From an uncultured Jannaschia sp. (GTDB taxonomy: Bacteria; Pseudomonadota; Alphaproteobacteria; Rhodobacterales; Rhodobacteraceae), in the NCBI RefSeq assembly GCF_947494055.1, contig NZ_CANLTR010000004.1, forward strand, positions 124,001 through 188,000: 64,000 nucleotides of DNA. Reading direction: 5' to 3'. The notes below the pieces were generated by a model. That model saw only the letters and a list, made by a program, of their open reading frames with translations. It was not told the DNA's origin and ran no database searches. Position 1 is the stretch's first letter. Every line of letters starts with the position of its first letter. A program made the position numbers and the translations under genes. Below, one piece after another: positions 1-64,000 of this stretch.

Positions 1-212
1 GCTTGACGACGGCCGGCAGCGTGAGCTCCACCGGTCTGTCCTCGTGGGTCGACGTGGTCCCGAATATCCGCGTCTCGGTCAAAGTGGGACAGGAAGTCCG
101 GATGGTGAACCCGGTCGCCGAGCTGCGCCTCGACCCGGATACGCTCGATCTCGTCGAGAAGGCCCCCGGCGCCTGGTGCGTGGTCTTCTCGGCGACGCAG
201 GTGGTCCGATGA
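1..212 (+). CDS. Phage tail-region protein, C-terminal part (truncated by window edge)
   Basis: An open frame runs from the left edge to a TGA at 210-212, about 70 residues. The frame is open at its first base, so the gene very probably starts upstream. The sequence is beta-rich and polar with no motif I recognise. The next gene starts inside its last codons (ATGA-type overlap at 209), so the two are translationally coupled. Position directly before the tail-tip genes suggests a tail component; no more specific role is supportable. Confidence 0.6.
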   Translation, partial: LTTAGSVSSTGLSSWVDVVPNIRVSVKVGQEVRMVNPVAELRLDPDTLDLVEKAPGAWCVVFSATQVVR

Positions 213-835
213 GGGAATTGAGCGCTGCCACGCAACGGCGGCTCGAAGCCGGCGAACTCGTCGCGCGCGACTTCGTCTGGATCGGCGCACGTCGACGCAC
301 GACGGGGGCGCGCGCCGAGCGCGGCTGGTGGAACGACGTCGGCACGATCGACGCGCAGATCATTGACGAGACGAACACGGTCCGGACCCGGACCTTCGTC
401 GGGCAGGGCGACCTCGGTCAGATCGGGGCCGTGCCGCTCGTCTCCGGGTTCGTGGCGCAGGAGGTGACGGTTCGCCTGAGCATGGTGTCGGTCGCCGTCG
501 AGGAGGCCGTACGCGAGTGGGATGTGCGCCGGGCGCCGATCCTGATCTGCCGTGGTTTCCTCGATCCGAACAGTCACCTGATGCCCGAGCCCGCGGTGCG
601 GCGGTTCTTCGGCTTCGTCGACAACGCCGAGATCGACACGCCCGCCGAAGGACAGGACGGCGCCGTCAGCCTGCACTGCGCCAGCCTGAGCCAGGAGCTC
701 CTGCGGTCGAGCACAGCCAAGCGGTCCGACGCGGATCAGCGTCGGCGGGCTTCGGGCGATCGTTTCTATCAGCACACCGCCGTCGTCGGCGACTGGGAAG
801 TCGAGTGGGGTTCGGAGGACAATTTCACAGCATGA
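209..835 (+). CDS. Phage minor tail / tail-hub-like protein
   Basis: 208 residues. The ATG at 209 overlaps the previous stop, and this is chosen over an in-frame start at 44, which would bury it in the previous gene. The protein is beta-rich and ends with a DRFYQHTAVVGDWEVEWG stretch; similar W/G-rich ends (RFYQ followed by WEVxWG) are known from tail proteins placed just before the tail-tip gene in lambda-like siphophages. Its stop overlaps the next start (ATGA at 832). Likely role: part of the baseplate hub connecting tube to tip. The function is inferred from position and general resemblance. Confidence 0.6.
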   Translation: MRELSAATQRRLEAGELVARDFVWIGARRRTTGARAERGWWNDVGTIDAQIIDETNTVRTRTFVGQGDLGQIGAVPLVSGFVAQEVTVRLSMVSVAVEEAVREWDVRRAPILICRGFLDPNSHLMPEPAVRRFFGFVDNAEIDTPAEGQDGAVSLHCASLSQELLRSSTAKRSDADQRRRASGDRFYQHTAVVGDWEVEWGSEDNFTA

Positions 836-1251
836 TCCGTGAGGCGACGATAGCAGACTGGCCCGAGGTGGACCGGATGGCGCGTGCGTTCCAGGCAGCG
901 GGCGGAGCGTGGGTGGATTACAGCCCCGACGTGTTCCGCGCGACGTTCCACGGCATCCTGTCGTCGGACCAGGGTCTCGCCATCATGCCGGAGGGCGGCG
1001 GGGGCATCCTGCTCGCGATGGTCGCGCCGTCCCCGTTCGGCCGCCAGCTCGCGGCGCAGGAGATCATGTTCTGGGTCGACCCTGACGTGCGCAGCTTCGG
1101 CTTGTGGTCGCGCATGATGGCCGCTTACGAAGCCTGGGCGCACGGCAAAGGCGCATGGCCGATCGGCATGACGGTTCTGGACGAGCGCACGGGCACGCTC
1201 GCCCGGCGGCGCGGGTATGAGCCCGCCGAGATGGTCTACCGGCTCGTCTGA
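832..1251 (+). CDS. GNAT-like N-acetyltransferase-fold protein of the tail cluster
   Basis: 139 residues beginning MIREATIADWPEVDRMA, the usual opening of GNAT acetyltransferases (strand 1 and helix 1). A central EIMFWVDPDVRSFGLWSRMMAAYEAW region corresponds to the acetyl-CoA binding strand-helix, although the classical Q/RxxGxG/A loop is degenerate (DVRSFG). It ends LARRRGYEPAEMVYRLV, the typical GNAT C-terminus. Small GNAT-like genes beside tail-tip genes are frequent in alphaproteobacterial siphophages; their substrate is unknown. The start overlaps the upstream stop and its own stop overlaps the next start (TGATGG at 1249-1254). Confidence 0.7.
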   Translation: MIREATIADWPEVDRMARAFQAAGGAWVDYSPDVFRATFHGILSSDQGLAIMPEGGGGILLAMVAPSPFGRQLAAQEIMFWVDPDVRSFGLWSRMMAAYEAWAHGKGAWPIGMTVLDERTGTLARRRGYEPAEMVYRLV

Positions 1252-4200
1252 TGGCCTTCTTTAGCGCGATCGCCGCCGCCGCCGGTGCGGTCTTCACGGC
1301 TGCGACCACGACGGCCATCGGGAAGATCCTGACGGGGGTCGCGATCAATGCGCTGGCCTCCGCGCTGTTCGCGCCGTCGGCGCCTGGCCGGGTCAGCAAT
1401 CCGATCCTCGACAAGGGCCAGCTCGGGATTGTCGCCCGGTCCTTTATCGTCGGGACGTATGCGACCAAGGGCTCGATCGTCTACCGCAACAGCTATGGCA
1501 CCGGCTCCGACGATCCGACCGAGAAGTTCGTCGTCGTCTATGCGCTTTCCGACCTGCCGGTGCGTGGCCTCTCGCGCATGTGGATCAACGGGCAGGAGTG
1601 CTCGCTTCAGAATGGCACGCCCGGCCCGCGCGGGTGGGTGATTCCGGAGTTCAACTACGACGACAAGGCCAAGGCTTACTACAACTTCTACGACGGTACG
1701 CAGACCGTTGCGAATCCGGAACTGGTCAACAACGTCAGCAGCGACGAGCGGCCTTGGACAAGCGCGCATGTCGGCCGGGGCATCGCCTACGCGATCCTGA
1801 CCCTCGACCACGATCCCCGTGTCTGGACGACGGGACGTCCGGACGTCCTCTTCGAGGTCCAGGGCTACCGCTTCCGCGATCCGTCCACGGGTGCGATGGG
1901 GACCGGGGACCAGACGCCGGCTGCACAGATGCACGGCATCCTGTCGGGCATCGAATATGCCGGGGAATGGTTCTACGGGCCGCAGAAGCCCGCCGTCCTC
2001 CCGACGGCGAACTGGGCGAAGGCGGTCGAGGACTGCCGCCGGAAGGTGCCCGGCGCGGATCAGTGGACGACTGCGGAGCGAAACCGGGCCTTCCGCGATG
2101 GCACGGTTCCGTCCCGCTACGCGTCCGGAATGGAGATCAGCGTGGACCGGCCGGTCTCGGAGGTCTGCCAGGACCTCGCGACGGCCTGCAACGGGCGCTT
2201 CGTCGAGGTCGCGGGGGCGTGGAAGTTCCAGGTTGGTGATCCGCCCCCCGTGTCCGCGGCGAACTTCACCTTCTCGGATGACGACATCTCTACGCTCGAC
2301 GCGCAGACGTTTTCGCCGTTCCTGCCGCTCGCCGAGACCGTCAATCACTTCACCGGGACCTACCCGGACCCCGAGCAGCAGTACAACATGCAGGAGGCGC
2401 CCGCGCTCCGGGTGGCGGCCTACGAGCAGGAGGACGGTGACCGTCGGCTGACCTCCAACGTCCAGTTCAACGCGGTCACGGCCAAGGAACAGGTCCAGCG
2501 CCTGATGAAGTCGGCGCTCGCCGAGGCGCGCCGGGCGCGGCGCCACACGATCACGCTCGGGTCGAAGTTCTTCGGAGTCGAGCCGGGCGATTACGGCGCC
2601 TGGGACAGCAGCCGCAACGGCTACATCAAGAAACTGTTCCGGGTCGACGGCATCCGCGACGAGCCGAACGGCAGCGTCACGCTGGATCTGACCGAGGTCG
2701 ATCCGTCGGACTACGATTTCGACGGCCCCGACTTTCAGGTCGTCTCGTCGGGCAGCATCGTGAAGCCTGCGGAGCCGACCTACGTCGTCCCGAACTGGTC
2801 GGTGCAGGGCGTCGAGGTGAACGACGGCAGCGGCGCGCGAAGGGTCGCCGCAGAATTCACCTGGAACGCCGGCAAGCGCGGCGAAGCGGTCGAGTACCAG
2901 ATATATGCGGGCAGCGGGACGAACCTAGTCACCGATGGCCGGTTCGACAGCTACGATCTCGGCCGGGGCCGGACGGGCGACGGGATCGCCCCGAACGGCA
3001 GCTACGAGGCTCGGGTCCGTCGGATCAAGAAGCGGGGCCGCACGCCCTGGTCGCAGCGCAAGGCCTTCACCGCGCCGGACGTGCGGCTGAGCGAGAAGGA
3101 CCTGCAGGAAAAGATTCAGAAGGACCTGGCCGCGGCCGAGAAGGCGGCGGACGAGCTCGACGCGATCGCGGAGGAAAAGGGGACACGCCTCCTCGATTAC
3201 CTTGCACAGATCGAGGCCGGTACGGTCGATGAGACCGCGGTGTATGAGTACATCGACGAGCAGACGCAGGCGGCGAAGGCGGGCGCGCAGGCTTACACCG
3301 ACAAGCAGACCGTTTCGCTGGCCGACGATCTCGGCTCGATCGCAGCGACGATCTCCACGCTCGAGGCCGCGTTCATCCCGAACCTGGGCTTCGAGGACGT
3401 CAAGGGCCGCGATGCGGGAGAGCCGACGGGATGGCGGCTCGTGACGGCCGTCGGCGGCGAGCTGGTCGTCCGGCATCACACCGACAAGCTCGCGCCAGAA
3501 ACGAAGGGCAAGTATTCCTTCGGAAGCCAGACATCCGATGCGGGCCCGTGGTGGTATCTGTCGAAGGTCTTCCGCTTCACCCGCGGGCAGAACATCCGCG
3601 TGCTGGCGCAGGGGTGGGTGAGCACCGCCGGAACGCCGAACGCGTCGCCGGATGGCGGCTTCGTGGGGGAAGACGATTTCTTCATCCACTTCATCCAGCG
3701 AGACGAGAACGGGGATATCCTCGACGAGTCCACCACCATATCGGGCGTCTACACGACGTTTCAGAACGAGGGCGTCCTCCGCGGTGGCTGGCACAAGCGG
3801 GACAGCTCGCGGACCGGGGTCAACCGCGTCGCCTACATCGAGGTCCGTCTTGTCGCGGCAGACGGGAATGCGACGAACGTCGGCAACAAGCAGGTCTACG
3901 GCTCGTTCTCGGGCAATGCTGCCGTCCTCTTCGACGACATCGAGATGGAGAGCGACAACGGCACGCTGATCGAGGTCGATCCGCATGACCTGACGCGCGC
4001 GGTGTCCACCTCGGCCAGATTGCAAAACATCGAGCACCTGGACGTGACTGCGGACGATGCGTTCGGACGCTTCTTCACGCGCCTCGGCGTGCAGGCGGGC
4101 GGGAACAATGCCGGCGTGATCGCCGACGGCATGGCCTATGCCAGCAAGCAAGGGGCGAAGTCGAAGTACGTCCTGACCACCACGGCAGGCAGTGCCCAGA

Positions 4201-4817
4201 GCACGTTTCGTCTCCTCGCAGCCGACAACCTCGACGGCAATCCGATCTCGCAGATCGCCTTCGGCGCCGATTACTACGTCTTCAAGGGCGGCCTTGCGCT
4301 GTTCGATGGCGGCGGACTGCAATCGGCCGGGTTCTCCTCGGGCAGAGCGGGCGACGGCTTTCGCATTAACACTAATGGCGCAGAGTTCGGAACGCTTGCA
4401 CTTCGCGAGAACTCGATCACGTTCGGCAACTCGGCCGACACCGAAAACGGCTTCGACCTCGTGTCCGTCAGCGGCGACGGCAGCGCGACGTCGCATTTCC
4501 AGGCCCAGTACCTGAATTGCCTACTGTCCCCACCCAAAGGCAACATTCCGTACGACCTGTATTTCTTCGTGACGGCCGTCGGTGACGGAATGGAGATGAA
4601 TGTCTCGCTTGATGGCAACGCGAACTGCATCGCGCTTCGTCGCCACCTGACGCCCATCGCGGAAATCTCGGGGTCGGATGCGCAACAGGGCACGATAATC
4701 GGGAAGTATGCCGATCTGACGGGCGACCACCGCATCCGGCTCTGGGTTCGGAAGGGGTCGGGATCGAGCCCGTCGATCTCGCGGGCGTCCATGATACTGC
4801 TGGGCATTGCACGATGA
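1251..4817 (+). CDS. Tail-tip attachment protein (host-specificity protein J-like)
   Basis: 1188 residues. The N-terminus has an Ala-rich hydrophobic segment (about residues 5-45), as in phage tail-tip J proteins. Residues of roughly 280-500 contain the TipJ-like core (SEVCQDLATACNGRFVEV, then a segment around QRLMKSALAEARRARRHTITL and the GVEPGDYGAWDS turn). A fibronectin-like region follows, then a short acidic coiled coil (about 610-680, EKDLQEKIQKDLAAAEKAADEL). The C-terminal half is variable and beta-rich, presumably carrying receptor contacts. It sits between the tail hub and small fibre genes, where gpJ is expected. Confidence 0.85.
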   Translation: MAFFSAIAAAAGAVFTAATTTAIGKILTGVAINALASALFAPSAPGRVSNPILDKGQLGIVARSFIVGTYATKGSIVYRNSYGTGSDDPTEKFVVVYALSDLPVRGLSRMWINGQECSLQNGTPGPRGWVIPEFNYDDKAKAYYNFYDGTQTVANPELVNNVSSDERPWTSAHVGRGIAYAILTLDHDPRVWTTGRPDVLFEVQGYRFRDPSTGAMGTGDQTPAAQMHGILSGIEYAGEWFYGPQKPAVLPTANWAKAVEDCRRKVPGADQWTTAERNRAFRDGTVPSRYASGMEISVDRPVSEVCQDLATACNGRFVEVAGAWKFQVGDPPPVSAANFTFSDDDISTLDAQTFSPFLPLAETVNHFTGTYPDPEQQYNMQEAPALRVAAYEQEDGDRRLTSNVQFNAVTAKEQVQRLMKSALAEARRARRHTITLGSKFFGVEPGDYGAWDSSRNGYIKKLFRVDGIRDEPNGSVTLDLTEVDPSDYDFDGPDFQVVSSGSIVKPAEPTYVVPNWSVQGVEVNDGSGARRVAAEFTWNAGKRGEAVEYQIYAGSGTNLVTDGRFDSYDLGRGRTGDGIAPNGSYEARVRRIKKRGRTPWSQRKAFTAPDVRLSEKDLQEKIQKDLAAAEKAADELDAIAEEKGTRLLDYLAQIEAGTVDETAVYEYIDEQTQAAKAGAQAYTDKQTVSLADDLGSIAATISTLEAAFIPNLGFEDVKGRDAGEPTGWRLVTAVGGELVVRHHTDKLAPETKGKYSFGSQTSDAGPWWYLSKVFRFTRGQNIRVLAQGWVSTAGTPNASPDGGFVGEDDFFIHFIQRDENGDILDESTTISGVYTTFQNEGVLRGGWHKRDSSRTGVNRVAYIEVRLVAADGNATNVGNKQVYGSFSGNAAVLFDDIEMESDNGTLIEVDPHDLTRAVSTSARLQNIEHLDVTADDAFGRFFTRLGVQAGGNNAGVIADGMAYASKQGAKSKYVLTTTAGSAQSTFRLLAADNLDGNPISQIAFGADYYVFKGGLALFDGGGLQSAGFSSGRAGDGFRINTNGAEFGTLALRENSITFGNSADTENGFDLVSVSGDGSATSHFQAQYLNCLLSPPKGNIPYDLYFFVTAVGDGMEMNVSLDGNANCIALRRHLTPIAEISGSDAQQGTIIGKYADLTGDHRIRLWVRKGSGSSPSISRASMILLGIAR

Positions 4818-5380
4818 CGGTGGATTATACCGTCTGCGCGGCCGACGGGCATGTGCTGCGGACAGGCAGCGCTTCGACGGGGGAGATGGCTGAGAGGATG
4901 CCCGAGGGCGACGAGTTCGTCATCCTTGGACATGCACCGGCCGGGACGCGGTGGTCGGGAGACGCCTGGGTCGACGACGACGCGGTTAACATGGCCTTCG
5001 AGCGAAGCCGAGCACGCAGACGCGTCGACATCGCGATCGGGCAGTTCCGGCGCCGCCACATCACCGTCATCGACGGTCAGGAGGGCGGATACCTGTCGAA
5101 GGAAGCGGAGGCCAAGGCTTACGTCGCGATGGACCCCGAGCCCGCGGACCTTGCGGACTTCCCGCTCCTGGCCGCCGAGCTCGGCCGCGCGACGCCTACG
5201 GCGCCCACGCCGTATCAGCTTGCGCAACTCTGGCTGAACATGGCGGCGATCTGGCGGCCTTTGTTCGGCGCGACCGAGGCGCTCCGCCTGGATGCCAATG
5301 ACGCCATCCAGGCGGCTGCCACAAAGGCTGAAATCGATATCGGCCTTGCCAACCTGACGGCGCAACTCGACGCTCTCTGA
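4814..5380 (+). CDS. Phage tail-associated protein of unknown function
   Basis: 188 residues; the ATG overlaps the tail-tip stop (ATGA). The N-terminal 60 residues look like a small beta domain (APAGTRWSGDAWVDD). An Arg-rich helix follows (AFERSRARRRVDIAIGQFRR), then helical segments ending NLTAQLDAL. The helix-rich C-terminus after an Arg-rich linker resembles the accessory/fibre-assembly proteins that follow J-like genes in other prophages. Specific function unknown. Confidence 0.6.
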   Translation: MTVDYTVCAADGHVLRTGSASTGEMAERMPEGDEFVILGHAPAGTRWSGDAWVDDDAVNMAFERSRARRRVDIAIGQFRRRHITVIDGQEGGYLSKEAEAKAYVAMDPEPADLADFPLLAAELGRATPTAPTPYQLAQLWLNMAAIWRPLFGATEALRLDANDAIQAAATKAEIDIGLANLTAQLDAL

Positions 5381-5390
5381 CGAGGAAATC

Positions 5391-6044
5391 ATGCCACTGG
5401 AGTTCATTTACGACTTCACCAACGCGGTGAAGCCGGGCGGAAGGCCTGTCTCTCTCGTGATCGATCCGCCGCGGGACAGCGATTTCGATATCGTCTGCAA
5501 CGGTGTCCCGGCCGATGCCACCTTGTGGCTCGCCGTCTCCGTTACTGCCGGCGGGAACCCGATCTATGACAAGCTCGGAACCGCCAATCGTATCCGCGTG
5601 CTTGCCGACGATATCGGCGAGGAGATCGACGAGAACGCGCAGTACCGCTGCAACATCACGATCGAGGATCCTGATGGGTTCTCCATCCGCGACGTCAGCA
5701 ACAAGTTTCTGGGAACGGGGACGCTCCAGCAGACCGAGTCCATCCGGCCCTCGATCGAGAACTTCAATACAGCGCTGCTGTCCGACGCGACGCTGCCGAT
5801 CCAGCTCCTTACGCGGTCGCAATACGACGCCCTTACCTCGTACGAGCAGGGCCGCCCGTACCTGATCTACGATCTCGACGCCGATCCACCCTTCTTGCGC
5901 GACGGCACGCTGCCGATCGTCGCCGTCTACATGGGCACGACCGTCCGCTACGCGAACGGCGTCAGCTACCCTCCCGACCCCGCGCAGCCTGGCGGCGGCG
6001 GCCTCGGCGACGGTCCCGCCATCGATCCGGGGAGCGAGTGGTAA
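5391..6044 (+). CDS. Phage tail/fibre-region protein, unknown function
   Basis: 217 residues, starting 10 bases after the previous stop with a GAGGA ribosome-binding site (5381-5385). Predicted beta-rich: the N-terminal half looks like an Ig-like or carbohydrate-binding fold (SLVIDPPRDSDFDIVCNG...LWLAVSVTAGG). It ends in a Gly/Pro-rich flexible tail (PPDPAQPGGGGLGDGPAIDPG). The final TAA overlaps the next ATG (TAATG). Probably a structural accessory protein; no family recognised. Confidence 0.6.
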   Translation: MPLEFIYDFTNAVKPGGRPVSLVIDPPRDSDFDIVCNGVPADATLWLAVSVTAGGNPIYDKLGTANRIRVLADDIGEEIDENAQYRCNITIEDPDGFSIRDVSNKFLGTGTLQQTESIRPSIENFNTALLSDATLPIQLLTRSQYDALTSYEQGRPYLIYDLDADPPFLRDGTLPIVAVYMGTTVRYANGVSYPPDPAQPGGGGLGDGPAIDPGSEW

Positions 6045-6682
6045 TGGCGATCTACAAGAAGGTTCTGGCCGCGCCCACCGGGCCGGTGGCGGACGGCGAG
6101 GAGGATCTGTTCCTTGTCTCCCTCGACGGCGACGTGGCGACGTTTCATATGCCCCGCGCGGATGGGTCCGGGTATGTGCCCATCGTCAGCCCCGACCGCA
6201 TCGACGCGCAAGTGGATGCCAAGATCGCGGGCTTGCCCGTGCAGATCGCCCAGACTGCGGAGGCCGCCGCAGCTGATGCCGTCGCAGGCCTGTCGATCCC
6301 CACAGAGGCGGACATCGACGCGCGGGTGTCGGCGGCAGTCAATGGCATCGCTATCCCTTCGAGCGACGACATCGATGCGCGTGTCGCCGCAGGAATCGGC
6401 GGGCTCACGATCCCGACCACCGCAGACATCCAGACTGTCTCCAAGGCGACCGCAGCCGCCGAGATTGCCCGCGTCGCTCTACCGACCGCAGCTAGCGTCG
6501 AGGCCGCCGTCACCAAGGGTCTGACCGATCGCGACCTTCTGACGGCGGCGCAGGTCGAAGAACGCGCCGCGCGCATCGCCGAATCTCGCCGCCCCTGGGC
6601 GCTGTGGGGCTCGATCATCACCTCTTACCCCCGGCTTCCGCGCTTCACCGTGACGGGCAGCACCTTCAACATCTTGGAGTAG
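6044..6682 (+). CDS. Short tail-fibre-like protein with tandem helical repeats
   Basis: 212 residues. The ATG at 6044 overlaps the upstream TAA; a GTG six bases earlier is less likely. The middle of the protein (about residues 85-160) is built of three imperfect repeats of roughly 20 residues of the type IPTEADIDARVSAAVNGIA, IPSSDDIDARVAAGIGGLT, IPTTADIQTVSKATAAAEI. Such repeats are typical of trimeric fibre shafts. The C-terminus is short and hydrophobic-beta (ITSYPRLPRFTVTGSTFNIL). Likely a fibre shaft or adaptor between the tip and the larger downstream adhesins. Confidence 0.6.
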   Translation: MAIYKKVLAAPTGPVADGEEDLFLVSLDGDVATFHMPRADGSGYVPIVSPDRIDAQVDAKIAGLPVQIAQTAEAAAADAVAGLSIPTEADIDARVSAAVNGIAIPSSDDIDARVAAGIGGLTIPTTADIQTVSKATAAAEIARVALPTAASVEAAVTKGLTDRDLLTAAQVEERAARIAESRRPWALWGSIITSYPRLPRFTVTGSTFNILE

Positions 6683-6686
6683 TAGA

Positions 6687-8597
6687 ATGGCGAAGATCGC
6701 ATCTTTCAGCCGCCCGGATAACATGACCGGGAACAAGGGCTACGAGCTATACGAACTCGACGCGGATAACCCAAACCTCGCGCTCCATCGCGAGAATGGC
6801 CGCTATGAGGGGTGGCTTGCCGTCCAAATGCCGGCAATCATCGAGGTCACGGGCGCTGCGCCGCAGATCACCACGGCGCTGCCACTCGACCTCGCCGGCT
6901 ATACGCTGACAGCCGGCCAGACGGTCGGGGAAAGTCAGGTCTACCAGGATCTAGGAAAGCCCGAGAACTTCAATCCGGGCGCGGGTCTGATCGTCGGGCA
7001 GGTCCGGAGGATCCACGGTGCTGTGGGTAATTCGACCACCGTCCTAACCGAAGGCATGCAGGTTTATGTGGAGGTAACCATTACCACCGATGGCGACCCA
7101 CAACGGGTCAAAGCGTTCGAGTTCGGCCCAGTGTCGGTGCAGGCCGCCGTGGAGGCAATTCCGCCGAACGGGCTTACGCTGTCGAAGACGACCATTCCCG
7201 AGACCGCCCCGACCGGCACGACGATCGTCGCCGCGGCCAACCGGGCGACGACCTACGAGATGACCATCACGCCGTCGGAATATTGGGCTGTCTCTGGCAA
7301 CACAGCCACCTTGATTTTTCCGGTCAACCGGGAGGCCGTCGTCTACTTCGACGTCACGGTCAAGGCGACCGCGAACGATGGGTCCTCGACCACCTTCCCG
7401 CCTCGCCGCGTGGATGTCGGCAACGTCCCGGACGCGACCTGGACGGTGACCAAGCGTCCGACGCTGCCCGAGATCACCGACGGCATGACGGTCGCCGAAG
7501 TGCTGGCGCATCCCGACACGTCGCGCGGCACCTACACCTTCCCGCTCGGCCACGCGCTCGACGACGAAACCACGCTCGACATGGTGTCCGGCGGTGTCCC
7601 GTTGCCGCCCGCGACTGTCCTCGCGACAGGCGTCAAGGTCCAGCTTCGCGAGAAGGGCGTAACCGAGGACGAGACGCCATTTCAGGAACTTTCGGTCGAA
7701 ACCACGGTGCAGGCATCCGCCGCGCCGCTGATCGTCACGAAAGACCCCGAGACAGATCAGATCGGCATCTCCGGCGTCACACGCGATACCCCGGACTTCG
7801 ATATTGAATATACGTCCGAAACCTGGGTGCACCATAACGGCACGTACACACTCAAGCCGACGACGTGGAACGAAAAGCCGCAGATCCTGAAAGAAATGGA
7901 ATACGTCGTCAGCGGTTCGACACTGACGGTCAAGGAGCCGCTGCTCGCTCACGACTACGACGTAACCGTCATTCCTGACATCTACGTGGATAACGTCAAG
8001 ACCAACCTTTCGCAGTATCAGCAGGCGAACGGCGACTTCGTATTCGACCTATCCCCCTACGACTCCAAGCCATACACCGTCCAATTCGAGGCATTCGGGC
8101 AAAACTGTCAGGGCGCGGCAAAATCACATACCGGAGTACTGACGACGCCGGCTAATGTCGCGCCTGCGCCGGTTACCTTGGTTGACTTCACGACCTACGC
8201 CGCTCCCGGAGACTCTAAAGCATCAGGCAACGTCGTCGTAAAGAATGGCGAAGCGATTACGGTTTCCACGACCAGCAGCCAGATCACTCTGAAAAAAGCC
8301 GTCGATGCGGCCGCCTTTGCGAACCGAGTTCTTCGGTTTGAGTTTTCTGTCCCCACGCCCAACTCTCAAATTGCTGTTTTCCTAAAAGTGTACCATGCGG
8401 GCAATACCTTCGGAGAGACCATTGGCAGCGGGATAAACCGCACCACAGCTAGTGGGGGAATTGTGGAAGCACGCACGGTGGACTGCTCCGCTTTCACGGG
8501 GATCACGCATTTTGGTATCCAGTTTAATATTCCAAACTCTACCCAAGGGTCTGAGACCATTAACCACATTCGCGCCACCGACATCACAGGAGCCTAA
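6687..8597 (+). CDS. Large phage structural protein with Ig/cadherin-like domains
   Basis: 636 residues, starting 4 bases after the previous stop. Domains by eye: an N-terminal region of about 150 residues, then a cadherin-like repeat (LSKTTIPETAPTGTTIVAAA ... ATLIFPVNREAVVYFDVTVKATAND, about 165-250). Further beta-sandwich segments follow, then a C-terminal jelly-roll-like region (about 510-636). The last third has clearly lower GC and more A/T-ending codons than the first two thirds, suggesting module exchange at the receptor-binding end. Probable tail fibre or decoration protein. Confidence 0.65.
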   Translation: MAKIASFSRPDNMTGNKGYELYELDADNPNLALHRENGRYEGWLAVQMPAIIEVTGAAPQITTALPLDLAGYTLTAGQTVGESQVYQDLGKPENFNPGAGLIVGQVRRIHGAVGNSTTVLTEGMQVYVEVTITTDGDPQRVKAFEFGPVSVQAAVEAIPPNGLTLSKTTIPETAPTGTTIVAAANRATTYEMTITPSEYWAVSGNTATLIFPVNREAVVYFDVTVKATANDGSSTTFPPRRVDVGNVPDATWTVTKRPTLPEITDGMTVAEVLAHPDTSRGTYTFPLGHALDDETTLDMVSGGVPLPPATVLATGVKVQLREKGVTEDETPFQELSVETTVQASAAPLIVTKDPETDQIGISGVTRDTPDFDIEYTSETWVHHNGTYTLKPTTWNEKPQILKEMEYVVSGSTLTVKEPLLAHDYDVTVIPDIYVDNVKTNLSQYQQANGDFVFDLSPYDSKPYTVQFEAFGQNCQGAAKSHTGVLTTPANVAPAPVTLVDFTTYAAPGDSKASGNVVVKNGEAITVSTTSSQITLKKAVDAAAFANRVLRFEFSVPTPNSQIAVFLKVYHAGNTFGETIGSGINRTTASGGIVEARTVDCSAFTGITHFGIQFNIPNSTQGSETINHIRATDITGA

Positions 8598-8600
8598 CCG

Positions 8601-10616
8601 ATGGCATTTGCAACACTTGAAATGTTTTCTGCGGGCGTAATTGGCTCGCTGTCTCTCGTCGGCGGAACGGCGTTGACCGGCTATGCCACGGTCCCGCTTC
8701 CTGTTGTCGCGCAACCACCGGCAACGGGCGGCGGCGAAACGTCCGGCGGGGGTACACCGACAGGCACGAATGGCAACGTCAGCGCGGATATAACCATCGA
8801 CCGGCAACCGACGAGTTTTGCGCCCGAAACGATCTACTTCAGCGCGGAGAACCTTCAGGGATGGAATACCGGCGCCGGAGGGACAAGCGGCTATGACGCC
8901 CGTTACTTCGACATCGACTATTTCTGGGACTTTGGAGATACCGGCGCGTCCTATAGCTCGCCGCAGAATGTGCTGACGCAGTGGCGCGACGCCAACAAGG
9001 GGTATGGTCCGAAGCCGGTTCACACCTACGAGACACCCGGCACCTATACGCCATCGGTGCTGATCGTTGAGCGATCCTCCGGTAAATACACGACGATCAC
9101 CTTGGACCCAATCACGATTGGAAACGAAGACACGGTATTTTCCGGTGCGGACACGATTTTCGTCTCTTCGTCGCCCAGTCACGGCGATAGGCCCGCCGGG
9201 TCGCAGCACACGTTCGGCATTGGCGCAGCTTTGAATCTTGCGAGGGACCGGTCCGGTAGCTCGAAGAAAGCTCGCATCATGCTGGCCTATAACGAGACGC
9301 ACTCTCTTGGCGGTCATAGTGGCATCAATTACAACCACCAAGAGCAGATTTTCATGTGCTCTTCCCGCAAAGGTCAGCGAGCCGTTCTCCAGCGCGTCGA
9401 TGACGGTACCGGCTACAGAAACTCTTTCACTGTTATTAACGACTACAGGGGCCGTCAATTTATCATGCGCGACCTCGACGCGAGGGGTGGATGGAACTCA
9501 AAGACAGAAACGTGGGAGATTCCCGGGCTTAATTTTTTGGAACTACAGGCAGAAACCTACGCCACGCTCTCCAATGTTAAGATCAGCGGGTTCGAGATGT
9601 GCGTGAAGAACCGGGTTTACAGCGGGAACTCCGCAAAAGACGCAGCTTCACGGTTCACTCTTCATAATTGCTTTTTCACAAATCACGCCAGCTACGGGCT
9701 TTACAACGAATCCGGTTCGAGAATTGGCGTTCTGGGGTGCCGGATCACACAAGACGTAGACGCGCTGTCAGGTGGTAAGGAGACTGTCCCTCACACTCAC
9801 AATAGCGACGGACCTATGCGGTTCCAAATGTTTATCGAGCATTCGGTCTACATCGACGGGTGTGATCTTTTCGTGAGGACCGGATGGTTTACGCAATCTG
9901 GGGCAACTGTTCCTGACGAACAGAACTGCATCCGAATGAATATGGCGCAAAGGGCCAATTCTTCTTATTTCATCTTCAGAACGTCGATGGAAGGCGGGTT
10001 CCAGTCGGCGGTCAACAGCCCGATGAACGGCAATATCGACCCGGTGCTAAGCCCGTACTTAGTTGATATGTGCGTTGTCGTTGGTTCCTATGGAACCCGG
10101 TCCTTCTTCGGCACTTCTTCGTCCGGGTGCACGATCAGAAACTCGCTGCTCATCACTCCGAACATCTCTGGCAATCGAAGGCATCACTTCTCGTCTGTTC
10201 TGGGTACGTCCATCAAATCGGGGAATAACGCCTTGTATGGGGCTCCGGTTCAATTCTACCAGAACACCGTTGTCACTTTGGATGGCGATTACCGAAACAA
10301 GCCGTTCGTCAACGTCGCAGAATCCGGCTTTGGCGATATAGTCGAGCGAGACAACGTAAGGCACGAACCGAACGCCTCGCCCGCTATCACATCGCAGGGT
10401 CCGTTCGTGACGTCTGCGCTGTGGACGCCTCGGCACAAAGGGCCGAAATTGGCGGGACAATCGTTCGACACGTCACTTGCCACACCGACGAACACGGTTG
10501 GCGCGTATATCCCGCAGGGCGGCGCAGGTAATGCTACCAACCCGCCACAGTACGAAGGCGGCACGGCGGTTCGCACCGATCCGACTCCGAAGGGCTGGCG
10601 CAACAACGCGGCCTGA
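8601..10616 (+). CDS. Tail-spike-like protein with PKD domain and beta-helix region
   Basis: 671 residues. A short hydrophobic start and Gly/Thr linker (about 1-60) lead to a PKD-type domain (about 65-170), recognisable from FDIDYFWDFGDTG and HTYETPGTYTPSVLIVE. The remaining 480 residues show the spaced short hydrophobic strands with N/D/G turns of a right-handed parallel beta-helix (e.g. KISGFEMCVKNRVYSGN, ITQDVDALSGG), as in polysaccharide-binding or -degrading spikes. GC drops from about 9.2 kb on. Expected to determine host surface binding; enzymatic activity cannot be asserted. Confidence 0.65.
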   Translation: MAFATLEMFSAGVIGSLSLVGGTALTGYATVPLPVVAQPPATGGGETSGGGTPTGTNGNVSADITIDRQPTSFAPETIYFSAENLQGWNTGAGGTSGYDARYFDIDYFWDFGDTGASYSSPQNVLTQWRDANKGYGPKPVHTYETPGTYTPSVLIVERSSGKYTTITLDPITIGNEDTVFSGADTIFVSSSPSHGDRPAGSQHTFGIGAALNLARDRSGSSKKARIMLAYNETHSLGGHSGINYNHQEQIFMCSSRKGQRAVLQRVDDGTGYRNSFTVINDYRGRQFIMRDLDARGGWNSKTETWEIPGLNFLELQAETYATLSNVKISGFEMCVKNRVYSGNSAKDAASRFTLHNCFFTNHASYGLYNESGSRIGVLGCRITQDVDALSGGKETVPHTHNSDGPMRFQMFIEHSVYIDGCDLFVRTGWFTQSGATVPDEQNCIRMNMAQRANSSYFIFRTSMEGGFQSAVNSPMNGNIDPVLSPYLVDMCVVVGSYGTRSFFGTSSSGCTIRNSLLITPNISGNRRHHFSSVLGTSIKSGNNALYGAPVQFYQNTVVTLDGDYRNKPFVNVAESGFGDIVERDNVRHEPNASPAITSQGPFVTSALWTPRHKGPKLAGQSFDTSLATPTNTVGAYIPQGGAGNATNPPQYEGGTAVRTDPTPKGWRNNAA

Positions 10617-10710
10617 TCCCCCGCCGGGCGCTACGGTGCCCGGCATCCCCCATCACTCGCAAGCGCGACCTCGCCTTCACGGGCGGGGTCATTCCGCATG
10701 GGAGGACGCC

Positions 10711-11289
10711 ATGTCCTATCTACCCGACGACAGGGTGACGACGATCGTCATCCACTACAGCGCGACGGCCATCGACGGGCGGCCGATCACCGCGGCCGAG
10801 ATCGACAAATGGCACCGCCAGCGTGGGTTCGCCGAGATCGGCTACCATTACTTTATCCGGCGCGACGGCATGGCGGAGACGGGCCGCGACCTGTCGCAGC
10901 CTGGCCGCTTCGAGGTCGGCGCCCACGCCAAGGGCAACAACTCTTCGAGCATCGGCATCTGCTACGAAGGCGGTGTCGTCTCGGCCGACGTGAACAAGGG
11001 CTTCGACACCCGGACACCGGCACAGACAGCCGCCATGGTCCGGCTGATCCGCGAGCTGCAGGAACGGTTCGGACCCGTCGCCGTCGTGGGCCATCGGGAC
11101 ATGCCCTACGCCTCGACGCAATGCCCGGGCTTCGACGCCGGCGCTTGGTGGGCGGATGTGAACCGGCCGCCGATCGTCGCGCCGCCAGTGCGGCCCGACG
11201 TCGAGCTACCCCATCCGAAGCCCGGCATCGTCGCTGCGATCCTCGCCGCGCTCGCCGGGGCCTTCGCCATCTTCAAATGGAGCAAGTGA
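10711..11289 (+). CDS. Endolysin: N-acetylmuramoyl-L-alanine amidase with C-terminal membrane anchor
   Basis: 192 residues, Amidase_2 (T7 lysozyme/PGRP) fold. It cleaves the amide bond between N-acetylmuramic acid and L-alanine of peptidoglycan. Visible zinc-site motifs are VIHYSAT near the start, VVGHRDMP around 130, and the Cys of STQCPGFDAGAWW around 142. A proline-rich linker follows, then a hydrophobic segment (GIVAAILAALAGAFAIFKW) at the C-terminus that should tether it to the membrane. The ATG at 10711 has GGAGGA ten bases upstream, so the longer in-frame extension from 10477 is not used. Confidence 0.9.
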   Translation: MSYLPDDRVTTIVIHYSATAIDGRPITAAEIDKWHRQRGFAEIGYHYFIRRDGMAETGRDLSQPGRFEVGAHAKGNNSSSIGICYEGGVVSADVNKGFDTRTPAQTAAMVRLIRELQERFGPVAVVGHRDMPYASTQCPGFDAGAWWADVNRPPIVAPPVRPDVELPHPKPGIVAAILAALAGAFAIFKWSK

Positions 11290-11290
11290 C

Positions 11291-11533
11291 ATGACCAAAG
11301 GACGCAAAGTCCCGCAGCCGACCGCCGCGCCGACGCGCAAGGTCAAATACTTCGCCGGAGTCGGTGGCGCGGTGGCGGTCGCCATGCCGCTGCTCGAGGT
11401 CTTCTGGCCGGGGGCAACTGAGTGCATCGAAGGCGCGCGCGTTGCCGTTCAGCCGCTTATCGCCATCGGCTCGGGCCTCTTCGCCGGCTACATGGTCCGC
11501 GAGCGCGACGATCCGCAAGCGGCAGGCACGTGA
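11291..11533 (+). CDS. Holin-like small membrane protein
   Basis: 80 residues with two hydrophobic segments (YFAGVGGAVAVAMPLLEVF and VAVQPLIAIGSGLFAGYMV), a basic N-terminus (MTKGRKVPQPTAAPTRKVK) and an acidic/charged C-terminus. It lies between the endolysin and the spanin genes, starting one base after the endolysin stop. This fits a holin that permeabilises the inner membrane to release or activate the amidase. No named holin family is recognised, so the call rests on topology and position. Confidence 0.7.
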   Translation: MTKGRKVPQPTAAPTRKVKYFAGVGGAVAVAMPLLEVFWPGATECIEGARVAVQPLIAIGSGLFAGYMVRERDDPQAAGT

Positions 11534-11748
11534 GCGACCTCGCCACGATCCTCGGCGTCGTTGCTGCGATCATCGCTGCCATCGGCGCGGCCTTCTGGGG
11601 CGGCAAGCGATCCGAACGGAAGGCTCACAAGCAACAGGAGAAACAGGACTATGACAACACATTCGACCGCGCGTCGGGGCCTGTCGCTGCTGACAATGGC
11701 AATACTACTGCCGCTCGTGACCGGCTGCTTCGCCGGGGGCAACGGTAG
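11530..11748 (+). CDS. Inner-membrane spanin-like protein (Rz-like)
   Basis: 72 residues from a GTG that overlaps the holin stop (GTGA). One N-terminal transmembrane helix (LATILGVVAAIIAAIGAAFWGG) is followed by a charged, soluble tail (KRSERKAHKQQEKQDYDN...AARDRLLRRGQR), the topology of an i-spanin (N-in, C-out). Its 3' third is overlapped in another frame by a lipoprotein gene, the architecture known from lambda Rz/Rz1. The spanin complex fuses inner and outer membranes in the last step of lysis. Confidence 0.65.
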   Translation: MSDLATILGVVAAIIAAIGAAFWGGKRSERKAHKQQEKQDYDNTFDRASGPVAADNGNTTAARDRLLRRGQR

Positions 11749-11893
11749 CGGCGCCGCACGGGGTCTCTGTGACGGGCTGGAACCCCGCGTCCGCGCCCAT
11801 GCCGTGGCGCTGGCGACCGAAGGGTCAGACGACGTGGTGCTGACCGGCGACGCGCTCATCGAGAGCTTGGATCGGGCGTGCGGGAGGGGATAG
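11651..11893 (+). CDS. Outer-membrane spanin-like lipoprotein (Rz1-like)
   Basis: 80 residues; the start at 11651 lies inside the preceding spanin gene, in a different frame. The signal peptide MTTHSTARRGLSLLTMAILL ends in a lipobox LVTG-C, predicting a lipoprotein with the cysteine at about residue 26. The mature part is short and conserved-looking (LCDGLEPRVRAHAVALATEG ... VVLTGDALIESLDRACG); small lipoproteins with this DGL...H..AL...G...VxxTGxxLI...C pattern are seen in lysis cassettes of Rhodobacterales phages. It stops at 11893, two bases before the next gene. Confidence 0.75.
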   Translation: MTTHSTARRGLSLLTMAILLPLVTGCFAGGNGSGAARGLCDGLEPRVRAHAVALATEGSDDVVLTGDALIESLDRACGRG

Positions 11894-11895
11894 CC

Positions 11896-12633
11896 ATGAC
11901 ACAGATACGGACGGAAGACCTCTTTCGAGAGGGCGTGTCGAAGGGGTTCGTCGGATTCGTTGCCGGATCGGTCATGGCGGTCGCGTCCCTCGGGGGTGCA
12001 GCTGGTGTCTGGTCGTGGAACCGGTGGATCAACGACCAGACCGAAACCCTGATGCAGAAGATCGACGAGCGGATCGACGCGAAGATCCGGGATGCCAACC
12101 GTGAGCTTCGCGACGGCATAGAGGAAGGTCGGGATCGCCTCGAAGGCAAGATCGACCAGATCATTGCCAGCCAGAGCGTCGCGATCGAGCGCATCGACGC
12201 AATCGAGCGGCTGGCACAGCTTCCACGCGAGGTGGCACGACTCCGAGTCCCCGCAAGCGGGCCGCTGACCGATTGCACCGAGCGCGGGACGTGCATCATC
12301 CGGGCAACGATCGAGCGGACAACAGCCGGCGCGAGCTGCAGCGTCATCCCGGGCGAGACGGAGTTCTACTGGCTCGATCCCGAAAGCGGAAACAGGTTCG
12401 CGGCGATCCCGACGAACAAGCGGCCGGCCCGGAATATCGGCGACACCCCTCGTACGTTCGACTGGCAGGTCGAGGTCCCGGACCGGGTCGTTCCGCCAGG
12501 GTTCCTCGATTATTGCCTGGCGCCCGTCTACACGGATTGCCCGGGTCAGATCCCTGGAGCGAAGACGCCATACATGCCGCCGGAACCGATCTGCATCGAG
12601 AACATCCCGATAGGTCAGGCGACACGCCCTTAA
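11896..12633 (+). CDS. Membrane-anchored coiled-coil protein, unknown function
   Basis: 245 residues. One transmembrane helix near the N-terminus (about 16-40, FVGFVAGSVMAVASLGGAAG) is followed by a charged coiled coil (about 45-100, ending near AIERLAQLPREVARLRV). The C-terminal domain has six cysteines (e.g. TDCTERGTCII, YTDCPGQIPG, EPICIENIP), suggesting disulfides and thus a periplasmic location. It is the last gene before the phage late terminator. Possible roles are lysis control or superinfection exclusion; neither can be shown. Confidence 0.6.
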   Translation: MTQIRTEDLFREGVSKGFVGFVAGSVMAVASLGGAAGVWSWNRWINDQTETLMQKIDERIDAKIRDANRELRDGIEEGRDRLEGKIDQIIASQSVAIERIDAIERLAQLPREVARLRVPASGPLTDCTERGTCIIRATIERTTAGASCSVIPGETEFYWLDPESGNRFAAIPTNKRPARNIGDTPRTFDWQVEVPDRVVPPGFLDYCLAPVYTDCPGQIPGAKTPYMPPEPICIENIPIGQATRP

Positions 12634-12655
12634 GGTCCGATTGCCGAGAGTACAT

Positions 12656-12690
12656 AGCCCCCGGCCGCGTGATGCGGCCGGGGGCTTTTT
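12656..12690 (+). terminator. Intrinsic terminator of the phage late operon
   Basis: A perfect 13-bp GC-rich stem (12656-12668 with 12674-12686) closes a 5-base loop (GTGAT) and is followed directly by a T tract with one interruption. It lies 23 bases after the last late-gene stop. Confidence 0.95.
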
Positions 12691-12722
12691 CGTTTCGGCC
12701 GCTCGATTTTGAACGAAGCGTC

Positions 12723-13052
12723 ATGCAGCCGCCTCATGATTGCCAAGTCTCGGCTCCGTTATCCGGGCATCAGGTTGGCATGTTTCGCCTGCTCGATACC
12801 ATGCGCGCCAGACGTGCTGCGATCCGCCGGAAGGCGGCCGAACTCGTCGCTGCGCATGGTCCAAGGGCGCTTCCCGAGGCGAAGCTGCGCGTGATCGATG
12901 CGTGCTTCAGCGGGAACGTCGAGCGGTTTCGCCAGGCAGAGCGCGTGCTCACGAGAGTCAGCCGTCTTGCCGCCCCGGCACCGGCGGCACCGGGTCTGCG
13001 AAGAGCCGTCCGCCCGGGCCCCCGTAGTCCCAGTTGCGATCCGTCCACCTGA
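12723..13052 (+). CDS. Possible small hypothetical protein (weak)
   Basis: 109 residues from the ATG at 12723, or 90 from the ATG at 12780 (MFRLLDTMRARRAAIRRKAA). The N-terminal half is helical and charged (AAELVAAHGPRALPEAKLRVID) and reads like a real small protein. The C-terminal 30 residues are low-complexity Pro/Arg and overlap a more convincing minus-strand gene tail to tail. It may be a truncated or chance frame. Confidence 0.3.
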   Translation: MQPPHDCQVSAPLSGHQVGMFRLLDTMRARRAAIRRKAAELVAAHGPRALPEAKLRVIDACFSGNVERFRQAERVLTRVSRLAAPAPAAPGLRRAVRPGPRSPSCDPST

Positions 13053-13245
13053 CCTGGTGCGCCTTGGCGATGCCGTCATGGCCGTCCGACCAGAGTAGCG
13101 TGCCATACTGGTTCGCCGGGTCGGCGAGGTACTCGCGCAAGCTGTGCGGGTGATCGCCTGGCCTACCGTCCAGGCGCCAGACGGCGAGAGCGTGACCTGC
13201 GACAGGGACACGGGTCAGCAGCTCGGACGGAATGGGACGGGACAT
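12958..13245 (-). CDS. Small hypothetical phage protein
   Basis: 95 residues, starting ATG at 13245. A balanced composition with recognisable secondary-structure breaks (LREYLADPANQYGTLLWSDG, HQVRWTDRNWDYGG) makes this the preferred reading over the opposite strand. It lies beyond the late terminator and points toward it. No family is recognised; the Trp/Asp/Gly-rich end suggests a small globular protein. Confidence 0.5.
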   Translation of the reverse strand: MSRPIPSELLTRVPVAGHALAVWRLDGRPGDHPHSLREYLADPANQYGTLLWSDGHDGIAKAHQVRWTDRNWDYGGPGGRLFADPVPPVPGRQDG

Positions 13246-13407
13246 TCGGACGCCTTAGGCGAGGCCCGCTCGCGACTCAACATTCACTCGCGGTCAAGTC
13301 GCCAGATATGGCGGATAGCAATCACGGGGCGAACCTTGGCAGTTTCGCGTGCGCGAAGATGCTGCTCGATATCGAGGACAGGGCGGCACTACTGAAGGAA
13401 GATTTCG

Positions 13408-13764
13408 ATGCGAGAGATTTATGTTTTCGGTACTGACCGGGCCGGGCGGCATGATGACGGAAGCGCTATCCACGCCGCTGAGGCTTTCGGTGCGCAGCTC
13501 GGTGTCTCGGACGGTGCGACGGGAAACGCTTACGCGATCACCACGCGTGGACCGAACTCCGAGCAGGTCCCGTTTCGCGAGATCGATGCGGCTCTCTGCA
13601 GGCTCCTCGACTACGCCGTGAACATGCCGGACGCGCGATTCCTCCTGGAGCCTGTCGGCACGGGCGTGGCCGGTCACTTGAAGTCTGACGTCTGGGATGT
13701 CCTGAAGCGCGAAGGGCTTCCTAGAAACGTGATGCTTACGTCGACCTGGGTGACGGACTGGTAG
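13408..13764 (+). CDS. A1S_2505-type phage non-structural protein
   Basis: 118 residues with an AAGGAAG ribosome-binding site nine bases before the ATG. The pattern VFGTDRAGRHDDGSAIHAAEAFGAQLGVSDGATGNAYAITT matches the widespread small phage protein family usually called A1S_2505-like, whose hallmark is VFGSNxxGxHGxGAAxxA...G...GxxGxxYAIPT. A conserved second half ends in VGTGVAGHLKSD. Here the usual SN after VFG is TD. Function unknown; the fold resembles macrodomain-like nucleotide-binding proteins, which is inference. Confidence 0.7.
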   Translation: MREIYVFGTDRAGRHDDGSAIHAAEAFGAQLGVSDGATGNAYAITTRGPNSEQVPFREIDAALCRLLDYAVNMPDARFLLEPVGTGVAGHLKSDVWDVLKREGLPRNVMLTSTWVTDW

Positions 13765-13951
13765 GGCGTCATCGAGCTCGACCGCCCTCAACATTCACGG
13801 ATCGTTCACGACTTGTCCGCGCGCACGCCTCAACGGAGGTCGCTGGCGGGACCCATCTTTTCGGCGGCTTGCAAATCCGTGCGCGTAGGGTTCTGACTCA
13901 TCATACCGATCCTTTACAAAGGCGGCTCGAAGAGCCGACGGTGACACTGAA

Positions 13952-14284
13952 ATGACGCTCTCTAACAACGACCTACGATTTCTGAGAAAGCTCGAAGATT
14001 CTGGAGCGGTTGGACCAGCTATTGAGACTATTCCTGGTAATCTTCCAGAAGATCGAGAAGCTTTCGATCGCTTAAAGCCTGCCGGCCTTGTTCGGGGCCA
14101 ACTATTCTATGACTCGATGTGTGCTATTCTTACCGAGGAAGGGCGCCAAGCTGTCCGTGACGCACGACCTATCTCACGAATTAGGAGATGGACTGCCTCA
14201 AAATTAGATCAGTCAGTTACACACCTTCTTACTTTACTCGTCGGTGCTGGAGCAGGGTGGGCTGCCAAAACATTTTTCGGGTGA
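13952..14284 (+). CDS. Small protein with winged-helix-like N-terminus and C-terminal membrane helix
   Basis: 110 residues. The first 80 alternate helices with a short hairpin (NNDLRFLRKLEDSG, AFDRLKPAGLVRGQLFY, AILTEEGRQAVRDA), the layout of a winged-helix domain in which LTEEGRQAV is a common final helix. The last 20 residues form a transmembrane helix (THLLTLLVGAGAGWAAKTFF). Codon use is more A/T-rich than the tail genes. It sits among accessory genes between the late terminator and the tRNA. Unknown function. Confidence 0.6.
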   Translation: MTLSNNDLRFLRKLEDSGAVGPAIETIPGNLPEDREAFDRLKPAGLVRGQLFYDSMCAILTEEGRQAVRDARPISRIRRWTASKLDQSVTHLLTLLVGAGAGWAAKTFFG

Positions 14285-14389
14285 TCCGTCGTTGCAGCGT
14301 TCGCTGGTTCAGCCCACAACGCAACAATGGTCGTTCTCACGTACAGTCCGATTACCGAACTGGACAAGCGAGGACCGATGGTGCTGCAG

Positions 14390-15190
14390 TCATTGGATAA
14401 GACGAGTGCATCGAGCCTCGATCACTTCCGCAAAACGTTTGGCGCGATCCGCGAATTCGCCCAGAAGCGTATCCGCGGCCATATCCCCAACGGGCGCGGA
14501 TACGTCGAAAGCTACCTGAAGGCTGAGCTGGTAGTTGTCGTGCACTTTCGATCGTGGCGAGACCTTACAGAGAAATATCTCGTTCTTCACCATGTTCCAA
14601 GACGGTTCAGGGACGACGACCCACGGATCCAGCGACATGATGCTTGGAGGACGTGCTACGGCGGCATGCGTCAAGACCTTGAGCCCGACAGTATGCTTAT
14701 CATTCGCAAGATGGGCGATCTGGCGAATTGTATCATTACCCCCGGTGTATCCATCACCAGTCGGATATGGCTCTTCCCGCCGTATGATTTCGTGAAATTC
14801 GGCAGGGATGATTTGCCGCTTATTGAGGCGCGCGGCGAGGTCGTTAGGAGTAGTACACCAAGGAAATCTGAGGTCTCCTCTCCTCGGAACTTTATGGATG
14901 GCGGTACACGCCGCGAAAAGGCTCTGGTCGAAGGAATTCCTTATGTTTTGGAGGGCCTCATTGGCCTTCCTTTCCAAAGCTCTAGGCAAGGCATAACAGA
15001 AGCGCAGCTTGTGAATCTGATCGAAGGTCTCCGGCTCCAGATCGATGATTCTCACATAGGGGTAACATGGGTGGAGGACCGGAGGACGGGTTTGCTCTTC
15101 GAAGAACTGTCGAAAGCCGGACTGGAACTCGTCGACTGCTTCCCGTGCCCAGCGGATGCTTTCCTTCGGACGATCGAATGCGCGTAGCAT
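14390..15190 (-). CDS. Conserved hypothetical protein of the prophage end
   Basis: 266 residues, ATG at 15190, running away from the tRNA. The N-terminal pattern (FDRPKESIRWAREAVDEFQS, then PYVRIIDLEPETFDQIHKLRFCYALPRALE) and the middle (ANEALQNIRNSFDQSLFAACTA) match a scattered family of uncharacterised bacterial proteins. Those have a signature around LxxxAxxxLxxLRxxLDxA and an HKLR/HKVR motif. GC is lower than the surroundings. A nearly co-extensive plus-strand frame (14327-15187) has a far less protein-like composition and is rejected. A defence-related moron role is possible but unproven. Confidence 0.7.
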   Translation of the reverse strand: MLRAFDRPKESIRWAREAVDEFQSGFRQFFEEQTRPPVLHPCYPYVRIIDLEPETFDQIHKLRFCYALPRALERKANEALQNIRNSFDQSLFAACTAIHKVPRRGDLRFPWCTTPNDLAARLNKRQIIPAEFHEIIRREEPYPTGDGYTGGNDTIRQIAHLANDKHTVGLKVLTHAAVARPPSIMSLDPWVVVPEPSWNMVKNEIFLCKVSPRSKVHDNYQLSLQVAFDVSAPVGDMAADTLLGEFADRAKRFAEVIEARCTRLIQ

Positions 15191-15355
15191 AATCAGCTCA
15201 TCAGCAGCATGGGCATGCTTGGCATCGGATTAACTGTGCCGATATTGTGCCACAGGACGATGGTCGTTCATGCACCGTTCTGCTTGCAAGCTTCGAACAA
15301 GCTAACTCTACTATCCGTCCGCAATCCCAGATTTATTCATTAAAATAAGGCCTTG

Positions 15356-15445
15356 TGGCGGAGACGAAGGGATTCGAACCCTCGAGACGGTTTCCCGCCT
15401 ACTCCCTTAGCAGGGGAGCGCCTTCGACCACTCGGCCACGTCTCC
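15356..15445 (-). tRNA. tRNA-Ser(GCT)
   Basis: Reads 5' GGAGACG...CGTCTCC on the minus strand, with a perfect 7-bp acceptor stem, a long variable arm typical of class II tRNAs and an encoded CCA (15356-15358). The anticodon GCT lies at 15409-15411. Its 3' end faces the prophage. Confidence 0.96.
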
Positions 15446-15512
15446 GTCGGCGGGTCTAGCAGGCGGTCGCGCGGGGGAACAAGGGCAAAAGCCCCTTCGC
15501 GCGACGATCGCC

Positions 15513-16073
15513 TCAGAGCAGTGTCTTCGGATGCAGGATCACGCGCGAGTCCAGCGGCACCCGGTTGTAGAGCTCGATCATCTGGTCGTTCACCAGGCGG
15601 GCGCAACCGTTGGAGACCGCGGTGCCGATCGTGCTAGGCGCATTGGTGCCGTGGATGCGCAGGAATGTGTCGCCGCGACCCGGCTCGAACAGGTAGAGCG
15701 CGCGGGCGCCGAGCGGGTTGTCGGGGCCGCCGGGCATCCCCTCCTCGAACTGCTTGTAGGAATCGGGATCGCGCTCGATCATCTCGCGGGTCGGCGTCCA
15801 GCTCGGCCATTCCTTCTTGGCGCCGACATAGAACTGTCCGGATTCGTAAAGACCCGGACGACCGATCCCGACCATGTAGCGCATCGCGCGGCCGCCCAGC
15901 ATCGTCCAGTAGAGCATGAACGTGTCGGGCACGACATGCAGTTCGTTCGGGGGAACGTCGTCGCGAATACGCACCTCCACCGGCAGGAAGTCGGGGCGGA
16001 TCGACTGGGCCACGGCCTGGCGACCGAACAGTGCGAGCGCGGCGCTCCCAGCAAGCAGGTGACGTCTTTGCAT
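15513..16073 (-). CDS. L,D-transpeptidase (YkuD/ErfK family), exported
   Basis: 186 residues from the ATG at 16073; an in-frame extension to 16148 is rejected because residue 1 here opens a clean signal peptide (MQRRHLLAGSAALALFGRQAVAQ, twin-Arg-like). The catalytic YkuD motif is intact: IHGTNAPSTIG, then VSNGCARL with the nucleophilic Cys at about residue 160. It would form 3-3 peptidoglycan cross-links or attach proteins to peptidoglycan in the periplasm. It follows tRNA-Ser on the chromosomal side and is read away from ychF. Confidence 0.9.
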   Translation of the reverse strand: MQRRHLLAGSAALALFGRQAVAQSIRPDFLPVEVRIRDDVPPNELHVVPDTFMLYWTMLGGRAMRYMVGIGRPGLYESGQFYVGAKKEWPSWTPTREMIERDPDSYKQFEEGMPGGPDNPLGARALYLFEPGRGDTFLRIHGTNAPSTIGTAVSNGCARLVNDQMIELYNRVPLDSRVILHPKTLL

Positions 16074-16213
16074 GAATGACTCCTTGGCAAACCTCGGCAG
16101 GCCCGTTCCCCTCGGGCCCGCGTCATTGAAAATGGGCATAGATGGCATGTCCTAACAAGGACACAATGGCGTGTTTTCGCCGCTGCGGAACGCCGCGGTC
16201 CCGCCGAGGCGTG

Positions 16214-17311
16214 TCAGGTGTTGAAGAGGAAGTGCAGCACGTCGCCGTCCCGGACGACGTAGCCCTTGCCCTCGGCGCGCATCTTGCCGGCCTCCTTGGC
16301 GGCCTGCTCGCCGCCGAGCGACACGAAGTCGTCGTAGGCGATGGTCTCGGCGCGGATGAAACCCTTCTCGAAATCGCCGTGGATCACGCCCGCCGCGCGG
16401 GGCGCGCTCGTGCCGCGACGGATCGTCCAGGCCCGGGCCTCCTTGGGTCCGACCGTGAAGTAGGTCTCCAGCGCGAGAAGCTCGTAGCCCGCGCGGATCA
16501 GACGGTCGAGACCCGGCTCCTCGAGCCCCATCTCGGAGAGGAACTCGGCGGCTTCCGCGTCGGAAAGCTGCGCGATCTCCTCCTCGATCTGGGCGGAGAT
16601 GACGACATGCGCCGCGCCCTGTCGCGCGGCCATTTCGGCGACGGCGGCCGAATGCGCGTTGCCGTCCGCGGCCGACCCCTCGTCGACGTTGCAGACATAG
16701 AGGATCGGCTTCGTCGTCAGGAGCTGCAGCCCGGTCCATGCGCGCGCATCGTCCTCGGTCACGTCGACCGTCCGGGCGGGCTTGCCATCCTCCAGCGCGG
16801 CGAGCGCGGCGTTGAGCAGGCGTTCCTGCTGCACCGCCTCCTTATCGCCGCCCCGCACCTTCCGGCTCAGCCCCTGCAGGCGCTTCTCGATCGATTCCAT
16901 GTCGGCGATCATCAGCTCGGTCTCGATGACCTCGGCATCCTCGACCGGGTTCACCCGTCCCTCGACATGGGTGACGTCGCCATCCTCGAAACAGCGCAGG
17001 ACGTGGGCGATGGCGTCGGTTTCGCGGATGTTGGCGAGGAACTGGTTGCCGAGGCCCTCGCCCTTCGAGGCGCCCTTCACCAGCCCGGCGATGTCGACGA
17101 AGGTCATCCGCGTCGGGATCACCTGCTTCGACTGCGCGATCGCGGCGAGACGTTCGAGGCGCGCGTCGGGCACGGCGACCTCGCCCACGTTCGGCTCGAT
17201 CGTGCAGAAGGGAAAGTTCGCCGCCTGCGCGGCCGCGGTTCGGGTCAGCGCGTTGAAGAGCGTGGACTTGCCCACGTTCGGCAGCCCGACGATGCCCATC
17301 CTGAAGCCCAT
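16214..17311 (-). CDS. ychF: Redox-regulated ATPase YchF (Obg-related)
   Basis: 365 residues, the usual length. The P-loop GLPNVGKSTLFNAL sits at the N-terminus; switch II is FVDIAGLVKGASKGEGLGNQFL, including the hydrophobic replacement typical of the HAS/Obg group. ATP rather than GTP specificity goes with the NVDEGSA (NxxE) motif. A coiled-coil arm and a C-terminal TGS-like domain follow (YFTVGPKEARAWTIRRGTSA ... IHGDFEKGFIRAE). It binds the ribosome and acts in stress responses. Single gene on this strand. Confidence 0.97.
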   Translation of the reverse strand: MGFRMGIVGLPNVGKSTLFNALTRTAAAQAANFPFCTIEPNVGEVAVPDARLERLAAIAQSKQVIPTRMTFVDIAGLVKGASKGEGLGNQFLANIRETDAIAHVLRCFEDGDVTHVEGRVNPVEDAEVIETELMIADMESIEKRLQGLSRKVRGGDKEAVQQERLLNAALAALEDGKPARTVDVTEDDARAWTGLQLLTTKPILYVCNVDEGSAADGNAHSAAVAEMAARQGAAHVVISAQIEEEIAQLSDAEAAEFLSEMGLEEPGLDRLIRAGYELLALETYFTVGPKEARAWTIRRGTSAPRAAGVIHGDFEKGFIRAETIAYDDFVSLGGEQAAKEAGKMRAEGKGYVVRDGDVLHFLFNT

Positions 17312-17371
17312 GATCTCACCCTTCGCTGGAACCGGGGCGTCCCATACGCGCAGGCCGGCGGACCGGCAAGG

Positions 17372-17557
17372 TCAGGCCCTGCGGTTGCGTCCCTCGAAGA
17401 TGACGAACCACGCGAGGAGGATGAACATCGGATGGGTCAACCCGCCCGAGAAGAACAGGGCCGGCAGCCAGATGATGAAGGTCACGATGCTGAGGATCGG
17501 ACGCCCGGCGAGCAGGATCGACAGCGGCGGCAGGAGGATGGCGAGTATGTAGTTCAT
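17372..17557 (-). CDS. YqaE/Pmp3-family membrane peptide
   Basis: 61 residues starting MNYILAILLPPLSILLAGRP, the hallmark of the UPF0057 (Pmp3/YqaE) family: two transmembrane helices joined by a short turn, ending in a charged FEGRNRRA. Homologues affect membrane potential and salt tolerance. The start at 17557 is chosen because upstream in-frame sequence (to 17758) is arginine-rich and unlike the family. Confidence 0.8.
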   Translation of the reverse strand: MNYILAILLPPLSILLAGRPILSIVTFIIWLPALFFSGGLTHPMFILLAWFVIFEGRNRRA

Positions 17558-17696
17558 GCAGGGGAAATGGGGTCGCGCCCGCCGGGCTTCCAGACCTTTC
17601 GTGCCGAAAGGCAGTTGCCTCGGCGATCCGCGGCCGGACGATTGACCCGGGCGCGCAAGTGTCGCACTCCCTCTGGCGAACTGCCCGGGGGTCCTC

Positions 17697-18488
17697 ATGA
17701 CGCGCATCGACGACACCTTCGCCCGCCTGCGTGCGACGAACCGCAAGGCCTTCGTCACCTACATCATGGCCGGCGATCCGGACACGGAGACGACCAAGCG
17801 CATCGTCCGCGGTCTGGGCGACGCGGGCGTGGACGTGATCGAGCTGGGCCTGCCCTTCACCGATCCGATGGCCGACGGGCCGACGATCCAGCTTGCCGGG
17901 CAGCGCGCACTCGACGGCGGCATGACCTTGCAGGGGACGCTCGACATCGTGCGCGACCTGCGCGCGCATGACGACACGACGCCGGTGGTCCTGATGGGCT
18001 ATTACAATCCGATCTATTCGCGGGGCGTCGACCGTTTCCTGGAGGAGGCGCGCGAAGCCGGGGTGGACGGGCTGATCGTCGTGGATTTGCCGCCGGAGGA
18101 GGACGACGAGCTCTGCATTCCGGCGCAGCGGGCGGGGCTGAACTTCATCCGGCTCGCCACGCCGACGACGGATGATCGCCGCTTGCCCAAGGTGCTCGAG
18201 AACACGTCGGGCTTCGTCTACTACGTCTCGATCACCGGGATCACCGGCGCGGGATCGGCCAGCGCCGAGAAGGTCGCGCCGGAGGTCTCGCGGATCAAGG
18301 CCGCGACCGACCTGCCGGTGATCGTGGGCTTCGGCATCAAGACGCCGGACGCCGCGCGCGACATCGCCGCCGTCGCCGATGGCTGCGTCGTCGGCTCCGC
18401 CATCGTGGACCGGATCGGCAAGGGCGACGACGTCGAGGCGGTGCTGGACTATGTCAGGACGCTCGCCGAGGGCGCGCATTCGGGCTGA
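17697..18488 (+). CDS. trpA: Tryptophan synthase alpha subunit
   Basis: 263 residues. It cleaves indole-3-glycerol phosphate to indole and glyceraldehyde 3-phosphate, passing indole to TrpB. Visible landmarks: [12 protein letters not shown], the catalytic Glu in [20 protein letters not shown] (E then D), [13 protein letters not shown], and the phosphate-binding SITGITGAG and [11 protein letters not shown] motifs. trpB and trpF are not in the window. It is transcribed divergently from the Pmp3-like gene. Confidence 0.97.
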
Positions 18489-18489
18489 G

Positions 18490-18840
18490 CTATTCCTCGG
18501 GCAGCACGACTTCGTAACCCACGCTCCAGCCGTGGACGTTGTCATGCGCGCGAAGGATCACGCGCTCCGTGCCGGCCGGGATCCCGACCCCGGACAGCGA
18601 GCGGGTGAACGGCTGTTCGTCGTCGTGCGGGTGGAGTAGTTCACGATGCCCCAGCGGCTCGCCCGCCTCTGTCAGGATGGTCCAGCCGTCGGCATGGTGC
18701 TCCCATCCGGCATCGGCATGGCGGACGGTCACGTCGAAGCGCCATCCGGTCGCGAGCCGCATTGCCTCCACATGCTCGATCACCGGCGTATCGGCGAGGG
18801 CCGGGGCGGCAATGAGGGCAAGGGGCATCAGGACGCGCAT
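18490..18840 (-). CDS. Small secreted/periplasmic protein, unknown function
   Basis: 116 residues with a short signal peptide (MRVLMPLALIAAPALAD, cleavage after ALA). The mature protein is beta-rich with conserved-looking His/Trp positions (FDVTVRHADAGWEHHADGW, HRELLHPHDDEQPFTRSL, VILRAHDNVHGW). It stops two bases after the converging trpA stop and lies three bases after the DUF599 gene on the same strand, probably one operon. His-rich segments could bind a metal; this is inference. Confidence 0.75.
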   Translation of the reverse strand: MRVLMPLALIAAPALADTPVIEHVEAMRLATGWRFDVTVRHADAGWEHHADGWTILTEAGEPLGHRELLHPHDDEQPFTRSLSGVGIPAGTERVILRAHDNVHGWSVGYEVVLPEE

Positions 18841-18843
18841 GGC

Positions 18844-19530
18844 TCAGTCCTCCATCAGGACGCTGCGCGACGTCGAGGCGAATTCGCGCGACAGCACCGT
18901 CCAGCCGATCGCCGCCACGGCAAGGAGGAGGGGCAGGGGGCCGAGGATCCAGGCCAGTGCGGCGAAGGCGAAATAGACGGAGCGGAGCCCGCGGTTGAAG
19001 TTCATCGCCGCGCGGATGTTGATCTCCGCCGCCTTGGCGGCACGGATGAGTGCCTGCGGGTCGGTCACGTCGTTCGGCACCGACGCCATCACCACGGCAC
19101 AATAGCCGAACAGGCGGTTCGACCAGATGAACTTGAAGACGGCATGAGTCAGGAACAGCGCGACCAGGGCGAGCTTCGTCTGCCAGAATGCCACCGGATG
19201 GCCCTCGACGCCGATGCCCATCACCGCGTCGTCCAGACGCTCGGCATTGCCCGCGAGCGCCAGCACGCCGCCGACGGCGATCATCGCGCCCGAGGCGAGG
19301 AAGGTCGTGCCCTGCCGCAGCGACCCCAGGATCGTCGCGTCGAAGATGCGCGGCTGCCGGGTCAGCATCTCCACCATCCAGTCGCGTCGGTAGGCGTTCA
19401 TCAGGCGGCTGACCGAGATGCGGCGCGCGGGCGGGTTCTCGATCACCCAGCCGGCCAGACCCCAGCTGCCGAGGAGGACGAGGACGGCAACCGCATCGAG
19501 CGGCGAGAAGAAGGTCAGAAGGTCCGGCAT
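18844..19530 (-). CDS. DUF599 membrane protein
   Basis: 228 residues with the DUF599 signature: an N-terminal transmembrane segment (LDAVAVLVLLGSWGLAGWVIE), the conserved MNAYRRDWMVEMLTR motif and FDATILGSLRQGTTFLAS. Further membrane segments (VLALAGN, LALVALFLTHAVFKFIWSNRLF) and AAEINIRAAMNFNRGLRSVYFAFAALAW follow. Function unknown across the family. It is translated just ahead of the small secreted protein. Confidence 0.85.
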   Translation of the reverse strand: MPDLLTFFSPLDAVAVLVLLGSWGLAGWVIENPPARRISVSRLMNAYRRDWMVEMLTRQPRIFDATILGSLRQGTTFLASGAMIAVGGVLALAGNAERLDDAVMGIGVEGHPVAFWQTKLALVALFLTHAVFKFIWSNRLFGYCAVVMASVPNDVTDPQALIRAAKAAEINIRAAMNFNRGLRSVYFAFAALAWILGPLPLLLAVAAIGWTVLSREFASTSRSVLMED

Positions 19531-19615
19531 CGCACGGACGTCCTAGCAGGCGGGGACCGGTTTGCCTCCGGCAAATTTGGCGATATCTTGAGAAAGCCGC
19601 CGGAGGAGACGCGTC

Positions 19616-21046
19616 ATGGAAATGCCAAAGGTCGATCCCTTCACGCTCGCCCGCAAGGACGAGCTCGTCCGTGCCCTGGGCGCGGTCCTGCCCGAGGACG
19701 CGATCGTGTACGCGGAGACGGAGTTGCGCGCCTACGAATGCGACGGGCTGACCGCCTACAAATGCCCGCCGCTCGCCGTCGTCCTGCCGCGCAGCACCGA
19801 GGAAGTCTCGCATGTCCTGCGCATCTGTCACGACATGGACATTCCCGTCGTCCCGCGCGGGGCCGGGACCTCGCTCGCGGGCGGCTCGTTGCCCACGGCC
19901 GACTCGGTGATCCTGGGCGTGGCCCGCCTGACCGATGTGCTCGAGGTCAATTACGACGACCGCTTCATCCGCGTGCAGACTGGCCGCACCAACCTGTCGG
20001 TCACCGGCGCGGTGGAGGCGGACGGGTTCTTCTACGCGCCCGACCCCTCCTCGCAGCTCGCCTGCGCCATCGCCGGCAACATCGCGATGAACTCCGGCGG
20101 GGCGCATTGCCTGAAATACGGGGTGACGACCAACAACCTTCTGGGCGTGACGCTGGTGCAGATGGACGGCACCGTGGTCGAGATCGGCGGGGCGCACATG
20201 GATGCGGGCGGGCTCGACCTGCTCGGCGTCGTCTGCGGCTCCGAGGGTCAGCTCGGCGTGGTGACCGAGGCGGTGCTGCGCGTGCTGCCCAAGCCCGAGG
20301 GTGCGCGCCCCGTGCTGATCGCCTTCGACGACAACGAGACGGCGGGCGCCTGCGTCGCCGACATCATCAAGGCCGGCGTCCTGCCGGTCGCGATCGAGTT
20401 CATGGACCGCCCGGTGATCCGGGCGAGCGAGGCCTTCGCCGGCGCGGGCTATCCGGACGTGGAGGCGCTGCTCATCGTCGAGGTCGAAGGGTCCGAGGCG
20501 GAGATCGACGAGCAGCTCGGCCTGATCGAGGAAATCGCCCGGCGCCACGAACCCGTCGAGCTGCGTCGCTCGACCTCCGACGACGAGAGCGCGCGCATCT
20601 GGCTCGGCCGGAAGTCGGCCTTCGGCGCGATGGGGCAGATCAACGATTACATGTGCCTCGACGGCACGATCCCGGTGAGCGAACTGCCGCGCGTGCTGCG
20701 CGGCATCTCCGATCTGTCGGACCGCTACGGACTGAAGGTCGGCAACGTCTTCCACGCGGGCGACGGCAACATGCATCCGCTGATCCTGTTCGACGCCAAC
20801 AAGGCGGGCGACCTAGAGCTCTGCGAGGAGATGGGGGCCGAGATCCTCAAGCTCTGCGTCGAGGTAGGCGGTTGCCTGACGGGCGAGCACGGCGTCGGCG
20901 TCGAGAAGCGGGACCTGATGGGCCACCAGTTCACGGCGGACGACATGGAGGTTCAGATGCGGGTGAAGGACGTGTTCGACCCGAAGTGGTTGCTGAACCC
21001 CGCCAAGGTCTTCCCGCTCGCGACCACCGCTGAGCGCCGCGCCTGA
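19616..21046 (+). CDS. glcD: Glycolate oxidase FAD-binding subunit GlcD
   Basis: 476 residues of the FAD-linked oxidase (VAO/PCMH) family. The FAD-binding PCMH region has VPRGAGTSLAGGSLPTADS, FFYAPDPSSQLACAIAGNIAMNSGGAHCLKYG and GSEGQLGVVTEAVLRVLP. The C-terminal cap ends with GNVFHAGDGNMHP and EVGGCLTGEHGVGVEKRDLM. With GlcE and GlcF it oxidises glycolate to glyoxylate at the membrane. First gene of glcDEF. Confidence 0.95.
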   Translation: MEMPKVDPFTLARKDELVRALGAVLPEDAIVYAETELRAYECDGLTAYKCPPLAVVLPRSTEEVSHVLRICHDMDIPVVPRGAGTSLAGGSLPTADSVILGVARLTDVLEVNYDDRFIRVQTGRTNLSVTGAVEADGFFYAPDPSSQLACAIAGNIAMNSGGAHCLKYGVTTNNLLGVTLVQMDGTVVEIGGAHMDAGGLDLLGVVCGSEGQLGVVTEAVLRVLPKPEGARPVLIAFDDNETAGACVADIIKAGVLPVAIEFMDRPVIRASEAFAGAGYPDVEALLIVEVEGSEAEIDEQLGLIEEIARRHEPVELRRSTSDDESARIWLGRKSAFGAMGQINDYMCLDGTIPVSELPRVLRGISDLSDRYGLKVGNVFHAGDGNMHPLILFDANKAGDLELCEEMGAEILKLCVEVGGCLTGEHGVGVEKRDLMGHQFTADDMEVQMRVKDVFDPKWLLNPAKVFPLATTAERRA

Positions 21047-21101
21047 TGCGAATGGCGGCGCCTCCGGCGGGGATATTTACGAAGCAAAGACGGATGGGGC
21101 G

Positions 21102-22184
21102 GTGCTGAGACCCGAGACCGAGGCGGAACTGGCCGAGATCGTGCGCGGCGCGAACGGACCCCTGGCCGTGCAGGGCGGCGCGACGCGTCACATGCCGGCC
21201 GAGGGCGACGGGCTGACGACGGCGGGGCTGTCTGGAATCACGCTCTACGAGCCGGGCGCGCTGACGCTCGTCGTACGAGCCGGGACGCCGATGGCCGAGA
21301 TCGAGGCGGCGTTGGAGGCGGAGGGGCAGCGCCTGCCGTTCGAGCCGATGGACCATCGCGGGCTTCTCGGGACCGAGGGGGTGCCGACCATCGGCGGGGC
21401 GGTCGCGCTTAACGTGTCGGGGCCGCGCCGGGTGACCGTCGGGGCTTGCCGGGATTCGCTCATCGGAGTGCGCTTCGTGGACGGCGAGGGGCGCGTGGTG
21501 AAGAACGGAGGGCGGGTGATGAAGAACGTGACGGGATACGACCTGGTGAAGCTTCTCGCCGGATCGCGCGGCCGGCTCGGCATCCTGAGCGAGGTAAGCT
21601 TCAAGGTCCTCCCCGCAGCCGCGACGGAGGCAACGCTGCGGCTCGACGGCCTGTCGGTGGCCGAGGCAGTCCGCGCGATGGCGTCGGGCCTGACCTCGCC
21701 TTTCGAGGTGAACGCGGCCGCCCACGATCCCGCCGCGGGAGCGACCTGGCTCCGGATCGAGGGGCTGGCGGGATCGGTCGATTATCGCGCCGGTGAACTT
21801 GCGGGTCGGCTCGCCGCCTTCGGGACGACGACCCGGCTCGACCTCGCCGATTCGGCACGCATCTGGCGCGGGGTGCGCGATGCGGAGGCGATGGCGGGGC
21901 CGGGCGATGTCTGGCGCATCCACGCGCGGCCGAGCCATGCCCCCGAACTCGTCGCCCGTGCCGGGGCGGAGGCGGTGCTGCTCGACTGGGGCGGGGGGCT
22001 AATCTGGGTTCGCGTGGCGGAGGGGACGGAACTGCGCGCCCGGCTCGGATCGTTCGATGGCCACGCCACGCGCGTGCGCGGCGGGGTCGACCTGCCGCCC
22101 GAGGTACCGGCGATCGCGGCGCTGACGGCCGGCTTGCGCGCGAAGTTCGATCCGCGGGGCGTCCTCGCCGGGGCAGGAGCCTGA
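21102..22184 (+). CDS. glcE: Glycolate oxidase subunit GlcE
   Basis: 360 residues from a GTG at 21102, 55 bases after glcD. A second, shorter FAD-linked-oxidase-type subunit: QGGATRHMPAEGDGLTTAGLSG, the PCMH motif GVPTIGGAVALNVSGPRRVTVGACRD and VKNGGRVMKNVTGYDLVKLLAGSRGRLGILSEVSFKVLP. These match GlcE rather than GlcD. It is needed for activity of the complex. One base separates its stop from glcF. Confidence 0.93.
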   Translation: MLRPETEAELAEIVRGANGPLAVQGGATRHMPAEGDGLTTAGLSGITLYEPGALTLVVRAGTPMAEIEAALEAEGQRLPFEPMDHRGLLGTEGVPTIGGAVALNVSGPRRVTVGACRDSLIGVRFVDGEGRVVKNGGRVMKNVTGYDLVKLLAGSRGRLGILSEVSFKVLPAAATEATLRLDGLSVAEAVRAMASGLTSPFEVNAAAHDPAAGATWLRIEGLAGSVDYRAGELAGRLAAFGTTTRLDLADSARIWRGVRDAEAMAGPGDVWRIHARPSHAPELVARAGAEAVLLDWGGGLIWVRVAEGTELRARLGSFDGHATRVRGGVDLPPEVPAIAALTAGLRAKFDPRGVLAGAGA

Positions 22185-22185
22185 G

Positions 22186-23586
22186 ATGCAGACGACCTTC
22201 ACGCCCGAGCAACTCGCCGATCCGGACACGAAACGCTCGAACGAGATCCTGCGCGCATGCGTCCATTGCGGGTTCTGCACGGCGACCTGCCCGACCTATC
22301 AGGTCCTGGGTGACGAGCTCGATTCTCCGCGCGGTCGCATCTACCTCATCAAGGACATGCTCGAGAGCGGGCGCGACGCCGACGAGAAGACGGTCAAGCA
22401 TATCGACCGCTGCCTCTCCTGCCTGGCCTGCATGACGACCTGTCCCTCGGGCGTGCACTACATGCATCTGGTCGATCACGCCCGGGCGCATATCGAGCGG
22501 ACCTACCGACGACCGCTCATGGACCGGATGCTGCGCTGGACGCTGGCCCGGATCCTGCCCTATCCGGGGCGCTTCCGGCTGGCGCTGCTGGGCGCGAAGC
22601 TCGGCCGCCCCTTCGCGCGGCTGATGCCGGATGCGCGTCTCAGGGCGATGATCGCGATGGCGCCGAAGACGATCCCGCCGGTGAGCCGAAATGACGATCC
22701 GCAGACCTTTCCGGCGGCCGAGCGGAAGATGCGCGTCGCGCTGATGACGGGCTGTGCGCAGAAGGCGCTCAACACCGACATCAACGATGCGACGATCCGG
22801 CTGCTGACCCGACTCGGCGCGGAGGTGGTCGTGGCGAAGGGCGCGGGCTGCTGTGGCGCGCTCACGCATCACATGGGTAAGGCCGACGAAAGCCATGCCT
22901 TCGCGGCCCGCAACATCGAGGCCTGGAGTGCGGAGATGGCGGGCGGGGGGCTCGACGCGATCGTCGTCAACACCTCCGGCTGCGGCACGACGGTCAAGGA
23001 TTACGGCCACATGTTCCGCAACGATCCGCTGGCGGAGAAGGCCGCGAAGGTCAGCGCGCTCGCGAAGGACGTGTCCGAAGTGCTGCTGGACCTGCTGCCG
23101 GAGGACCATCCGTTCGAGATACCCCTGCGGCCGGCCCGCGACGGGGTCGGCGGCATCCCGACCGAGCACGTTCCCGAGACCGAGGGGCACGGGCCGCTGC
23201 GCGTGGCCTATCACGCGGCCTGCTCGTTGCAGCACGGACAACAGGTGAAGGCCGCACCCAAGACGCTTCTTGCGCGGGCGGGCTTCACCGTGGTCGAGCC
23301 GATCGACGCGCATCTCTGCTGCGGCAGCGCGGGAACCTACAACCTGATGCAGCCCGAGATCGCGGGTGAGTTGAAGCGGCGCAAGGTCGCGACGCTGGAG
23401 GCACGCAAGCCGGACGTGATCGCGGCCGGCAATATCGGCTGCATGATGCAGATCGGCGGCGGCACGCAGGTCCCGGTCGTCCACACGGTGGAGTTGCTGG
23501 ATTGGGCGACGGGCGGGCCGGTCCCTCCGGTCATTGCGGCGTCGGGGGCGGCGCGTCCTGCGCGGGTGCCTGACCTGACTGCCTGA
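22186..23586 (+). CDS. glcF: Glycolate oxidase iron-sulfur subunit GlcF
   Basis: 466 residues. Two [4Fe-4S] motifs near the N-terminus (CVHCGFCTATCPTY and CLSCLACMTTCPSG) and two cysteine-rich CCG domains (GAGCCGALTHHMG and LCCGSAGTYN) define the heterodisulfide-reductase-like electron-transfer subunit. It passes electrons from the GlcD/E flavins to the quinone pool. Length is slightly above the usual ~410-440. Confidence 0.95.
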   Translation: MQTTFTPEQLADPDTKRSNEILRACVHCGFCTATCPTYQVLGDELDSPRGRIYLIKDMLESGRDADEKTVKHIDRCLSCLACMTTCPSGVHYMHLVDHARAHIERTYRRPLMDRMLRWTLARILPYPGRFRLALLGAKLGRPFARLMPDARLRAMIAMAPKTIPPVSRNDDPQTFPAAERKMRVALMTGCAQKALNTDINDATIRLLTRLGAEVVVAKGAGCCGALTHHMGKADESHAFAARNIEAWSAEMAGGGLDAIVVNTSGCGTTVKDYGHMFRNDPLAEKAAKVSALAKDVSEVLLDLLPEDHPFEIPLRPARDGVGGIPTEHVPETEGHGPLRVAYHAACSLQHGQQVKAAPKTLLARAGFTVVEPIDAHLCCGSAGTYNLMQPEIAGELKRRKVATLEARKPDVIAAGNIGCMMQIGGGTQVPVVHTVELLDWATGGPVPPVIAASGAARPARVPDLTA

Positions 23587-24076
23587 CTACAAGCCATATG
23601 AGCGACGCCTCCCGCCATCGCTCGATCTTCGCGCGACCTCGGTCATGTTGCCCGGAAGACGCGCAGATCAGGCTGGGCGCCGACCAATTCCCATCTGAAC
23701 TCCGGCAGATGGCAAGGGCCGACTGATCGGAGAAGTGGGCCTGGACGTAGACGTTCTGAGGTGTTGCTCGCTGCGTCCCTGCTCGTCGTCGGGCGCTTCC
23801 GGGGCATGCCAATGGCATGCCCCGTATCCTGGGCATGGCGATTTGCAGGCGGTCGGCTGGTTGGACCCCGAGCGCGGCTGAGACTGATCCGCCGCGCTGA
23901 TCACGCCGAAGGTCTTCAGGCCCGCGGCAGATTTCCTCCGGGATTCGTTGCCTTAGCACCGGACCTGCAGAAGGTGGGCGTGCGCCTCGCGGCCTCGGAC
24001 GCGAGGAAGACTGCCGTGCGTCACTGAGCCACGGTCAGGCTTGACCCCGGGCCGGGACAGGCCACCATCCAACGGC
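23587..24076 (+). other. 490-base stretch without a convincing gene
   Basis: Frames of up to about 90 codons exist on both strands (e.g. 23761-24027 plus, 23668-23904 minus), but none has protein-like composition, a good ribosome-binding site or a family motif. The only distinct structure is the hairpin at 23800-23824. It may be an eroded gene. Confidence 0.5.
23800..23824. repeat. Perfect inverted repeat, 11-bp arms with a 3-base loop
   Basis: CGGGGCATGCC and GGCATGCCCCG flank AAT. There is no T tract, so it is not a standard intrinsic terminator. It could be a REP-like element or a transcript-end hairpin for glcDEF. Confidence 0.7.
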
Positions 24077-24625
24077 ATGTTCGTCTGGTCCCCGATCGCC
24101 ATACTCCTCTGTGCTGCCGGCCCGGTGCTGGCGGAATGCCCGCCAAACCCGGACATCGCGGCAGATATCGACCGGCTTCTCGACGATGTGCAGGGTGCAG
24201 AGAGCGCGAACGCGGCGCGGCAGATCTCGAACGAGATGTGGACCCTTTGGGCCAAGGCCCCCGACGACGACGCACAACGGATGCTCGACGACGGGATGGC
24301 GCGGCGGGCGGCTTTCGATCTCGACGGGGCCATCGCGGCCTTCGACCGGCTGGTCGCGTATTGCCCCGATTATGCCGAAGGCTACAACCAGCGCGCCTTT
24401 GCCCAGTTCATCCGCGAGGACTACGCCGCCGCGCTGCCCGACCTCGAACGCGCCATCGCGTTGCGCCCCCGGCATGTTGCGGCGATCGCGGGCAAGGGTC
24501 TGACCCTGATCCAGCTGGGGCGCATCCGCGAGGGCCAGGACGCAATCCGCGCGGCGCTCGAATTCAACCCTTGGCTGAGCGAGCGGCAATATCTCCTGAT
24601 CGAGCCCGACGGGACTGATCTCTGA
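24077..24625 (+). CDS. Exported tetratricopeptide-repeat protein
   Basis: 182 residues from the ATG at 24077, which opens a signal peptide (MFVWSPIAILLCAAGPVLA before EC); the frame extends upstream to 24041 but without a sensible N-terminus. After a helical region, two to three TPR-like units are visible (AAFDLDGAIAAFDRLVAYCPDYAEGYNQRA, then FIREDYAAALPDLERAIALRPR, then LIQLGRIREGQDAIRAALEFNPW). A periplasmic scaffold for protein-protein contacts is likely; the partner is unknown. Confidence 0.85.
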   Translation: MFVWSPIAILLCAAGPVLAECPPNPDIAADIDRLLDDVQGAESANAARQISNEMWTLWAKAPDDDAQRMLDDGMARRAAFDLDGAIAAFDRLVAYCPDYAEGYNQRAFAQFIREDYAAALPDLERAIALRPRHVAAIAGKGLTLIQLGRIREGQDAIRAALEFNPWLSERQYLLIEPDGTDL

Positions 24626-24777
24626 GCTTGCGCTCCGCCTGTCTCGCAGGCGTGCGGACGTGGCGGGACGGTCGCGGCCAGACAAAAAATCGCAACCGCG
24701 GCCGATGATGCCGTTCAGATCGGTGGCCTGACCCGATACGCAGGGACATGGGACCAGAACTGGCACCCACGCGCCGT

Positions 24778-24863
24778 GCGGGCGTGGTGGAATGGTAGAC
24801 ACATGGCACTTAAAATGCCTGGGCCGGAAGGCCGTGCCGGTTCGAGTCCGGCCGCCCGCACCA
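24778..24863 (+). tRNA. tRNA-Leu(TAA)
   Basis: GCGGGCG...CGCCCGC acceptor stem, class II variable arm and encoded CCA (24861-24863). The anticodon TAA is at 24811-24813 in the loop CTTAAAA. The anticodon stem has a T-T mismatch at its outermost pair. Confidence 0.96.
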
Positions 24864-25071
24864 TGTTCCGGCCCGGCCGCAGCTATTCGACGACGACGTT
24901 CGCTGACCGGCTGCAATGAAAACGGCCGCCAATGCATGCGCAAGCGTGACCCCCGCGCAGCGATGCGCACAACAGGGACCGGGGAGATCCATGCGAAATG
25001 GTGCCTCGATCGAAGGGGTCGGGAACTGCATGACCCACGCGCTGTTTTTCTGCGGGCGGCCGGCGAGGCGC

Positions 25072-25077
25072 AGGAGG
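25072..25077 (+). promoter_or_regulatory. Shine-Dalgarno AGGAGG deciding a TTG start of ackA
   Basis: A full AGGAGG lies five bases before TTG at 25083. The TTG places the family's N-terminal strand ([15 protein letters not shown]) at residue 2, so it fixes the start despite an open frame reaching back into the tRNA. Confidence 0.8.
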
Positions 25078-25082
25078 CATTC

Positions 25083-26243
25083 TTGGTCAACATCCTCTGT
25101 TTCAATGCCGGATCGTCCAGCCTGTCCTATGCCGCGTTCCGCGGGCAGGGGGAGGCACTGGCCCTCACCTTCGACGGGGGCGTCGATCTTTCGGCCGAGG
25201 ATGTCGTCCTGCTACGGCCGGCCGACGGCCCGGCACGCCGTCTCGACGTGTCCGACACGTCCGATTTCCCGGCGATCGCCTGTCGCATCCTCGACGCGGT
25301 CGAACGGGATACGGGAGAGCCGTCCGTGATCGCGCACCGTGTCGTCCACGGCGGAGACCGGACCGCCCCGGCCGTCGACCTGACCGAGGACGAGATGGCG
25401 GCGCTCGGGACCCTCGCGCCGCTCGCCCCGATCCATCAGCCGGCGGCGCTCGGTCCGGCGCGGGCGATCGCGGCGGCCCGACCGGATCTGCGGCAGGTCG
25501 CCGTGTTCGACACGGCCTTCCATGCCACCCTGCCGGACATCGCACGCCGTCTGCCGCTGCCCGAGACCGGGGCCACGGCGGGCCTCCGGCGCTTCGGCTT
25601 CCACGGCCTGTCCTACGCATGGGCGGCGCGGCGCCTGCGCGATGTCGCCCCGCAGCGCGGTCGCGTCGTCGCGCTGCACCTGTCCGGCGGGGCGAGCGCC
25701 TGCGCGATCCGGGACGGGCGCAGCATCGACACGAGCATGGGCGCCACGCCGCTCGACGGGTTGATGATGGGCACGCGGTCCGGCGCGGTCGACCCGGGGC
25801 TCATCCTCGCGCTGATGCAGGATCGCGGGCTCTCCGCGGACGAGGTCGCGGACCTGCTCTGGCATCGGAGCGGCCTCGCCGGTGTCTCCGGGATCAGCAA
25901 CGACACGCGCGATCTGATCCCGTCCGGGGCGCCGGAGGCGGAGGCGGCGCTCGCGCTGTTCTGCCGAAGCGCGGCCAAAAGCGCCGCCGCGATGGCGGTC
26001 AGCCTCGGCGGGTTCGACGCGCTCGTCTTCACCGGCGGGATCGGTGCGGAGCAGCCGGAGATCCGGGCCTGCATCTGCGCCGATCTGGCGTTTCTCGGCG
26101 TGCGTCTCGACCCGGATGCGAACGCGCGCAACGACGAGCGTATCTCGCACCCGGACGCGGCCATCGAGATCCGCGCCTTCGCCGAACAGGAGGAATGGAT
26201 CATGGCGATCGAAACGTCGCGACTGGTGGAGGGCACCGCATGA
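25083..26243 (+). CDS. ackA: Acetate (propionate) kinase
   Basis: 386 residues from a TTG start. It interconverts acetyl phosphate and acetate with ADP/ATP. ASKHA-fold landmarks: [14 protein letters not shown] (signature 1), [12 protein letters not shown] (substrate Arg and His), the catalytic Asp in [23 protein letters not shown] (signature 2), [24 protein letters not shown] and [14 protein letters not shown]. The stop overlaps the phosphoketolase start (ATGA). Together they convert sugar phosphates to acetyl phosphate, ATP and acetate. Slightly shorter than the common ~400. Confidence 0.95.
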
Positions 26244-28552
26244 GCGACATGCTCGACAGCGTCGATGCGTGGTGGCGGGCCGCGAACTACCTGTCGGCCG
26301 CGCAGATCTACCTCATGGACAACCCGCTGCTCGACCGGCCGCTTGAGCGCGAGGACATAAAACCGCGGCTTCTGGGGCACTGGGGCACCTCACCGGGGCT
26401 GAACTTCGTTCAGGCGCATCTGAACCGGGCGATCCGCGCGCGCGACCTCGACGTCCTGTTCGTCGCCGGACCAGGCCACGGCGCGCCGGCGGTGCTGGCC
26501 AATGCCTGGCTCGACGGCAGCTACTCCGAGATCTACCCCGAGGTATCGCGCGACGCGGAGGGGATGCGGCGCCTGTTCCGGCAGTTCTCCTTCCCGGGCG
26601 GCGTGCCGAGCCACGCCTCGCCGCCCACGCCCGGCTCGATCCACGAGGGGGGCGAGTTGGGCTACAGCCTCGCCCACGCGACGGGCGCGGCCTTCGACAA
26701 CCCCGGCCTGACCGTCGCCTGCGTGATCGGCGACGGGGAGGCGGAGACGGGCGCGCTGGCGACCAACTGGCATTCGCACCGGTTCCTCCACCCGCAGCGC
26801 GACGGGGTCGTCCTGCCGGTCCTGCACCTGAACGGCTACCGGATCGCGGCGCCGACGATCCTCGGGCGGACGTCGGACGATGACCTCCGTTCGATGTTCT
26901 CGGGTCTGGGCTGGGCGCCGCGGGTCGTGTCGGGCGACGAACCGGCGCGGATGCACGCGGCGATGGCGGAGACGCTCGACGACGTGCTCGACGCGCAGGC
27001 CGCCCGGCGCGAAACGGGCAGCAGCGCGCATCCCCCGATGATCCTGCTCCGGACGCCGAAGGGCTGGACCGGGCCGGAGGAGGTCGACGGCGCGCCCGTC
27101 GCAGGCACGTTCCGCGCCCATCAGGTGCCATTGAAGGGCGTTCGCGACGATGCCGGGCATCGCGCGCAACTCGAGCGCTGGCTGCGCAGCTACGACCCGG
27201 CCGCCCTTTTCCCGGATGGCGCACCCTCGAACGCGATCCGTGCGCTCGCGCCCGAAGGGCCTCGGCGGATCGGGGCGAACCCGCATGCCGATGGCGGCCG
27301 GCTCCTGCGGCCCTTGGACCTGCCGGATCCGGCGGATCACGCGCTGACGTTCGGGACGCCGGGAAGCGTGACCGCCGGCGCGACCCATCTCCTCGGGGAA
27401 TGGCTGGCCGAACTGATGCGCCGAAACCCCGAGACGTTCCGCCTCTTCGGACCCGACGAGACCGAGTCCAACAAGCTCGATGCGGTGTTCGACGTCACCG
27501 CCCGCATGGCGAGCGGCGAGGTCCGGGAGACCGATGTCGACGTCGCGCCGGACGGTCGGGTGATGGAGGTACTGAGCGAGCATCTCTGCCAAGGCTGGCT
27601 GGAGGGCTACCTGCTGACCGGTCGGCACGGGCTCTTCAACAGCTACGAGGCTTTCATCCACATCGTCTCCTCGATGGCGAACCAGCACATCAAGTGGCTG
27701 CGCGGCGCGAAGGAGACGGGCTGGCGCGCGCCTCTGGCCTCGCTGAACTACCTGCTGTCGAGCCATGTCTGGCGGCAGGATCACAACGGCTTCAGCCACC
27801 AGGATCCGGGCTTTCTCGACCACCTCGTCACCAAGGGGGCGGAACTGGTCGGCATCTACCTTCCGCCCGACTCCAACACGCTCCTGCACGTGGCCGACAG
27901 GGTGCTGCGCAGCCGCGACAAGGTGAACGTGATCGTTGCCGGCAAGCAGGCGGAGCCGCAATGGCTTTCCGCCGACGCCGCCCGTAACCACGTCGCGGCG
28001 GGGTTCGGCATCTGGGACTGGGCCGCCGGCGATGCGGACCCGGAGGTGGTGATGGCCGCCGCGGGCGACGTGCCGACGATCGAGATGCTGGCCGCGATCG
28101 CGCTCTTGCGCACGCATATGCCCGACCTGCGGCTGCGGGCCGTCAACGTGGTCGATTTAATGGCGTTGCAGCCAGCGCCGCGAAACCCGGACGGCGCGTC
28201 CGACGAACATTTCGACGCCTGCTTCACCCGGAATCGCCCGGTCGTCTTCGCCTTTCACGGCTATCCCGGCCTGATCCACGAGCTGACCTACCGACGCGCG
28301 GGGCATGCCGGGTTCCACGTCCACGGCTATGGCGAGAAGGGCACGACCACGACGCCGTTCGACATGGCCGTGCTGAACGGCATCGACCGCTTCACGCTGG
28401 CCCTCGACGCGGCAACGCGAAGCGGACGCGACGGGGACGAGACGGCGGAGCTCGAACGGGTCTGTCGCGACCGCCTCGAGGCGCATCACGACTACATCCG
28501 GAAGCACGGCGATGACATGCCCGAAATCCGCGACTGGCGCTGGAACTCCTGA
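26240..28552 (+). CDS. xfp: Phosphoketolase (xylulose-5-P / fructose-6-P)
   Basis: 770 residues. Thiamine-diphosphate enzyme cleaving xylulose 5-phosphate or fructose 6-phosphate to acetyl phosphate plus glyceraldehyde 3-phosphate or erythrose 4-phosphate. Family motifs: [69 protein letters not shown], the ThDP-binding [19 protein letters not shown] and [20 protein letters not shown]. Which ketose phosphate it prefers cannot be read from sequence. The ATG overlaps the ackA stop, so the acetyl-phosphate producer and user are coupled. Confidence 0.97.
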
Positions 28553-28556
28553 CCGC

Positions 28557-29765
28557 ATGCCGCCATTCGACAGCACCCTGCCGTTTCGCGCCGATCCCTA
28601 CCGGTTCATCCGCCGCATCTGCGACGCGGTTGGCTCCGACGCGTTCGAGACCCGCCTGATGCTCGAACGGACCCTCTGCCTTTCGGGCGTGGAGGCGGCA
28701 CGGTTCTTCTACGACCGCGACCTCTTTACACGAGAGGGCGCCGCGCCGCGGTTCCTGCGCCGGACCCTGTTCGGAGAGGGCGGGGTGCAGGGGCTCGACG
28801 GCGCCGCGCATCGGCACCACAAGGCGCTGTTCCTGTCCCTGCTCGGACCGGGCCGGACCGATACGCTGATCGAACGGGCCGTAACCGGCATCGCGGCGCG
28901 CCTCCGACAGCCGGGGGAGGTCGTCCTGCAGGACGCGTTCGAGCGCATCCTGACCCGCGCCGTCTGCGACTGGGCGGGCGTGCCGCTCGACATGAGCGAG
29001 GAGGAGAACAGGACGCGCATGCTCTCGCATCTCTTCGAGCATGCCGGCTCGGTGGACCTGCGCCAGGTCGTGGCACGCCTCGCGCGCCGACGCGCCGATC
29101 GTTGGGCGGCGAAACTCATCGGGGCGGTGCGGGACGGCATCTGTTCGCCGCCGGAAGGCAGCGCGCTCGCGGTCGTGGCCACATGGCGCGACGAGACCGG
29201 CGCCTTGCTACCGCCGCGGGTGGCGGCGGTGGAGCTTCTAAACATCCTAAGGCCCTTCGTCGCCATCTCGGCCTATCTGACCTTCGCGGCCCACGCGCTC
29301 GCGACGCAGCCGGACGAGGTGGCGGCGCTTCGGTCGGATCCCGACCGGCTCCACGGCTTCGTGCAGGAGGTGCGGCGGACCTATCCGTTCTTCCCCGCCC
29401 TCGTTGCCCGCGCCCGGGTCCGCACCGCCTGGCGCGACCACGTGATTCCCGCGGGTCGGCTGGTCGCGCTCGACATCTGGGGCACGAACCGCGACCCGGC
29501 CGCGTGGGACGATCCCGACGCGTTCCGGCCATCGCGCTTCGACGGCTGGCAGGGCGACCCCTTCACGCTCATCCCGCAGGGGGGCGGGGCGCACGAGACG
29601 AACCACCGATGCCCCGGCGAATGGGTGACGCAGGACCTGATGCTGGCGACGACCCGGACCCTGCTCGACCACGTGGACTGGTCCGCCCTGCCGCGGCAGG
29701 ATCTTTCGCTCGACATGCGCAACCTGCCCGGCCTGCCGCGCGACAGGTTGCGCGTCTCGCTCTGA
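28557..29765 (+). CDS. Cytochrome P450 of the CYP152 (fatty-acid peroxygenase) type
   Basis: 402 residues, starting four bases after xfp. CYP152 hallmarks: GAAHRHHKALFLSLL (helix C), ELLNILRPFVAIS with the Arg-Pro pair replacing the normal acid-alcohol pair (the Arg binds the substrate carboxylate), RRTYPFFPALVARARV, and the heme loop GGGAHETNHRCPGEW with ligand Cys352. Known members use H2O2 directly to hydroxylate or decarboxylate fatty acids, so no redox partner is needed and none is encoded nearby. Chain-length preference and product are unknown. The stop abuts a malonyl-CoA synthetase fragment. Confidence 0.92.
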   Translation: MPPFDSTLPFRADPYRFIRRICDAVGSDAFETRLMLERTLCLSGVEAARFFYDRDLFTREGAAPRFLRRTLFGEGGVQGLDGAAHRHHKALFLSLLGPGRTDTLIERAVTGIAARLRQPGEVVLQDAFERILTRAVCDWAGVPLDMSEEENRTRMLSHLFEHAGSVDLRQVVARLARRRADRWAAKLIGAVRDGICSPPEGSALAVVATWRDETGALLPPRVAAVELLNILRPFVAISAYLTFAAHALATQPDEVAALRSDPDRLHGFVQEVRRTYPFFPALVARARVRTAWRDHVIPAGRLVALDIWGTNRDPAAWDDPDAFRPSRFDGWQGDPFTLIPQGGGAHETNHRCPGEWVTQDLMLATTRTLLDHVDWSALPRQDLSLDMRNLPGLPRDRLRVSL

Positions 29766-30159
29766 CGCGCGGCGTCCGGTTTCTGCATCACCGGCGATCT
29801 CGGACGGCGACGTCTCCATCGTCGGACGCGGCACGGACATCACCATCTCCGACCACAATATCCATACGAAGGAGATCGAACTCGTGCTCGACATGCGGCC
29901 GGGCATGCTCGGATCCGCCGCCATCGGCGTCCCGCATTTCGGTTTCGGCAAGACGCCGGTAGGCGGGCTCGTGCCGGAGCGCGAGGCGCGGCCGGATCTC
30001 GCATAGATCGGCGCGGCCTCGCGGGAGGCGCTCGTTGGCTACAGGCGGCCCCGCGAACTCGTTCTGATCGACGCCTTGCCGCGCAACACGATGGGCAGGG
30101 TCCAGAAGAACGCGCTTCGAAACCGCTTTCGCGACCTCTTCGCGGTCGCGCCGGCGTGA
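29766..30159 (+). pseudogene. Decayed C-terminal fragment of a malonyl-CoA synthetase (MatB-like) acyl-CoA ligase
   Basis: The C-terminal domain of an AMP-forming ligase is readable in pieces. One frame gives SGFCITGDL at 29775-29801. After a frameshift, another gives ISDGDVSIVGRGTDITISD, then IHTKEIELVLDMRPGMLGSAAIGVPHFGFG, an in-frame TAG at 30004-30006, and finally LVGYRRPRELVLIDALPRNTMGRVQKNALRNRFRDLF to a TGA at 30157-30159. The catalytic-Lys motif PRNTMGRVQKN is intact and is the MatB type. The N-terminal ~370 residues are absent; homology begins within about ten bases of the P450 stop, so a deletion joined them. Confidence 0.85.
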
Positions 30160-30330
30160 TCGAGCTGATCGGATTCCGTCAGCTTGCCATGCTCCGGGCG
30201 GCGGGTCCCGTTCGCAAAGTGCCGCCGATCCGGGCAGGTCTGCCGAACCTTGCCGCAAAGTGGCGCCTTTCGCATCCTGGGATCTGATTAGGACTTTTCT
30301 TCGGGAACGGCCGGCGGCACGGAGAACGTG

Positions 30331-30437
30331 ACGGCAGGCAGCGTAGCCCGTCGTGACACAGCCCCCGAAAGACCGGGCCATCTGAGCAAAGCCGCTCGAC
30401 CCTTCGCGACCTTCGCGAAGCGTGTCAGCGGCTTTTT
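30331..30437 (+). promoter_or_regulatory. ANTAR (NasT) target leader RNA of the nrt-nir-nas operon
   Basis: P1: 30331-30339 pairs with 30346-30354 (one A-C mismatch) around hexaloop AGCGTA. P2: 30364-30367 pairs with 30374-30377 around hexaloop AAAGAC. Both loops have A at position 1 and G at position 4, the known ANTAR recognition pattern, and they are followed by a terminator. NasT, encoded at 48.3-48.9 kb, is the expected binder and would allow read-through when nitrate or nitrite is present. Confidence 0.85.
30388..30437 (+). terminator. Leader terminator controlled by the ANTAR hairpins (nrtA)
   Basis: AAAGCCGCT (30388-30396) pairs with AGCGGCTTT (30427-30435), with a second 7-bp stem (30402-30408 with 30414-30420) inside, and a run of five Ts at 30433-30437. 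It lies 47 bases before nrtA. Confidence 0.9.
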
Positions 30438-30483
30438 GTGTGTTTGGCCGGCCCCGACCCCGGCCTGAAGACAGGGACTGAAC

Positions 30484-31851
30484 ATGAAACGACTGATCCT
30501 CGGCTTCGTCGCGGCGACGGCGCTCGCCACGCCGGGCACTGCGCAGATGCTCGATCTGGAAAAGGACGAGCTGACCTTCGGCTTCATCAAACTTACCGAC
30601 ATGGCGCCGCTCGCGGTGGCCTACGAGCAGGGCTACTTCCTCGAGGAGGGGCTGTTCGTCACGCTCGAGGCGCAGGCCAACTGGAAGGTGCTGCTCGACG
30701 GGGTGATCGACGGACAGCTCGACGGCGCACACATGCTCGCCGGGCAGCCGCTGGCCGCCACGATCGGCTACGGCACCGAGGCGCATATCGTCACGCCCTT
30801 CTCGATGGACCTGAACGGCAACGGTATCACCGTGTCGAACGAAGTCTGGGCGGAGATGAAGCCGAACATCCCCGAGAACGCCGACGGCCTGCCGCAGCAC
30901 CCGATCTCGGCCGAGGCGCTGGCCCCGGTGGTCGAGAGCTACCGCGCCGACGGCAAGGCCTTCAACATGGGCATGGTCTTCCCCGTCTCGACGCATAATT
31001 ACGAGCTGCGCTACTGGCTCGCCGCGGGCGGGCTGCATCCGGGCTTCTACGGCGACGGCGACGCCACCGGGCAGATCCAGGCCGACGTGCTCCTGTCGGT
31101 CACCCCGCCGCCGCAGATGCCCGCCACGCTCGAGGCCGGCACGATCTACGGCTATTGCGTGGGCGAGCCCTGGAACCAGCAGGCGGTGTTCAAGGGCATC
31201 GGCGTACCGGTCATCACCGATTACGAGATCTGGAAGAACAACCCCGAGAAGGTGTTCGGCCTGACCGCCGGGTTCGTCGAGGAGAACCCCAACACCACGC
31301 TCGCCATCACCAAGGCGCTGATCCGCGCGGCCATGTGGCTCGACGAGAACGACAACGCCAACCGCGAGGAGGCCGTCGAGATCCTGGCCCGGCCCGAATA
31401 CGTGGGCGCCGACGCGGAGGTCATCGCGAACTCGATGACCGGGACCTTCGAGTACGAGAAGGGCGACGTGCGCGAGGTGCCGGACTTCAACACCTTCTTC
31501 CGCCACGACGCGACCTATCCGTTCTACTCCGACGCGATCTGGTACCTCACCCAGATGCGCCGCTGGGGCCAGATCCCCGAGGCCCACGAAGACGGCTGGT
31601 ACGACGAGATCGCCCGGTCGGTCTACAAGCCCGACATCTATCTCGAGGCGGCACGGATGCTCGTGGACGAGGGGCTGGCCCCCGAGGACGCCTTTCCCTG
31701 GGACAGCGACGGCTACCGCGCGCCCACGCCGTCCGAGGATATCATCGACGGCATCGCCTATGACGGCCGCCAGCCCAACGCCTATCTCGACAGCCTCGAG
31801 ATTGGCCTGAAGGGCGACCAGACGATCGTCGGCTCCGAGATCCAGGGCTGA
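30484..31851 (+). CDS. nrtA: Nitrate ABC transporter substrate-binding protein
   Basis: 455 residues, CmpA/NrtA family. Signal peptide [21 protein letters not shown]; the mature part opens [23 protein letters not shown]. Family-conserved stretches include [60 protein letters not shown] and [23 protein letters not shown]. It binds nitrate (possibly nitrite) in the periplasm for NrtB/NrtCD. First gene of the operon, preceded by the ANTAR leader, and homologous to the cytoplasmic sensor NasS (47-48 kb). Confidence 0.93.
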
Positions 31852-31936
31852 CGCGACGGGCCGGATGCGGCGCCTCCCGCCGCGCCCGAGACGACCTCGA
31901 AAGACCTTCCAAGGACATGAACCCGGGACACCTGCC

Positions 31937-33019
31937 ATGACCGCCGTCGACCCGAACGTCATCGAAGCCGAACACCGCGAGGCCCGCCGCGCCCGCTGGT
32001 TCACCCACATCAACAAGGCGGATGCGTGGTTCCGCGTCCTGGGGCTCGCATGGATGACGCCGGTCCTGCGGGCCGCGGCAGGCGACAATCCGCGGGCGCA
32101 GGTCTCCGAGATCTGGCGCCTGCTCGGCGTCCCGCTTCTCGCCATCGCCGGTTTTCTCGCGCTTTGGGCTGCGCTCGCACCGCAGGTGCAGACCTCGCTC
32201 GGGGCCGTGCCGGGGCCGGTCGCGGTCTGGCAGGAAGCGACGGGCCTGCACGCCGACGCGGTCCGCACCGGCGCGCAGCGGGAGAAGTTCGAGACGATGG
32301 TCGCCATGCGCAACGAGCGTCTGATCGAGGCCGGCCGGGGCGACGAGGTGAAGGACGTCGCCTATACCGGCGCCCCGTCCTACTACCAGCAGATCGGCAC
32401 CTCGATATTCACCGTCTTCTTCGGCTTCCTGATCGCCACCGCGGTCGCCGTTCCGCTGGGCATCCTCGCGGGGTTGAGCCCCACGGCGAACGCCGCGCTG
32501 AACCCGATGATCCAGATCTTCAAGCCGGTCAGCCCGCTCGCCTGGCTACCCATCGTCACGATGATCGTCTCGGCGGTCTACGTCACCAATGACGGGCTTT
32601 TCGCCAAGTCGTTCCTCGTCTCGGCGATCACCGTCACGCTCTGCTCGCTCTGGCCCACGCTGATCAACACGGCGCTCGGCGTGGCCTCGATCGACAAGGA
32701 CCTCGTGAACGTCTCGAAGGTCCTGAAGATGAACACCTGGACGAAGATCACCAAGCTCGTCCTGCCCTCGGCACTGCCGCTCATCTTCACCGGGCTGCGC
32801 CTGTCGCTGGGCGTGGGCTGGATGGTCCTGATCGCGGCCGAGATGCTGGCCCAGAACCCGGGCCTCGGGAAGTTCGTCTGGGACGAGTTCCAGAACGGCT
32901 CCTCCTCCTCGCTCGCGCGGATCATGGTCGCGGTCCTCACCATCGGCATCATCGGCTTCCTGCTCGACCGGGTCATGTTCGCGATCCAGGCGGCCTTCAC
33001 CTTCACGAACCAGCGGTGA
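31937..33019 (+). CDS. nrtB: Nitrate ABC transporter permease
   Basis: 360 residues from the ATG at 31937. The N-terminus is cytoplasmic and charged, then there is a first membrane helix (VPLLAIAGFLALWAALAPQ), a long periplasmic loop (to about 145) and a BPD-transporter core (IGTSIFTVFFGFLIATAVAVPLGIL, PVSPLAWLPIVTMIVSAVY). The EAA-type loop reads KMNTWTKITKLVLPSALPLIFTGLRLSLGVGWMVLIAAEML. It is longer than typical NrtB because of the N-terminal extension. Its stop overlaps the ATPase start (GTGA). Confidence 0.92.
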   Translation: MTAVDPNVIEAEHREARRARWFTHINKADAWFRVLGLAWMTPVLRAAAGDNPRAQVSEIWRLLGVPLLAIAGFLALWAALAPQVQTSLGAVPGPVAVWQEATGLHADAVRTGAQREKFETMVAMRNERLIEAGRGDEVKDVAYTGAPSYYQQIGTSIFTVFFGFLIATAVAVPLGILAGLSPTANAALNPMIQIFKPVSPLAWLPIVTMIVSAVYVTNDGLFAKSFLVSAITVTLCSLWPTLINTALGVASIDKDLVNVSKVLKMNTWTKITKLVLPSALPLIFTGLRLSLGVGWMVLIAAEMLAQNPGLGKFVWDEFQNGSSSSLARIMVAVLTIGIIGFLLDRVMFAIQAAFTFTNQR

Positions 33020-34701
33020 GCGGCATGGGCCTTTTGACCTTCGACGGCGTCTCCAAAAGCTTCGGCGACACGCCCGTCCTCAAGGGCATCGACCTCGACG
33101 TGGCCGAAGGCGAGTTCCTCGTCATCCTCGGCTTCTCGGGGACGGGCAAGACCACGCTTATCAACCTGATGGCGGGGCTCGAGGCCCCGACCAGAGGGCA
33201 GGTCACGTTCCGGGGCGCGCCCGTCACCGGGCCGGGACCCGAGCGTGGCGTGATCTTCCAGAGCTATTCACTGATGCCGTGGCTGACCGTCGCGGGGAAC
33301 GTGCGGCTGGCGGTGGACACGGTGTTCCCGAACCTCTCCGGAACCGAGAAGGACGCGAAGGTCGCGCATTACGTCGAGATGGTCGGGTTGTCCCACGCCA
33401 CGGGGCGGCGGCCGGCGGAGCTGTCGGGCGGCATGCGCCAACGGGTGAACGTGGCCCGCGCGCTCGCGATGAACCCGGACGTGCTGCTGCTGGACGAACC
33501 GCTCTCGGCGCTCGACGCGCTGACCCGCGCCAATCTCGCCGACGAGATCGAGGCGATCTGGGACGCGGACCGCAAGACCTGCGTGCTCATCACCAACGAC
33601 GTGGACGAGGCCATCACGCTTGCGGACCGGATCGTCGCGCTGAACCCCGACGGCACGCCCGGGCGGGAGTTCGCGGTCTCGATCCCGCGGCCGCGCGACC
33701 GGGCGGAGATGAACCACCACGACGGCTTCAAGCGCCTGCGCGCCGAGATCACCGGCTACCTCATGGATGTCGGGATCGCCACGCGCGAGGAGGGGCGGCG
33801 GACCCTGCCCAACGTCACGCCGATCCACGGGCTGCCCAAGGCGCAGAAGGACGCGGCGGAGGGCCTGATCGCGGAGCGGTTCCTCGACTTCTCGCAACTC
33901 CACAAGGTCTATCCCACGCCGAAGGGCCCGCTCACCGTGGTCGAGGATTTCGACCTGAAGGTGAACCGCGGCGAGTTCATCTCGCTCATCGGCCATTCCG
34001 GTTGCGGCAAGTCCACCGTGCTGACGATGGCCGCGGGGCTCAACGACATCTCGAAAGGCGCGATCAAGCTCGACGGCCGCCACGTGATGGGCGCGGACCC
34101 GGAGCGCGCCGTGGTGTTCCAGTCGCCCAACCTCTTCCCCTGGCTCACCGCCAAGCAGAACGTCGCGATCGGCGTCGACAAGGTCTATCCCCGCGCCAGC
34201 CGGGCCGAGCGCGAGGAGGTGGTGGAATACTACCTCGAGCGCGTCGGCCTCGCGGACGCGATGGACCGTGGCGCGGCCGACATGTCGAACGGCATGAAGC
34301 AGCGCGTCGGCATCGCCCGCGCCTTCGCGCTGAGCCCCAAGCTCCTCCTCCTCGACGAGCCCTTCGGGATGCTCGACAGCCTGACCCGGTGGGAGTTGCA
34401 GGAGGTGCTGATGGAGGTCTGGGACCGTACCAAGGTCACCGCCATCTGCGTCACCCACGACGTCGACGAGGCGATCCTGCTGGCAGACCGCGTGGTGATG
34501 ATGACCAACGGCCCGCAGGCCACGATCGGGCGCATCGTCGACGTGGACCTGCCGCGCCCGCGCACGCGCAAGGCCCTGCTCGAGCACCCCGATTACTACC
34601 GCTACCGCGAGCAGGTGCTGAGCTTCCTCGAGGAGTACGAGCACGGCGCGAAACCCAAACCGAAACCCGAGCCGGCCCGGCCGGCCATCGCGGCGGAGTA
34701 A
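33016..34701 (+). CDS. Fused nitrate ABC transporter ATPase (NrtC-NrtD tandem)
   Basis: 561 residues from GTG 33016 (or ATG 33025) with two complete nucleotide-binding domains. Domain 1: Walker A GFSGTGKTT, signature LSGGMRQRVNVARAL, Walker B VLLLDEPLSALD. Domain 2 (from about 290): Walker A GHSGCGKST, signature variant MSNGMKQRVGIARAF, Walker B LLLLDEPFGMLD, H-loop VTHDVDEAI. The first H-loop is atypical (ITNDVDEAI, Asn for His). A Lys/Pro tail ends the protein. In cyanobacteria NrtC and NrtD are separate and NrtC carries an NrtA-like domain; that domain is absent here. Confidence 0.93.
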   Translation: MSGMGLLTFDGVSKSFGDTPVLKGIDLDVAEGEFLVILGFSGTGKTTLINLMAGLEAPTRGQVTFRGAPVTGPGPERGVIFQSYSLMPWLTVAGNVRLAVDTVFPNLSGTEKDAKVAHYVEMVGLSHATGRRPAELSGGMRQRVNVARALAMNPDVLLLDEPLSALDALTRANLADEIEAIWDADRKTCVLITNDVDEAITLADRIVALNPDGTPGREFAVSIPRPRDRAEMNHHDGFKRLRAEITGYLMDVGIATREEGRRTLPNVTPIHGLPKAQKDAAEGLIAERFLDFSQLHKVYPTPKGPLTVVEDFDLKVNRGEFISLIGHSGCGKSTVLTMAAGLNDISKGAIKLDGRHVMGADPERAVVFQSPNLFPWLTAKQNVAIGVDKVYPRASRAEREEVVEYYLERVGLADAMDRGAADMSNGMKQRVGIARAFALSPKLLLLDEPFGMLDSLTRWELQEVLMEVWDRTKVTAICVTHDVDEAILLADRVVMMTNGPQATIGRIVDVDLPRPRTRKALLEHPDYYRYREQVLSFLEEYEHGAKPKPKPEPARPAIAAE

Positions 34702-34707
34702 GCTGAC

Positions 34708-35643
34708 ATGGATACCGTGATCGACACGACCGACCGCACCTTCGTCGAGGTGGCCGAGATCTGGGTGCCCGAGGGCGACCGCCTCGTCTGGGGCGGGGGT
34801 GCCTACGGGGGGCTTGGCGGGTTCGAGGTGGCCTCCGCCCGGGAGAGCTTCGGCAAGGGAGAGGGCCTGCCCGGAAATGCCTGGGCCGAGGCGCGGCCCG
34901 TCGTGCTCAAGGAATTCGACGGCTCCTACTTCAAGCGGACGGAGGCGGCGCGAGCCGCCGGCCTGACCGCCGCCGTCGCGATCCCCGTCTTCGCGGGGGC
35001 GACGTTGAAGGCGGTGCTTGTCGTCCTCTGCGCCGACGACGCCGAACGGGTCGGCGCGATCGAGGTCTGGGCCGAAGGCGACGGCGTGCTCACGCTGGAG
35101 GACGGCTATTACGGCGCGGCCAGCCATTTCGAATGGGTGTCGCAACACACTCAGTTCCCGCGCGGGCAAGGGCTCGTCGGCGGGGTCTGGTCGGCCGAGG
35201 CACCGATCCTGATGCGCGACCTCGGCTCCGCCTACCGCTTCATGCGCGCCGACAGCGCCGGGAAGGCGGGGCTGACCAACGGGCTCGGCCTGCCGATCCC
35301 GGTCCCGGGCGGCCGGACCTACGTGCTGACGCTCCTGTCGGCACGCAGCACGCCGCTCGCCCGGCGCTTCGAGATCTGGGACGCCCGCACCGCTAAGGTC
35401 GGCGCGAAAAAGGAGGCGCGTCTCGTCGACGGCATCTGTTCCCGCGAAGGTCCGCTCTGGGACCCGGACAATGCCGGGCGCGAGCGGGCCGTCCGCATCT
35501 GGCAGGGCCCCGTCGGCCACGCGCTGGGCTCCGGCCTGCCGGTGGTCGAAAGCGGTTCGGCCGCCGGGGGCTACGCCATGATGGTCGCCCTTCCCATTCA
35601 CGCGCACGGCGAGCTCAGTCACGTCGTCGCCTGGTATTGCTGA
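34708..35643 (+). CDS. GAF-domain protein of the nitrate operon (no output domain)
   Basis: 311 residues, six bases after the ATPase stop. Two GAF-like domains are visible, about 1-115 (ESFGKGEGLPGNAWAEARPVVLKEF, TAAVAIPVFAGATLKAVLVVLCAD) and 120-225 (HTQFPRGQGLVGGVWSAEAPILMRDL, NGLGLPIPVPGG). A shorter third copy reaches the end (RIWQGPVGHALGSGLPVVES). No DNA-binding, kinase or ANTAR domain is present, so it must act through a partner or modulate an enzyme. It sits directly before nirB; a ligand such as nitrate, nitrite or NO is conceivable but unproven. Confidence 0.8.
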   Translation: MDTVIDTTDRTFVEVAEIWVPEGDRLVWGGGAYGGLGGFEVASARESFGKGEGLPGNAWAEARPVVLKEFDGSYFKRTEAARAAGLTAAVAIPVFAGATLKAVLVVLCADDAERVGAIEVWAEGDGVLTLEDGYYGAASHFEWVSQHTQFPRGQGLVGGVWSAEAPILMRDLGSAYRFMRADSAGKAGLTNGLGLPIPVPGGRTYVLTLLSARSTPLARRFEIWDARTAKVGAKKEARLVDGICSREGPLWDPDNAGRERAVRIWQGPVGHALGSGLPVVESGSAAGGYAMMVALPIHAHGELSHVVAWYC

Positions 35644-35654
35644 GGAATACGAGC

Positions 35655-38090
35655 ATGCAGAAACTCGTCGTCATCGGGGCCGGCATGGCGACCGGCCGCC
35701 TGCTGGAACATTTGTTCGAGGCCGACCCGGCTGCCTACGAGGTCACGGTCTTCAACGCCGAGCCGCGCGGGAACTACAACCGGATCATGCTCTCGCCCGT
35801 CCTGTCGGGCGAGAAGAGCTACGCCGAGATCGTCACCCACGACGACGCCTGGTACACGGCCAACAAGGTGACCTGCCGCTTCGGCGAGCGGGTCGTCGCG
35901 ATCGACCGCGACCGCAAGGTCGTCACTGGCGAGCGCGGCGAGGTACCCTACGACAAGCTGGTCTTCGGCACCGGGTCGGACCCGTTCATCGTGCCCTGCC
36001 CGGGCCACGACCTCGACGGCGTGGTGGCCTATCGCGACCTCGACCACACCAACCGGATGGTCGAGAGCGCGGCCATGCCCGGCGCGCGGGCCGTGGTGAT
36101 CGGCGGCGGGCTTCTGGGCCTCGAAGCCGCCGCGGGCCTGCGCCTGCGCGGCATGGAGGTGACGGTGCTGCACCTGTCGGGCCACCTGATGGACCGGCAG
36201 CTCGACCCGGCGGCGAGCTACCTGCTGCAGAAGGATCTGGAACGGCGCGGCATCGCCGTGATGACGCAGGCGTCCACCAAGGCCATCCACGGCGACGGCC
36301 ATGTCGCCCATGTCGAACTCGAGGACGGGACCGAGCTGCCCGCCGACCTCGTGGTGATGGCGGTCGGCATCCGCCCTTCGGCCCGGCTCGCCAGGGAGGC
36401 GGGGCTCGAGGTCGGCCGCGCGATCCTGGTCGACGCGCAGATGCGGACCTCCGACCCCGACGTCTTCGCGGTCGGGGAATGCGTGGAATATGCGGGCCAC
36501 CTCTTCGGCCTCGTCGCCCCGCTCTACGATCAGGCGAAGGTGCTGGCGAAGACCCTGCTGGACGAGGAGGACGCCTTCGCCGTCCGCGAGGTCTCCACCA
36601 AGCTCAAGGTGACCGGCTGCGACCTGTTCAGCGCCGGCGATTTCGCGGAAGGCGAGGGCCGCGAGGACATCGTGTTCCGCGACCCCTCCCGCGGCGTCTA
36701 CAAGCGCCTCGTGATCGAGGCGGACCGGCTCGTCGGCGCGGTGATGTACGGCGACACGGCGGACGGGAACTGGTTCTTCGGTCTGATCAAGGACGGCACC
36801 GACATCTCGGAGATGCGGGAGTCGCTGATCTTCGGACCGGCCTATCAGGGCGGGGCCGCGCAGGACCCTTTGGCCGCCGTTGCAGCCTTGCCGGCTGACG
36901 CAGAGATCTGCGGCTGCAACGGCGTCTGCAAGGGCCGGATCGTCGAGGCGGTCGAGGGGGGTGCGACCACCCTCGACGCGGTGCGCGCGGAGACGAAGGC
37001 GAGCGGCAGCTGCGGCACCTGCGCCGGACTGGTCGAGCAGATCATGTCCGTCACGCTCGGCGACGATTTCGTCCTTCCCGCCGCGAAGCCGGTCTGCCCC
37101 TGCACCGACCTGACGCACGAGGACGTCCGCCGCCTGATCAAGGCCCGGGAGCTGAAGTCGCAGCCCGCCGTCTGGCAGGAGCTCGGCTGGAACACCCCGA
37201 ACGGCTGCCATGTCTGCCGCCCGGCGGTGAACTACTACCTGCTCGCCGACTGGCCGCTCGACTACCGCGACGACCCGCAGAGCCGGTTCGTCAACGAACG
37301 CAACCACGCCAACATCCAGAAGGACGGCACCTATTCCGTCATGCCGCGGATGTGGGGCGGGATCACGACGCCCGACGAGCTGCGCGCCATCGCCGACGCC
37401 GCCGACAAGTACGGCGTGCCCACGGTCAAGGTGACGGGGGGCCAGCGGATCGACCTGCTCGGCGTGCCGAAGGAACAGCTGCCGGCGATCTGGGGGGACC
37501 TGAACGCGGCCGGTCTGGTCTCCGGTCACGCCTACACGAAGGGGCTTCGCACGGTGAAGACCTGCGTCGGCACCGATTGGTGCCGCTTCGGGACGCAGGA
37601 CAGCACTGGCCTCGGCGTGAAGCTCGAAAAGATGCTGTGGGGCTCGTGGACGCCGCACAAGGTCAAGCTCGCCGTCTCCGGCTGTCCCCGGAACTGCGCC
37701 GAGGCGACCTGCAAGGACATCGGCATCATCTGCGTCGACTCGGGCTACGAGATCGGCGTCGGCGGCGCCGCGGGCATGGACCTGAAGCCGACCGAGCCGC
37801 TGGTGAAGGTCGTCACCGAGGCGGAGGTCTTCGAGTGGGTCGTGGCCTTCATGCAGCTCTACCGCGAGCATGCGAAGTATCTCGACCGGCCCTACAAGTG
37901 GCTCGCCAAGGTGAGCCTCGACTGGGTGCGCGAGACGCTGGCCGACCCGGCCGAGCGGGCCGCGCTGAACGAGCGCTTCGCGATCAGTCAGTCGGTCTAC
38001 CAATACGATCCCTGGAAGGAACACACGGCCGCCGAGCAGGAGCGTCGCTACCAGCCGCTGGCCGATCTCACGTTGGAGGCGGCGGAATGA
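35655..38090 (+). CDS. nirB: Assimilatory nitrite reductase [NAD(P)H], large subunit
   Basis: 811 residues; the ATG at 35655 opens the FAD fold (LVVIGAGMATGRLLEHL). Domain order: FAD/NAD(P)-binding pyridine-nucleotide oxidoreductase (about 1-400, VVIGGGLLGLEAAAGLRLRG), two BFD-like [2Fe-2S] modules (CGCNGVCKGRIVEAV...CGTC and CPCTDLTHEDV...CHVCRPAV), and siroheme/[4Fe-4S] domains (TCVGTDWCRFG and SGCPRNCAEATCKDIG). It reduces nitrite to ammonium with NirD. The nirD start overlaps its stop. Confidence 0.96.
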   Translation: MQKLVVIGAGMATGRLLEHLFEADPAAYEVTVFNAEPRGNYNRIMLSPVLSGEKSYAEIVTHDDAWYTANKVTCRFGERVVAIDRDRKVVTGERGEVPYDKLVFGTGSDPFIVPCPGHDLDGVVAYRDLDHTNRMVESAAMPGARAVVIGGGLLGLEAAAGLRLRGMEVTVLHLSGHLMDRQLDPAASYLLQKDLERRGIAVMTQASTKAIHGDGHVAHVELEDGTELPADLVVMAVGIRPSARLAREAGLEVGRAILVDAQMRTSDPDVFAVGECVEYAGHLFGLVAPLYDQAKVLAKTLLDEEDAFAVREVSTKLKVTGCDLFSAGDFAEGEGREDIVFRDPSRGVYKRLVIEADRLVGAVMYGDTADGNWFFGLIKDGTDISEMRESLIFGPAYQGGAAQDPLAAVAALPADAEICGCNGVCKGRIVEAVEGGATTLDAVRAETKASGSCGTCAGLVEQIMSVTLGDDFVLPAAKPVCPCTDLTHEDVRRLIKARELKSQPAVWQELGWNTPNGCHVCRPAVNYYLLADWPLDYRDDPQSRFVNERNHANIQKDGTYSVMPRMWGGITTPDELRAIADAADKYGVPTVKVTGGQRIDLLGVPKEQLPAIWGDLNAAGLVSGHAYTKGLRTVKTCVGTDWCRFGTQDSTGLGVKLEKMLWGSWTPHKVKLAVSGCPRNCAEATCKDIGIICVDSGYEIGVGGAAGMDLKPTEPLVKVVTEAEVFEWVVAFMQLYREHAKYLDRPYKWLAKVSLDWVRETLADPAERAALNERFAISQSVYQYDPWKEHTAAEQERRYQPLADLTLEAAE

Positions 38091-38419
38091 ACTGGATCGA
38101 TATCGGCGCCCTCGACGACGTGCCGCTCCGCGGGGCGCGGCTGGTGAAGACCCATGCCGGCTGCGTGGCGATCTTCCGCACCGGCGAGGCGGAGGTCTAC
38201 GCCACCTCCAACACCTGCCTGCATCGCGGCGGTCCCCTCTCGGAGGGGATCGTGCACGACCGCAAGGTGACCTGCCCGCTGCACAACTACGTCTATTCGC
38301 TCGAGACGGGCGAGGTCGTGGGCCCCGATGCGGGCCGCATCGCCACGTACCCGATCCGCGTCGAGGACGGACGCCTGCTCCTCGACGGGGACGCGGTGGG
38401 CAAGCGGTCGGCGGCGTGA
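38087..38419 (+). CDS. nirD: Nitrite reductase small subunit (Rieske-type)
   Basis: 110 residues, ATG overlapping the nirB stop. The Rieske motif is complete: CLHRGGPL and CPLHNYVYSLETGEV (C-x-H ... C-x-x-H). Many NirD proteins lack these ligands; here they are kept, so the [2Fe-2S] centre is probably real. It works with NirB in nitrite reduction. The stop overlaps the nasA GTG. Confidence 0.95.
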   Translation: MNWIDIGALDDVPLRGARLVKTHAGCVAIFRTGEAEVYATSNTCLHRGGPLSEGIVHDRKVTCPLHNYVYSLETGEVVGPDAGRIATYPIRVEDGRLLLDGDAVGKRSAA

Positions 38420-41022
38420 CGGACGGGGTCCGCTCCACCTGTCCCTATTGCGGCGTCGGATGCGGCGTCGTGCTGGACGCGGACGGGGCGGGCGGGCTGA
38501 CGGTGCGGGGCGATCCGGACCATCCGGCCAACCGGGGGCGGCTCTGCTCCAAGGGTTCCGCCCTGGCCGAGACGGTGGACCTGCGCGGCCGCCTCCTCGC
38601 GCCGCGCATCAAGGGGCGGGAGGCGAGCTGGGACAGCGCGCTCGACCGCGTCGCCACGCGCTTCGCCCGGACCATCGCCAAGCACGGGCCCGACAGCGTG
38701 GCCTTCTACGCCTCGGGCCAGATGCTGACCGAGGATTACTACGTCGCCAACAAGCTGATGAAGGGCTTCGTCGGGACCGCGAACATCGACACCAATTCCC
38801 GCCTTTGCATGGCGTCCACCGTGGCAGGGCACAAGCGGGCCTTCGGCACCGACACCGTGCCGGGCACCTACGAGGATATCGACAAGGCCGACCTGATCGT
38901 ACTCGTCGGTTCCAACCTCGCCTGGTGCCACCCGGTGCTGCACCAGCGCGCACTCGCCGCGAAGGCCGCGCGGGGCACGAAGATCGTCGTCGTCGATCCG
39001 CGCCGCACCGCGTCCTGCGACGGGGCGGACCTGCATCTGCCGCTGCGGATCGGGTCCGACGTGGCGTTGTTCAACCGGCTCCTGGTGGCGATCTACGAGG
39101 GCGGGGCGATCGACACTCGCTACCTGCAGCAGGTCGACGGGTTCGACGACACGCTGCGGCGGGCGTTCTGCGCCGACGCGGGGCCGACCGGTCTCGACCC
39201 GGGTCTGGTCTCGTGGTTCTGCCGCCTCTGGATCGCGCACGAGCGCGTCGTCACGATCTTCAGCCAGGGGGTGAACCAGTCCTCCGCCGGAACCGACAAG
39301 GTCAACGCCATCCTGAACTGCCACATCGCCACCGGCCGGATCGGACGGCCCGGGATGGGGCCGTTCTCCGTCACCGGGCAGCCCAACGCGATGGGCGGAC
39401 GGGAGGTGGGCGGGCTCGCCAACATGCTGGCCTGCCATCTCGACCTCGAGGACCCGATGCATCGCTCGGCCGTCCGCGCCTTCTGGGACGCGCCGCGCAT
39501 GCCGGAACGGCCGGGCCTGAAGGCCGTCGACATGTTCCGCGCCGTCGCGGACGGGCGCATCCGGGCGCTGTGGATCATGCATACGAACCCGGCCGCCACC
39601 ATGCCCGAGGCAGACGCCGTGCGCGAGGCGATCCGGTCCTGCGCCTTCACCGTCGTCTCCGACGTGACCGCGGAGACCGACACGGCCCGGCTCGCCGACG
39701 TGCTGCTCCCCGCGACGGCCTGGGCCGAGAAGGACGGCACGGTCACCAATTCCGACCGCACGATCTCCCGCCAGCGTGCCGTCCTCCCCCCGCCCGGGCA
39801 GGCGCGCCCCGACTGGTGGCACGTCGCCGAGGTCGGGCGGCGCATGGGCTGGGCCCGCGCCTTCGACTACGCCAGCCCGGTCGAGATCTTCCGCGAGCAC
39901 GCGGCGCTCTCGGGCATCGCCGGCGGCTTCGGGCGGGATTTCGACATCTCCGGCCTCTCCGATCTGAGCGAGGCGGACTACGCGGCCCTGCGGCCGACCC
40001 GCTGGCCGGTGGCGGCGAAACGGGGCGGGCGCTTCTTCGCGGACGCACGCTCCTTCCATCCCGACGGACGGATGCGGATGGTTCCGGTCGCGTGGCGTCC
40101 GCCGCAGGCCGCGCGCGCGCCGCGCTATCCGTTCCGCCTCAACACCGGCCGCATCCGCGACCAGTGGCACACGATGACGCGCAGCGGCCGCTCGCCCCGC
40201 CTGTCGTCGCATCTGGCCGAGCCCTTCGTGGAGATCCATCCCGAGGACGCCGCCCGGCTCGGCGTGGCGCCCGATACGCTGGTCGAGGTCGAGAGCCCGA
40301 CCGGCCGCGCCGTGCTGCGCGCGACGATCACCGACCGGACCCGACCCGGCACGCTCTTCGCGCCGATCCACTGGACCGGCGAGACCGCGCCCACGGGCCG
40401 GATCGACGCGCTCGTCGCCGGGGCGACAGACCCCGTCTCGGGACAGCCCGAAAGCAAGGCCTCGGTCTGCGCGGCCCGTGTCTTCGCGGCGGGCTGGTAC
40501 GGGTTCGCGGTGTCGCGCCGTCCAGTGCGGCCGGAGAGCGACTATTGGGCCGTCGCGCCGACGCAGGCCGGCTGGCGCGTGGAGATGGCGGGCCGGACGA
40601 CGCCCGCCGACTGGGAGTCCGCCGCCCGCGCGCTGTTCGACATGCCCGTGGCGGAAAGCCAGGTCCTGACCGACCCCGCCCGCGGTCTGGCCCGGCTCGC
40701 CTTCCACGAAGGCGGGCGGCTTCAGGCCGCGCTTTTCGTCGGGCCGGCGCCACTCGGGCTGATGCGCGACTACCTCGCCACCCTGCCGGAGAGCGACGTG
40801 CTGACCGGTCGCGCACCCGCCGACCGACCCGATCCCGGCCCGACGCTCTGTGCCTGCTTCAACGTCGGGGTGAACACGATCTTGACGGCCATCGAGACGC
40901 GGGGTCTGATGAGCGTCGAAGCGGTCGGCGCGGCGCTGTCGGCGGGCACGAATTGCGGCTCCTGCCGCCCGGAGATCGCGGCGCTCCTCGACGCCGCCCT
41001 GACGCGGGAGGCCGCCGAGTGA
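38416..41022 (+). CDS. nasA: Assimilatory nitrate reductase catalytic subunit
   Basis: 868 residues from a GTG overlapping nirD. N-terminal [4Fe-4S] motif CPYCGVGCGVV ... GRLCSKGSAL, molybdopterin guanine dinucleotide domains (LCMASTVAGHKRAFGTD, QGVNQSSAGTDKVNAILN, TNSDRTISRQRAVLPPPG) and the C-terminal molydopterin-dinucleotide-binding domain (RLNTGRIRDQWHTMTRSG). A BFD-like [2Fe-2S] module closes it (CACFNVGVNTILTAIE ... NCGSCRPEIA). It reduces nitrate to nitrite in the cytoplasm. No separate nasB electron donor is in the window; the BFD domain may accept electrons from NirB or an unlinked reductase. Confidence 0.95.
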   Translation: MTDGVRSTCPYCGVGCGVVLDADGAGGLTVRGDPDHPANRGRLCSKGSALAETVDLRGRLLAPRIKGREASWDSALDRVATRFARTIAKHGPDSVAFYASGQMLTEDYYVANKLMKGFVGTANIDTNSRLCMASTVAGHKRAFGTDTVPGTYEDIDKADLIVLVGSNLAWCHPVLHQRALAAKAARGTKIVVVDPRRTASCDGADLHLPLRIGSDVALFNRLLVAIYEGGAIDTRYLQQVDGFDDTLRRAFCADAGPTGLDPGLVSWFCRLWIAHERVVTIFSQGVNQSSAGTDKVNAILNCHIATGRIGRPGMGPFSVTGQPNAMGGREVGGLANMLACHLDLEDPMHRSAVRAFWDAPRMPERPGLKAVDMFRAVADGRIRALWIMHTNPAATMPEADAVREAIRSCAFTVVSDVTAETDTARLADVLLPATAWAEKDGTVTNSDRTISRQRAVLPPPGQARPDWWHVAEVGRRMGWARAFDYASPVEIFREHAALSGIAGGFGRDFDISGLSDLSEADYAALRPTRWPVAAKRGGRFFADARSFHPDGRMRMVPVAWRPPQAARAPRYPFRLNTGRIRDQWHTMTRSGRSPRLSSHLAEPFVEIHPEDAARLGVAPDTLVEVESPTGRAVLRATITDRTRPGTLFAPIHWTGETAPTGRIDALVAGATDPVSGQPESKASVCAARVFAAGWYGFAVSRRPVRPESDYWAVAPTQAGWRVEMAGRTTPADWESAARALFDMPVAESQVLTDPARGLARLAFHEGGRLQAALFVGPAPLGLMRDYLATLPESDVLTGRAPADRPDPGPTLCACFNVGVNTILTAIETRGLMSVEAVGAALSAGTNCGSCRPEIAALLDAALTREAAE

Positions 41023-41990
41023 GCCTTGCTCCCTACGTCCAGATCCTCGCGCGTGGCCAGGGCCGGGCCCGGTCGATGACCTACGACGAGGCGCATGCGG
41101 CGATGACCGGCATGCTCGCCCCCGACGCGGACCGGGAGGCGGTCGGCGCGATCCTGATGCTGATGCGGATGAAGGGGGAGACGGCGGAGGAGATCGCGGG
41201 CTTCGCCACAGCCGTCCGCACCACGCTCGGAGACTGGCCCGGTGCCGTGCCCGCGCTGGATTGGCCGACCTACGCCGCCGGCCGGACGCGGGGGCTGCCT
41301 TGGTTCCTGCTGTCGGCACGGCTCGTCGCGGATGCCGGGGTGCCGGTCCTGCTGCACGGCTGGAACTCGCACCAGTCCACCGGCGCCTCCGTGCGCGAGG
41401 CGCTGCCCCGGCTTGGCATCGGCATGGCCGGAAGCGTGCAGGGGGCCGCCGACCGCATCGGCGCGGACGGGATCGCCTACCTGCCGCTCGAGCATCTGAG
41501 CCCCGGGTTGATGGCGCTCCTGCGGCTGCGCGACGTGCTGGGCCTGCGCTCCTGCGTGAACACCGTCTGCCGGATGCTGAACCCTGCTGGCGCGTCCGCC
41601 GCGGTGCAGGGCGTGTTCCATCCGCCCTACCGCGAGCTGCAGGCCGACGCCGCGCAGCTCATGGGCCTGCCGCGCTTGACCGTCCTGAAGGGCGGGGGCG
41701 GCGAGTTCGAGCACCACCCCGCGAAGGACATCGCGATCTTCGGCCTGCGCGACGGCCAGCCGTGGAGCGGCCTCACGGGGCGTCCGGTGGAAGCGCACCA
41801 GCGTCTGGCCGATGCGCCCGCCGAGCCCGAGGCGCTCGTCGAGATCTGGACCGGCGCGCGCACGGATGCCTTCGCGGAGGCGATCGTCCTCTCGACCGCG
41901 TCCCTCGCGCTCGAGACCGCGGGCGTGGCCGATCCCGAGCGCGTGGCCCGCGACGTCTGGACCGCGCGCAACCGCGACCTCGCCGCCTGA
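41019..41990 (+). CDS. TrpD2/YbiB-like protein (anthranilate phosphoribosyltransferase fold)
   Basis: 323 residues from GTG 41019 overlapping the nasA stop. The fold is that of nucleoside/anthranilate phosphoribosyltransferases: helical N-domain (LMRMKGETAEEIAGFATAVR), then PVLLHGWNSHQSTGASVREAL, LGLRSCVNTVCRMLNPAGASAAVQGVFHP and VLKGGGGEFEHHPAKD. It lacks the canonical GTGGD and KHGN motifs of TrpD and resembles the TrpD2/YbiB group, of which some members bind nucleic acid. It is the last gene of the nrt-nir-nas operon; its role in nitrogen metabolism is unknown. Confidence 0.85.
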   Translation: MSLAPYVQILARGQGRARSMTYDEAHAAMTGMLAPDADREAVGAILMLMRMKGETAEEIAGFATAVRTTLGDWPGAVPALDWPTYAAGRTRGLPWFLLSARLVADAGVPVLLHGWNSHQSTGASVREALPRLGIGMAGSVQGAADRIGADGIAYLPLEHLSPGLMALLRLRDVLGLRSCVNTVCRMLNPAGASAAVQGVFHPPYRELQADAAQLMGLPRLTVLKGGGGEFEHHPAKDIAIFGLRDGQPWSGLTGRPVEAHQRLADAPAEPEALVEIWTGARTDAFAEAIVLSTASLALETAGVADPERVARDVWTARNRDLAA

Positions 41991-42039
41991 AGCCCGACCG
42001 ATATTGACGGCGCGCCGGAGCGGGCGCTAACTGATCCCC

Positions 42040-42137
42040 GACGGCAACGCTGTCGTCACCCCCCGAAGATCGGGCCGATGAGCAAGGCTGCTCGACCTCA
42101 CGCGACATTCGTCGCGCGTGCGTCGGCGGCCCTTTTT
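42040..42137 (+). promoter_or_regulatory. Second ANTAR (NasT) target leader, upstream of cysG
   Basis: P1: GACGGC (42040-42045) pairs with GTCGTC (42052-42057) around hexaloop AACGCT (A1, G4). P2: CCCG (42062-42065) pairs with CGGG (42071-42074), but around a five-base loop AAGAT, one base shorter than in the nrtA leader. A terminator follows. The sequence around P2 (CCCCGAAGATCGGGCC) aligns base for base with the nrtA leader apart from a one-base gap and one substitution. Confidence 0.8.
42086..42137 (+). terminator. Leader terminator upstream of cysG
   Basis: GGCTGC (42086-42091) pairs with GCGGCC (42126-42131), and after a bulged T, CGAC (42093-42096) pairs with GTCG (42122-42125). Five Ts at 42133-42137 follow. 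It lies 21 bases before cysG. Confidence 0.85.
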
Positions 42138-42158
42138 GCGTTCGAAAGGTGTGATCCC

Positions 42159-43550
42159 ATGAAGAACTTTCCGATGTTCCTGCGCATGTCCGGGCGGCGC
42201 GTCGTCATCTGCGGGGGCGGGGAGGAGGCGGCGCGGAAGACGCGGCTCGTCCTCAAGACGGAGGCCGAGATCGTGATCCTCGCGCGGGAGCTCGACCCCG
42301 AGCTCGCCGCGCTGGTTGCGTCGGGCCGGGCGGTGCAGCAGGCCGAGCTTCGCGCCGATACCTTCGCCAACGCCGCGCTGACCTTCATCGCGACCGGCTG
42401 CGTCGCGGCCGATGCCGCGCTGGCCGACCTCGCGCGGGCCGCCGGGGTCGTGGTCAACGTGGTGGACCGGCCCGACCTCTGCGACGCCTACACCCCCTCC
42501 ATCGTCGACCGCGACCCGGTCGTCGTGGCCATCGGGACCGAGGGCGCCGCACCCGTGCTGGGCCGTGCCATCAAGACCGAGGTCGAGACGATGCTCTCGC
42601 CCCGCCTCGGGACCTTCGTCGCGCTGGCCGGTCGGCTGCGCGGCGCGGTGGCGGAGGCCATCGCCCCCGGCGCGCGGCGGGGCTTCTGGGAATGGGCCTT
42701 CTCGGGCGAGGCCTGGCGCGCGCATCTCGCCGGGCGCGAGCGGGCTGCGGCGGATCTGCTGAAGGCCGCGATCGCGGAGGGCCGGGCGCCGGAGCCGAAG
42801 GGCCATATCGCGCTGGTCGGCGCCGGGCCGGGCGCGCGCGACCTGCTCACGCTGCGGGCCGTGCAGCGGCTGCAGCAGGCCGACGTCATTTTCTACGACC
42901 GGCTGGTGGAACCGGAGGTGCTGGAGCTCGCCCGCCGGGACGCCGACCGGGTCTACGTGGGCAAGGAGGTGGGCGCCTGTGCATGGCCGCAGGAACGGAT
43001 CGTGGCGCTGATCGTGGCCGAGGCCGCCAAAGGGCGGCGCGTCGTGCGGCTCAAGTCGGGCGACCCGTCGATCTTCGGCCGCGCCGCCGAGGAGCTCGCC
43101 GCCGCCGAGGCCGCGGGGATCGAGACGGAGGTGGTGCCCGGCGTCACCGCCGCGTCGGCCGCGGCGGCGGTGCTGAAGCGTCCGCTGACCGAACGGGGGG
43201 AGATCGACAGCTTCGTCATCACCACCGGCACCTGCCGGCCCGGCGATGCGGGACCGGACCGGTCCCGTCTCGCGCAGCCGGGCACGTCCGCGGCGTTCTA
43301 CATGGCCGTCGAGAAGGCGCAGGAGGTCAGCCGCGACCTGATCGCGGCCGGGGCGCCGCCGGACTGTCCCGTCGACGTCGTCGCCTCGGTCAGCACGGCC
43401 CGCGAGCGGCAGGCGACCACCACGCTGCGCGACCTCGCCGAGACGATCCGCGTGGAGGATCTGCGGAGCCCCGCGATCCTGTTCGTCCGCTACCCAAAAT
43501 CCTTCGCGGCCGCATCGGCACGGTCCGGTACGCGGCCCGCCTTCGCCTGA
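42159..43550 (+). CDS. cysG: Siroheme synthase (CysG)
   Basis: 463 residues from the ATG at 42159. The N-terminal CysG-B region (dehydrogenase/ferrochelatase, MFLRMSGRRVVICGGGEEAARKTRLVL ... VNVVDRPDLCDAYTPSIVDRDPVVVAIGTEGAAPVLGRAIK) is followed by the CysG-A uroporphyrinogen-III methyltransferase (IALVGAGPGARDLLTLRAVQRLQQADVIFYDRLV, VVRLKSGDPSIFGRAAEEL, VPGVTAASAAAAVLKRPLTERG). It makes siroheme, the NirB cofactor, which explains the shared leader control. Confidence 0.96.
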   Translation: MKNFPMFLRMSGRRVVICGGGEEAARKTRLVLKTEAEIVILARELDPELAALVASGRAVQQAELRADTFANAALTFIATGCVAADAALADLARAAGVVVNVVDRPDLCDAYTPSIVDRDPVVVAIGTEGAAPVLGRAIKTEVETMLSPRLGTFVALAGRLRGAVAEAIAPGARRGFWEWAFSGEAWRAHLAGRERAAADLLKAAIAEGRAPEPKGHIALVGAGPGARDLLTLRAVQRLQQADVIFYDRLVEPEVLELARRDADRVYVGKEVGACAWPQERIVALIVAEAAKGRRVVRLKSGDPSIFGRAAEELAAAEAAGIETEVVPGVTAASAAAAVLKRPLTERGEIDSFVITTGTCRPGDAGPDRSRLAQPGTSAAFYMAVEKAQEVSRDLIAAGAPPDCPVDVVASVSTARERQATTTLRDLAETIRVEDLRSPAILFVRYPKSFAAASARSGTRPAFA

Positions 43551-44046
43551 GTGCCCGGGATGATCACGGTTTGCCTACCCTTTGGGCAGCGTCCTCCAAT
43601 TCGCCCCGGTTTTCGACAAGTCGAACGTCGATCGATGCCGGCGCGCCGGATTCCGGAACCGCAGACGTTGCACGACCGAACGTGATACAGTTACCGGAAG
43701 GTTAAGACCGAGGGCGGCACGCCGTCGGTCGCGGTCGCAACGGCGCGGCAATTTCCGTCAAGGCCCCAAGGGCCGCAGCAAGGACGCTGCATCTTCGCCC
43801 CCTGCGCGGGCGTGGGACAGCGGCTCCGCTTTCCCCGACAGAAATCGCCGCGGATCCGACGACGCTCCGGTTCCGCATCCCAAACCGGGTCGGAGGTCGC
43901 ATGCGACGCATCACCCACAATACCTGCCGCTCTCGCGCGCATCGGCTGCGCGCTCGGCGATCGCCGGTCGCGTCCGAATACGCCTCCGGCCCCCTCATCT
44001 CCGGCCGCTGATCCCGGCCGCCATACCCGATAGAAGGACACACCGT
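43551..44046 (+). promoter_or_regulatory. Long leader upstream of the nitrite channel with a third pair of ANTAR-type hairpins
   Basis: No gene is convincing in this 496-base stretch. P1: GTCGC (43734-43738) pairs with GCGGC (43745-43749) around AACGGC. P2: GCAGC (43775-43779) pairs with GCTGC (43786-43790) around AAGGAC. Both hexaloops have A1 and G4. A small GGCCC-CAA-GGGCC hairpin lies between them. Unlike the other leaders, no stem followed by a T tract is evident before the start codon, so the control mechanism may differ. Confidence 0.65.
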
Positions 44047-44898
44047 ATGTCATACATCCAGCCCAAGGAATTCGCGTCGAAGATGGTCGACGCCGGCGAA
44101 TCCAAGGTGTTCACCTCGACCAAGGACACGCTGATCCGCGCTTACATGGCTGGTGCGATCCTGGCCCTGGCCGCGGCCTTCGCCGTGACCGTCGCCGTCA
44201 ATACCGGCAACTTCCTGATCGGCGCGCTGCTGTTCCCGGTCGGCTTCTGCACCCTCTACCTGCTGGGCTTCGACCTTCTGACCGGGGTCTTCACGCTCGT
44301 ACCGCTGGCGCTCTTCGACAAGCGGCCCGGCGTGACGACGAAGGGAATGCTGCGGAACTGGGGGCTGGTCTTCGTCGGCAACTTCGCCGGCGCGATGACC
44401 ACCGCGATCTTCATGGCGATCACCTTCACGATGGGCTTCACGCTGGAGCCGAACGATGTGGGCCAGCGCCTGATGAACATCGGTCACGCCCGGACCGTGG
44501 GCTATGCCGAGGCCGGGGCCGGCGGCATGCTGACGCTCTTCGTGCGGGCGGTGATGTGCAACTGGATGGTCTCGACCGGGGTCGTCGCGGCGATGATGTC
44601 GACCTCGGTGTCGGGCAAGGTCATCGCGATGTGGATGCCGATCCTGATCTTCTTCTATCTGGGCTTCGAGCATTCCATCGTGAACATGTTCCTGTTCCCC
44701 ATCGGCATCCTGCTCGGCGCCGACTTCACCTGGGGCGACTACCTTCTGTTCAACGAGATCCCGACGGTGATCGGCAACCTCGTGGGCGGCCTGACCTTCG
44801 TCGGCGCGATGATCTACGCCACGCATTACCGCGAGTCGCCCAAGCGGAACGCGGCCCTCGCGCGCAACGACGACGCGTCGGCGATGCCGGCCGAGTGA
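44047..44898 (+). CDS. Formate/nitrite transporter family channel (nitrite-type)
   Basis: 283 residues from ATG 44047 with an upstream AGAAGGA ribosome-binding site. Six membrane segments are visible (e.g. AYMAGAILALAAAFAVTVAV, FLIGALLFPVGFCTLYLLGFDLLTGVFTLVPLAL, LVFVGNFAGAMTTAIFMAI). FNT signatures are LLTGVF on the omega loop and CNWMVSTGV plus FYLGFEHSIVNMFLFPIGILLGA with the central His. Among nitrate genes a nitrite role (NirC-like) is most likely; formate cannot be excluded. It is the first gene before a phosphatase-kinase and cyanase. Confidence 0.88.
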   Translation: MSYIQPKEFASKMVDAGESKVFTSTKDTLIRAYMAGAILALAAAFAVTVAVNTGNFLIGALLFPVGFCTLYLLGFDLLTGVFTLVPLALFDKRPGVTTKGMLRNWGLVFVGNFAGAMTTAIFMAITFTMGFTLEPNDVGQRLMNIGHARTVGYAEAGAGGMLTLFVRAVMCNWMVSTGVVAAMMSTSVSGKVIAMWMPILIFFYLGFEHSIVNMFLFPIGILLGADFTWGDYLLFNEIPTVIGNLVGGLTFVGAMIYATHYRESPKRNAALARNDDASAMPAE

Positions 44899-44905
44899 GT
44901 CCCCC

Positions 44906-44928
44906 GGGGCCCCGCCAAGGCGGGACCC
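44906..44928 (+). terminator. GC-rich hairpin between channel and phosphatase-kinase genes
   Basis: GGGGCCCCGCC pairs imperfectly with GGCGGGACCC around a very short loop, eight bases after the channel stop. Without a T tract it may be an attenuator or mRNA-stability element rather than a full terminator. Confidence 0.4.
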
Positions 44929-44952
44929 TGCTTCATTCGCCGGAGCACGATC

Positions 44953-46680
44953 ATGCCAAGGGACACGACGTCACCGGACGCCCTCCACGTCTCGATCGGT
45001 CAGGCCGCCGCCGCGGGCCGGAAGCCGGTCATGCAGGATTTCCACGGCGCCCTTGTTCCGGAAGGAGAGGTGTTGACGTTGAAGGGCATCACACTCGCCG
45101 TGGCCGATGGCATCAGTTCCAGCGCGGTGAGCGGCGAGGCGGCGGAAACCGCGATCGGCAGCCTGCTCGACGATTACTATGCGACGCCGGACGCCTGGTC
45201 GGTCCGCACCGCCGCGACCCGCGTGATCGCTGCGACGAATGCCTGGCTGCACGGCCGGAACGCCGCGCTGTCCGACATCGACACCGGTCGCGTCACGACG
45301 CTCGCCGCGCTGATCCTGAAGGGCCGGGCCGCGCATGTCCTCCATGTCGGCGACAGCCGCGTGCAGCGGATCGCGGGCGGCGCGCTCGAACGGCTGACCG
45401 CAGATCACCGCGTCACGCTCGCGGGAGGGCGCAGCTATCTCGACCGGGCGCTTGGCGCGGCGGCGGAGGTCGAGGTCGATTACCGGCGGGTGGCGCTGTC
45501 CGAGGGCGACACGTTTCTCCTCACCACCGATGGCGTGCACGATCACATGGACCTGGGCATCGTCCGGGACGCGCTGTCCCGGCCCGATCTCGACGCGGCC
45601 GCCCGCGCGATCCTCGAAGCGGCACTGGCGGCGGGCAGCGACGACAACCTCACGGTCCAGATCGTCCGCGTCGACGCCCTGCCGGACGGGGCGGCGAGCC
45701 TCGCGCCGGAGGCGGCGGATTTGCCGGTGCCGCCCCTGCCGCGGGCGGGCGACGTCGTCGACGGGTTCCGGATCGTCCGGCCCGTCCAGGCCTCCGCCCG
45801 AAGCCACGTGTTCCGCGCGACGGCGGCTGACGGCACGGAGGTCGCGCTGAAGATCCCCGCCTCCGACATCACGCAGGATGCCCGCGCCCTGCGCCGGTTC
45901 CAGCTCGAGGAATGGATCGCCCGGCGGGTCGCGTCGCCCCACGTCGTCGCGGCCGGCCCCGCGCCTGACCGGCGCAGCGTCCTTTACGTCACGACCGCAT
46001 GGGTCGAGGGCACGAACCTGCGACAGTGGATGACCGACCACCCGCGCCCCGCCTTCGAGGAGGTGCGCGGCATCGTCGAACAGGTTGCCGCCGGGCTTCG
46101 CGCGTTGCACCGGCGCGAGATGATCCATCAGGACCTGCGGCCCGAGAACGTCATGCTCGACCGCGACGGCACGGCGAAGATCATCGACCTCGGCTCCGTG
46201 ACCGTGGCGGGGGTGGAGGAGGCCGCCCCGGGATTGCTGGGCGAGATGCCCGGGACGTTCCAGTACACCGCGCCCGAATACCTGTCCGGCGACGCCGTGA
46301 GCTGGCGGTCGGACCAGTACGCGCTGGGGGTGCTGGCCTACGAGATGCTGACCGGGCGGCTGCCCTACGGCGCGCAGGTCGCGCGCATCCGCTCCCGGCG
46401 GGATCAGGGCCGGCTTCGCTACGAGACGGCGCGCGACGACCGGAGCGGGGTGCCGGACTGGATGGACGCGGCGCTGCGCCGGGCGCTCCATCCCGACCCG
46501 CTGCGCCGCTACGACGCGGTGAGCGAGTTCCTCGCCGATCTTCGCCGCCCCGGCCCCGGCTGGAAGGCCGGCCGCCACGTCCCGCTCGCGGAGCGGAACC
46601 CCGTTCGTTTCTGGCAGGGAGTGTCGGCCGCGCTGGCCGTGCTCTGTGTCGTCCTCGCCGCCCAACTCGGCGGCCGATAA
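44953..46680 (+). CDS. Bifunctional protein: PP2C phosphatase fused to Ser/Thr kinase, membrane-anchored
   Basis: 575 residues. Residues 1-245 are a PP2C-type phosphatase: QDFHG near the start, TLAVADGISSS (metal Asp), VLHVGDSRVQRI, LLTTDGVHD and GSDDNLTVQIV. Residues 265-530 are a Hanks-type kinase: DGTEVALKIPAS (VALK Lys), MIHQDLRPENVML (catalytic HQDL), IIDLGS in place of DFG, and GTFQYTAPEYLSG (APE). A C-terminal membrane helix follows (GVSAALAVLCVVLAAQL). It probably regulates nitrite transport or reduction by reversible phosphorylation; the target is unknown. In the DFG position Leu replaces Phe. Confidence 0.9.
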   Translation: MPRDTTSPDALHVSIGQAAAAGRKPVMQDFHGALVPEGEVLTLKGITLAVADGISSSAVSGEAAETAIGSLLDDYYATPDAWSVRTAATRVIAATNAWLHGRNAALSDIDTGRVTTLAALILKGRAAHVLHVGDSRVQRIAGGALERLTADHRVTLAGGRSYLDRALGAAAEVEVDYRRVALSEGDTFLLTTDGVHDHMDLGIVRDALSRPDLDAAARAILEAALAAGSDDNLTVQIVRVDALPDGAASLAPEAADLPVPPLPRAGDVVDGFRIVRPVQASARSHVFRATAADGTEVALKIPASDITQDARALRRFQLEEWIARRVASPHVVAAGPAPDRRSVLYVTTAWVEGTNLRQWMTDHPRPAFEEVRGIVEQVAAGLRALHRREMIHQDLRPENVMLDRDGTAKIIDLGSVTVAGVEEAAPGLLGEMPGTFQYTAPEYLSGDAVSWRSDQYALGVLAYEMLTGRLPYGAQVARIRSRRDQGRLRYETARDDRSGVPDWMDAALRRALHPDPLRRYDAVSEFLADLRRPGPGWKAGRHVPLAERNPVRFWQGVSAALAVLCVVLAAQLGGR

Positions 46681-46695
46681 CCCAAGGAGCAGACC

Positions 46696-47163
46696 ATGAA
46701 AGACACCCTGACGATCGACACCCTCACCCGGGAGGACGTCACCGCCCTGATCATCGCCGCGAAGAAGCGCGCGGGACTGAGCTGGGAGGGCATCGCCGAG
46801 ACGATCGGCATGTCGCCCGTGTGGACCCATTCCGCCGCGATGGGCATGAACGCGATGCCGAAGGACAAGGCGGAGGCGCTGGTCGCGGCGCTCGACCTGC
46901 CCACGGAGGCGGTCGACGCGCTGACCGAGAGTCCGACCAAGGTCTGGGACCAGACGGTGCCGACCGATCCCTGCATCTACCGCCTCTACGAGATCGTCGG
47001 CGTCTACGGACCGACGATCAAGGCGCTGATCCACGAGAAGTTCGGCGACGGGATCATGTCGGCGATCGACTTCGACATGGCAATAGAGCGGGTCGAGAAC
47101 CCGAAGGGGGACCGCGTCCAGGTCACGATGTCGGGCAAGTATCTCGGCTACAACGCCTGGTGA
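46696..47163 (+). CDS. cynS: Cyanate hydratase (cyanase)
   Basis: 155 residues, 15 bases after the kinase gene. It converts cyanate and bicarbonate to ammonia and CO2. The three catalytic residues sit at the E. coli numbering: Arg96 and Glu99 in YRLYEIVGVYGPTIKALIHEK, and Ser122 in GIMSAIDF. The N-terminal helix-turn-helix-like domain is present. A nitrogen-scavenging enzyme grouped here with the nitrite channel; no cyanate transporter is adjacent. Confidence 0.97.
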   Translation: MKDTLTIDTLTREDVTALIIAAKKRAGLSWEGIAETIGMSPVWTHSAAMGMNAMPKDKAEALVAALDLPTEAVDALTESPTKVWDQTVPTDPCIYRLYEIVGVYGPTIKALIHEKFGDGIMSAIDFDMAIERVENPKGDRVQVTMSGKYLGYNAW

Positions 47164-47185
47164 GGCGGCCCGGCCCGGCGCTTCG

Positions 47186-48352
47186 TTAGGCCATCGGGTC
47201 GAAGACCGACCCGTCGAAGAACCGGTCGGCCGCGAGGATCACGCGGCCGGTCTCGGAAGGCACCGCGGTCGGGTGGTCGAGCGTGCCCTCGACCTTTTCC
47301 GACGCGCTTGGCAGGTCGGCGCGGATGCCGCGCAGATGGGCGCGGTAGAGGTCGGTGCGGAACACGGCCTTGGCCGCCGCAATCGACTCGCGCCGGTCGA
47401 GCCCGAGGCGCTTGGCGATCCGCATCCCCATCCACGCCGCCTGCGACCGCCAGGGAAAGTTCGCGGCGCCGTCGTGGAAGGTGACGAAGCGGTCGGCGTG
47501 CCGGATGTCGCCGTGCGGCGAAGTGACGAAGTCGCCGCGCAACGCGCGCTCGACCAGACCGACGGGCAGATCGAGGTAATCCGGCCGCGCCAGGATCTCC
47601 GCCGCCGTGCCGCGCTTCTCCGGTTGGTCGAGCCACCGGCCCGCCTTCCACAGCGCCCGCAGGAGGCCGCCCGCGCGTTCCGGATCGGCCTCCGCCCAGC
47701 CACGTCGCGCGGCGACGACCTTCTCGATCGCCGTGTTCCAGATGGCCGAGGTCGGCAACAGCAGCGTCCCGTGGCCGTTCTCCACCGCGAGCGACCCCCA
47801 GGGCTCGCCCACGCAGAACGCGTCGATCTCGCCCTGCGCCAACGCCTCGGCCATCAGGGGCGGGGGGACGGTGCGCACCGACAGGGCCTGCGGCGCGGCG
47901 AGGCCGAGAGCCTCCAGCCAGTAATAGAGCAGCTCGGCATGCATCGAGAACGGGAAGGGCACCCCAATCCGGAGTTGCCGGCCCAGCCCGATCAACGCCC
48001 GCCCGGCGGCCATTGCGTCGGCGAAATCGAAGCGGTAGCCCGCCGCGCGCATCTCCCGGGCGACGTCGCAGCTCACCGTGATCGCGTTGCCCGACAGGTT
48101 CAGCGCGGCGAGCACGTCGAGATCGCCCTCGACGCTGCCGAGCCCCAGCGAATTGGCCACGGGGATCGGCGCCAGCATGTGCGCGACGTCGATATGGCCC
48201 AGCATCAGGTAGTCGCGCATCGCCGACCAGGAGGGCACGCGCAGGAAGTCGAGCGCGATGTTCTCCTCGGCGGCGAAGCCGATCTCCTGCGCGATCACGA
48301 GCGGGGCCGCATCGGTCAGCGGGATGAACCCGACCTTCAGGACCCTGGTCAC
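47186..48352 (-). CDS. nasS: Nitrate/nitrite sensor NasS
   Basis: 388 residues from a GTG at 48352 that overlaps the nasT stop. NrtA-related periplasmic-binding fold but without a signal peptide, so cytoplasmic: VLKVGFIPLTDAAPLVIAQEIGF, YLMLGHIDVAHMLAPIPVANSLGLG, LSGNAITVSCDVA, FPFSMHAELLYYWLEA, IDAFCVGEPWGSLAVE. In characterised systems NasS holds NasT inactive until nitrate or nitrite binds. Convergent with cynS. Confidence 0.92.
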   Translation of the reverse strand: MTRVLKVGFIPLTDAAPLVIAQEIGFAAEENIALDFLRVPSWSAMRDYLMLGHIDVAHMLAPIPVANSLGLGSVEGDLDVLAALNLSGNAITVSCDVAREMRAAGYRFDFADAMAAGRALIGLGRQLRIGVPFPFSMHAELLYYWLEALGLAAPQALSVRTVPPPLMAEALAQGEIDAFCVGEPWGSLAVENGHGTLLLPTSAIWNTAIEKVVAARRGWAEADPERAGGLLRALWKAGRWLDQPEKRGTAAEILARPDYLDLPVGLVERALRGDFVTSPHGDIRHADRFVTFHDGAANFPWRSQAAWMGMRIAKRLGLDRRESIAAAKAVFRTDLYRAHLRGIRADLPSASEKVEGTLDHPTAVPSETGRVILAADRFFDGSVFDPMA

Positions 48353-48933
48353 GACAGGAGCCCCGCCGCCGTCACCAGCGATTCCGCGACGTCCGAGACG
48401 CGGCGCCCGGAATCCATCGCCGTCTTGCGCAGGAGCCCGTAGGCCTCCTCCTCCGACAGGCCGCGGGCCTTCATCAGGATGCCCTTCGCCCGGTCGATCA
48501 CCTTGCGCTCCTCCAGCGCGCGCTTCGTCGTCTCGAGCTCGGTGCGCATGCGTTTGAAGACGTTGAACCGGCTTATCGCGGCATCGAGGATCGGACGGAT
48601 GCGGTGCGCCTGCAGCCCGTCGACCACGTAGGCCGACACGCCGGCCTCCACCGCCGACTTGGTCAGCGTGTCGTCCGAGCGGTCGACGAACATCGCCACC
48701 GGCCGGTCGAGCGGCCCCGACGCGATGGCCAAGTCCTCGAGGCTGTCGCGCGACGGGCTCTCGACATCGATCAGCACCACGTCCGGTTGCCGTTCGGCGA
48801 CGTGCCGCGCAAGGCCGGAGGATTCCGAGACGACGGAGATCGCGAAGGCGTCGCCGCCCGACAAGCCGTCGACGATCTGCCGGGCCCGGTCGGGATCGGA
48901 TTCGACGACGAGGATCGAGAGCTTTCCCTGCAT
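48349..48933 (-). CDS. nasT: ANTAR-domain transcription antiterminator NasT
   Basis: 194 residues from ATG 48933. A receiver-like domain (LSILVVESDPDRARQIVDGL ... DVVLIDVESPSRDSLEDL) is followed by a helix (ISRFNVFKRMRTELETTKRAL) and an ANTAR RNA-binding domain. That domain is intact: IDRAKGILMKARGLSEEEAY then LLRKTAMDSGRRVSDVAESL. It should bind the two-hairpin leaders upstream of nrtA and cysG, and probably that of the channel gene, preventing termination. NasT is first and NasS second, as in Paracoccus. Confidence 0.93.
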   Translation of the reverse strand: MQGKLSILVVESDPDRARQIVDGLSGGDAFAISVVSESSGLARHVAERQPDVVLIDVESPSRDSLEDLAIASGPLDRPVAMFVDRSDDTLTKSAVEAGVSAYVVDGLQAHRIRPILDAAISRFNVFKRMRTELETTKRALEERKVIDRAKGILMKARGLSEEEAYGLLRKTAMDSGRRVSDVAESLVTAAGLLS

Positions 48934-49152
48934 CGCTCGATTCTGCGCCGCAGAAAGATGCGATGCAAGGATCGCAGCGGGGATCTGTTCGGGTGCCGAC
49001 GCCGCAGGGGCCCCGCGGGCGTTCGGGCTCGCGGCTTGATGCAGACGCTGCCCATTTCGGACGCAGGACAGGGCCCGGCTGCCCAATTCGGCAGCGCCGC
49101 CTGACCTGTGCCCGGCTCCGGCGCGTGAGGCTGGACACGGGTGCGATGATCG

Positions 49153-49241
49153 GGGCAGGGTGGTCCAAACGGCCGCTGGGGGCGGCCAAGGGCAATCGGG
49201 CCCCGCTACACGCCGGACGACCGGGGTGGCGGGGCTTTTTT
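49153..49241 (+). promoter_or_regulatory. Leader of the amiC-amiR operon (probable AmiR target)
   Basis: GGGC (49153-49156) pairs with GTCC (49163-49166) around hexaloop AGGGTG (A1, G4). A second hairpin GGGC (49190-49193) with GCCC (49200-49203) encloses AATCGG (A1 but C4), and its right arm overlaps the left arm of the terminator. The two structures are mutually exclusive, as expected of an antiterminator. The second loop departs from the ANTAR consensus, so the RNA site is less certain than the terminator. Confidence 0.55.
49200..49241 (+). terminator. Intrinsic terminator in the amiC leader
   Basis: GCCCCGC (49200-49206) pairs with GCGGGGC (49229-49235), CAC with GTG, and CCGG (49213-49216) with CCGG (49221-49224) around ACGA, followed by six Ts (49236-49241). 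It lies 16 bases before the amiC start, so it must be read through for expression. Confidence 0.92.
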
Positions 49242-49257
49242 CGTTTTGCGGGGGGCG

Positions 49258-50367
49258 ATGACGCTCAGGCTCGGATTGATCTTCTCGACGACCGGATCCT
49301 ATGCCGCGCTGGGGCAGAGCGCGCTGGCCGGGGCGCTGGGTGCCATCGCGGCGCTGCGTGCGGAGGGTGTCGCGATCGAGCCGGTGATCCGCGATCCCGG
49401 CGGCGACGTGGCCCGCTACGAGGCGGAGACGACGGCGCTGCTGGAGGACGGGGTGCAGCACATCCTCGGCGCGATCACCTCCTGGAGCCGCAAGGAGATG
49501 ATCCCGGCGCTGGAGCGGGGCGGGGGACTCCTGTGGTATCCGTGCCCCTACGAGGGTTTCGAGAGCAACGACCACGTCGTCTATCTCGGCGCCGCGCCCA
49601 ACCATCACGTCCTGCCGGCGACGGACTGGATCGCGCGGCAGGGGATGCGGCGGGCGTATCTTGTCGGCTCGAACTACGTGTGGGGCTGGGAGACGCTGCG
49701 GCTGGCGCGGGAGCGTCTGGAGGCGCGGGGCGTGGAGATCGTCGGCGAACGGTTCGTGCCGCTAGGCTCCGACCGACACGGGCATGTGGTCGAGGAGATT
49801 TGCGCGCGGGACGCCGATTGCGTGATCGACAGCCTGATCGGGCCGACCAACGCCAGCTTCCTGCGCGACCTCGCCGCCCGCGACCCGGGTCGCGTCGGCC
49901 GGCCGGGCCATGTCGTGAGCTTCAACCAGACCGAGGCCGATCTCGACGCGCTCGGCCCGGCCGCCGAGGGGCTTCTCTCCGCCGGTTGCCTCTTCGAGGA
50001 TGATGCGGACGTGGCGCTGCAGGAAGTAGCGCGGCGCTACGCCCCGAACGGCCGCGTCTCGGCCTTCCTCGCGAGTGCCCATGCGGCGGTCGAGATCCTT
50101 GTCGAAGGCGTTCGTCGGGCCGGGACGGACGCGCCGCGCGCCGTGTTCCGCGCCGTTGCCGAGCGGCCCGTGATCACGGCGATGGGGGAGGTCCGGATCG
50201 ACCCGGTGCTGCGCCACGCCGCGCTCGCCCCTCGGTTGGCATTGGCGACAGGCGGGCGGTTCCGCGTGATCGAGTGGGCCGCGGACCTCGAGTCGGCCGA
50301 TCCTTACCTCACCGCGCAGCGTGCCCATCTCTCCCAGCCGCGACCCGATCTGAGGATCGTCCGATGA
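49258..50367 (+). CDS. amiC: AmiC-like amide sensor / negative regulator
   Basis: 369 residues from ATG 49258. A Leu/Ile/Val-binding-protein fold without a signal peptide, like AmiC: LRLGLIFSTTGSYAALGQSALAGAL, VIRDPGGDVARYEAETTALLED, HILGAITSWSRKEMIPALERGGGLLWYPCPYEGFESND, VYLGAAPNHHVLPATDWIA, YLVGSNYVWGWETLRLARE. In Pseudomonas AmiC sequesters AmiR until an amide binds. It overlaps the AmiR gene (ATGA). The ligand here is inferred to be an amide or small peptide. Confidence 0.88.
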   Translation: MTLRLGLIFSTTGSYAALGQSALAGALGAIAALRAEGVAIEPVIRDPGGDVARYEAETTALLEDGVQHILGAITSWSRKEMIPALERGGGLLWYPCPYEGFESNDHVVYLGAAPNHHVLPATDWIARQGMRRAYLVGSNYVWGWETLRLARERLEARGVEIVGERFVPLGSDRHGHVVEEICARDADCVIDSLIGPTNASFLRDLAARDPGRVGRPGHVVSFNQTEADLDALGPAAEGLLSAGCLFEDDADVALQEVARRYAPNGRVSAFLASAHAAVEILVEGVRRAGTDAPRAVFRAVAERPVITAMGEVRIDPVLRHAALAPRLALATGGRFRVIEWAADLESADPYLTAQRAHLSQPRPDLRIVR

Positions 50368-50954
50368 GCCGCGCGCCGCTCCACAACTTCGCAGGCCGTT
50401 CGGCGCTCGTCCTGCATCGCTCCGAGGGGCCGGGCCGGGAGATCGCTTCTCGCTGCGACCGGCTCGGCATCCGGGCGCCGATGCTGCGGGGCGACGTGAC
50501 CGCCGAAGACATGGCGAAGATCGACATGGTGATCCTCGACATCGACACGGGCGACGACGGTCAGCTGCCCTGGGCGCCGGGGCAGGCGCCGGTGCCGGTG
50601 ATCGGGCTCGTCGGTTCGGAGAGCCCCGGTCGGCTGGCCTGGGCTCTGGCGCAGGAGGTGGACGCCTACCTGCCGCTCTCGGCGCTGGGCAACCTGTTCT
50701 CGGCCCTGGTGATCGCGCACGAGACCTTCGCGCAGAAGGCCGAACGTCGCCGGCGCGAGGCACGGGTGGCGGAGCGCAATGCCGGGCGGCTCGACGTGAT
50801 CCGTGCCGTGCTGGCACTCCGGGAGGCGAACGGCGACGAGGCGGTCGCGCTGAAGCAGCTTCGCGCGATGGCGATGGTCGAGCGGATCAGCCTGGAGGAG
50901 GCCGCGCGACGGATCCTGTCCGAGGGGCATGCCGCGCGGACGGCGCGCCGATGA
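50364..50954 (+). CDS. amiR: AmiR-like ANTAR antiterminator
   Basis: 196 residues. An atypical receiver-like domain (RSALVLHRSEGPGREIASRC ... MAKIDMVILDIDTG) and a coiled coil (FAQKAERRRREARVAERNA) precede a divergent ANTAR domain (LDVIRAVLALREANGDEAVALKQLRAMAMVERISLEEAARRIL). The coupling to an AmiC gene identifies it as AmiR. It is expected to bind the leader upstream of amiC and allow read-through into the transporter genes. The stop overlaps the next gene (ATGA). Confidence 0.85.
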   Translation: MSRAPLHNFAGRSALVLHRSEGPGREIASRCDRLGIRAPMLRGDVTAEDMAKIDMVILDIDTGDDGQLPWAPGQAPVPVIGLVGSESPGRLAWALAQEVDAYLPLSALGNLFSALVIAHETFAQKAERRRREARVAERNAGRLDVIRAVLALREANGDEAVALKQLRAMAMVERISLEEAARRILSEGHAARTARR

Positions 50955-51835
50955 GCGCCACTGCCGAGGCCCCCGTGCGGCGTCCGCAGGGCGTGCTGCG
51001 CCAGCTTCTGGGTCGACCGCGCGCCGCGTTCGGCCTTGTCGTCATTGCGGTCATGGTCACGGCCGCGCTCTTCGCCCCGTGGCTCATGCCGCACGATCCC
51101 TTCGCGCAGAGCTTCGACGGGCTCGACCTGATGGGTGCGCCGCTGCCGCCCGGGGGCGCCTATCCGCTGGGCACCGACCTGCTTGGACGCGACCTCGCCT
51201 CGCGGCTGATCCTCGGCACGCGCACGTCGCTCATCATCGGCGTGGTGGCGAACGGGATCGCCGTGGTGCTCGGCGCGGGCGTGGGCATCACCGCCGGCTA
51301 TTTCTGCGGCTGGACGGCAGCGATCCTGATGCGGTTCACCGACCTGATGATGGCGTTCCCCGCGCTCCTCCTCGCCATCGTGCTGGCCGCGATCTTCCAG
51401 CCGTCGCTGATGATCGTGGCGCTGGTGATCGCGATGGTGAACTGGGTGCAGATGAGCCGGGTAATCTATACCGAGACGCGCAGTCTCGCGGAGCGGGAAT
51501 TCATCCAGGTCCAGCGCGCGATCGGCTCGGGTCCCCTGCGCATCCTCGGGCGCCATCTGCTGCCGCATCTGCTGTCGTCGATCATCGTGTTCGGGACGCT
51601 CGGCATCTCCACCACCGTGCTGCTGGAGGCGACGCTCAGCTATCTCGGCGTGGGCGTGCAGCCGCCGATGCCGTCCTGGGGCAACATCATCTTCGAGAAC
51701 CAGACCTACTTCTCGACCGCGCCCTGGCTCGTCTTCATTCCCGGGCTGCTGATCGTGCTTCTGGCGCTGGCCTTCAACCTCGTGGGCGACGCGCTGCGCG
51801 ACGTGCTCGACCCGACGCTGAAGGGGCGGCACTGA
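50951..51835 (+). CDS. Peptide/amide ABC transporter permease (DppC type)
   Basis: 294 residues. N-terminal cytoplasmic segment, first helix FGLVVIAVMVTAALFAPWL, then LGTDLLGRDLASRLILGTRTSLIIGVV (the OppC/DppC opening). The core carries FTDLMMAFPALLLAIVLAAIF and the EAA-type loop REFIQVQRAIGSGPLRILGRHLLPHLLSSIIV. It is partner to the following DppB-type permease. C-before-B order is the reverse of usual dpp operons. Confidence 0.93.
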   Translation: MSATAEAPVRRPQGVLRQLLGRPRAAFGLVVIAVMVTAALFAPWLMPHDPFAQSFDGLDLMGAPLPPGGAYPLGTDLLGRDLASRLILGTRTSLIIGVVANGIAVVLGAGVGITAGYFCGWTAAILMRFTDLMMAFPALLLAIVLAAIFQPSLMIVALVIAMVNWVQMSRVIYTETRSLAEREFIQVQRAIGSGPLRILGRHLLPHLLSSIIVFGTLGISTTVLLEATLSYLGVGVQPPMPSWGNIIFENQTYFSTAPWLVFIPGLLIVLLALAFNLVGDALRDVLDPTLKGRH

Positions 51836-52755
51836 TGGGCGCCTACATTCTCCGCCGCCTGCTGGAGAGCGCGCTGATCCTGCTCGGGATCACCCTCGTG
51901 ACCTTCGTGCTCCTCTACCTCGTGCCCGCCGATCCGGCGCGGCAGATCGCCGGCCGGTCGGCCACGGCGGAGACGGTGGCGAACATCCGCGATCAGCTTG
52001 GGCTGAACGACCCGCTCTTCGTGCAATACGGCCGCTACCTCTGGAACCTCGCGCAGGGCGACATGGGCCGCTCCTACCTTCAGCGGGCGGAAGTGGCGGA
52101 CCTGATCGCCGCGCGGCTGCCGGCGAGCCTGCTGCTGATGCTGTCGGCCATCGTCACGGAACTGATCATCGGGCTCACCATCGGCGTCGTCGCCGCGCTG
52201 CGCCGCAACCGGCCAATGGATCATTCGCTGATGATCTTCTCCTTCGTGTCGATTTCCGCCCCGCAATTCGTGATCGGCATTCTGCTTCTCTACGTTTTCG
52301 CGGTGAAGCTCGCCTGGTTCCCGATCGGCGGCTACGGCACGGCGGCACATTTCGTGCTGCCGTCGCTGACGCTCGGCCTGCTTGGTGCTGGCTGGTATTC
52401 CCGGATGATGCGATCCTCGATGATCGACGTGCTGAGCCAGGACTTCGTCCGCACGGCGCGTGCCAAGGGGCTGGCGAAGGTCCGCATCGTCACGCGCCAC
52501 GTCATCCCGAACGCGATCCTGCCCATCATCGCAATGATCGGGATCGATATCGGCCTGTTCATGTCCGGCATCGTCGTCGTCGAGAGCGTGTTCGGATGGC
52601 CGGGGATCGGCCAGCTCGCCTGGCAGGCCATCCAGCGCATCGACATCCCCGTCATCATGGGCGTGACGATGGTGTCGGCGGCGGCGATCGTGATCGGCAA
52701 CCTGCTGGCCGACCTCGCGGCGCCGCTCATCGACCCCCGCATCAAGACCAAGTGA
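51835..52755 (+). CDS. Peptide/amide ABC transporter permease (DppB type)
   Basis: 306 residues; the ATG at 51835 shares a base with the previous TGA. Typical DppB/OppB: MGAYILRRLLESALILLGITLVTFVLLYLVPADPA, LNDPLFVQYGRYLWNLAQGDMGRSY, FSFVSISAPQFVIGILLLYVFAV and the EAA loop DFVRTARAKGLAKVRIVTRHVIPNAILPII. It forms the membrane channel with the DppC-type subunit. Confidence 0.94.
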   Translation: MGAYILRRLLESALILLGITLVTFVLLYLVPADPARQIAGRSATAETVANIRDQLGLNDPLFVQYGRYLWNLAQGDMGRSYLQRAEVADLIAARLPASLLLMLSAIVTELIIGLTIGVVAALRRNRPMDHSLMIFSFVSISAPQFVIGILLLYVFAVKLAWFPIGGYGTAAHFVLPSLTLGLLGAGWYSRMMRSSMIDVLSQDFVRTARAKGLAKVRIVTRHVIPNAILPIIAMIGIDIGLFMSGIVVVESVFGWPGIGQLAWQAIQRIDIPVIMGVTMVSAAAIVIGNLLADLAAPLIDPRIKTK

Positions 52756-52774
52756 CCAATAGAGGAGAGACAAC

Positions 52775-54400
52775 ATGACACGCACCCTACTGACCGGCAT
52801 CGCGACGCTCGCGCTCACCGCCACCGGGGCGCTGGCCCAAGTGGACGAGAACGCGCCGCAGGGCGGCGAGATGGTCGTCACCTACCAGGACGACGTCGCC
52901 ACGCTGGACCCGGCCATCGGCTACGACTGGCAGAACTGGTCGATGATCAAGTCGCTCTTCGACGGGCTGATGGGCTACGAGCCGGGCACGACGACGCTGC
53001 GCAACGAACTGGCGGAGAGCCACGAGATCTCCGGGGACGGCCTGACCCATACCTTCGCGCTGAAGGACGGGATCACCTTCCACAACGGTCGCGAGATCAC
53101 CGCCGAGGACGTGAAATATTCGCTCGAGCGGGTGACGAACCCCGAGACGCGCAGCCCCGGCGCGGGCTTCTTCTCGATGATCGAGGGCTTCGACAGCTGG
53201 AACGCGGGCGAGGGCGAAGGCCTGTCGGGCGTCACCGTGATCGACGACAAGACGGTCGAGATCACGCTCTCTCGCCCCGACGCCACGTTCGGACACGTCA
53301 TGGCGCTGAACTTCGCCTCCGTCGTGCCGCAGGAGGCCGTCGAGGCGTCGGGCGAGGATTTCGGTCGTGAGCCCGTCGGCTCGGGCGCCTTCCGTCTCGC
53401 CGAATGGACGCCCGGCCAGCAGCTCGTCTTCGAGCGGTTCGAGGACTACCACCGCGAAGGCGTGCCGAAGCTCGATCAGGTCACGTTCAGCATCGGGCTG
53501 GAACCCACCGTCGCGCTCCTGCGGCTGCAGAGCGGGGAGGCCGACGTCCCGGGCGACGGTATCCCGCCGGCGCAGTTCCTTCAGGTGATGAACGACCCGG
53601 CGCAGGCCGAGCGCGTGGTCGAGGGCGGACAGCTCCAGACCGGTTACATCACGCTGAACACGCAGATGGCGCCGTTCGACAACGTGGATGTCCGCAAGGC
53701 CGTCAACATGGCGATCAACAAGGATCGCATCACCCAGATGATCAACAACCGCGCGGTCCCGGCCAACCAGCCGCTGCCGCCGACGATGCCGGGCTACGCC
53801 GAGGATTACGAGGGCTACGCCTACGACCCCGAGGCCGCGATACAGATGCTGGCCGATGCCGGCTTTCCCGACGGCTTCACGACCGAGCTCTACGTGATGA
53901 ACGTCGATCCCAATCCGCGCATCGCGCAGGCCATCCAACAGGACCTAGCCGAGATCGGCGTGACCGCCGAGATCCGCTCGCTCGCGCAGGCCAACGTGAT
54001 CGCGGCCGGCGGCGAGGCGGACCAGGCGCCGATGATCTGGTCGGGCGGCATGGCCTGGATCGCGGATTTCCCGGACCCGTCGAACTTCTACGGCCCGATC
54101 CTCGGCTGCGCCGGCGCGGTGCCGGGCGGCTGGAACTGGGCGTGGTACTGCAACGAGGAGATCGACGCGCGCGCCGCCGAGGCCGACGCGATGACCGGCG
54201 AGGGGCAGCAGGGGGGCCGCGAGGACGCCTGGCGGCAGATCTACCTCGACATCATGGAGGACGCGCCCTGGGTGCCCGTCTTCAACGAGCAGCGCTTCAC
54301 GCTCCATTCCGAGGGCGTGGCCGGCGACGACACCCTGTTCGTCGATCCGGTCCACATTCCGGTGAACTACGACTACATCTACGCGACCGAGGCCGAGTGA
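52775..54400 (+). CDS. ABC transporter substrate-binding protein, family 5 (DppA/OppA type)
   Basis: 541 residues, with an AGAGGAGA ribosome-binding site. Signal peptide MTRTLLTGIATLALTATGALA. Family-5 features: VTYQDDVATLDPAIGYDWQNWSMIKSLFDGLMGYEPG, FALKDGITFHNGREITAEDVKYSLERV, PVGSGAFRLAEWTPGQQLVFERFEDY and DVRKAVNMAINKDRI. It captures a peptide or amide in the periplasm. The substrate cannot be read from sequence; the downstream formamidase suggests short amides or peptides. Confidence 0.93.
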   Translation: MTRTLLTGIATLALTATGALAQVDENAPQGGEMVVTYQDDVATLDPAIGYDWQNWSMIKSLFDGLMGYEPGTTTLRNELAESHEISGDGLTHTFALKDGITFHNGREITAEDVKYSLERVTNPETRSPGAGFFSMIEGFDSWNAGEGEGLSGVTVIDDKTVEITLSRPDATFGHVMALNFASVVPQEAVEASGEDFGREPVGSGAFRLAEWTPGQQLVFERFEDYHREGVPKLDQVTFSIGLEPTVALLRLQSGEADVPGDGIPPAQFLQVMNDPAQAERVVEGGQLQTGYITLNTQMAPFDNVDVRKAVNMAINKDRITQMINNRAVPANQPLPPTMPGYAEDYEGYAYDPEAAIQMLADAGFPDGFTTELYVMNVDPNPRIAQAIQQDLAEIGVTAEIRSLAQANVIAAGGEADQAPMIWSGGMAWIADFPDPSNFYGPILGCAGAVPGGWNWAWYCNEEIDARAAEADAMTGEGQQGGREDAWRQIYLDIMEDAPWVPVFNEQRFTLHSEGVAGDDTLFVDPVHIPVNYDYIYATEAE

Positions 54401-54404
54401 TCCC

Positions 54405-55346
54405 ATGTGCAAGCATTGCGACTACACGATCCACGGGCGCCATCACCACGGCTGGGACAATGCCATCCCGCCCGCCGAGACGGTGGCTCCGGGAAGCCGC
54501 ATCCATTTCCGCTGCCTCGACAGCTCCGGCGGTCAGTTCACGCGGGAGAGCACCACGGCGGACGTGCCGAAGCTCGATTTCGACCTCATCAACCCCGTCA
54601 CCGGTCCCGTCTATGTCGACGGGGCCGAGCCGGGGGACGTGCTCAAGGTCACGCTCGAGGCGTTCCACCCGTCGGGCTTCGGCTGGACGGCGAACATCCC
54701 GGGCTTCGGGCTTCTGGCCGACCAGTTCCCCGACCCGCATCTGAAGGTCTGGGACTACGACGCGGGCAGCCTCGCCCCCGCGCTGTTCTCCGACACGGCG
54801 CGGGTGCCGCTCAAGCCCTTCGCGGGCACGATCGGGCTCGCGCCAGCGGAGGCGGGGCACCATTCGGTCGTCCCGCCGCGGCGGATGGGCGGCAATCTCG
54901 ACATCCGCGACCTTGCCGCGGGCACGACGCTCTACCTGCCAGTCGAGGTGGCGGGCGCGCTCTTCTCCATCGGCGACACCCACGCCGCGCAGGGTGACGG
55001 CGAGGTCTGCGGCACCGCCATCGAGAGCCCGATGGACGTGGAGGTGACGCTCGACCTCGTGAAGCAGACGCATCTCGCGAACCCGCGCTTCACCACGCCC
55101 GGACCGGTCACGCGGCATCTCGACGCGAAGGGCTACGAGGCGACGACGGGCGTGGGGCCGGACCTGATGGCGGGGGCGCGGGACGCGGTCTCCGCGATGA
55201 TCGACCTGCTGTCTAGGGAGCACGGCTTCTCGGCGGAGGACGCCTACCTGCTCTGCTCGGTGGCGGGCGACCTGCGCATCTCGGAGATCGTCGACATGCC
55301 GAACTGGGTCGTGTCCTTCTACTTCCCCCGCATCGTCCTCGAATGA
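54405..55346 (+). CDS. Acetamidase/formamidase family hydrolase
   Basis: 313 residues, four bases after the binding protein. FmdA/AmdA family: opening HGRHHHGWDNAIPPAETVAPG, PVTGPVYVDGAEPGDVLKVTLEAF, HHSVVPPRRMGGNLDIRDLAAGTTLYLPVEVAGALFSIGD and THAAQGDGEVCGTAIESPMDV. It hydrolyses short amides to ammonia and the acid. Together with the AmiCR pair it points to amide nitrogen use. ATGA overlap with the next gene. Confidence 0.93.
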   Translation: MCKHCDYTIHGRHHHGWDNAIPPAETVAPGSRIHFRCLDSSGGQFTRESTTADVPKLDFDLINPVTGPVYVDGAEPGDVLKVTLEAFHPSGFGWTANIPGFGLLADQFPDPHLKVWDYDAGSLAPALFSDTARVPLKPFAGTIGLAPAEAGHHSVVPPRRMGGNLDIRDLAAGTTLYLPVEVAGALFSIGDTHAAQGDGEVCGTAIESPMDVEVTLDLVKQTHLANPRFTTPGPVTRHLDAKGYEATTGVGPDLMAGARDAVSAMIDLLSREHGFSAEDAYLLCSVAGDLRISEIVDMPNWVVSFYFPRIVLE

Positions 55347-57115
55347 GCGCGAAGGACGATACCGGACGGGGCGGCCGCCGCCCCGTCCTCTCGGTCCGTG
55401 ACCTCACCGTGCAGGTCGCGACCGAGGCGGGCGCGAAGACCGTGCTCGATGGCCTGTCCTTCGACCTCGTGGCGGGCGAGACGCTTGCGCTCGCCGGCGA
55501 GAGCGGGTCGGGCAAGTCGATGACGGCGCTAGCGATCATGGGCCTTCTGCCGAAGCCCATGGCCCGGATCACGAGCGGCGCCATCCGGCTGGGCGAGACG
55601 GAACTGACCACGCTCGACGAGGCCAATTATCGCCGCATCCGCTCGGCGCGGATCGCGATGATCTTCCAGGAACCGATGACGTCGCTGAACCCGCTGATGC
55701 GCGTCGAGACGCAGCTTTGCGAAGTTCTGCTCGAGCACGGTATCTGTGCCCGCGGGGAGGCGCCCGCCCGCGCCCTGCGCCTCCTGCAGGACGTCCGCCT
55801 GACCGAGCCGGAACGGCGGCTGAAGCAATATCCGCACGAGCTTTCGGGCGGGATGCGCCAGCGGGTGATGATCGCGATGGCGCTGGCCTGCGAGCCGGAG
55901 GTCCTGATCGCCGACGAACCGACCACCGCGCTCGACGTGACGGTGCAGGCGGAAATCCTCGATCTCGTCCGGACGTTGCAGCGCGAGCACGGGACGGCCG
56001 TCCTGATGATCACCCACGACATGGGCGTGGTGGCCGAGATGGCCGACCGTGTCGTCGTCCTGCGCGCCGGACGCGAGGAGGAGCAGGCCCCGGTCCGCGA
56101 CCTCTTTGCCGCGCCGCGCACCGACTATGCGCGCGCGCTTCTCGCCGCCGTGCCGCGCCTCGGCACCGCGTCCGCGCGCCCCGAGCGGGCGGAGGCTCGC
56201 AAGGTCGTCGAGGTGGACGACCTCTCAGTCCGCTTCGACCTCGCCGGCGGACTGCTCAACCGGACCGTCGCACGGGTCCATGCGGTCGAGAACGTGTCGT
56301 TCCACATCCACGCGGGCGAGACGCTGGCGCTGGTGGGCGAGTCGGGCTGCGGCAAGTCCACCATCGGCAAGGCGCTCATGGGCCTCGTCCCGTGGCAGGG
56401 CTCGATCCGCGTCGACGGAGTGCAGACAGGCGGCCGGTCGCGCGCCGCCATGCGGCCGGTGCTGCGCGATATCCAGATGGTGTTCCAAGACCCCGGCGCC
56501 TCGCTCGACGCGCGGATGCCGGTCGGCGCGCAGGTGACGGAGCCGATGCGGGTCCACGGCCTCGTCGCCGGTTCGGAGTTGGGCGACCGGGCCGAATGGC
56601 TGTTCCGGCGGGTCGGTCTCTCGCCCGACATGCTGCGGCGCTACCCGCACGAATTCTCCGGTGGCCAGCGGCAGCGGATCTGCATCGCCCGCGCGCTCAG
56701 CCTCGGGCCCAAGGTCATCGTCGCCGACGAGAGCGTCTCCGCCCTCGACGTGAGCGTGCAGGCGCAGGTGCTCGACCTCTTGCGCGAACTTCAGGAGGCG
56801 GACGGGCTGGCCTATCTCTTCATCAGTCACGACATGGCGGTGGTCGAGGGGGTCGCGGACCGGGTCATGGTCATGCGTCTGGGCCAGGTGATGGAGGAGG
56901 GGCCGCGCGACGCCGTGCTCCGCGATCCCCGCCATCCTTATACGCGACGCCTGCTCGCCGCCGTGCCGGTGCCCGACCCGACCCGCGCCCGCCCGCCGAT
57001 ACCCGACACGGCCGGGATCGAGGCGGCAAGCCCGATCTTCCCCGTCGGCCGCGGCCCGGCCCGGGTCGCCCTCGAGGAGGCGCGACCCGGCCACCGCGTT
57101 GCCCGCGCGACGTGA
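55343..57115 (+). CDS. Fused oligopeptide-type ABC ATPase (DppD-DppF tandem)
   Basis: 590 residues with two ATPase domains. Domain 1: Walker A GESGSGKSM, FQEPMTSLNPLMRV, signature LSGGMRQRVMIAMAL, Walker B VLIADEPTTALD. Domain 2: Walker A GESGCGKST, FQDPGASLDARMPV, signature FSGGQRQRICIARAL, Walker B VIVADESVSALD (Ser for Pro after Glu), H-loop ISHDMAVVE. It powers the adjacent permeases. The usual OppD/F C-terminal Fe-S/cysteine motif is reduced. GTGA overlap with the next gene. Confidence 0.94.
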   Translation: MSAKDDTGRGGRRPVLSVRDLTVQVATEAGAKTVLDGLSFDLVAGETLALAGESGSGKSMTALAIMGLLPKPMARITSGAIRLGETELTTLDEANYRRIRSARIAMIFQEPMTSLNPLMRVETQLCEVLLEHGICARGEAPARALRLLQDVRLTEPERRLKQYPHELSGGMRQRVMIAMALACEPEVLIADEPTTALDVTVQAEILDLVRTLQREHGTAVLMITHDMGVVAEMADRVVVLRAGREEEQAPVRDLFAAPRTDYARALLAAVPRLGTASARPERAEARKVVEVDDLSVRFDLAGGLLNRTVARVHAVENVSFHIHAGETLALVGESGCGKSTIGKALMGLVPWQGSIRVDGVQTGGRSRAAMRPVLRDIQMVFQDPGASLDARMPVGAQVTEPMRVHGLVAGSELGDRAEWLFRRVGLSPDMLRRYPHEFSGGQRQRICIARALSLGPKVIVADESVSALDVSVQAQVLDLLRELQEADGLAYLFISHDMAVVEGVADRVMVMRLGQVMEEGPRDAVLRDPRHPYTRRLLAAVPVPDPTRARPPIPDTAGIEAASPIFPVGRGPARVALEEARPGHRVARAT

Positions 57116-58863
57116 TCCCCCTTGACGAGACCTTCCCCCGGACACTGGACGACCTGCCACCCGAGGCGACGACGGTGTGGTTGTTCGAGGATCGGGCCGC
57201 CCGCGCGGCGGCGGAGCGGAACGCGGCGGAGGGAGGGCGCACGATCCGCATCCGCTCGGCCTACAAGACGCTGCTCCACCACGTCCTGGAGGACGGTCTG
57301 CTCGACGACGCGCGGCGGGCGGTGATCCGTTATCCCGTCGTGCCGAACGTGGCGGCCGACCGGTTCCGGCTGGAATGCTACCCGCTGCATGCGCTCGTGC
57401 CCGATTGCGAGATCGCCTTCGTGCCCGACCTGCAGGACGGCCCCGACCTGCCCGTCTACACGGTGGAGACCGAGCGGGGTCGCCACCGCGTCCCGGTCCC
57501 GGTGCGCTGGCGTGCGGGCGCGGACGGGCGGCCCGTGCTCGGCGCTTGCGGTTGGCTGGCCCGGGGGGACGCGGGCGAGCCGCTCGAAACGGAGTACGAG
57601 GCCATCTTCGCGCGGGCTTGCGCGGCGCTTCATGCGCTGCCGCTCGACCCTCTCGACCCTCTCGACCCTCTCGACCCTGCCGAGCCCGACGGCCCGTTCT
57701 TCGCGCGCCTGTCGGTCGAGGTCACGCTGCCGGCGGCGGACATGCCCCTTCCGGTCGGGCACGAGCGTGTCTCGCTCGCGGAGGCGATGCACGAGGAGAT
57801 CTACTTCGCCGGGCTCGAGATCTTTCGTCGCCGGTTGAGCCTCTCGCCCGGCGCGCGGAACGTGCGTTGCGGGCAGATCGTCCCGCGCGTCCTCGCCGGC
57901 GGCGTGCCGGGCCTGCGGATGCAGGTCGCGACGCCGGAGGTCGAGACGGCTGACCTCGATGATCCGGACCTGCCCGATCTCGACACCGTGGCGCACTGGC
58001 TGACCCCGGCGCAGATCGCCGGCCATCTCGACCGGATCGGCGGCGTGCCCTTCGCCGGACGGTCGCGACAGGGCCGGACGATCCCGGGCCGGTTCGTTGC
58101 GGGGACGGGCCGGGCCACGCTGGCGATCTCGGGCGGGCAGCACGCCAACGAGAGCACGGGCATCGTCGGTGCGCTCCGCGCCGCGCGCGACCTTGCCGCC
58201 GAGGGCCGCGCGAGCTTCACCGTGACGCCGCTGGAGAACCCCGACGGCTATGCCGTCTTTCGCGACCTCTGCCGCGCCCGGCCGCACGACATGCACCACG
58301 CCGCCCGCTACACGGCGAGCGGCGCGGATCTGGGCCACGCGCCGGACTGCCCGGAACGTGACGTCCGGAACCGGGCGCGGGCGCATCTGCCGGCGGAGGT
58401 CCATCTCAACCTGCACGGCTACCCAAGCCACGAATGGACGCGCCCGCTCTCGGGCTACATCCCGGACGGCTTCGCGGGCTGGACGATCCCCAAGGGTTTC
58501 TTCCTGATCCTGCGCCATGCACAGGACGCGGCGGCGTTGGGGCGGGTCGTCCTCGACGCGGCACTGGGCGCGCTCGCGGCCTGTCCCGAGATCGGGGCGC
58601 AGAACCGACGGATGCTGACGCTCTACGATCGATACGTCTCCGAACGCGCCTTCGCCGTCCATGCGGGCTGCATCCCCTACGTGACCGGCATCGAGGCGGA
58701 AGCGGACTACCCGGTGACGCTCATCACCGAAGCGCCGGACGAAACCATCCGTGGTGAGGCGTTCCGCATCGCGCAGGCCGCCCATGCCCGCGTCGTCCGC
58801 GCGGTGGCCGCGGCGCTCGGCTCCGATCGGGACGACGAGCCGAGCCTCGACGATAGTCGTTGA
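57112..58863 (+). CDS. M14-like zinc metallopeptidase / deacylase of the amide-peptide operon
   Basis: 583 residues from a GTG overlapping the ATPase stop. The last ~260 residues carry the M14-like zinc site: ISGGQHANESTG (His344, Glu347) and HLNLHGYPSHEW (His435), with LITEAPDE near the end as a candidate for the catalytic Glu. The first ~300 residues are a separate uncharacterised region (YPLHALVPDCEIAFVPDLQDG) with an LDP microrepeat. No signal peptide, so cytoplasmic. It probably processes the imported peptide or acyl-amide. Carboxypeptidase and succinylglutamate-desuccinylase-like activities are alternatives. Confidence 0.8.
   Translation: MIPLDETFPRTLDDLPPEATTVWLFEDRAARAAAERNAAEGGRTIRIRSAYKTLLHHVLEDGLLDDARRAVIRYPVVPNVAADRFRLECYPLHALVPDCEIAFVPDLQDGPDLPVYTVETERGRHRVPVPVRWRAGADGRPVLGACGWLARGDAGEPLETEYEAIFARACAALHALPLDPLDPLDPLDPAEPDGPFFARLSVEVTLPAADMPLPVGHERVSLAEAMHEEIYFAGLEIFRRRLSLSPGARNVRCGQIVPRVLAGGVPGLRMQVATPEVETADLDDPDLPDLDTVAHWLTPAQIAGHLDRIGGVPFAGRSRQGRTIPGRFVAGTGRATLAISGGQHANESTGIVGALRAARDLAAEGRASFTVTPLENPDGYAVFRDLCRARPHDMHHAARYTASGADLGHAPDCPERDVRNRARAHLPAEVHLNLHGYPSHEWTRPLSGYIPDGFAGWTIPKGFFLILRHAQDAAALGRVVLDAALGALAACPEIGAQNRRMLTLYDRYVSERAFAVHAGCIPYVTGIEAEADYPVTLITEAPDETIRGEAFRIAQAAHARVVRAVAAALGSDRDDEPSLDDSR
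57643..57678 (+). repeat. Four perfect 9-bp tandem repeats inside the M14-like gene
   Basis: CTCGACCCT is repeated four times in frame, giving LDP repeats in a linker. Copy-number change would alter linker length without breaking the frame. Confidence 0.9.
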
Positions 58864-58914
58864 CTGCCGCGTCGGGGGGCGTTCGATCGGCGCCTCGATT
58901 GCGTGGCGCGAATG

Positions 58915-59655
58915 TCAGGCCGCCTTGGTGCTGGCCGTCACGTAGTTCACCGACAGGTCCCGCTCCGAAAGCCGCCATGACCAGGTGAGCGGGTTGAAGA
59001 CGAAGCCCATCCGGTCCACCGGCGCGAGGCCCGCCCGGCGGATCAGGTCGTAGAGCTCGTCCGGCGTGATGAACTTCGACCAGTCATGCGTGCCCTTCGG
59101 CAGCCAGCGCATCACCTGCTCGGCCCCGAAGATCGCCATCACCCAGGATTTCGGGTTCCGGTTGAGCGTCGAGCAGACCATGAGCCCGCCGGGCCGCAGG
59201 AGCCGCTGGCAGGCGGTCAGATAGGCGAGCGGGTCGGCGACATGCTCGACCACCTCCATGTTGAGGACGACGTCGAAGGACGCCTCGCCGGTCTCGACCA
59301 GCGCCTCGGCGGTGGCGTGGCGGTAATCGATGTCGAGGCCGGACTGCGCCGCATGGGCCTGCGCCACGGGAATGTTGCGCTCGGCCGCGTCCACGCCCAC
59401 CACCTTCGCTCCGAGCCGCGCCATCGGCTCCGCCAGCAGGCCGCCGCCGCAGCCGATATCGAGGATGCGCAGGCCGTCGAAGGGTCGCTCGGCGCGAAGG
59501 TTGCGATCGAACTCACCGGCGATCTGCGTCGTGATGTAATCCAGCCGGCAGGGGTTCAGCATGTGCAGCGGTTTGAACTTGCCCTCCGGATCCCACCATT
59601 CGGCGGCTATCGCCTGGAACTTCTCGATTTCGCCCGGATCGATCGTGGTGGTCAT
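58915..59655 (-). CDS. ubiG: Ubiquinone biosynthesis O-methyltransferase UbiG
   Basis: 246 residues, ATG at 59655. SAM-dependent class I methyltransferase: [62 protein letters not shown] (SAM-binding), [16 protein letters not shown] and [12 protein letters not shown] are the UbiG signature. It catalyses both O-methylations of ubiquinone synthesis. Divergent from the aminopeptidase gene, 60 bases apart. Confidence 0.96.
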
Positions 59656-59715
59656 CTTCGTCTCCGTCGCAAAGGGGCCTTTCGGTGTCGGCCTGGCAGT
59701 CTATATAGCCCGAAC

Positions 59716-60705
59716 ATGGATCAGCATGCCCATCAGACCACCGCCAGCACGCTCTTCCCGCCGTGCGATCCGTTCGACCAGCAGATGGTGGAGATGGGCG
59801 GCGGCCACACGCTCTATGTCGAGCAATGCGGCAATCCCGACGGTCTGCCGGTCGTCGTGCTGCATGGCGGTCCGGGGGGCGGCTGCTCGCCGATGATGCG
59901 ACGGTTCTTCGATCCCGCGATCTGGCGCGTGATCCTGTTCGACCAGCGTGGCTGCGGCCGGTCGCGACCCCATGCCGCCGTCGTCCAGAACACGACATGG
60001 CATCTGGTGGAGGATATCGAACGCCTGCGCGCCATGTTCGGCATCGATCGCTGGGCCGTGTTCGGCGGCTCCTGGGGCGCGACGCTGGGGCTGATCTACG
60101 CGATCACCCATCCCGATCGGGTGGCGCACCTTTTCCTGCGCGGCGTGTTCCTGATGGAGCAGCGCGAGCTCGACTGGTTCTACGGCGGCGGCGTCGGCGC
60201 GTTCTGGCCCGAGCAATGGGCGCGCTTCGCGGAGATGATTCCGGAAGGCGAGCGCGACGACCTGATCGCCGCCTACAACCGCCGCCTCTTCGACCGACCG
60301 CCGCACGAGCAGGTGCGTTTCGCGCGCGCCTGGGCGGCGTGGGAGAACGCGCTCGCCTCGGTCTCCTCGCAGGGGCGCTCGGGCGAGCCGGGGGGCGAAT
60401 ACGCCCGCGCCTTCGCGCGGCTCGAGAACCATTACTTCACGAATCGCGGCTTTCTCGACCACGACGGGTGGATACGCGCCAACCAGCACCGGATAGCGCA
60501 TCTTCCGGGCGACATCGTGCAGGGACGCTACGACATGATCTGTCCGCCCGCCTCGGCCTACGCCATTGCGGCGAACTGGCCGGACGTGCGCCTCGACATC
60601 GCGCCTTTCGCGGGGCATGCCCTCTCCGAGCCGGGAATCGCCGAGCGGCTGGTCGCGGCCACGCGGCGCGTCGGCGAGGTTCACGCGCAAGCGATGCATT
60701 TCTGA
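59716..60705 (+). CDS. pip: Prolyl iminopeptidase
   Basis: 329 residues from ATG 59716. An S33-family alpha/beta hydrolase: VVVLHGGPGGGCSPMMRRFFDP (oxyanion HGGPGGG), LFDQRGCGRSRPHA and the nucleophile elbow FGGSWGATLGL with Ser119. Asp in GRYDMICPP and His in FAGHALSEPG complete the triad. It removes N-terminal proline from peptides in the cytoplasm, and is close to the peptide-uptake operon but separated by ubiG on the other strand. Confidence 0.95.
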   Translation: MDQHAHQTTASTLFPPCDPFDQQMVEMGGGHTLYVEQCGNPDGLPVVVLHGGPGGGCSPMMRRFFDPAIWRVILFDQRGCGRSRPHAAVVQNTTWHLVEDIERLRAMFGIDRWAVFGGSWGATLGLIYAITHPDRVAHLFLRGVFLMEQRELDWFYGGGVGAFWPEQWARFAEMIPEGERDDLIAAYNRRLFDRPPHEQVRFARAWAAWENALASVSSQGRSGEPGGEYARAFARLENHYFTNRGFLDHDGWIRANQHRIAHLPGDIVQGRYDMICPPASAYAIAANWPDVRLDIAPFAGHALSEPGIAERLVAATRRVGEVHAQAMHF

Positions 60706-60747
60706 CCGCCAGCCAGCGCGCGGGCCATCGAACGCGGAGGACGGAGA

Positions 60748-61311
60748 TTGCAGATCGAGGATACCGAACTCGACGCCGTGAAGATCATCACGCCCCGGCG
60801 CTTCGGCGACGCACGCGGCTTCTTCGCGGAGACGTGGAACGCCCGGGCCTTCGCGGAGCTCGGCATCGAGGCCGAATTCGTTCAGGACAACCATTCCCTC
60901 TCCGAGATGGCCGGCACGATCCGCGGCCTGCACTTTCAGGCGCCGCCGCATGGACAGGCCAAGCTCGTGCGCTGCGGGCGCGGGCGTCTCTTCGACGTGG
61001 CCGTGGACATCCGCGCGGGCTCGCCGACCTACGGCCGGTGGACGGGCGCGGAACTCAGCGCCGAGAACGGCCGAATGTTGTGGATTCCCGAGGGCTTCGC
61101 GCACGGCTTCGTCACCTGCGAGCCCGCGACGGAGATCGTCTACAAGTGCACGGGCTTCTACGCGCCCGAGGCCGATGGCGGGGTCCGGTGGGATTCCTGC
61201 GGCATCGACTGGGGCCTGACGGGCGAGCCGATCCTGTCGGAGAAGGACGCGACCGCGCCGCAACTCGCCGACTTCGAGACGCCGTTTACCGGTGGGACGT
61301 CGCAAGCTTGA
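60748..61311 (+). CDS. rfbC: dTDP-4-dehydrorhamnose 3,5-epimerase
   Basis: 187 residues from a TTG at 60748 with GGAGG (60736-60740) seven bases ahead. Motifs: RFGDARGFFAETWNARAFAELGI, QDNHSLSEMAGTIRGLHFQAPPHGQAKLVRC (catalytic His in RGLHFQ), LFDVAVDIRAGSPTYGRW and WIPEGFAHGFVTCEPATEIVYKCTGFY (Tyr and His). Third step of dTDP-L-rhamnose synthesis. Confidence 0.96.
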   Translation: MQIEDTELDAVKIITPRRFGDARGFFAETWNARAFAELGIEAEFVQDNHSLSEMAGTIRGLHFQAPPHGQAKLVRCGRGRLFDVAVDIRAGSPTYGRWTGAELSAENGRMLWIPEGFAHGFVTCEPATEIVYKCTGFYAPEADGGVRWDSCGIDWGLTGEPILSEKDATAPQLADFETPFTGGTSQA

Positions 61312-61331
61312 TCGGTGGATCGCGGTCGGGC

Positions 61332-61345
61332 GTTTACCGGTAAAC
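61332..61345. promoter_or_regulatory. Palindromic site upstream of rfbB
   Basis: GTTTACCGGTAAAC is a perfect 14-bp palindrome 90 bases before rfbB. The half GTTTACCGGT occurs again at 61284-61293, 48 bases upstream. It could be an operator; the second copy lies inside the end of rfbC. Confidence 0.35.
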
Positions 61346-61434
61346 CTCTTTGCCGTTTGCAAGCCGGTCCGAAGCGAGCATGACGCGGCAGGACGTCCGG
61401 TACGCGACCGGGCCAAGGAAGGAGCGATAGGGCG

Positions 61435-62475
61435 ATGAAGCTTCTGGTGACGGGCGGCGCGGGGTTCATCGGTTCCGCCGTGGTGCGGCAGGCGGTGCGC
61501 GCGGGGATGGAGGTCGTCAATCTCGATGCGCTGACCTACGCAGCGTGTCTCGAAAACGTGGCCGAGGTCGCAGACGCGCCGAATTACGCCTTCGTTCAGG
61601 CCGACATCACCGACCGCGCGGCGCTCGACGCGGCTTTCGCCGAACATGTGCCCGACGCGGTGATGCACCTTGCCGCCGAGAGCCACGTGGACCGCTCTAT
61701 CGACGGGCCGGGCGCCTTCATCGAGACCAACGTGACGGGCACCTACAGCATGCTGGAGGCGGCACGTGCACACTGGACCCGGGCGGGCAAACCCGAAGGC
61801 TTTCGCTTCCACCACATCTCCACCGACGAGGTGTTCGGCTCGCTCGGGCCGACGGGGCAATTCACGGAAGCGACGCCCTACGATCCCCGGAGCCCCTATT
61901 CGGCGTCCAAGGCCGCCAGCGACCACCTCGTGCGCGCCTGGCACGAGACCTACGGCCTGCCGATCCTGCTGACGAACTGCTCGAACAATTACGGCCCGTT
62001 CCACTTCCCCGAGAAGCTGATCCCCGTGGTGATCCTGAACGCGCTGCACCGCCGGCCGATCCCGGTCTACGGCGCGGGCGAGAACGTGCGCGACTGGCTT
62101 TACGTGGAGGACCACGCCGACGCGCTGCTGACGGTGCTGCGGCGGGGCGAGGTCGGGCGGAACTACAATATCGGCGGCGAGAACGAGGCACGCAACATCG
62201 ACCTCGTCCGCACCATCTGCGGTATCCTCGACGAGCTGCGCCCTGACGGCGCGCCGCATGCCGATCTGATCGAGTTCGTGACCGACCGGCCCGGGCACGA
62301 CGCGCGCTACGCCATCGACCCGTCGCGGATGCGGGAGGAATTGGACTGGCGCCCCTCGGTGACGCTTGAGGAGGGGCTGGCGCGGACCGTGCGCTGGTAT
62401 CTCGACAACGAGGCCTGGTGGCGGCCGCTCCTCGACCGCGAAGGGGTCGGCGCGCGGCTCGGGAAGGCGTCGTGA
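61435..62475 (+). CDS. rfbB: dTDP-glucose 4,6-dehydratase
   Basis: 346 residues with a GGAAGGA ribosome-binding site. Extended SDR: NAD-binding [42 protein letters not shown], catalytic [12 protein letters not shown] (Thr-Asp-Glu) and [22 protein letters not shown] (YxxxK). It makes dTDP-4-keto-6-deoxyglucose. The stop overlaps the rfbD GTG. Confidence 0.97.
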
Positions 62476-63320
62476 CCGTCCTCGTCTTCGGCCGCACCGG
62501 ACAGGTCGCGCGGGAATTGGCGCGGGCTTCGGAAGACGTGACCTGCCTCGGGCGGGGGGAGGCCGACCTGTCCGTGCCGGGCGCGTGTGCCGCCGCGATC
62601 GAGCGCACGGCCCCGCGCGCGGTGATCAACGCCGCCGCATGGACCGACGTGGACGGGGCCGAGACCTCGGAGGCGGAGGCGACGCGTATCAACGGCGATG
62701 CGCCGGGCGAGATGGCGCGGGCCTGCGCCACGGCGGGCATCCCGTTCGTCCACATTTCCACGGACTACGTCTTCGACGGCAGTGGCGAGACGCCTTGGGC
62801 CCCCGGCGACCCCACCGGCCCGCTCGGCGCCTACGGTCGCTCCAAGCTCGCGGGCGAGGACGCGGTGCGGGAGGCCGGAGGGCAATTCGCGATCTTGCGG
62901 ACGAGCTGGGTCGTCTCCGCGCACGGCCGCAACTTCGTGACGACCATGCTGCGCCTCGGGGCGGAACGCGACGCGCTGAACATCGTGGCGGACCAGATCG
63001 GCGGGCCGACCCCGGCGCGCGACATCGCCGGAACCTGCCTCACGCTCGCCAGGAGCCTGAGCGCCGGTGGCTCGTCCGGCACCTACCATTTCGCGGGCGC
63101 ACCCGACGTGAGCTGGGCCGGCTTCGCAGACGCGATCTTCGACGCCGCCGGACTCGATTGCGTGGTGACACCGATCCCGTCCTCGGACTACCCAACGCCT
63201 GCTCGACGGCCCCTGAACTCGCGGCTCGATTGCGCGTCGCTTCGTAGCGACCACGGTATCGACCGTCCCGACTGGCGGAAAGGCCTCGCCGTGATCCTCT
63301 CGGATCTGCGTCGGGGATAG
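62472..63320 (+). CDS. rfbD: dTDP-4-dehydrorhamnose reductase
   Basis: 282 residues from a GTG overlapping rfbB. Atypical [68 protein letters not shown] (YxxxK), [22 protein letters not shown]. Final step to dTDP-L-rhamnose. rfbA (thymidylyltransferase) is not in the window, though it usually accompanies these genes. Confidence 0.96.
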
Positions 63321-63342
63321 AGACAGCGCGTTCGCGCCGCGT

Positions 63343-64000
63343 CTAGCCGATCGTCTCAATGTTGAGGTTGGTGTCGATGTAGCTCTGCGAGACGAGCGGA
63401 TTGCTCGGCCGCATGAAGCAGAGCAGGTGTCCGTCCTCGGGGACGATGAACCGGCCGAGATCGACCTCCAGCCGCGACCAGTGGTCGCCCACCTCCACCC
63501 CGTTCAGCCCGTGCACGAGAATGCGCGTCGTCTGCGCGTCGCTTGCCCAGACCTCGCCCGCCGGGCCGTGCTGCAGGTACATGCGGAAGTCGAACTGGCC
63601 GATATCGTTGGACGTGCCGCGGTAGGTGCCCGTCAGGCGCGAAAGCTCGCGTCCCTTCTCCACGAAGGGCCCGACATATTTCCAGTCCAGGTCCGGCTCC
63701 GCCCCGAAGCCCCCGCTCGCGGTGTAGGTCTCGGTATCGGCGCCGGAGAAGGTCGAGAACCGGACCCAGCGATTGTTCGTGTAGCACGTCCAGCGACCGC
63801 GAATCGTGTCGGCGCGCTTCTGGCGGAAGCCGGACGGGAAGGAGACGGCGCCGGAAGCCGGATCCACGCGCAGCGCGGTGTTCCAGGCTGCCCCGTTCGC
63901 GCTGACCTTGATCGCGAAGCCGTCCGGCCCGACGCATCCCATCTCGGCGCGTCCCGAGTAGCCGGACTGGAACAGCAGGCTCGCCGTGTCGCGTTCCGCG
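63343..64000 (-). CDS. DUF2793-type phage/GTA-like structural protein, 3' part (truncated by window edge)
   Basis: About 219 residues of a frame open through the right edge. The segment TASLLFQSGYSGRAEMG, VGPDGFAIKVSANGAAW and LRVDPASGAVSFPSGF is the conserved hallmark found in DUF2793-type tail proteins of alphaproteobacterial prophages and gene-transfer-agent-like loci. The C-terminal ~150 residues are a beta-rich module (DWKYVGPFVEKGRELSRLTG, LVHGLNGVEVGDHWSRLEVDLGRF). An internal ATG at 63942 is not the true start. Confidence 0.8.
   Translation of the reverse strand, partial: AERDTASLLFQSGYSGRAEMGCVGPDGFAIKVSANGAAWNTALRVDPASGAVSFPSGFRQKRADTIRGRWTCYTNNRWVRFSTFSGADTETYTASGGFGAEPDLDWKYVGPFVEKGRELSRLTGTYRGTSNDIGQFDFRMYLQHGPAGEVWASDAQTTRILVHGLNGVEVGDHWSRLEVDLGRFIVPEDGHLLCFMRPSNPLVSQSYIDTNLNIETIG

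Follow-up and report, generated by a model that had tools for sequence, protein, structure and literature searches.

An AmiCR operon, probably for amide scavenging, with a candidate non-textbook leader RNA and an added M14-like gene in an uncultured Jannaschia

The pairing of an AmiC sensor with an AmiR antiterminator is familiar from the amiEBCRS operon of Pseudomonas aeruginosa, which works by antitermination at a leader terminator; its amidase belongs to another family than the one described here, and a channel stands in place of an ABC transporter. For a second group, the L-amino acid amide transporter family, we take the defining trait to be an SBP_bac_5 protein close to PDB 8upi encoded in one operon with an FmdA_AmdA enzyme; 8upi, from Mesorhizobium, presumably binds L-amino acid amides, and an article by Smith et al. 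(2024, in Biochemistry) is said to be the source on these operons and on 8upi. The amiE leader of P. aeruginosa carries A1/G4 loops, according to the available portion of PMC3369931. In the part of their paper at hand, Walshe et al. argue on structural grounds that the minimal ANTAR target is a single hexaloop, and they name G4 as the sole base-specific contact (PMC8934654). A Klebsiella plasmid operon with amiC, amiR, an amidase and four ABC genes has also been published (PMC13209695, in the portion available). PMC5103831, thought to be relevant, proved not to be so in the portion available.

The window analysed here is 64,000 nucleotides of one contig from an uncultured Jannaschia sp. Downstream of a leader terminator, ORF calling in the window gave eight tightly packed ORFs on the + strand (Table 1), joined by 4-bp overlaps at amiC/amiR, amiR/permease C, FmdA/D-F and D-F/M14 and by a 1-bp overlap at permease C/B, with gaps of 19 bp between permease B and binding protein A and of 4 bp between binding protein A and FmdA. 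The first-pass annotation had described just this unit, an AmiCR pair packed together with a Dpp/Opp-type transporter, an amidase-family and an M14-like enzyme behind a leader terminator, and the ORFs, Pfam matches, overlaps and related leaders bear it out. A promoter behind amiR, which it had named as a possible objection, did not appear in a scan of 48700-59200 (0 sites), a scan that carries little weight for inner promoters because only 0.5 sites were expected by chance. We read the operon, with a probability of about 0.72, as an inducible unit that scavenges nitrogen from amides, most likely from those of L-amino acids. This reading is built on gene content and order, the close kinship between the binding protein and 8upi, the place of AmiR within its family and a conserved hairpin over a conserved terminator, all taken from sequence; from these we infer the ligand, AmiR-hairpin binding, induction and the substrates of both enzymes.

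Table 1. Coordinates, within the window, of the amide operon, its leader and the nitrate system
Feature	Position	Strand	Remarks
Canonical dual hexaloop	30364..30397	+	CCCG[AAAGAC]CGGG + GAGC[AAAGCC]GCTC; before nitrate transporter genes; second overlaps terminator
nasT-nasS	47189..48933	-	divergent pair; second ANTAR sensor pair; neighbour of amide operon
-35-like box, inferred operon promoter	49132..49137	+	TGGACA, 5/6 to TTGACA
Leader hairpin P1	49171..49187	+	6-bp stem, 5-base loop TGGGG; not a hexaloop
Leader hairpin P2	49190..49203	+	GGGC[AATCGG]GCCC; hexaloop, A1 and C4
Intrinsic leader terminator	49200..49241	+	stem-loop and T run; ends 16 bases before amiC
amiC	49258-50367	+	amide-sensor-like protein; Peripla_BP_5; apparently without signal peptide
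amiR	50364-50954	+	divergent AmiR-type antiterminator; pseudo-receiver part and weak ANTAR
ABC permease, Opp/Dpp/Nik C type	50951-51835	+	BPD_transp_1
ABC permease, Opp/Dpp/Nik B type	51835-52755	+	BPD_transp_1
Binding protein A, family-5 solute-binding	52775-54400	+	SBP_bac_5; signal-peptide-like start
FmdA_AmdA-family amidase (acetamidase/formamidase family)	54405-55346	+	Pfam FmdA_AmdA
Fused ABC ATPase, D and F halves	55343-57115	+	two ABC_tran stretches
M14-like metallo-enzyme	57112-58863	+	GTG start; N-terminal domain of ~300 residues; HxxE, H and catalytic E conserved

Much of this unit is shared. The order amiC-amiR-permease C occurs in 54 loci. Eleven plasmid loci were fetched, and nine of them, including one from Klebsiella, have the first seven genes in the same order; the eighth has no match in any of the 11. 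The seven-gene kit is a known, common and widespread nitrogen-scavenging cluster, and the pairing of AmiCR with a peptide-type transporter, singled out earlier as notable here, is found in many other genomes and is already published for Klebsiella (PMC13209695, in the part available). What is unusual here is the extra M14-like zinc enzyme at the 3' end, together with an RNA switch that is not of the textbook kind.

What, then, is imported? The binding protein aligns gap-free with 8upi along 517 residues (E 4e-253), and the next best structure lies at E 2e-59; an FmdA_AmdA enzyme sits in the same operon. Less in keeping with the amide reading, the fused ATPase scores above the NikD, NikE, CntD and CntF cut-offs, its two domains adding up. 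Given the very close match to 8upi and the ligand that 8upi presumably holds, an amino-acid amide is the likelier cargo than the peptide proposed earlier. That proposal, in which short peptides enter through the transporter and are trimmed by the M14-like enzyme, the released amide then going to the amidase-family enzyme, draws on the Dpp/Opp class of the transporter and on gene eight, and we consider it unlikely: DppA (1dpp) matches the binding protein far less well than 8upi does, at E 2e-56, and gene eight is rarely part of the kit.

The product of gene eight does resemble a peptidase. Its Peptidase_M14 score in Pfam, 20.7 bits, falls just under the cut-off of 21.6; the best Foldseek matches of its model are M14 enzymes (carboxypeptidases; E 1.5e-8, TM ~0.3 by query and 0.4-0.6 by target), and H344, E347, H435 and E540, presumably the HxxE...H zinc site and the catalytic Glu, are invariant in 17/17 aligned sequences. 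At 38 of 43 loci, the relatives of gene eight stand behind another transporter of peptide type, which favours peptide import and at the same time marks gene eight, from sequence comparison, as an addition to a seven-gene operon. The gene is present in only two of 20 genomes of the genus, and one of the genus, G534, lacks it while carrying both AmiR and the FmdA_AmdA gene. The self-contained eight-gene operon of the first-pass annotation is therefore right as to eight packed genes, and is better described as seven plus one. We looked at a possible link between the M14 gene and 5-oxoproline genes and dropped it, the cases being too few (upstream LamB/YcsF and biotin carboxylase in 5/43 loci, carboxyltransferase in 3 more). 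A search of the window's own genome for the Palleronia second permease, run without a positive control, gave no match, which is too little to speak of a loss of that transporter.

The amidase-family enzyme itself scores 206 bits against the Pfam FmdA_AmdA cut-off of 27, and 138.3 bits against FmdA (NCBIfam equivalog), whose curated cut-off is 500; the earlier name 'formamidase' is accordingly sound as to the wider family and too precise within it. The same figures weigh on another reading, an operon for acetamide or formamide like the classical amiE one, in which the Dpp-type transporter replaces the AmiS channel. Membership of FmdA_AmdA would suit it; family-5 binding proteins would not usually carry amides this small, and the enzyme stays far below the formamidase cut-off, which makes this reading very unlikely. 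On its side, as on that of our main reading, is the Klebsiella strain with the plasmid operon, which, in the available portion of the source, is said to hold a single acetamidase gene, located in that operon, and showed acetamidase activity (PMC13209695).

As to the regulators, the amiC product matches AmiC (1pea) at E 8e-36 and, best of all, 8tg1 at E 3e-38; since the alignment to 1pea begins at residue 5, facing residue 10, there is no room for a signal peptide. The window AmiR has no Pfam match at 1e-3, and alone it reaches 15.7 bits for ANTAR, where the cut-off is 27.3. Its family profile nonetheless matches AmiR (1qo0 chain D) at E 1e-25 over nearly the whole length, and with E-values up to 0.1 admitted, ANTAR was found in 15/15 and AmiR_N in 14/15 of the family members examined, so that from sequence it appears to be a genuine, but divergent, AmiR. 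By our own residue mapping, Leu occupies the position at which EutV has an aromatic residue stacking on a loop base. We also considered that loss of the equivalents of EutV Tyr164 or Lys149 might go with loss of G4, and rejected this as not clean: the Tyr is kept in 44 of 52 amide-operon AmiRs, and among the 40 Tyr-keeping ones with a loop read, position 4 is C, T or A in 39.

The leader RNA departs from the textbook code, and this is what is new here. The 3' arm of P2 doubles as the opening part of the terminator stem, and the minimum-energy fold of the leader (-48.4 kcal/mol, z -3.3) holds the terminator with P2 not formed; in the computed fold a U-G pair closes the P1 loop to 3 bases. A simple terminator scan, with 2 sites against 2.7 expected by chance, did not list this terminator, which we take as real because related operons have terminators at the same place. 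No good -10 box was seen by eye at the leader or found by a strict promoter scan. Rfam at gathering level gave only two tRNAs in the window, and at loose E-values nothing credible at the amiC or the nitrate leader. A pattern search for further AmiR sites in the same genome did no better than chance (9 matches, 10 in the reversed control), and by eye only the amiC leader among these matches had a convincing terminator. The hairpin GGGC[AGGGTG]GTCC (49153-49166) was dropped as a candidate P1, being too far from P2 and overlapping the expected -10 region.

Across related operons, a six-base-loop hairpin overlaps the terminator in 49 of 53 leaders, whereas loop sizes 3-5 and 7-10 give 4 to 16 of 53 and shuffling of the upstream bases gives a mean of 1.2/49 (maximum 5); a first terminator scan found none in 4/54 leaders. 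The first loop base is A in 48/49, as in P2 of the window and not in its P1, and base 4 is G in only three of the 49, one a mispick; for comparison, EutV stacks on base 4. Upstream of the hairpin, 40 of the 53 leaders have a -35-like box (5 or 6 of 6 to TTGACA), against a mean of 8.3 and a maximum of 17 in a rough shuffled control, and in the 14 leaders where a promoter-like box lies close, the second hairpin is absent from 13 and present in one. The window leader, with C at position 4 of P2 and a 5-base loop in P1, has neither the G4 nor the two hexaloops of the textbook ANTAR target, which counts against our model. It might even be that AmiR is decaying and the operon runs at low basal expression past a terminator no longer controlled, as the 15.7-bit ANTAR, the Leu and the P1 loop could suggest, though intact amiR genes 85% identical between the window and locus L002, with P2 and terminator at the same spacing in both, make this highly improbable; P1 is present in L002 as well, with the loop TGCGG.

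We propose tentatively, at slightly less than even odds, that amide-operon AmiRs are a subclass of ANTAR proteins whose RNA code has changed: a single hexaloop over the terminator, mostly A-N-N-Y-R-N (A1 kept, G4 lost, purine at 5), the second hairpin being only an accessory stem that one leader class lacks. The dual A1/G4 hexaloop would then be no general requirement for ANTAR antitermination, and NasT and AmiR codes would stand side by side in one genome. Dozens of natural leaders keep one hexaloop without G4, part of them also without the second hairpin, which opens the argument of Walshe et al. to tests in living cells and would broaden the search for ANTAR targets. In an amide-scavenging operon the switch might work as follows. 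With no inducer, AmiC would hold AmiR and transcription would stop at the leader terminator; an amide bound by AmiC would free AmiR, which would bind the P2 hexaloop and so prevent the terminator's 5' arm from pairing, and RNA polymerase would read into amiC-amiR and then the genes for the transporter and the enzymes. Import of the amide would fall to the family-5 binding protein together with the C-B-DF transporter, and the FmdA_AmdA enzyme would release ammonia from it. The M14-like enzyme, added at the 3' end in this lineage, perhaps cuts a related import, such as a peptide amide or an N-acyl amino acid.

Comparison with known systems starts within the window itself. NasT-NasS resembles AmiC-AmiR in joining a sensor to an ANTAR protein that presumably acts on a leader terminator; yet the nitrate leader keeps dual A1/G4 hexaloops, which the amiC leader does not, and the ANTAR domain is complete in NasT (82.7 bits) where that of AmiR is weak. 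The two proteins show no similarity by BLASTP (E 1.3). With the 8upi-type L-amino acid amide operons, the operon shares an SBP_bac_5 protein, Dpp-type permeases and an FmdA_AmdA amidase in one unit, and it differs by the extra M14-like gene at its 3' end; neither AmiCR nor a leader is known to have been analysed for those operons. The published Klebsiella plasmid operon, in the portion of the source available, is alike in AmiCR, amidase and a cluster-5 ABC transporter (PMC13209695). The Klebsiella locus that we fetched, L058, has amiC-amiR-C-B-A-FmdA-DF just as in the window, with no adjoining M14-like gene.

The amide-scavenging operon is ordinary and widespread, and the M14-like gene at its end is a lineage-specific addition. 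All eight reading frames are open on one strand (table), neighbouring genes overlapping by 1-4 bases or lying no more than 19 bases apart. Families were assigned with Pfam and NCBIfam. The first-pass annotation had named a Dpp-type transporter and a formamidase; these names hold as class labels but not as substrates, because both score below the NCBIfam cut-offs: the permeases (C, B) and the family-5 binding protein (A) reach no Dpp, Opp, Nik or Gsi cut-off, and the operon amidase (FmdA) misses that of the FmdA formamidase (138 versus 500 bits), while the fused ATPase (DF) exceeds those of NikD, NikE, CntD and CntF with its two domains summed. A second FmdA_AmdA-family gene, 42% identical to the operon copy, lies elsewhere in the genome. 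The binding protein matches PDB structure 8upi gap-free over 517 residues (E 4e-253), followed by heme-binding protein A (E 2e-59), and DppA (1dpp) at E 2e-56. 8upi is a Mesorhizobium protein reported to bind L-amino acid amides, and about 610 such proteins reportedly lie beside FmdA_AmdA amidases.

A tblastn search with the binding protein (E 1e-60) hit 870 plasmid records, of which 731 are from Klebsiella, with 66-73% identity among the 40 matches listed. Eleven loci fetched from those 40 were ordered by tblastn and annotation, and nine (L058, L059, L061, L063-L068; amiR of L058 called from annotation only) read amiC-amiR-C-B-A-FmdA-DF. L062 is without amiCR, and in L060 the amiR match is spread over two frames; this split match, on S. 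meliloti pSymB (CP090106.1), has no listed gene and reflects a sequencing error or a broken gene. AmiR matches of at least 240 bits number at least 42 among those listed for 390 genomes of the order and at least 12 among those listed for a 398-genome phylum sample that partly shares its genomes; in one of the 12, L105, permease C is not downstream of AmiR. In total, 54 fetched loci, window included, carry amiC-amiR and then permease C, most stopping inside permease B, so that order is covered only to there. The accessible text on Klebsiella sp. KOS9 (PMC13209695) reports a plasmid-borne operon with amidase, amiC, amiR and four cluster 5 ABC genes, and finds the strain active as an acetamidase producer. 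The pairing of AmiCR with a peptide-type transporter is therefore already known and common.

Where did the eighth gene come from? Relatives were traced in 43 genome loci, and in 38 the gene follows a different transporter, ordered DF-A-B-C. In L004 only a C permease is seen with it, in L009 it opens the locus, and in L040 and L044 the arrangement is different again; the order seen in the window recurs in one locus, L002, from an uncultured Jannaschia, and tblastn found no M14 match in the 11 plasmid loci. Within the genus, 2 of 20 genomes have the gene: G1113, possibly the same genome as L002, has D-F and then M14, its match containing one TGA. A further genome of the genus, G534, has AmiR (254 bits) and the FmdA_AmdA gene (76%) but gave no M14 match in the genus genome search. 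In Palleronia locus L003 the two units are adjacent: B-A-FmdA-DF, cut by the edge of the locus, is followed by DF-A-B-C-M14, and nasT-nasS lies about 4 kb further on. This arrangement suggests, without proving, that the gene entered the amide operon from such a neighbouring unit.

H344, E347, H435 and E540 are kept in all 17 aligned M14-like proteins (of 44 at hand; one further row was removed for a stop codon). The model (pLDDT 84.6, pTM 0.87) finds M14 enzymes as best structural matches (E 1.5e-8, TM about 0.3 by query), and the N-terminal 300 residues drew no match from Pfam or NCBIfam at 1e-3. The gene also carries four tandem copies of CTCGACCCT, a 9-base unit encoding Leu-Asp-Pro; in the protein alignment L003 has two units and L002 none. 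In L015, L016, L017, L023 and L024, LamB/YcsF and biotin-carboxylase genes precede the M14-bearing transporter operon, a hint of a lactam or oxoproline substrate.

Coordinates and loci of the features discussed
Feature	Position or loci	Remark
Eight-gene operon	49258-58863	+ strand
nasT-nasS	47189-48933	back to back with amiC
Textbook NasT target (A1/G4 hexaloop pair plus terminator)	30364-30440	ahead of nitrate transporter genes
Phosphatase/kinase-like ORF	44953-46680	nitrate cluster
Leu-Asp-Pro repeat	57643-57678	in M14 gene
Phage tail- or gene-transfer-agent-like ORFs	1-12600	by eye
Second FmdA_AmdA-family gene	17918-18592	own genome (G000), contig 15
Split amiR match	5498-6045	L060
M14 after DF-A-B-C transporter	L003, L005-L008, L010-L039, L041-L043	

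Searched by itself, the AmiR of the window gives no Pfam match at 1e-3 and no believable PDB match; when 15 relatives are combined into a profile, residues 9-192 of P. aeruginosa AmiR (1qo0 chain D) are matched at E 1e-25, with ANTAR in 15 and AmiR_N in 14 of the 15 at E up to 0.1. AmiC matches 1pea AmiC at E 8e-36 and 8tg1 slightly better (E 3e-38), and begins straight at the fold of the mature proteins. Pfam places nasT and nasS next to the operon, pointing away from it, with a cyanase gene beyond and then, by eye, nitrate-cluster ORFs. NasT is the sole PF03861 match in the 4.7-Mb genome, the window being part of contig 4. The nitrogen island thereby contains two ANTAR systems, with nasT and amiC as divergent neighbours. 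An ORF flanked by the cyanase and a formate/nitrite-type transporter ORF looks in translation, by eye, like a protein phosphatase-Ser/Thr kinase fusion, and long ORFs resembling phage tail or gene-transfer-agent genes open the window.

The leader hairpin P2 overlaps the 5' part of the terminator (window loop AATCGG). We scanned 53 leaders (the 54 loci without L074, which coincides with L048, but still with some near-duplicates) for hairpins of 3 bp in which the 3' arm starts the terminator. At loop size 6 such a hairpin occurs in 49, against 9, 5, 4, 5, 9, 16 and 5 at sizes 3, 4, 5, 7, 8, 9 and 10; with the 20 bases preceding the 3' arm shuffled, the mean was 1.2/49 and the maximum 5. The leaders unmatched in this strict scan (L048, L066, L084, L085) show P2 in looser scans, and in an earlier scan 4 of 54 (L064, L082, L085, L091) yielded no terminator. 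The stem is GGC/GCC in 47, and GCC/GGC, altered on both sides, in L049. The loop opens with A in all of the 49 but L072, a mispick with an A1 hairpin adjoining; base 4 is C in 32, T in 8, A in 6 and G in 3, one G being that mispick, and at base 5 there is G in 33 leaders and A in 14. The minimum-energy fold of the window leader forms the terminator and the upstream hairpin P1, not P2, as would be expected of the unbound state.

A box matching TTGACA at 5 or 6 of 6 positions lies upstream in 40 of 53 leaders (shuffled mean 8.3, maximum 17, the control stretch covering the region only roughly). Among 48 leaders (54 minus near-duplicates L074, L085, L086, L098 and L104, with L077 skipped), a P1 stem is present in 19 of 22 with boxes at -54 to -63 (shuffled 4.2, maximum 10), in 1 of 14 with boxes at -43 to -46 (1.5, maximum 7) and in 8 of 12 without a clear box (1.1, maximum 4). 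The window leader is of the long class. The loops of P1 range from 4 to 8 bases in length, without a common A1/G4 pattern; that of L070, AACGAC, has both bases.

How does this code compare with known ANTAR targets? The accessible text of Ramesh et al. (PMC3369931) reports that both loops carry A1 and G4 in the eut, nasF and amiE leaders. In that of Walshe et al. (PMC8934654), G4 stacks on EutV Tyr164 and is held by Arg142, Lys149 and Glu160, and a single hexaloop becomes the redefined minimal target. The dual A1/G4 rule is applied in a survey of actinobacteria (PMC8164766), as far as its text is accessible. Searches of an open-access library and the texts cited here gave no description of an A1 hexaloop without G4. 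By our own mapping to EutV numbers and reading of the alignment listing, none of 52 amide-operon AmiRs has Lys at the Lys149 place, and the Tyr164 place holds Tyr in 44, Phe in 4 and Leu, as in the window, in 4. By the loop-base and residue counts, protein and leader RNA both depart from the canon, but without any tracking of residue with base. Among AmiCR loci outside the amide operon, G4 is present in L054-L056 (GAGC[AGGGCA]GCTC, loop bracketed) and L111 (AACGAC) and absent from L107 (AAATGG) and L105 (AAGTGC); in most, no terminator or no such hairpin was found. The amide-operon leader code deserves a bench test. The NasT system of the same window differs from it: NasT, encoded about 17 kb from the nitrate-transporter leader with its dual A1/G4 hexaloops, keeps Tyr and Lys at the EutV Tyr164 and Lys149 places by the same mapping, and that leader reads CCCG[AAAGAC]CGGG and GAGC[AAAGCC]GCTC, then a terminator.
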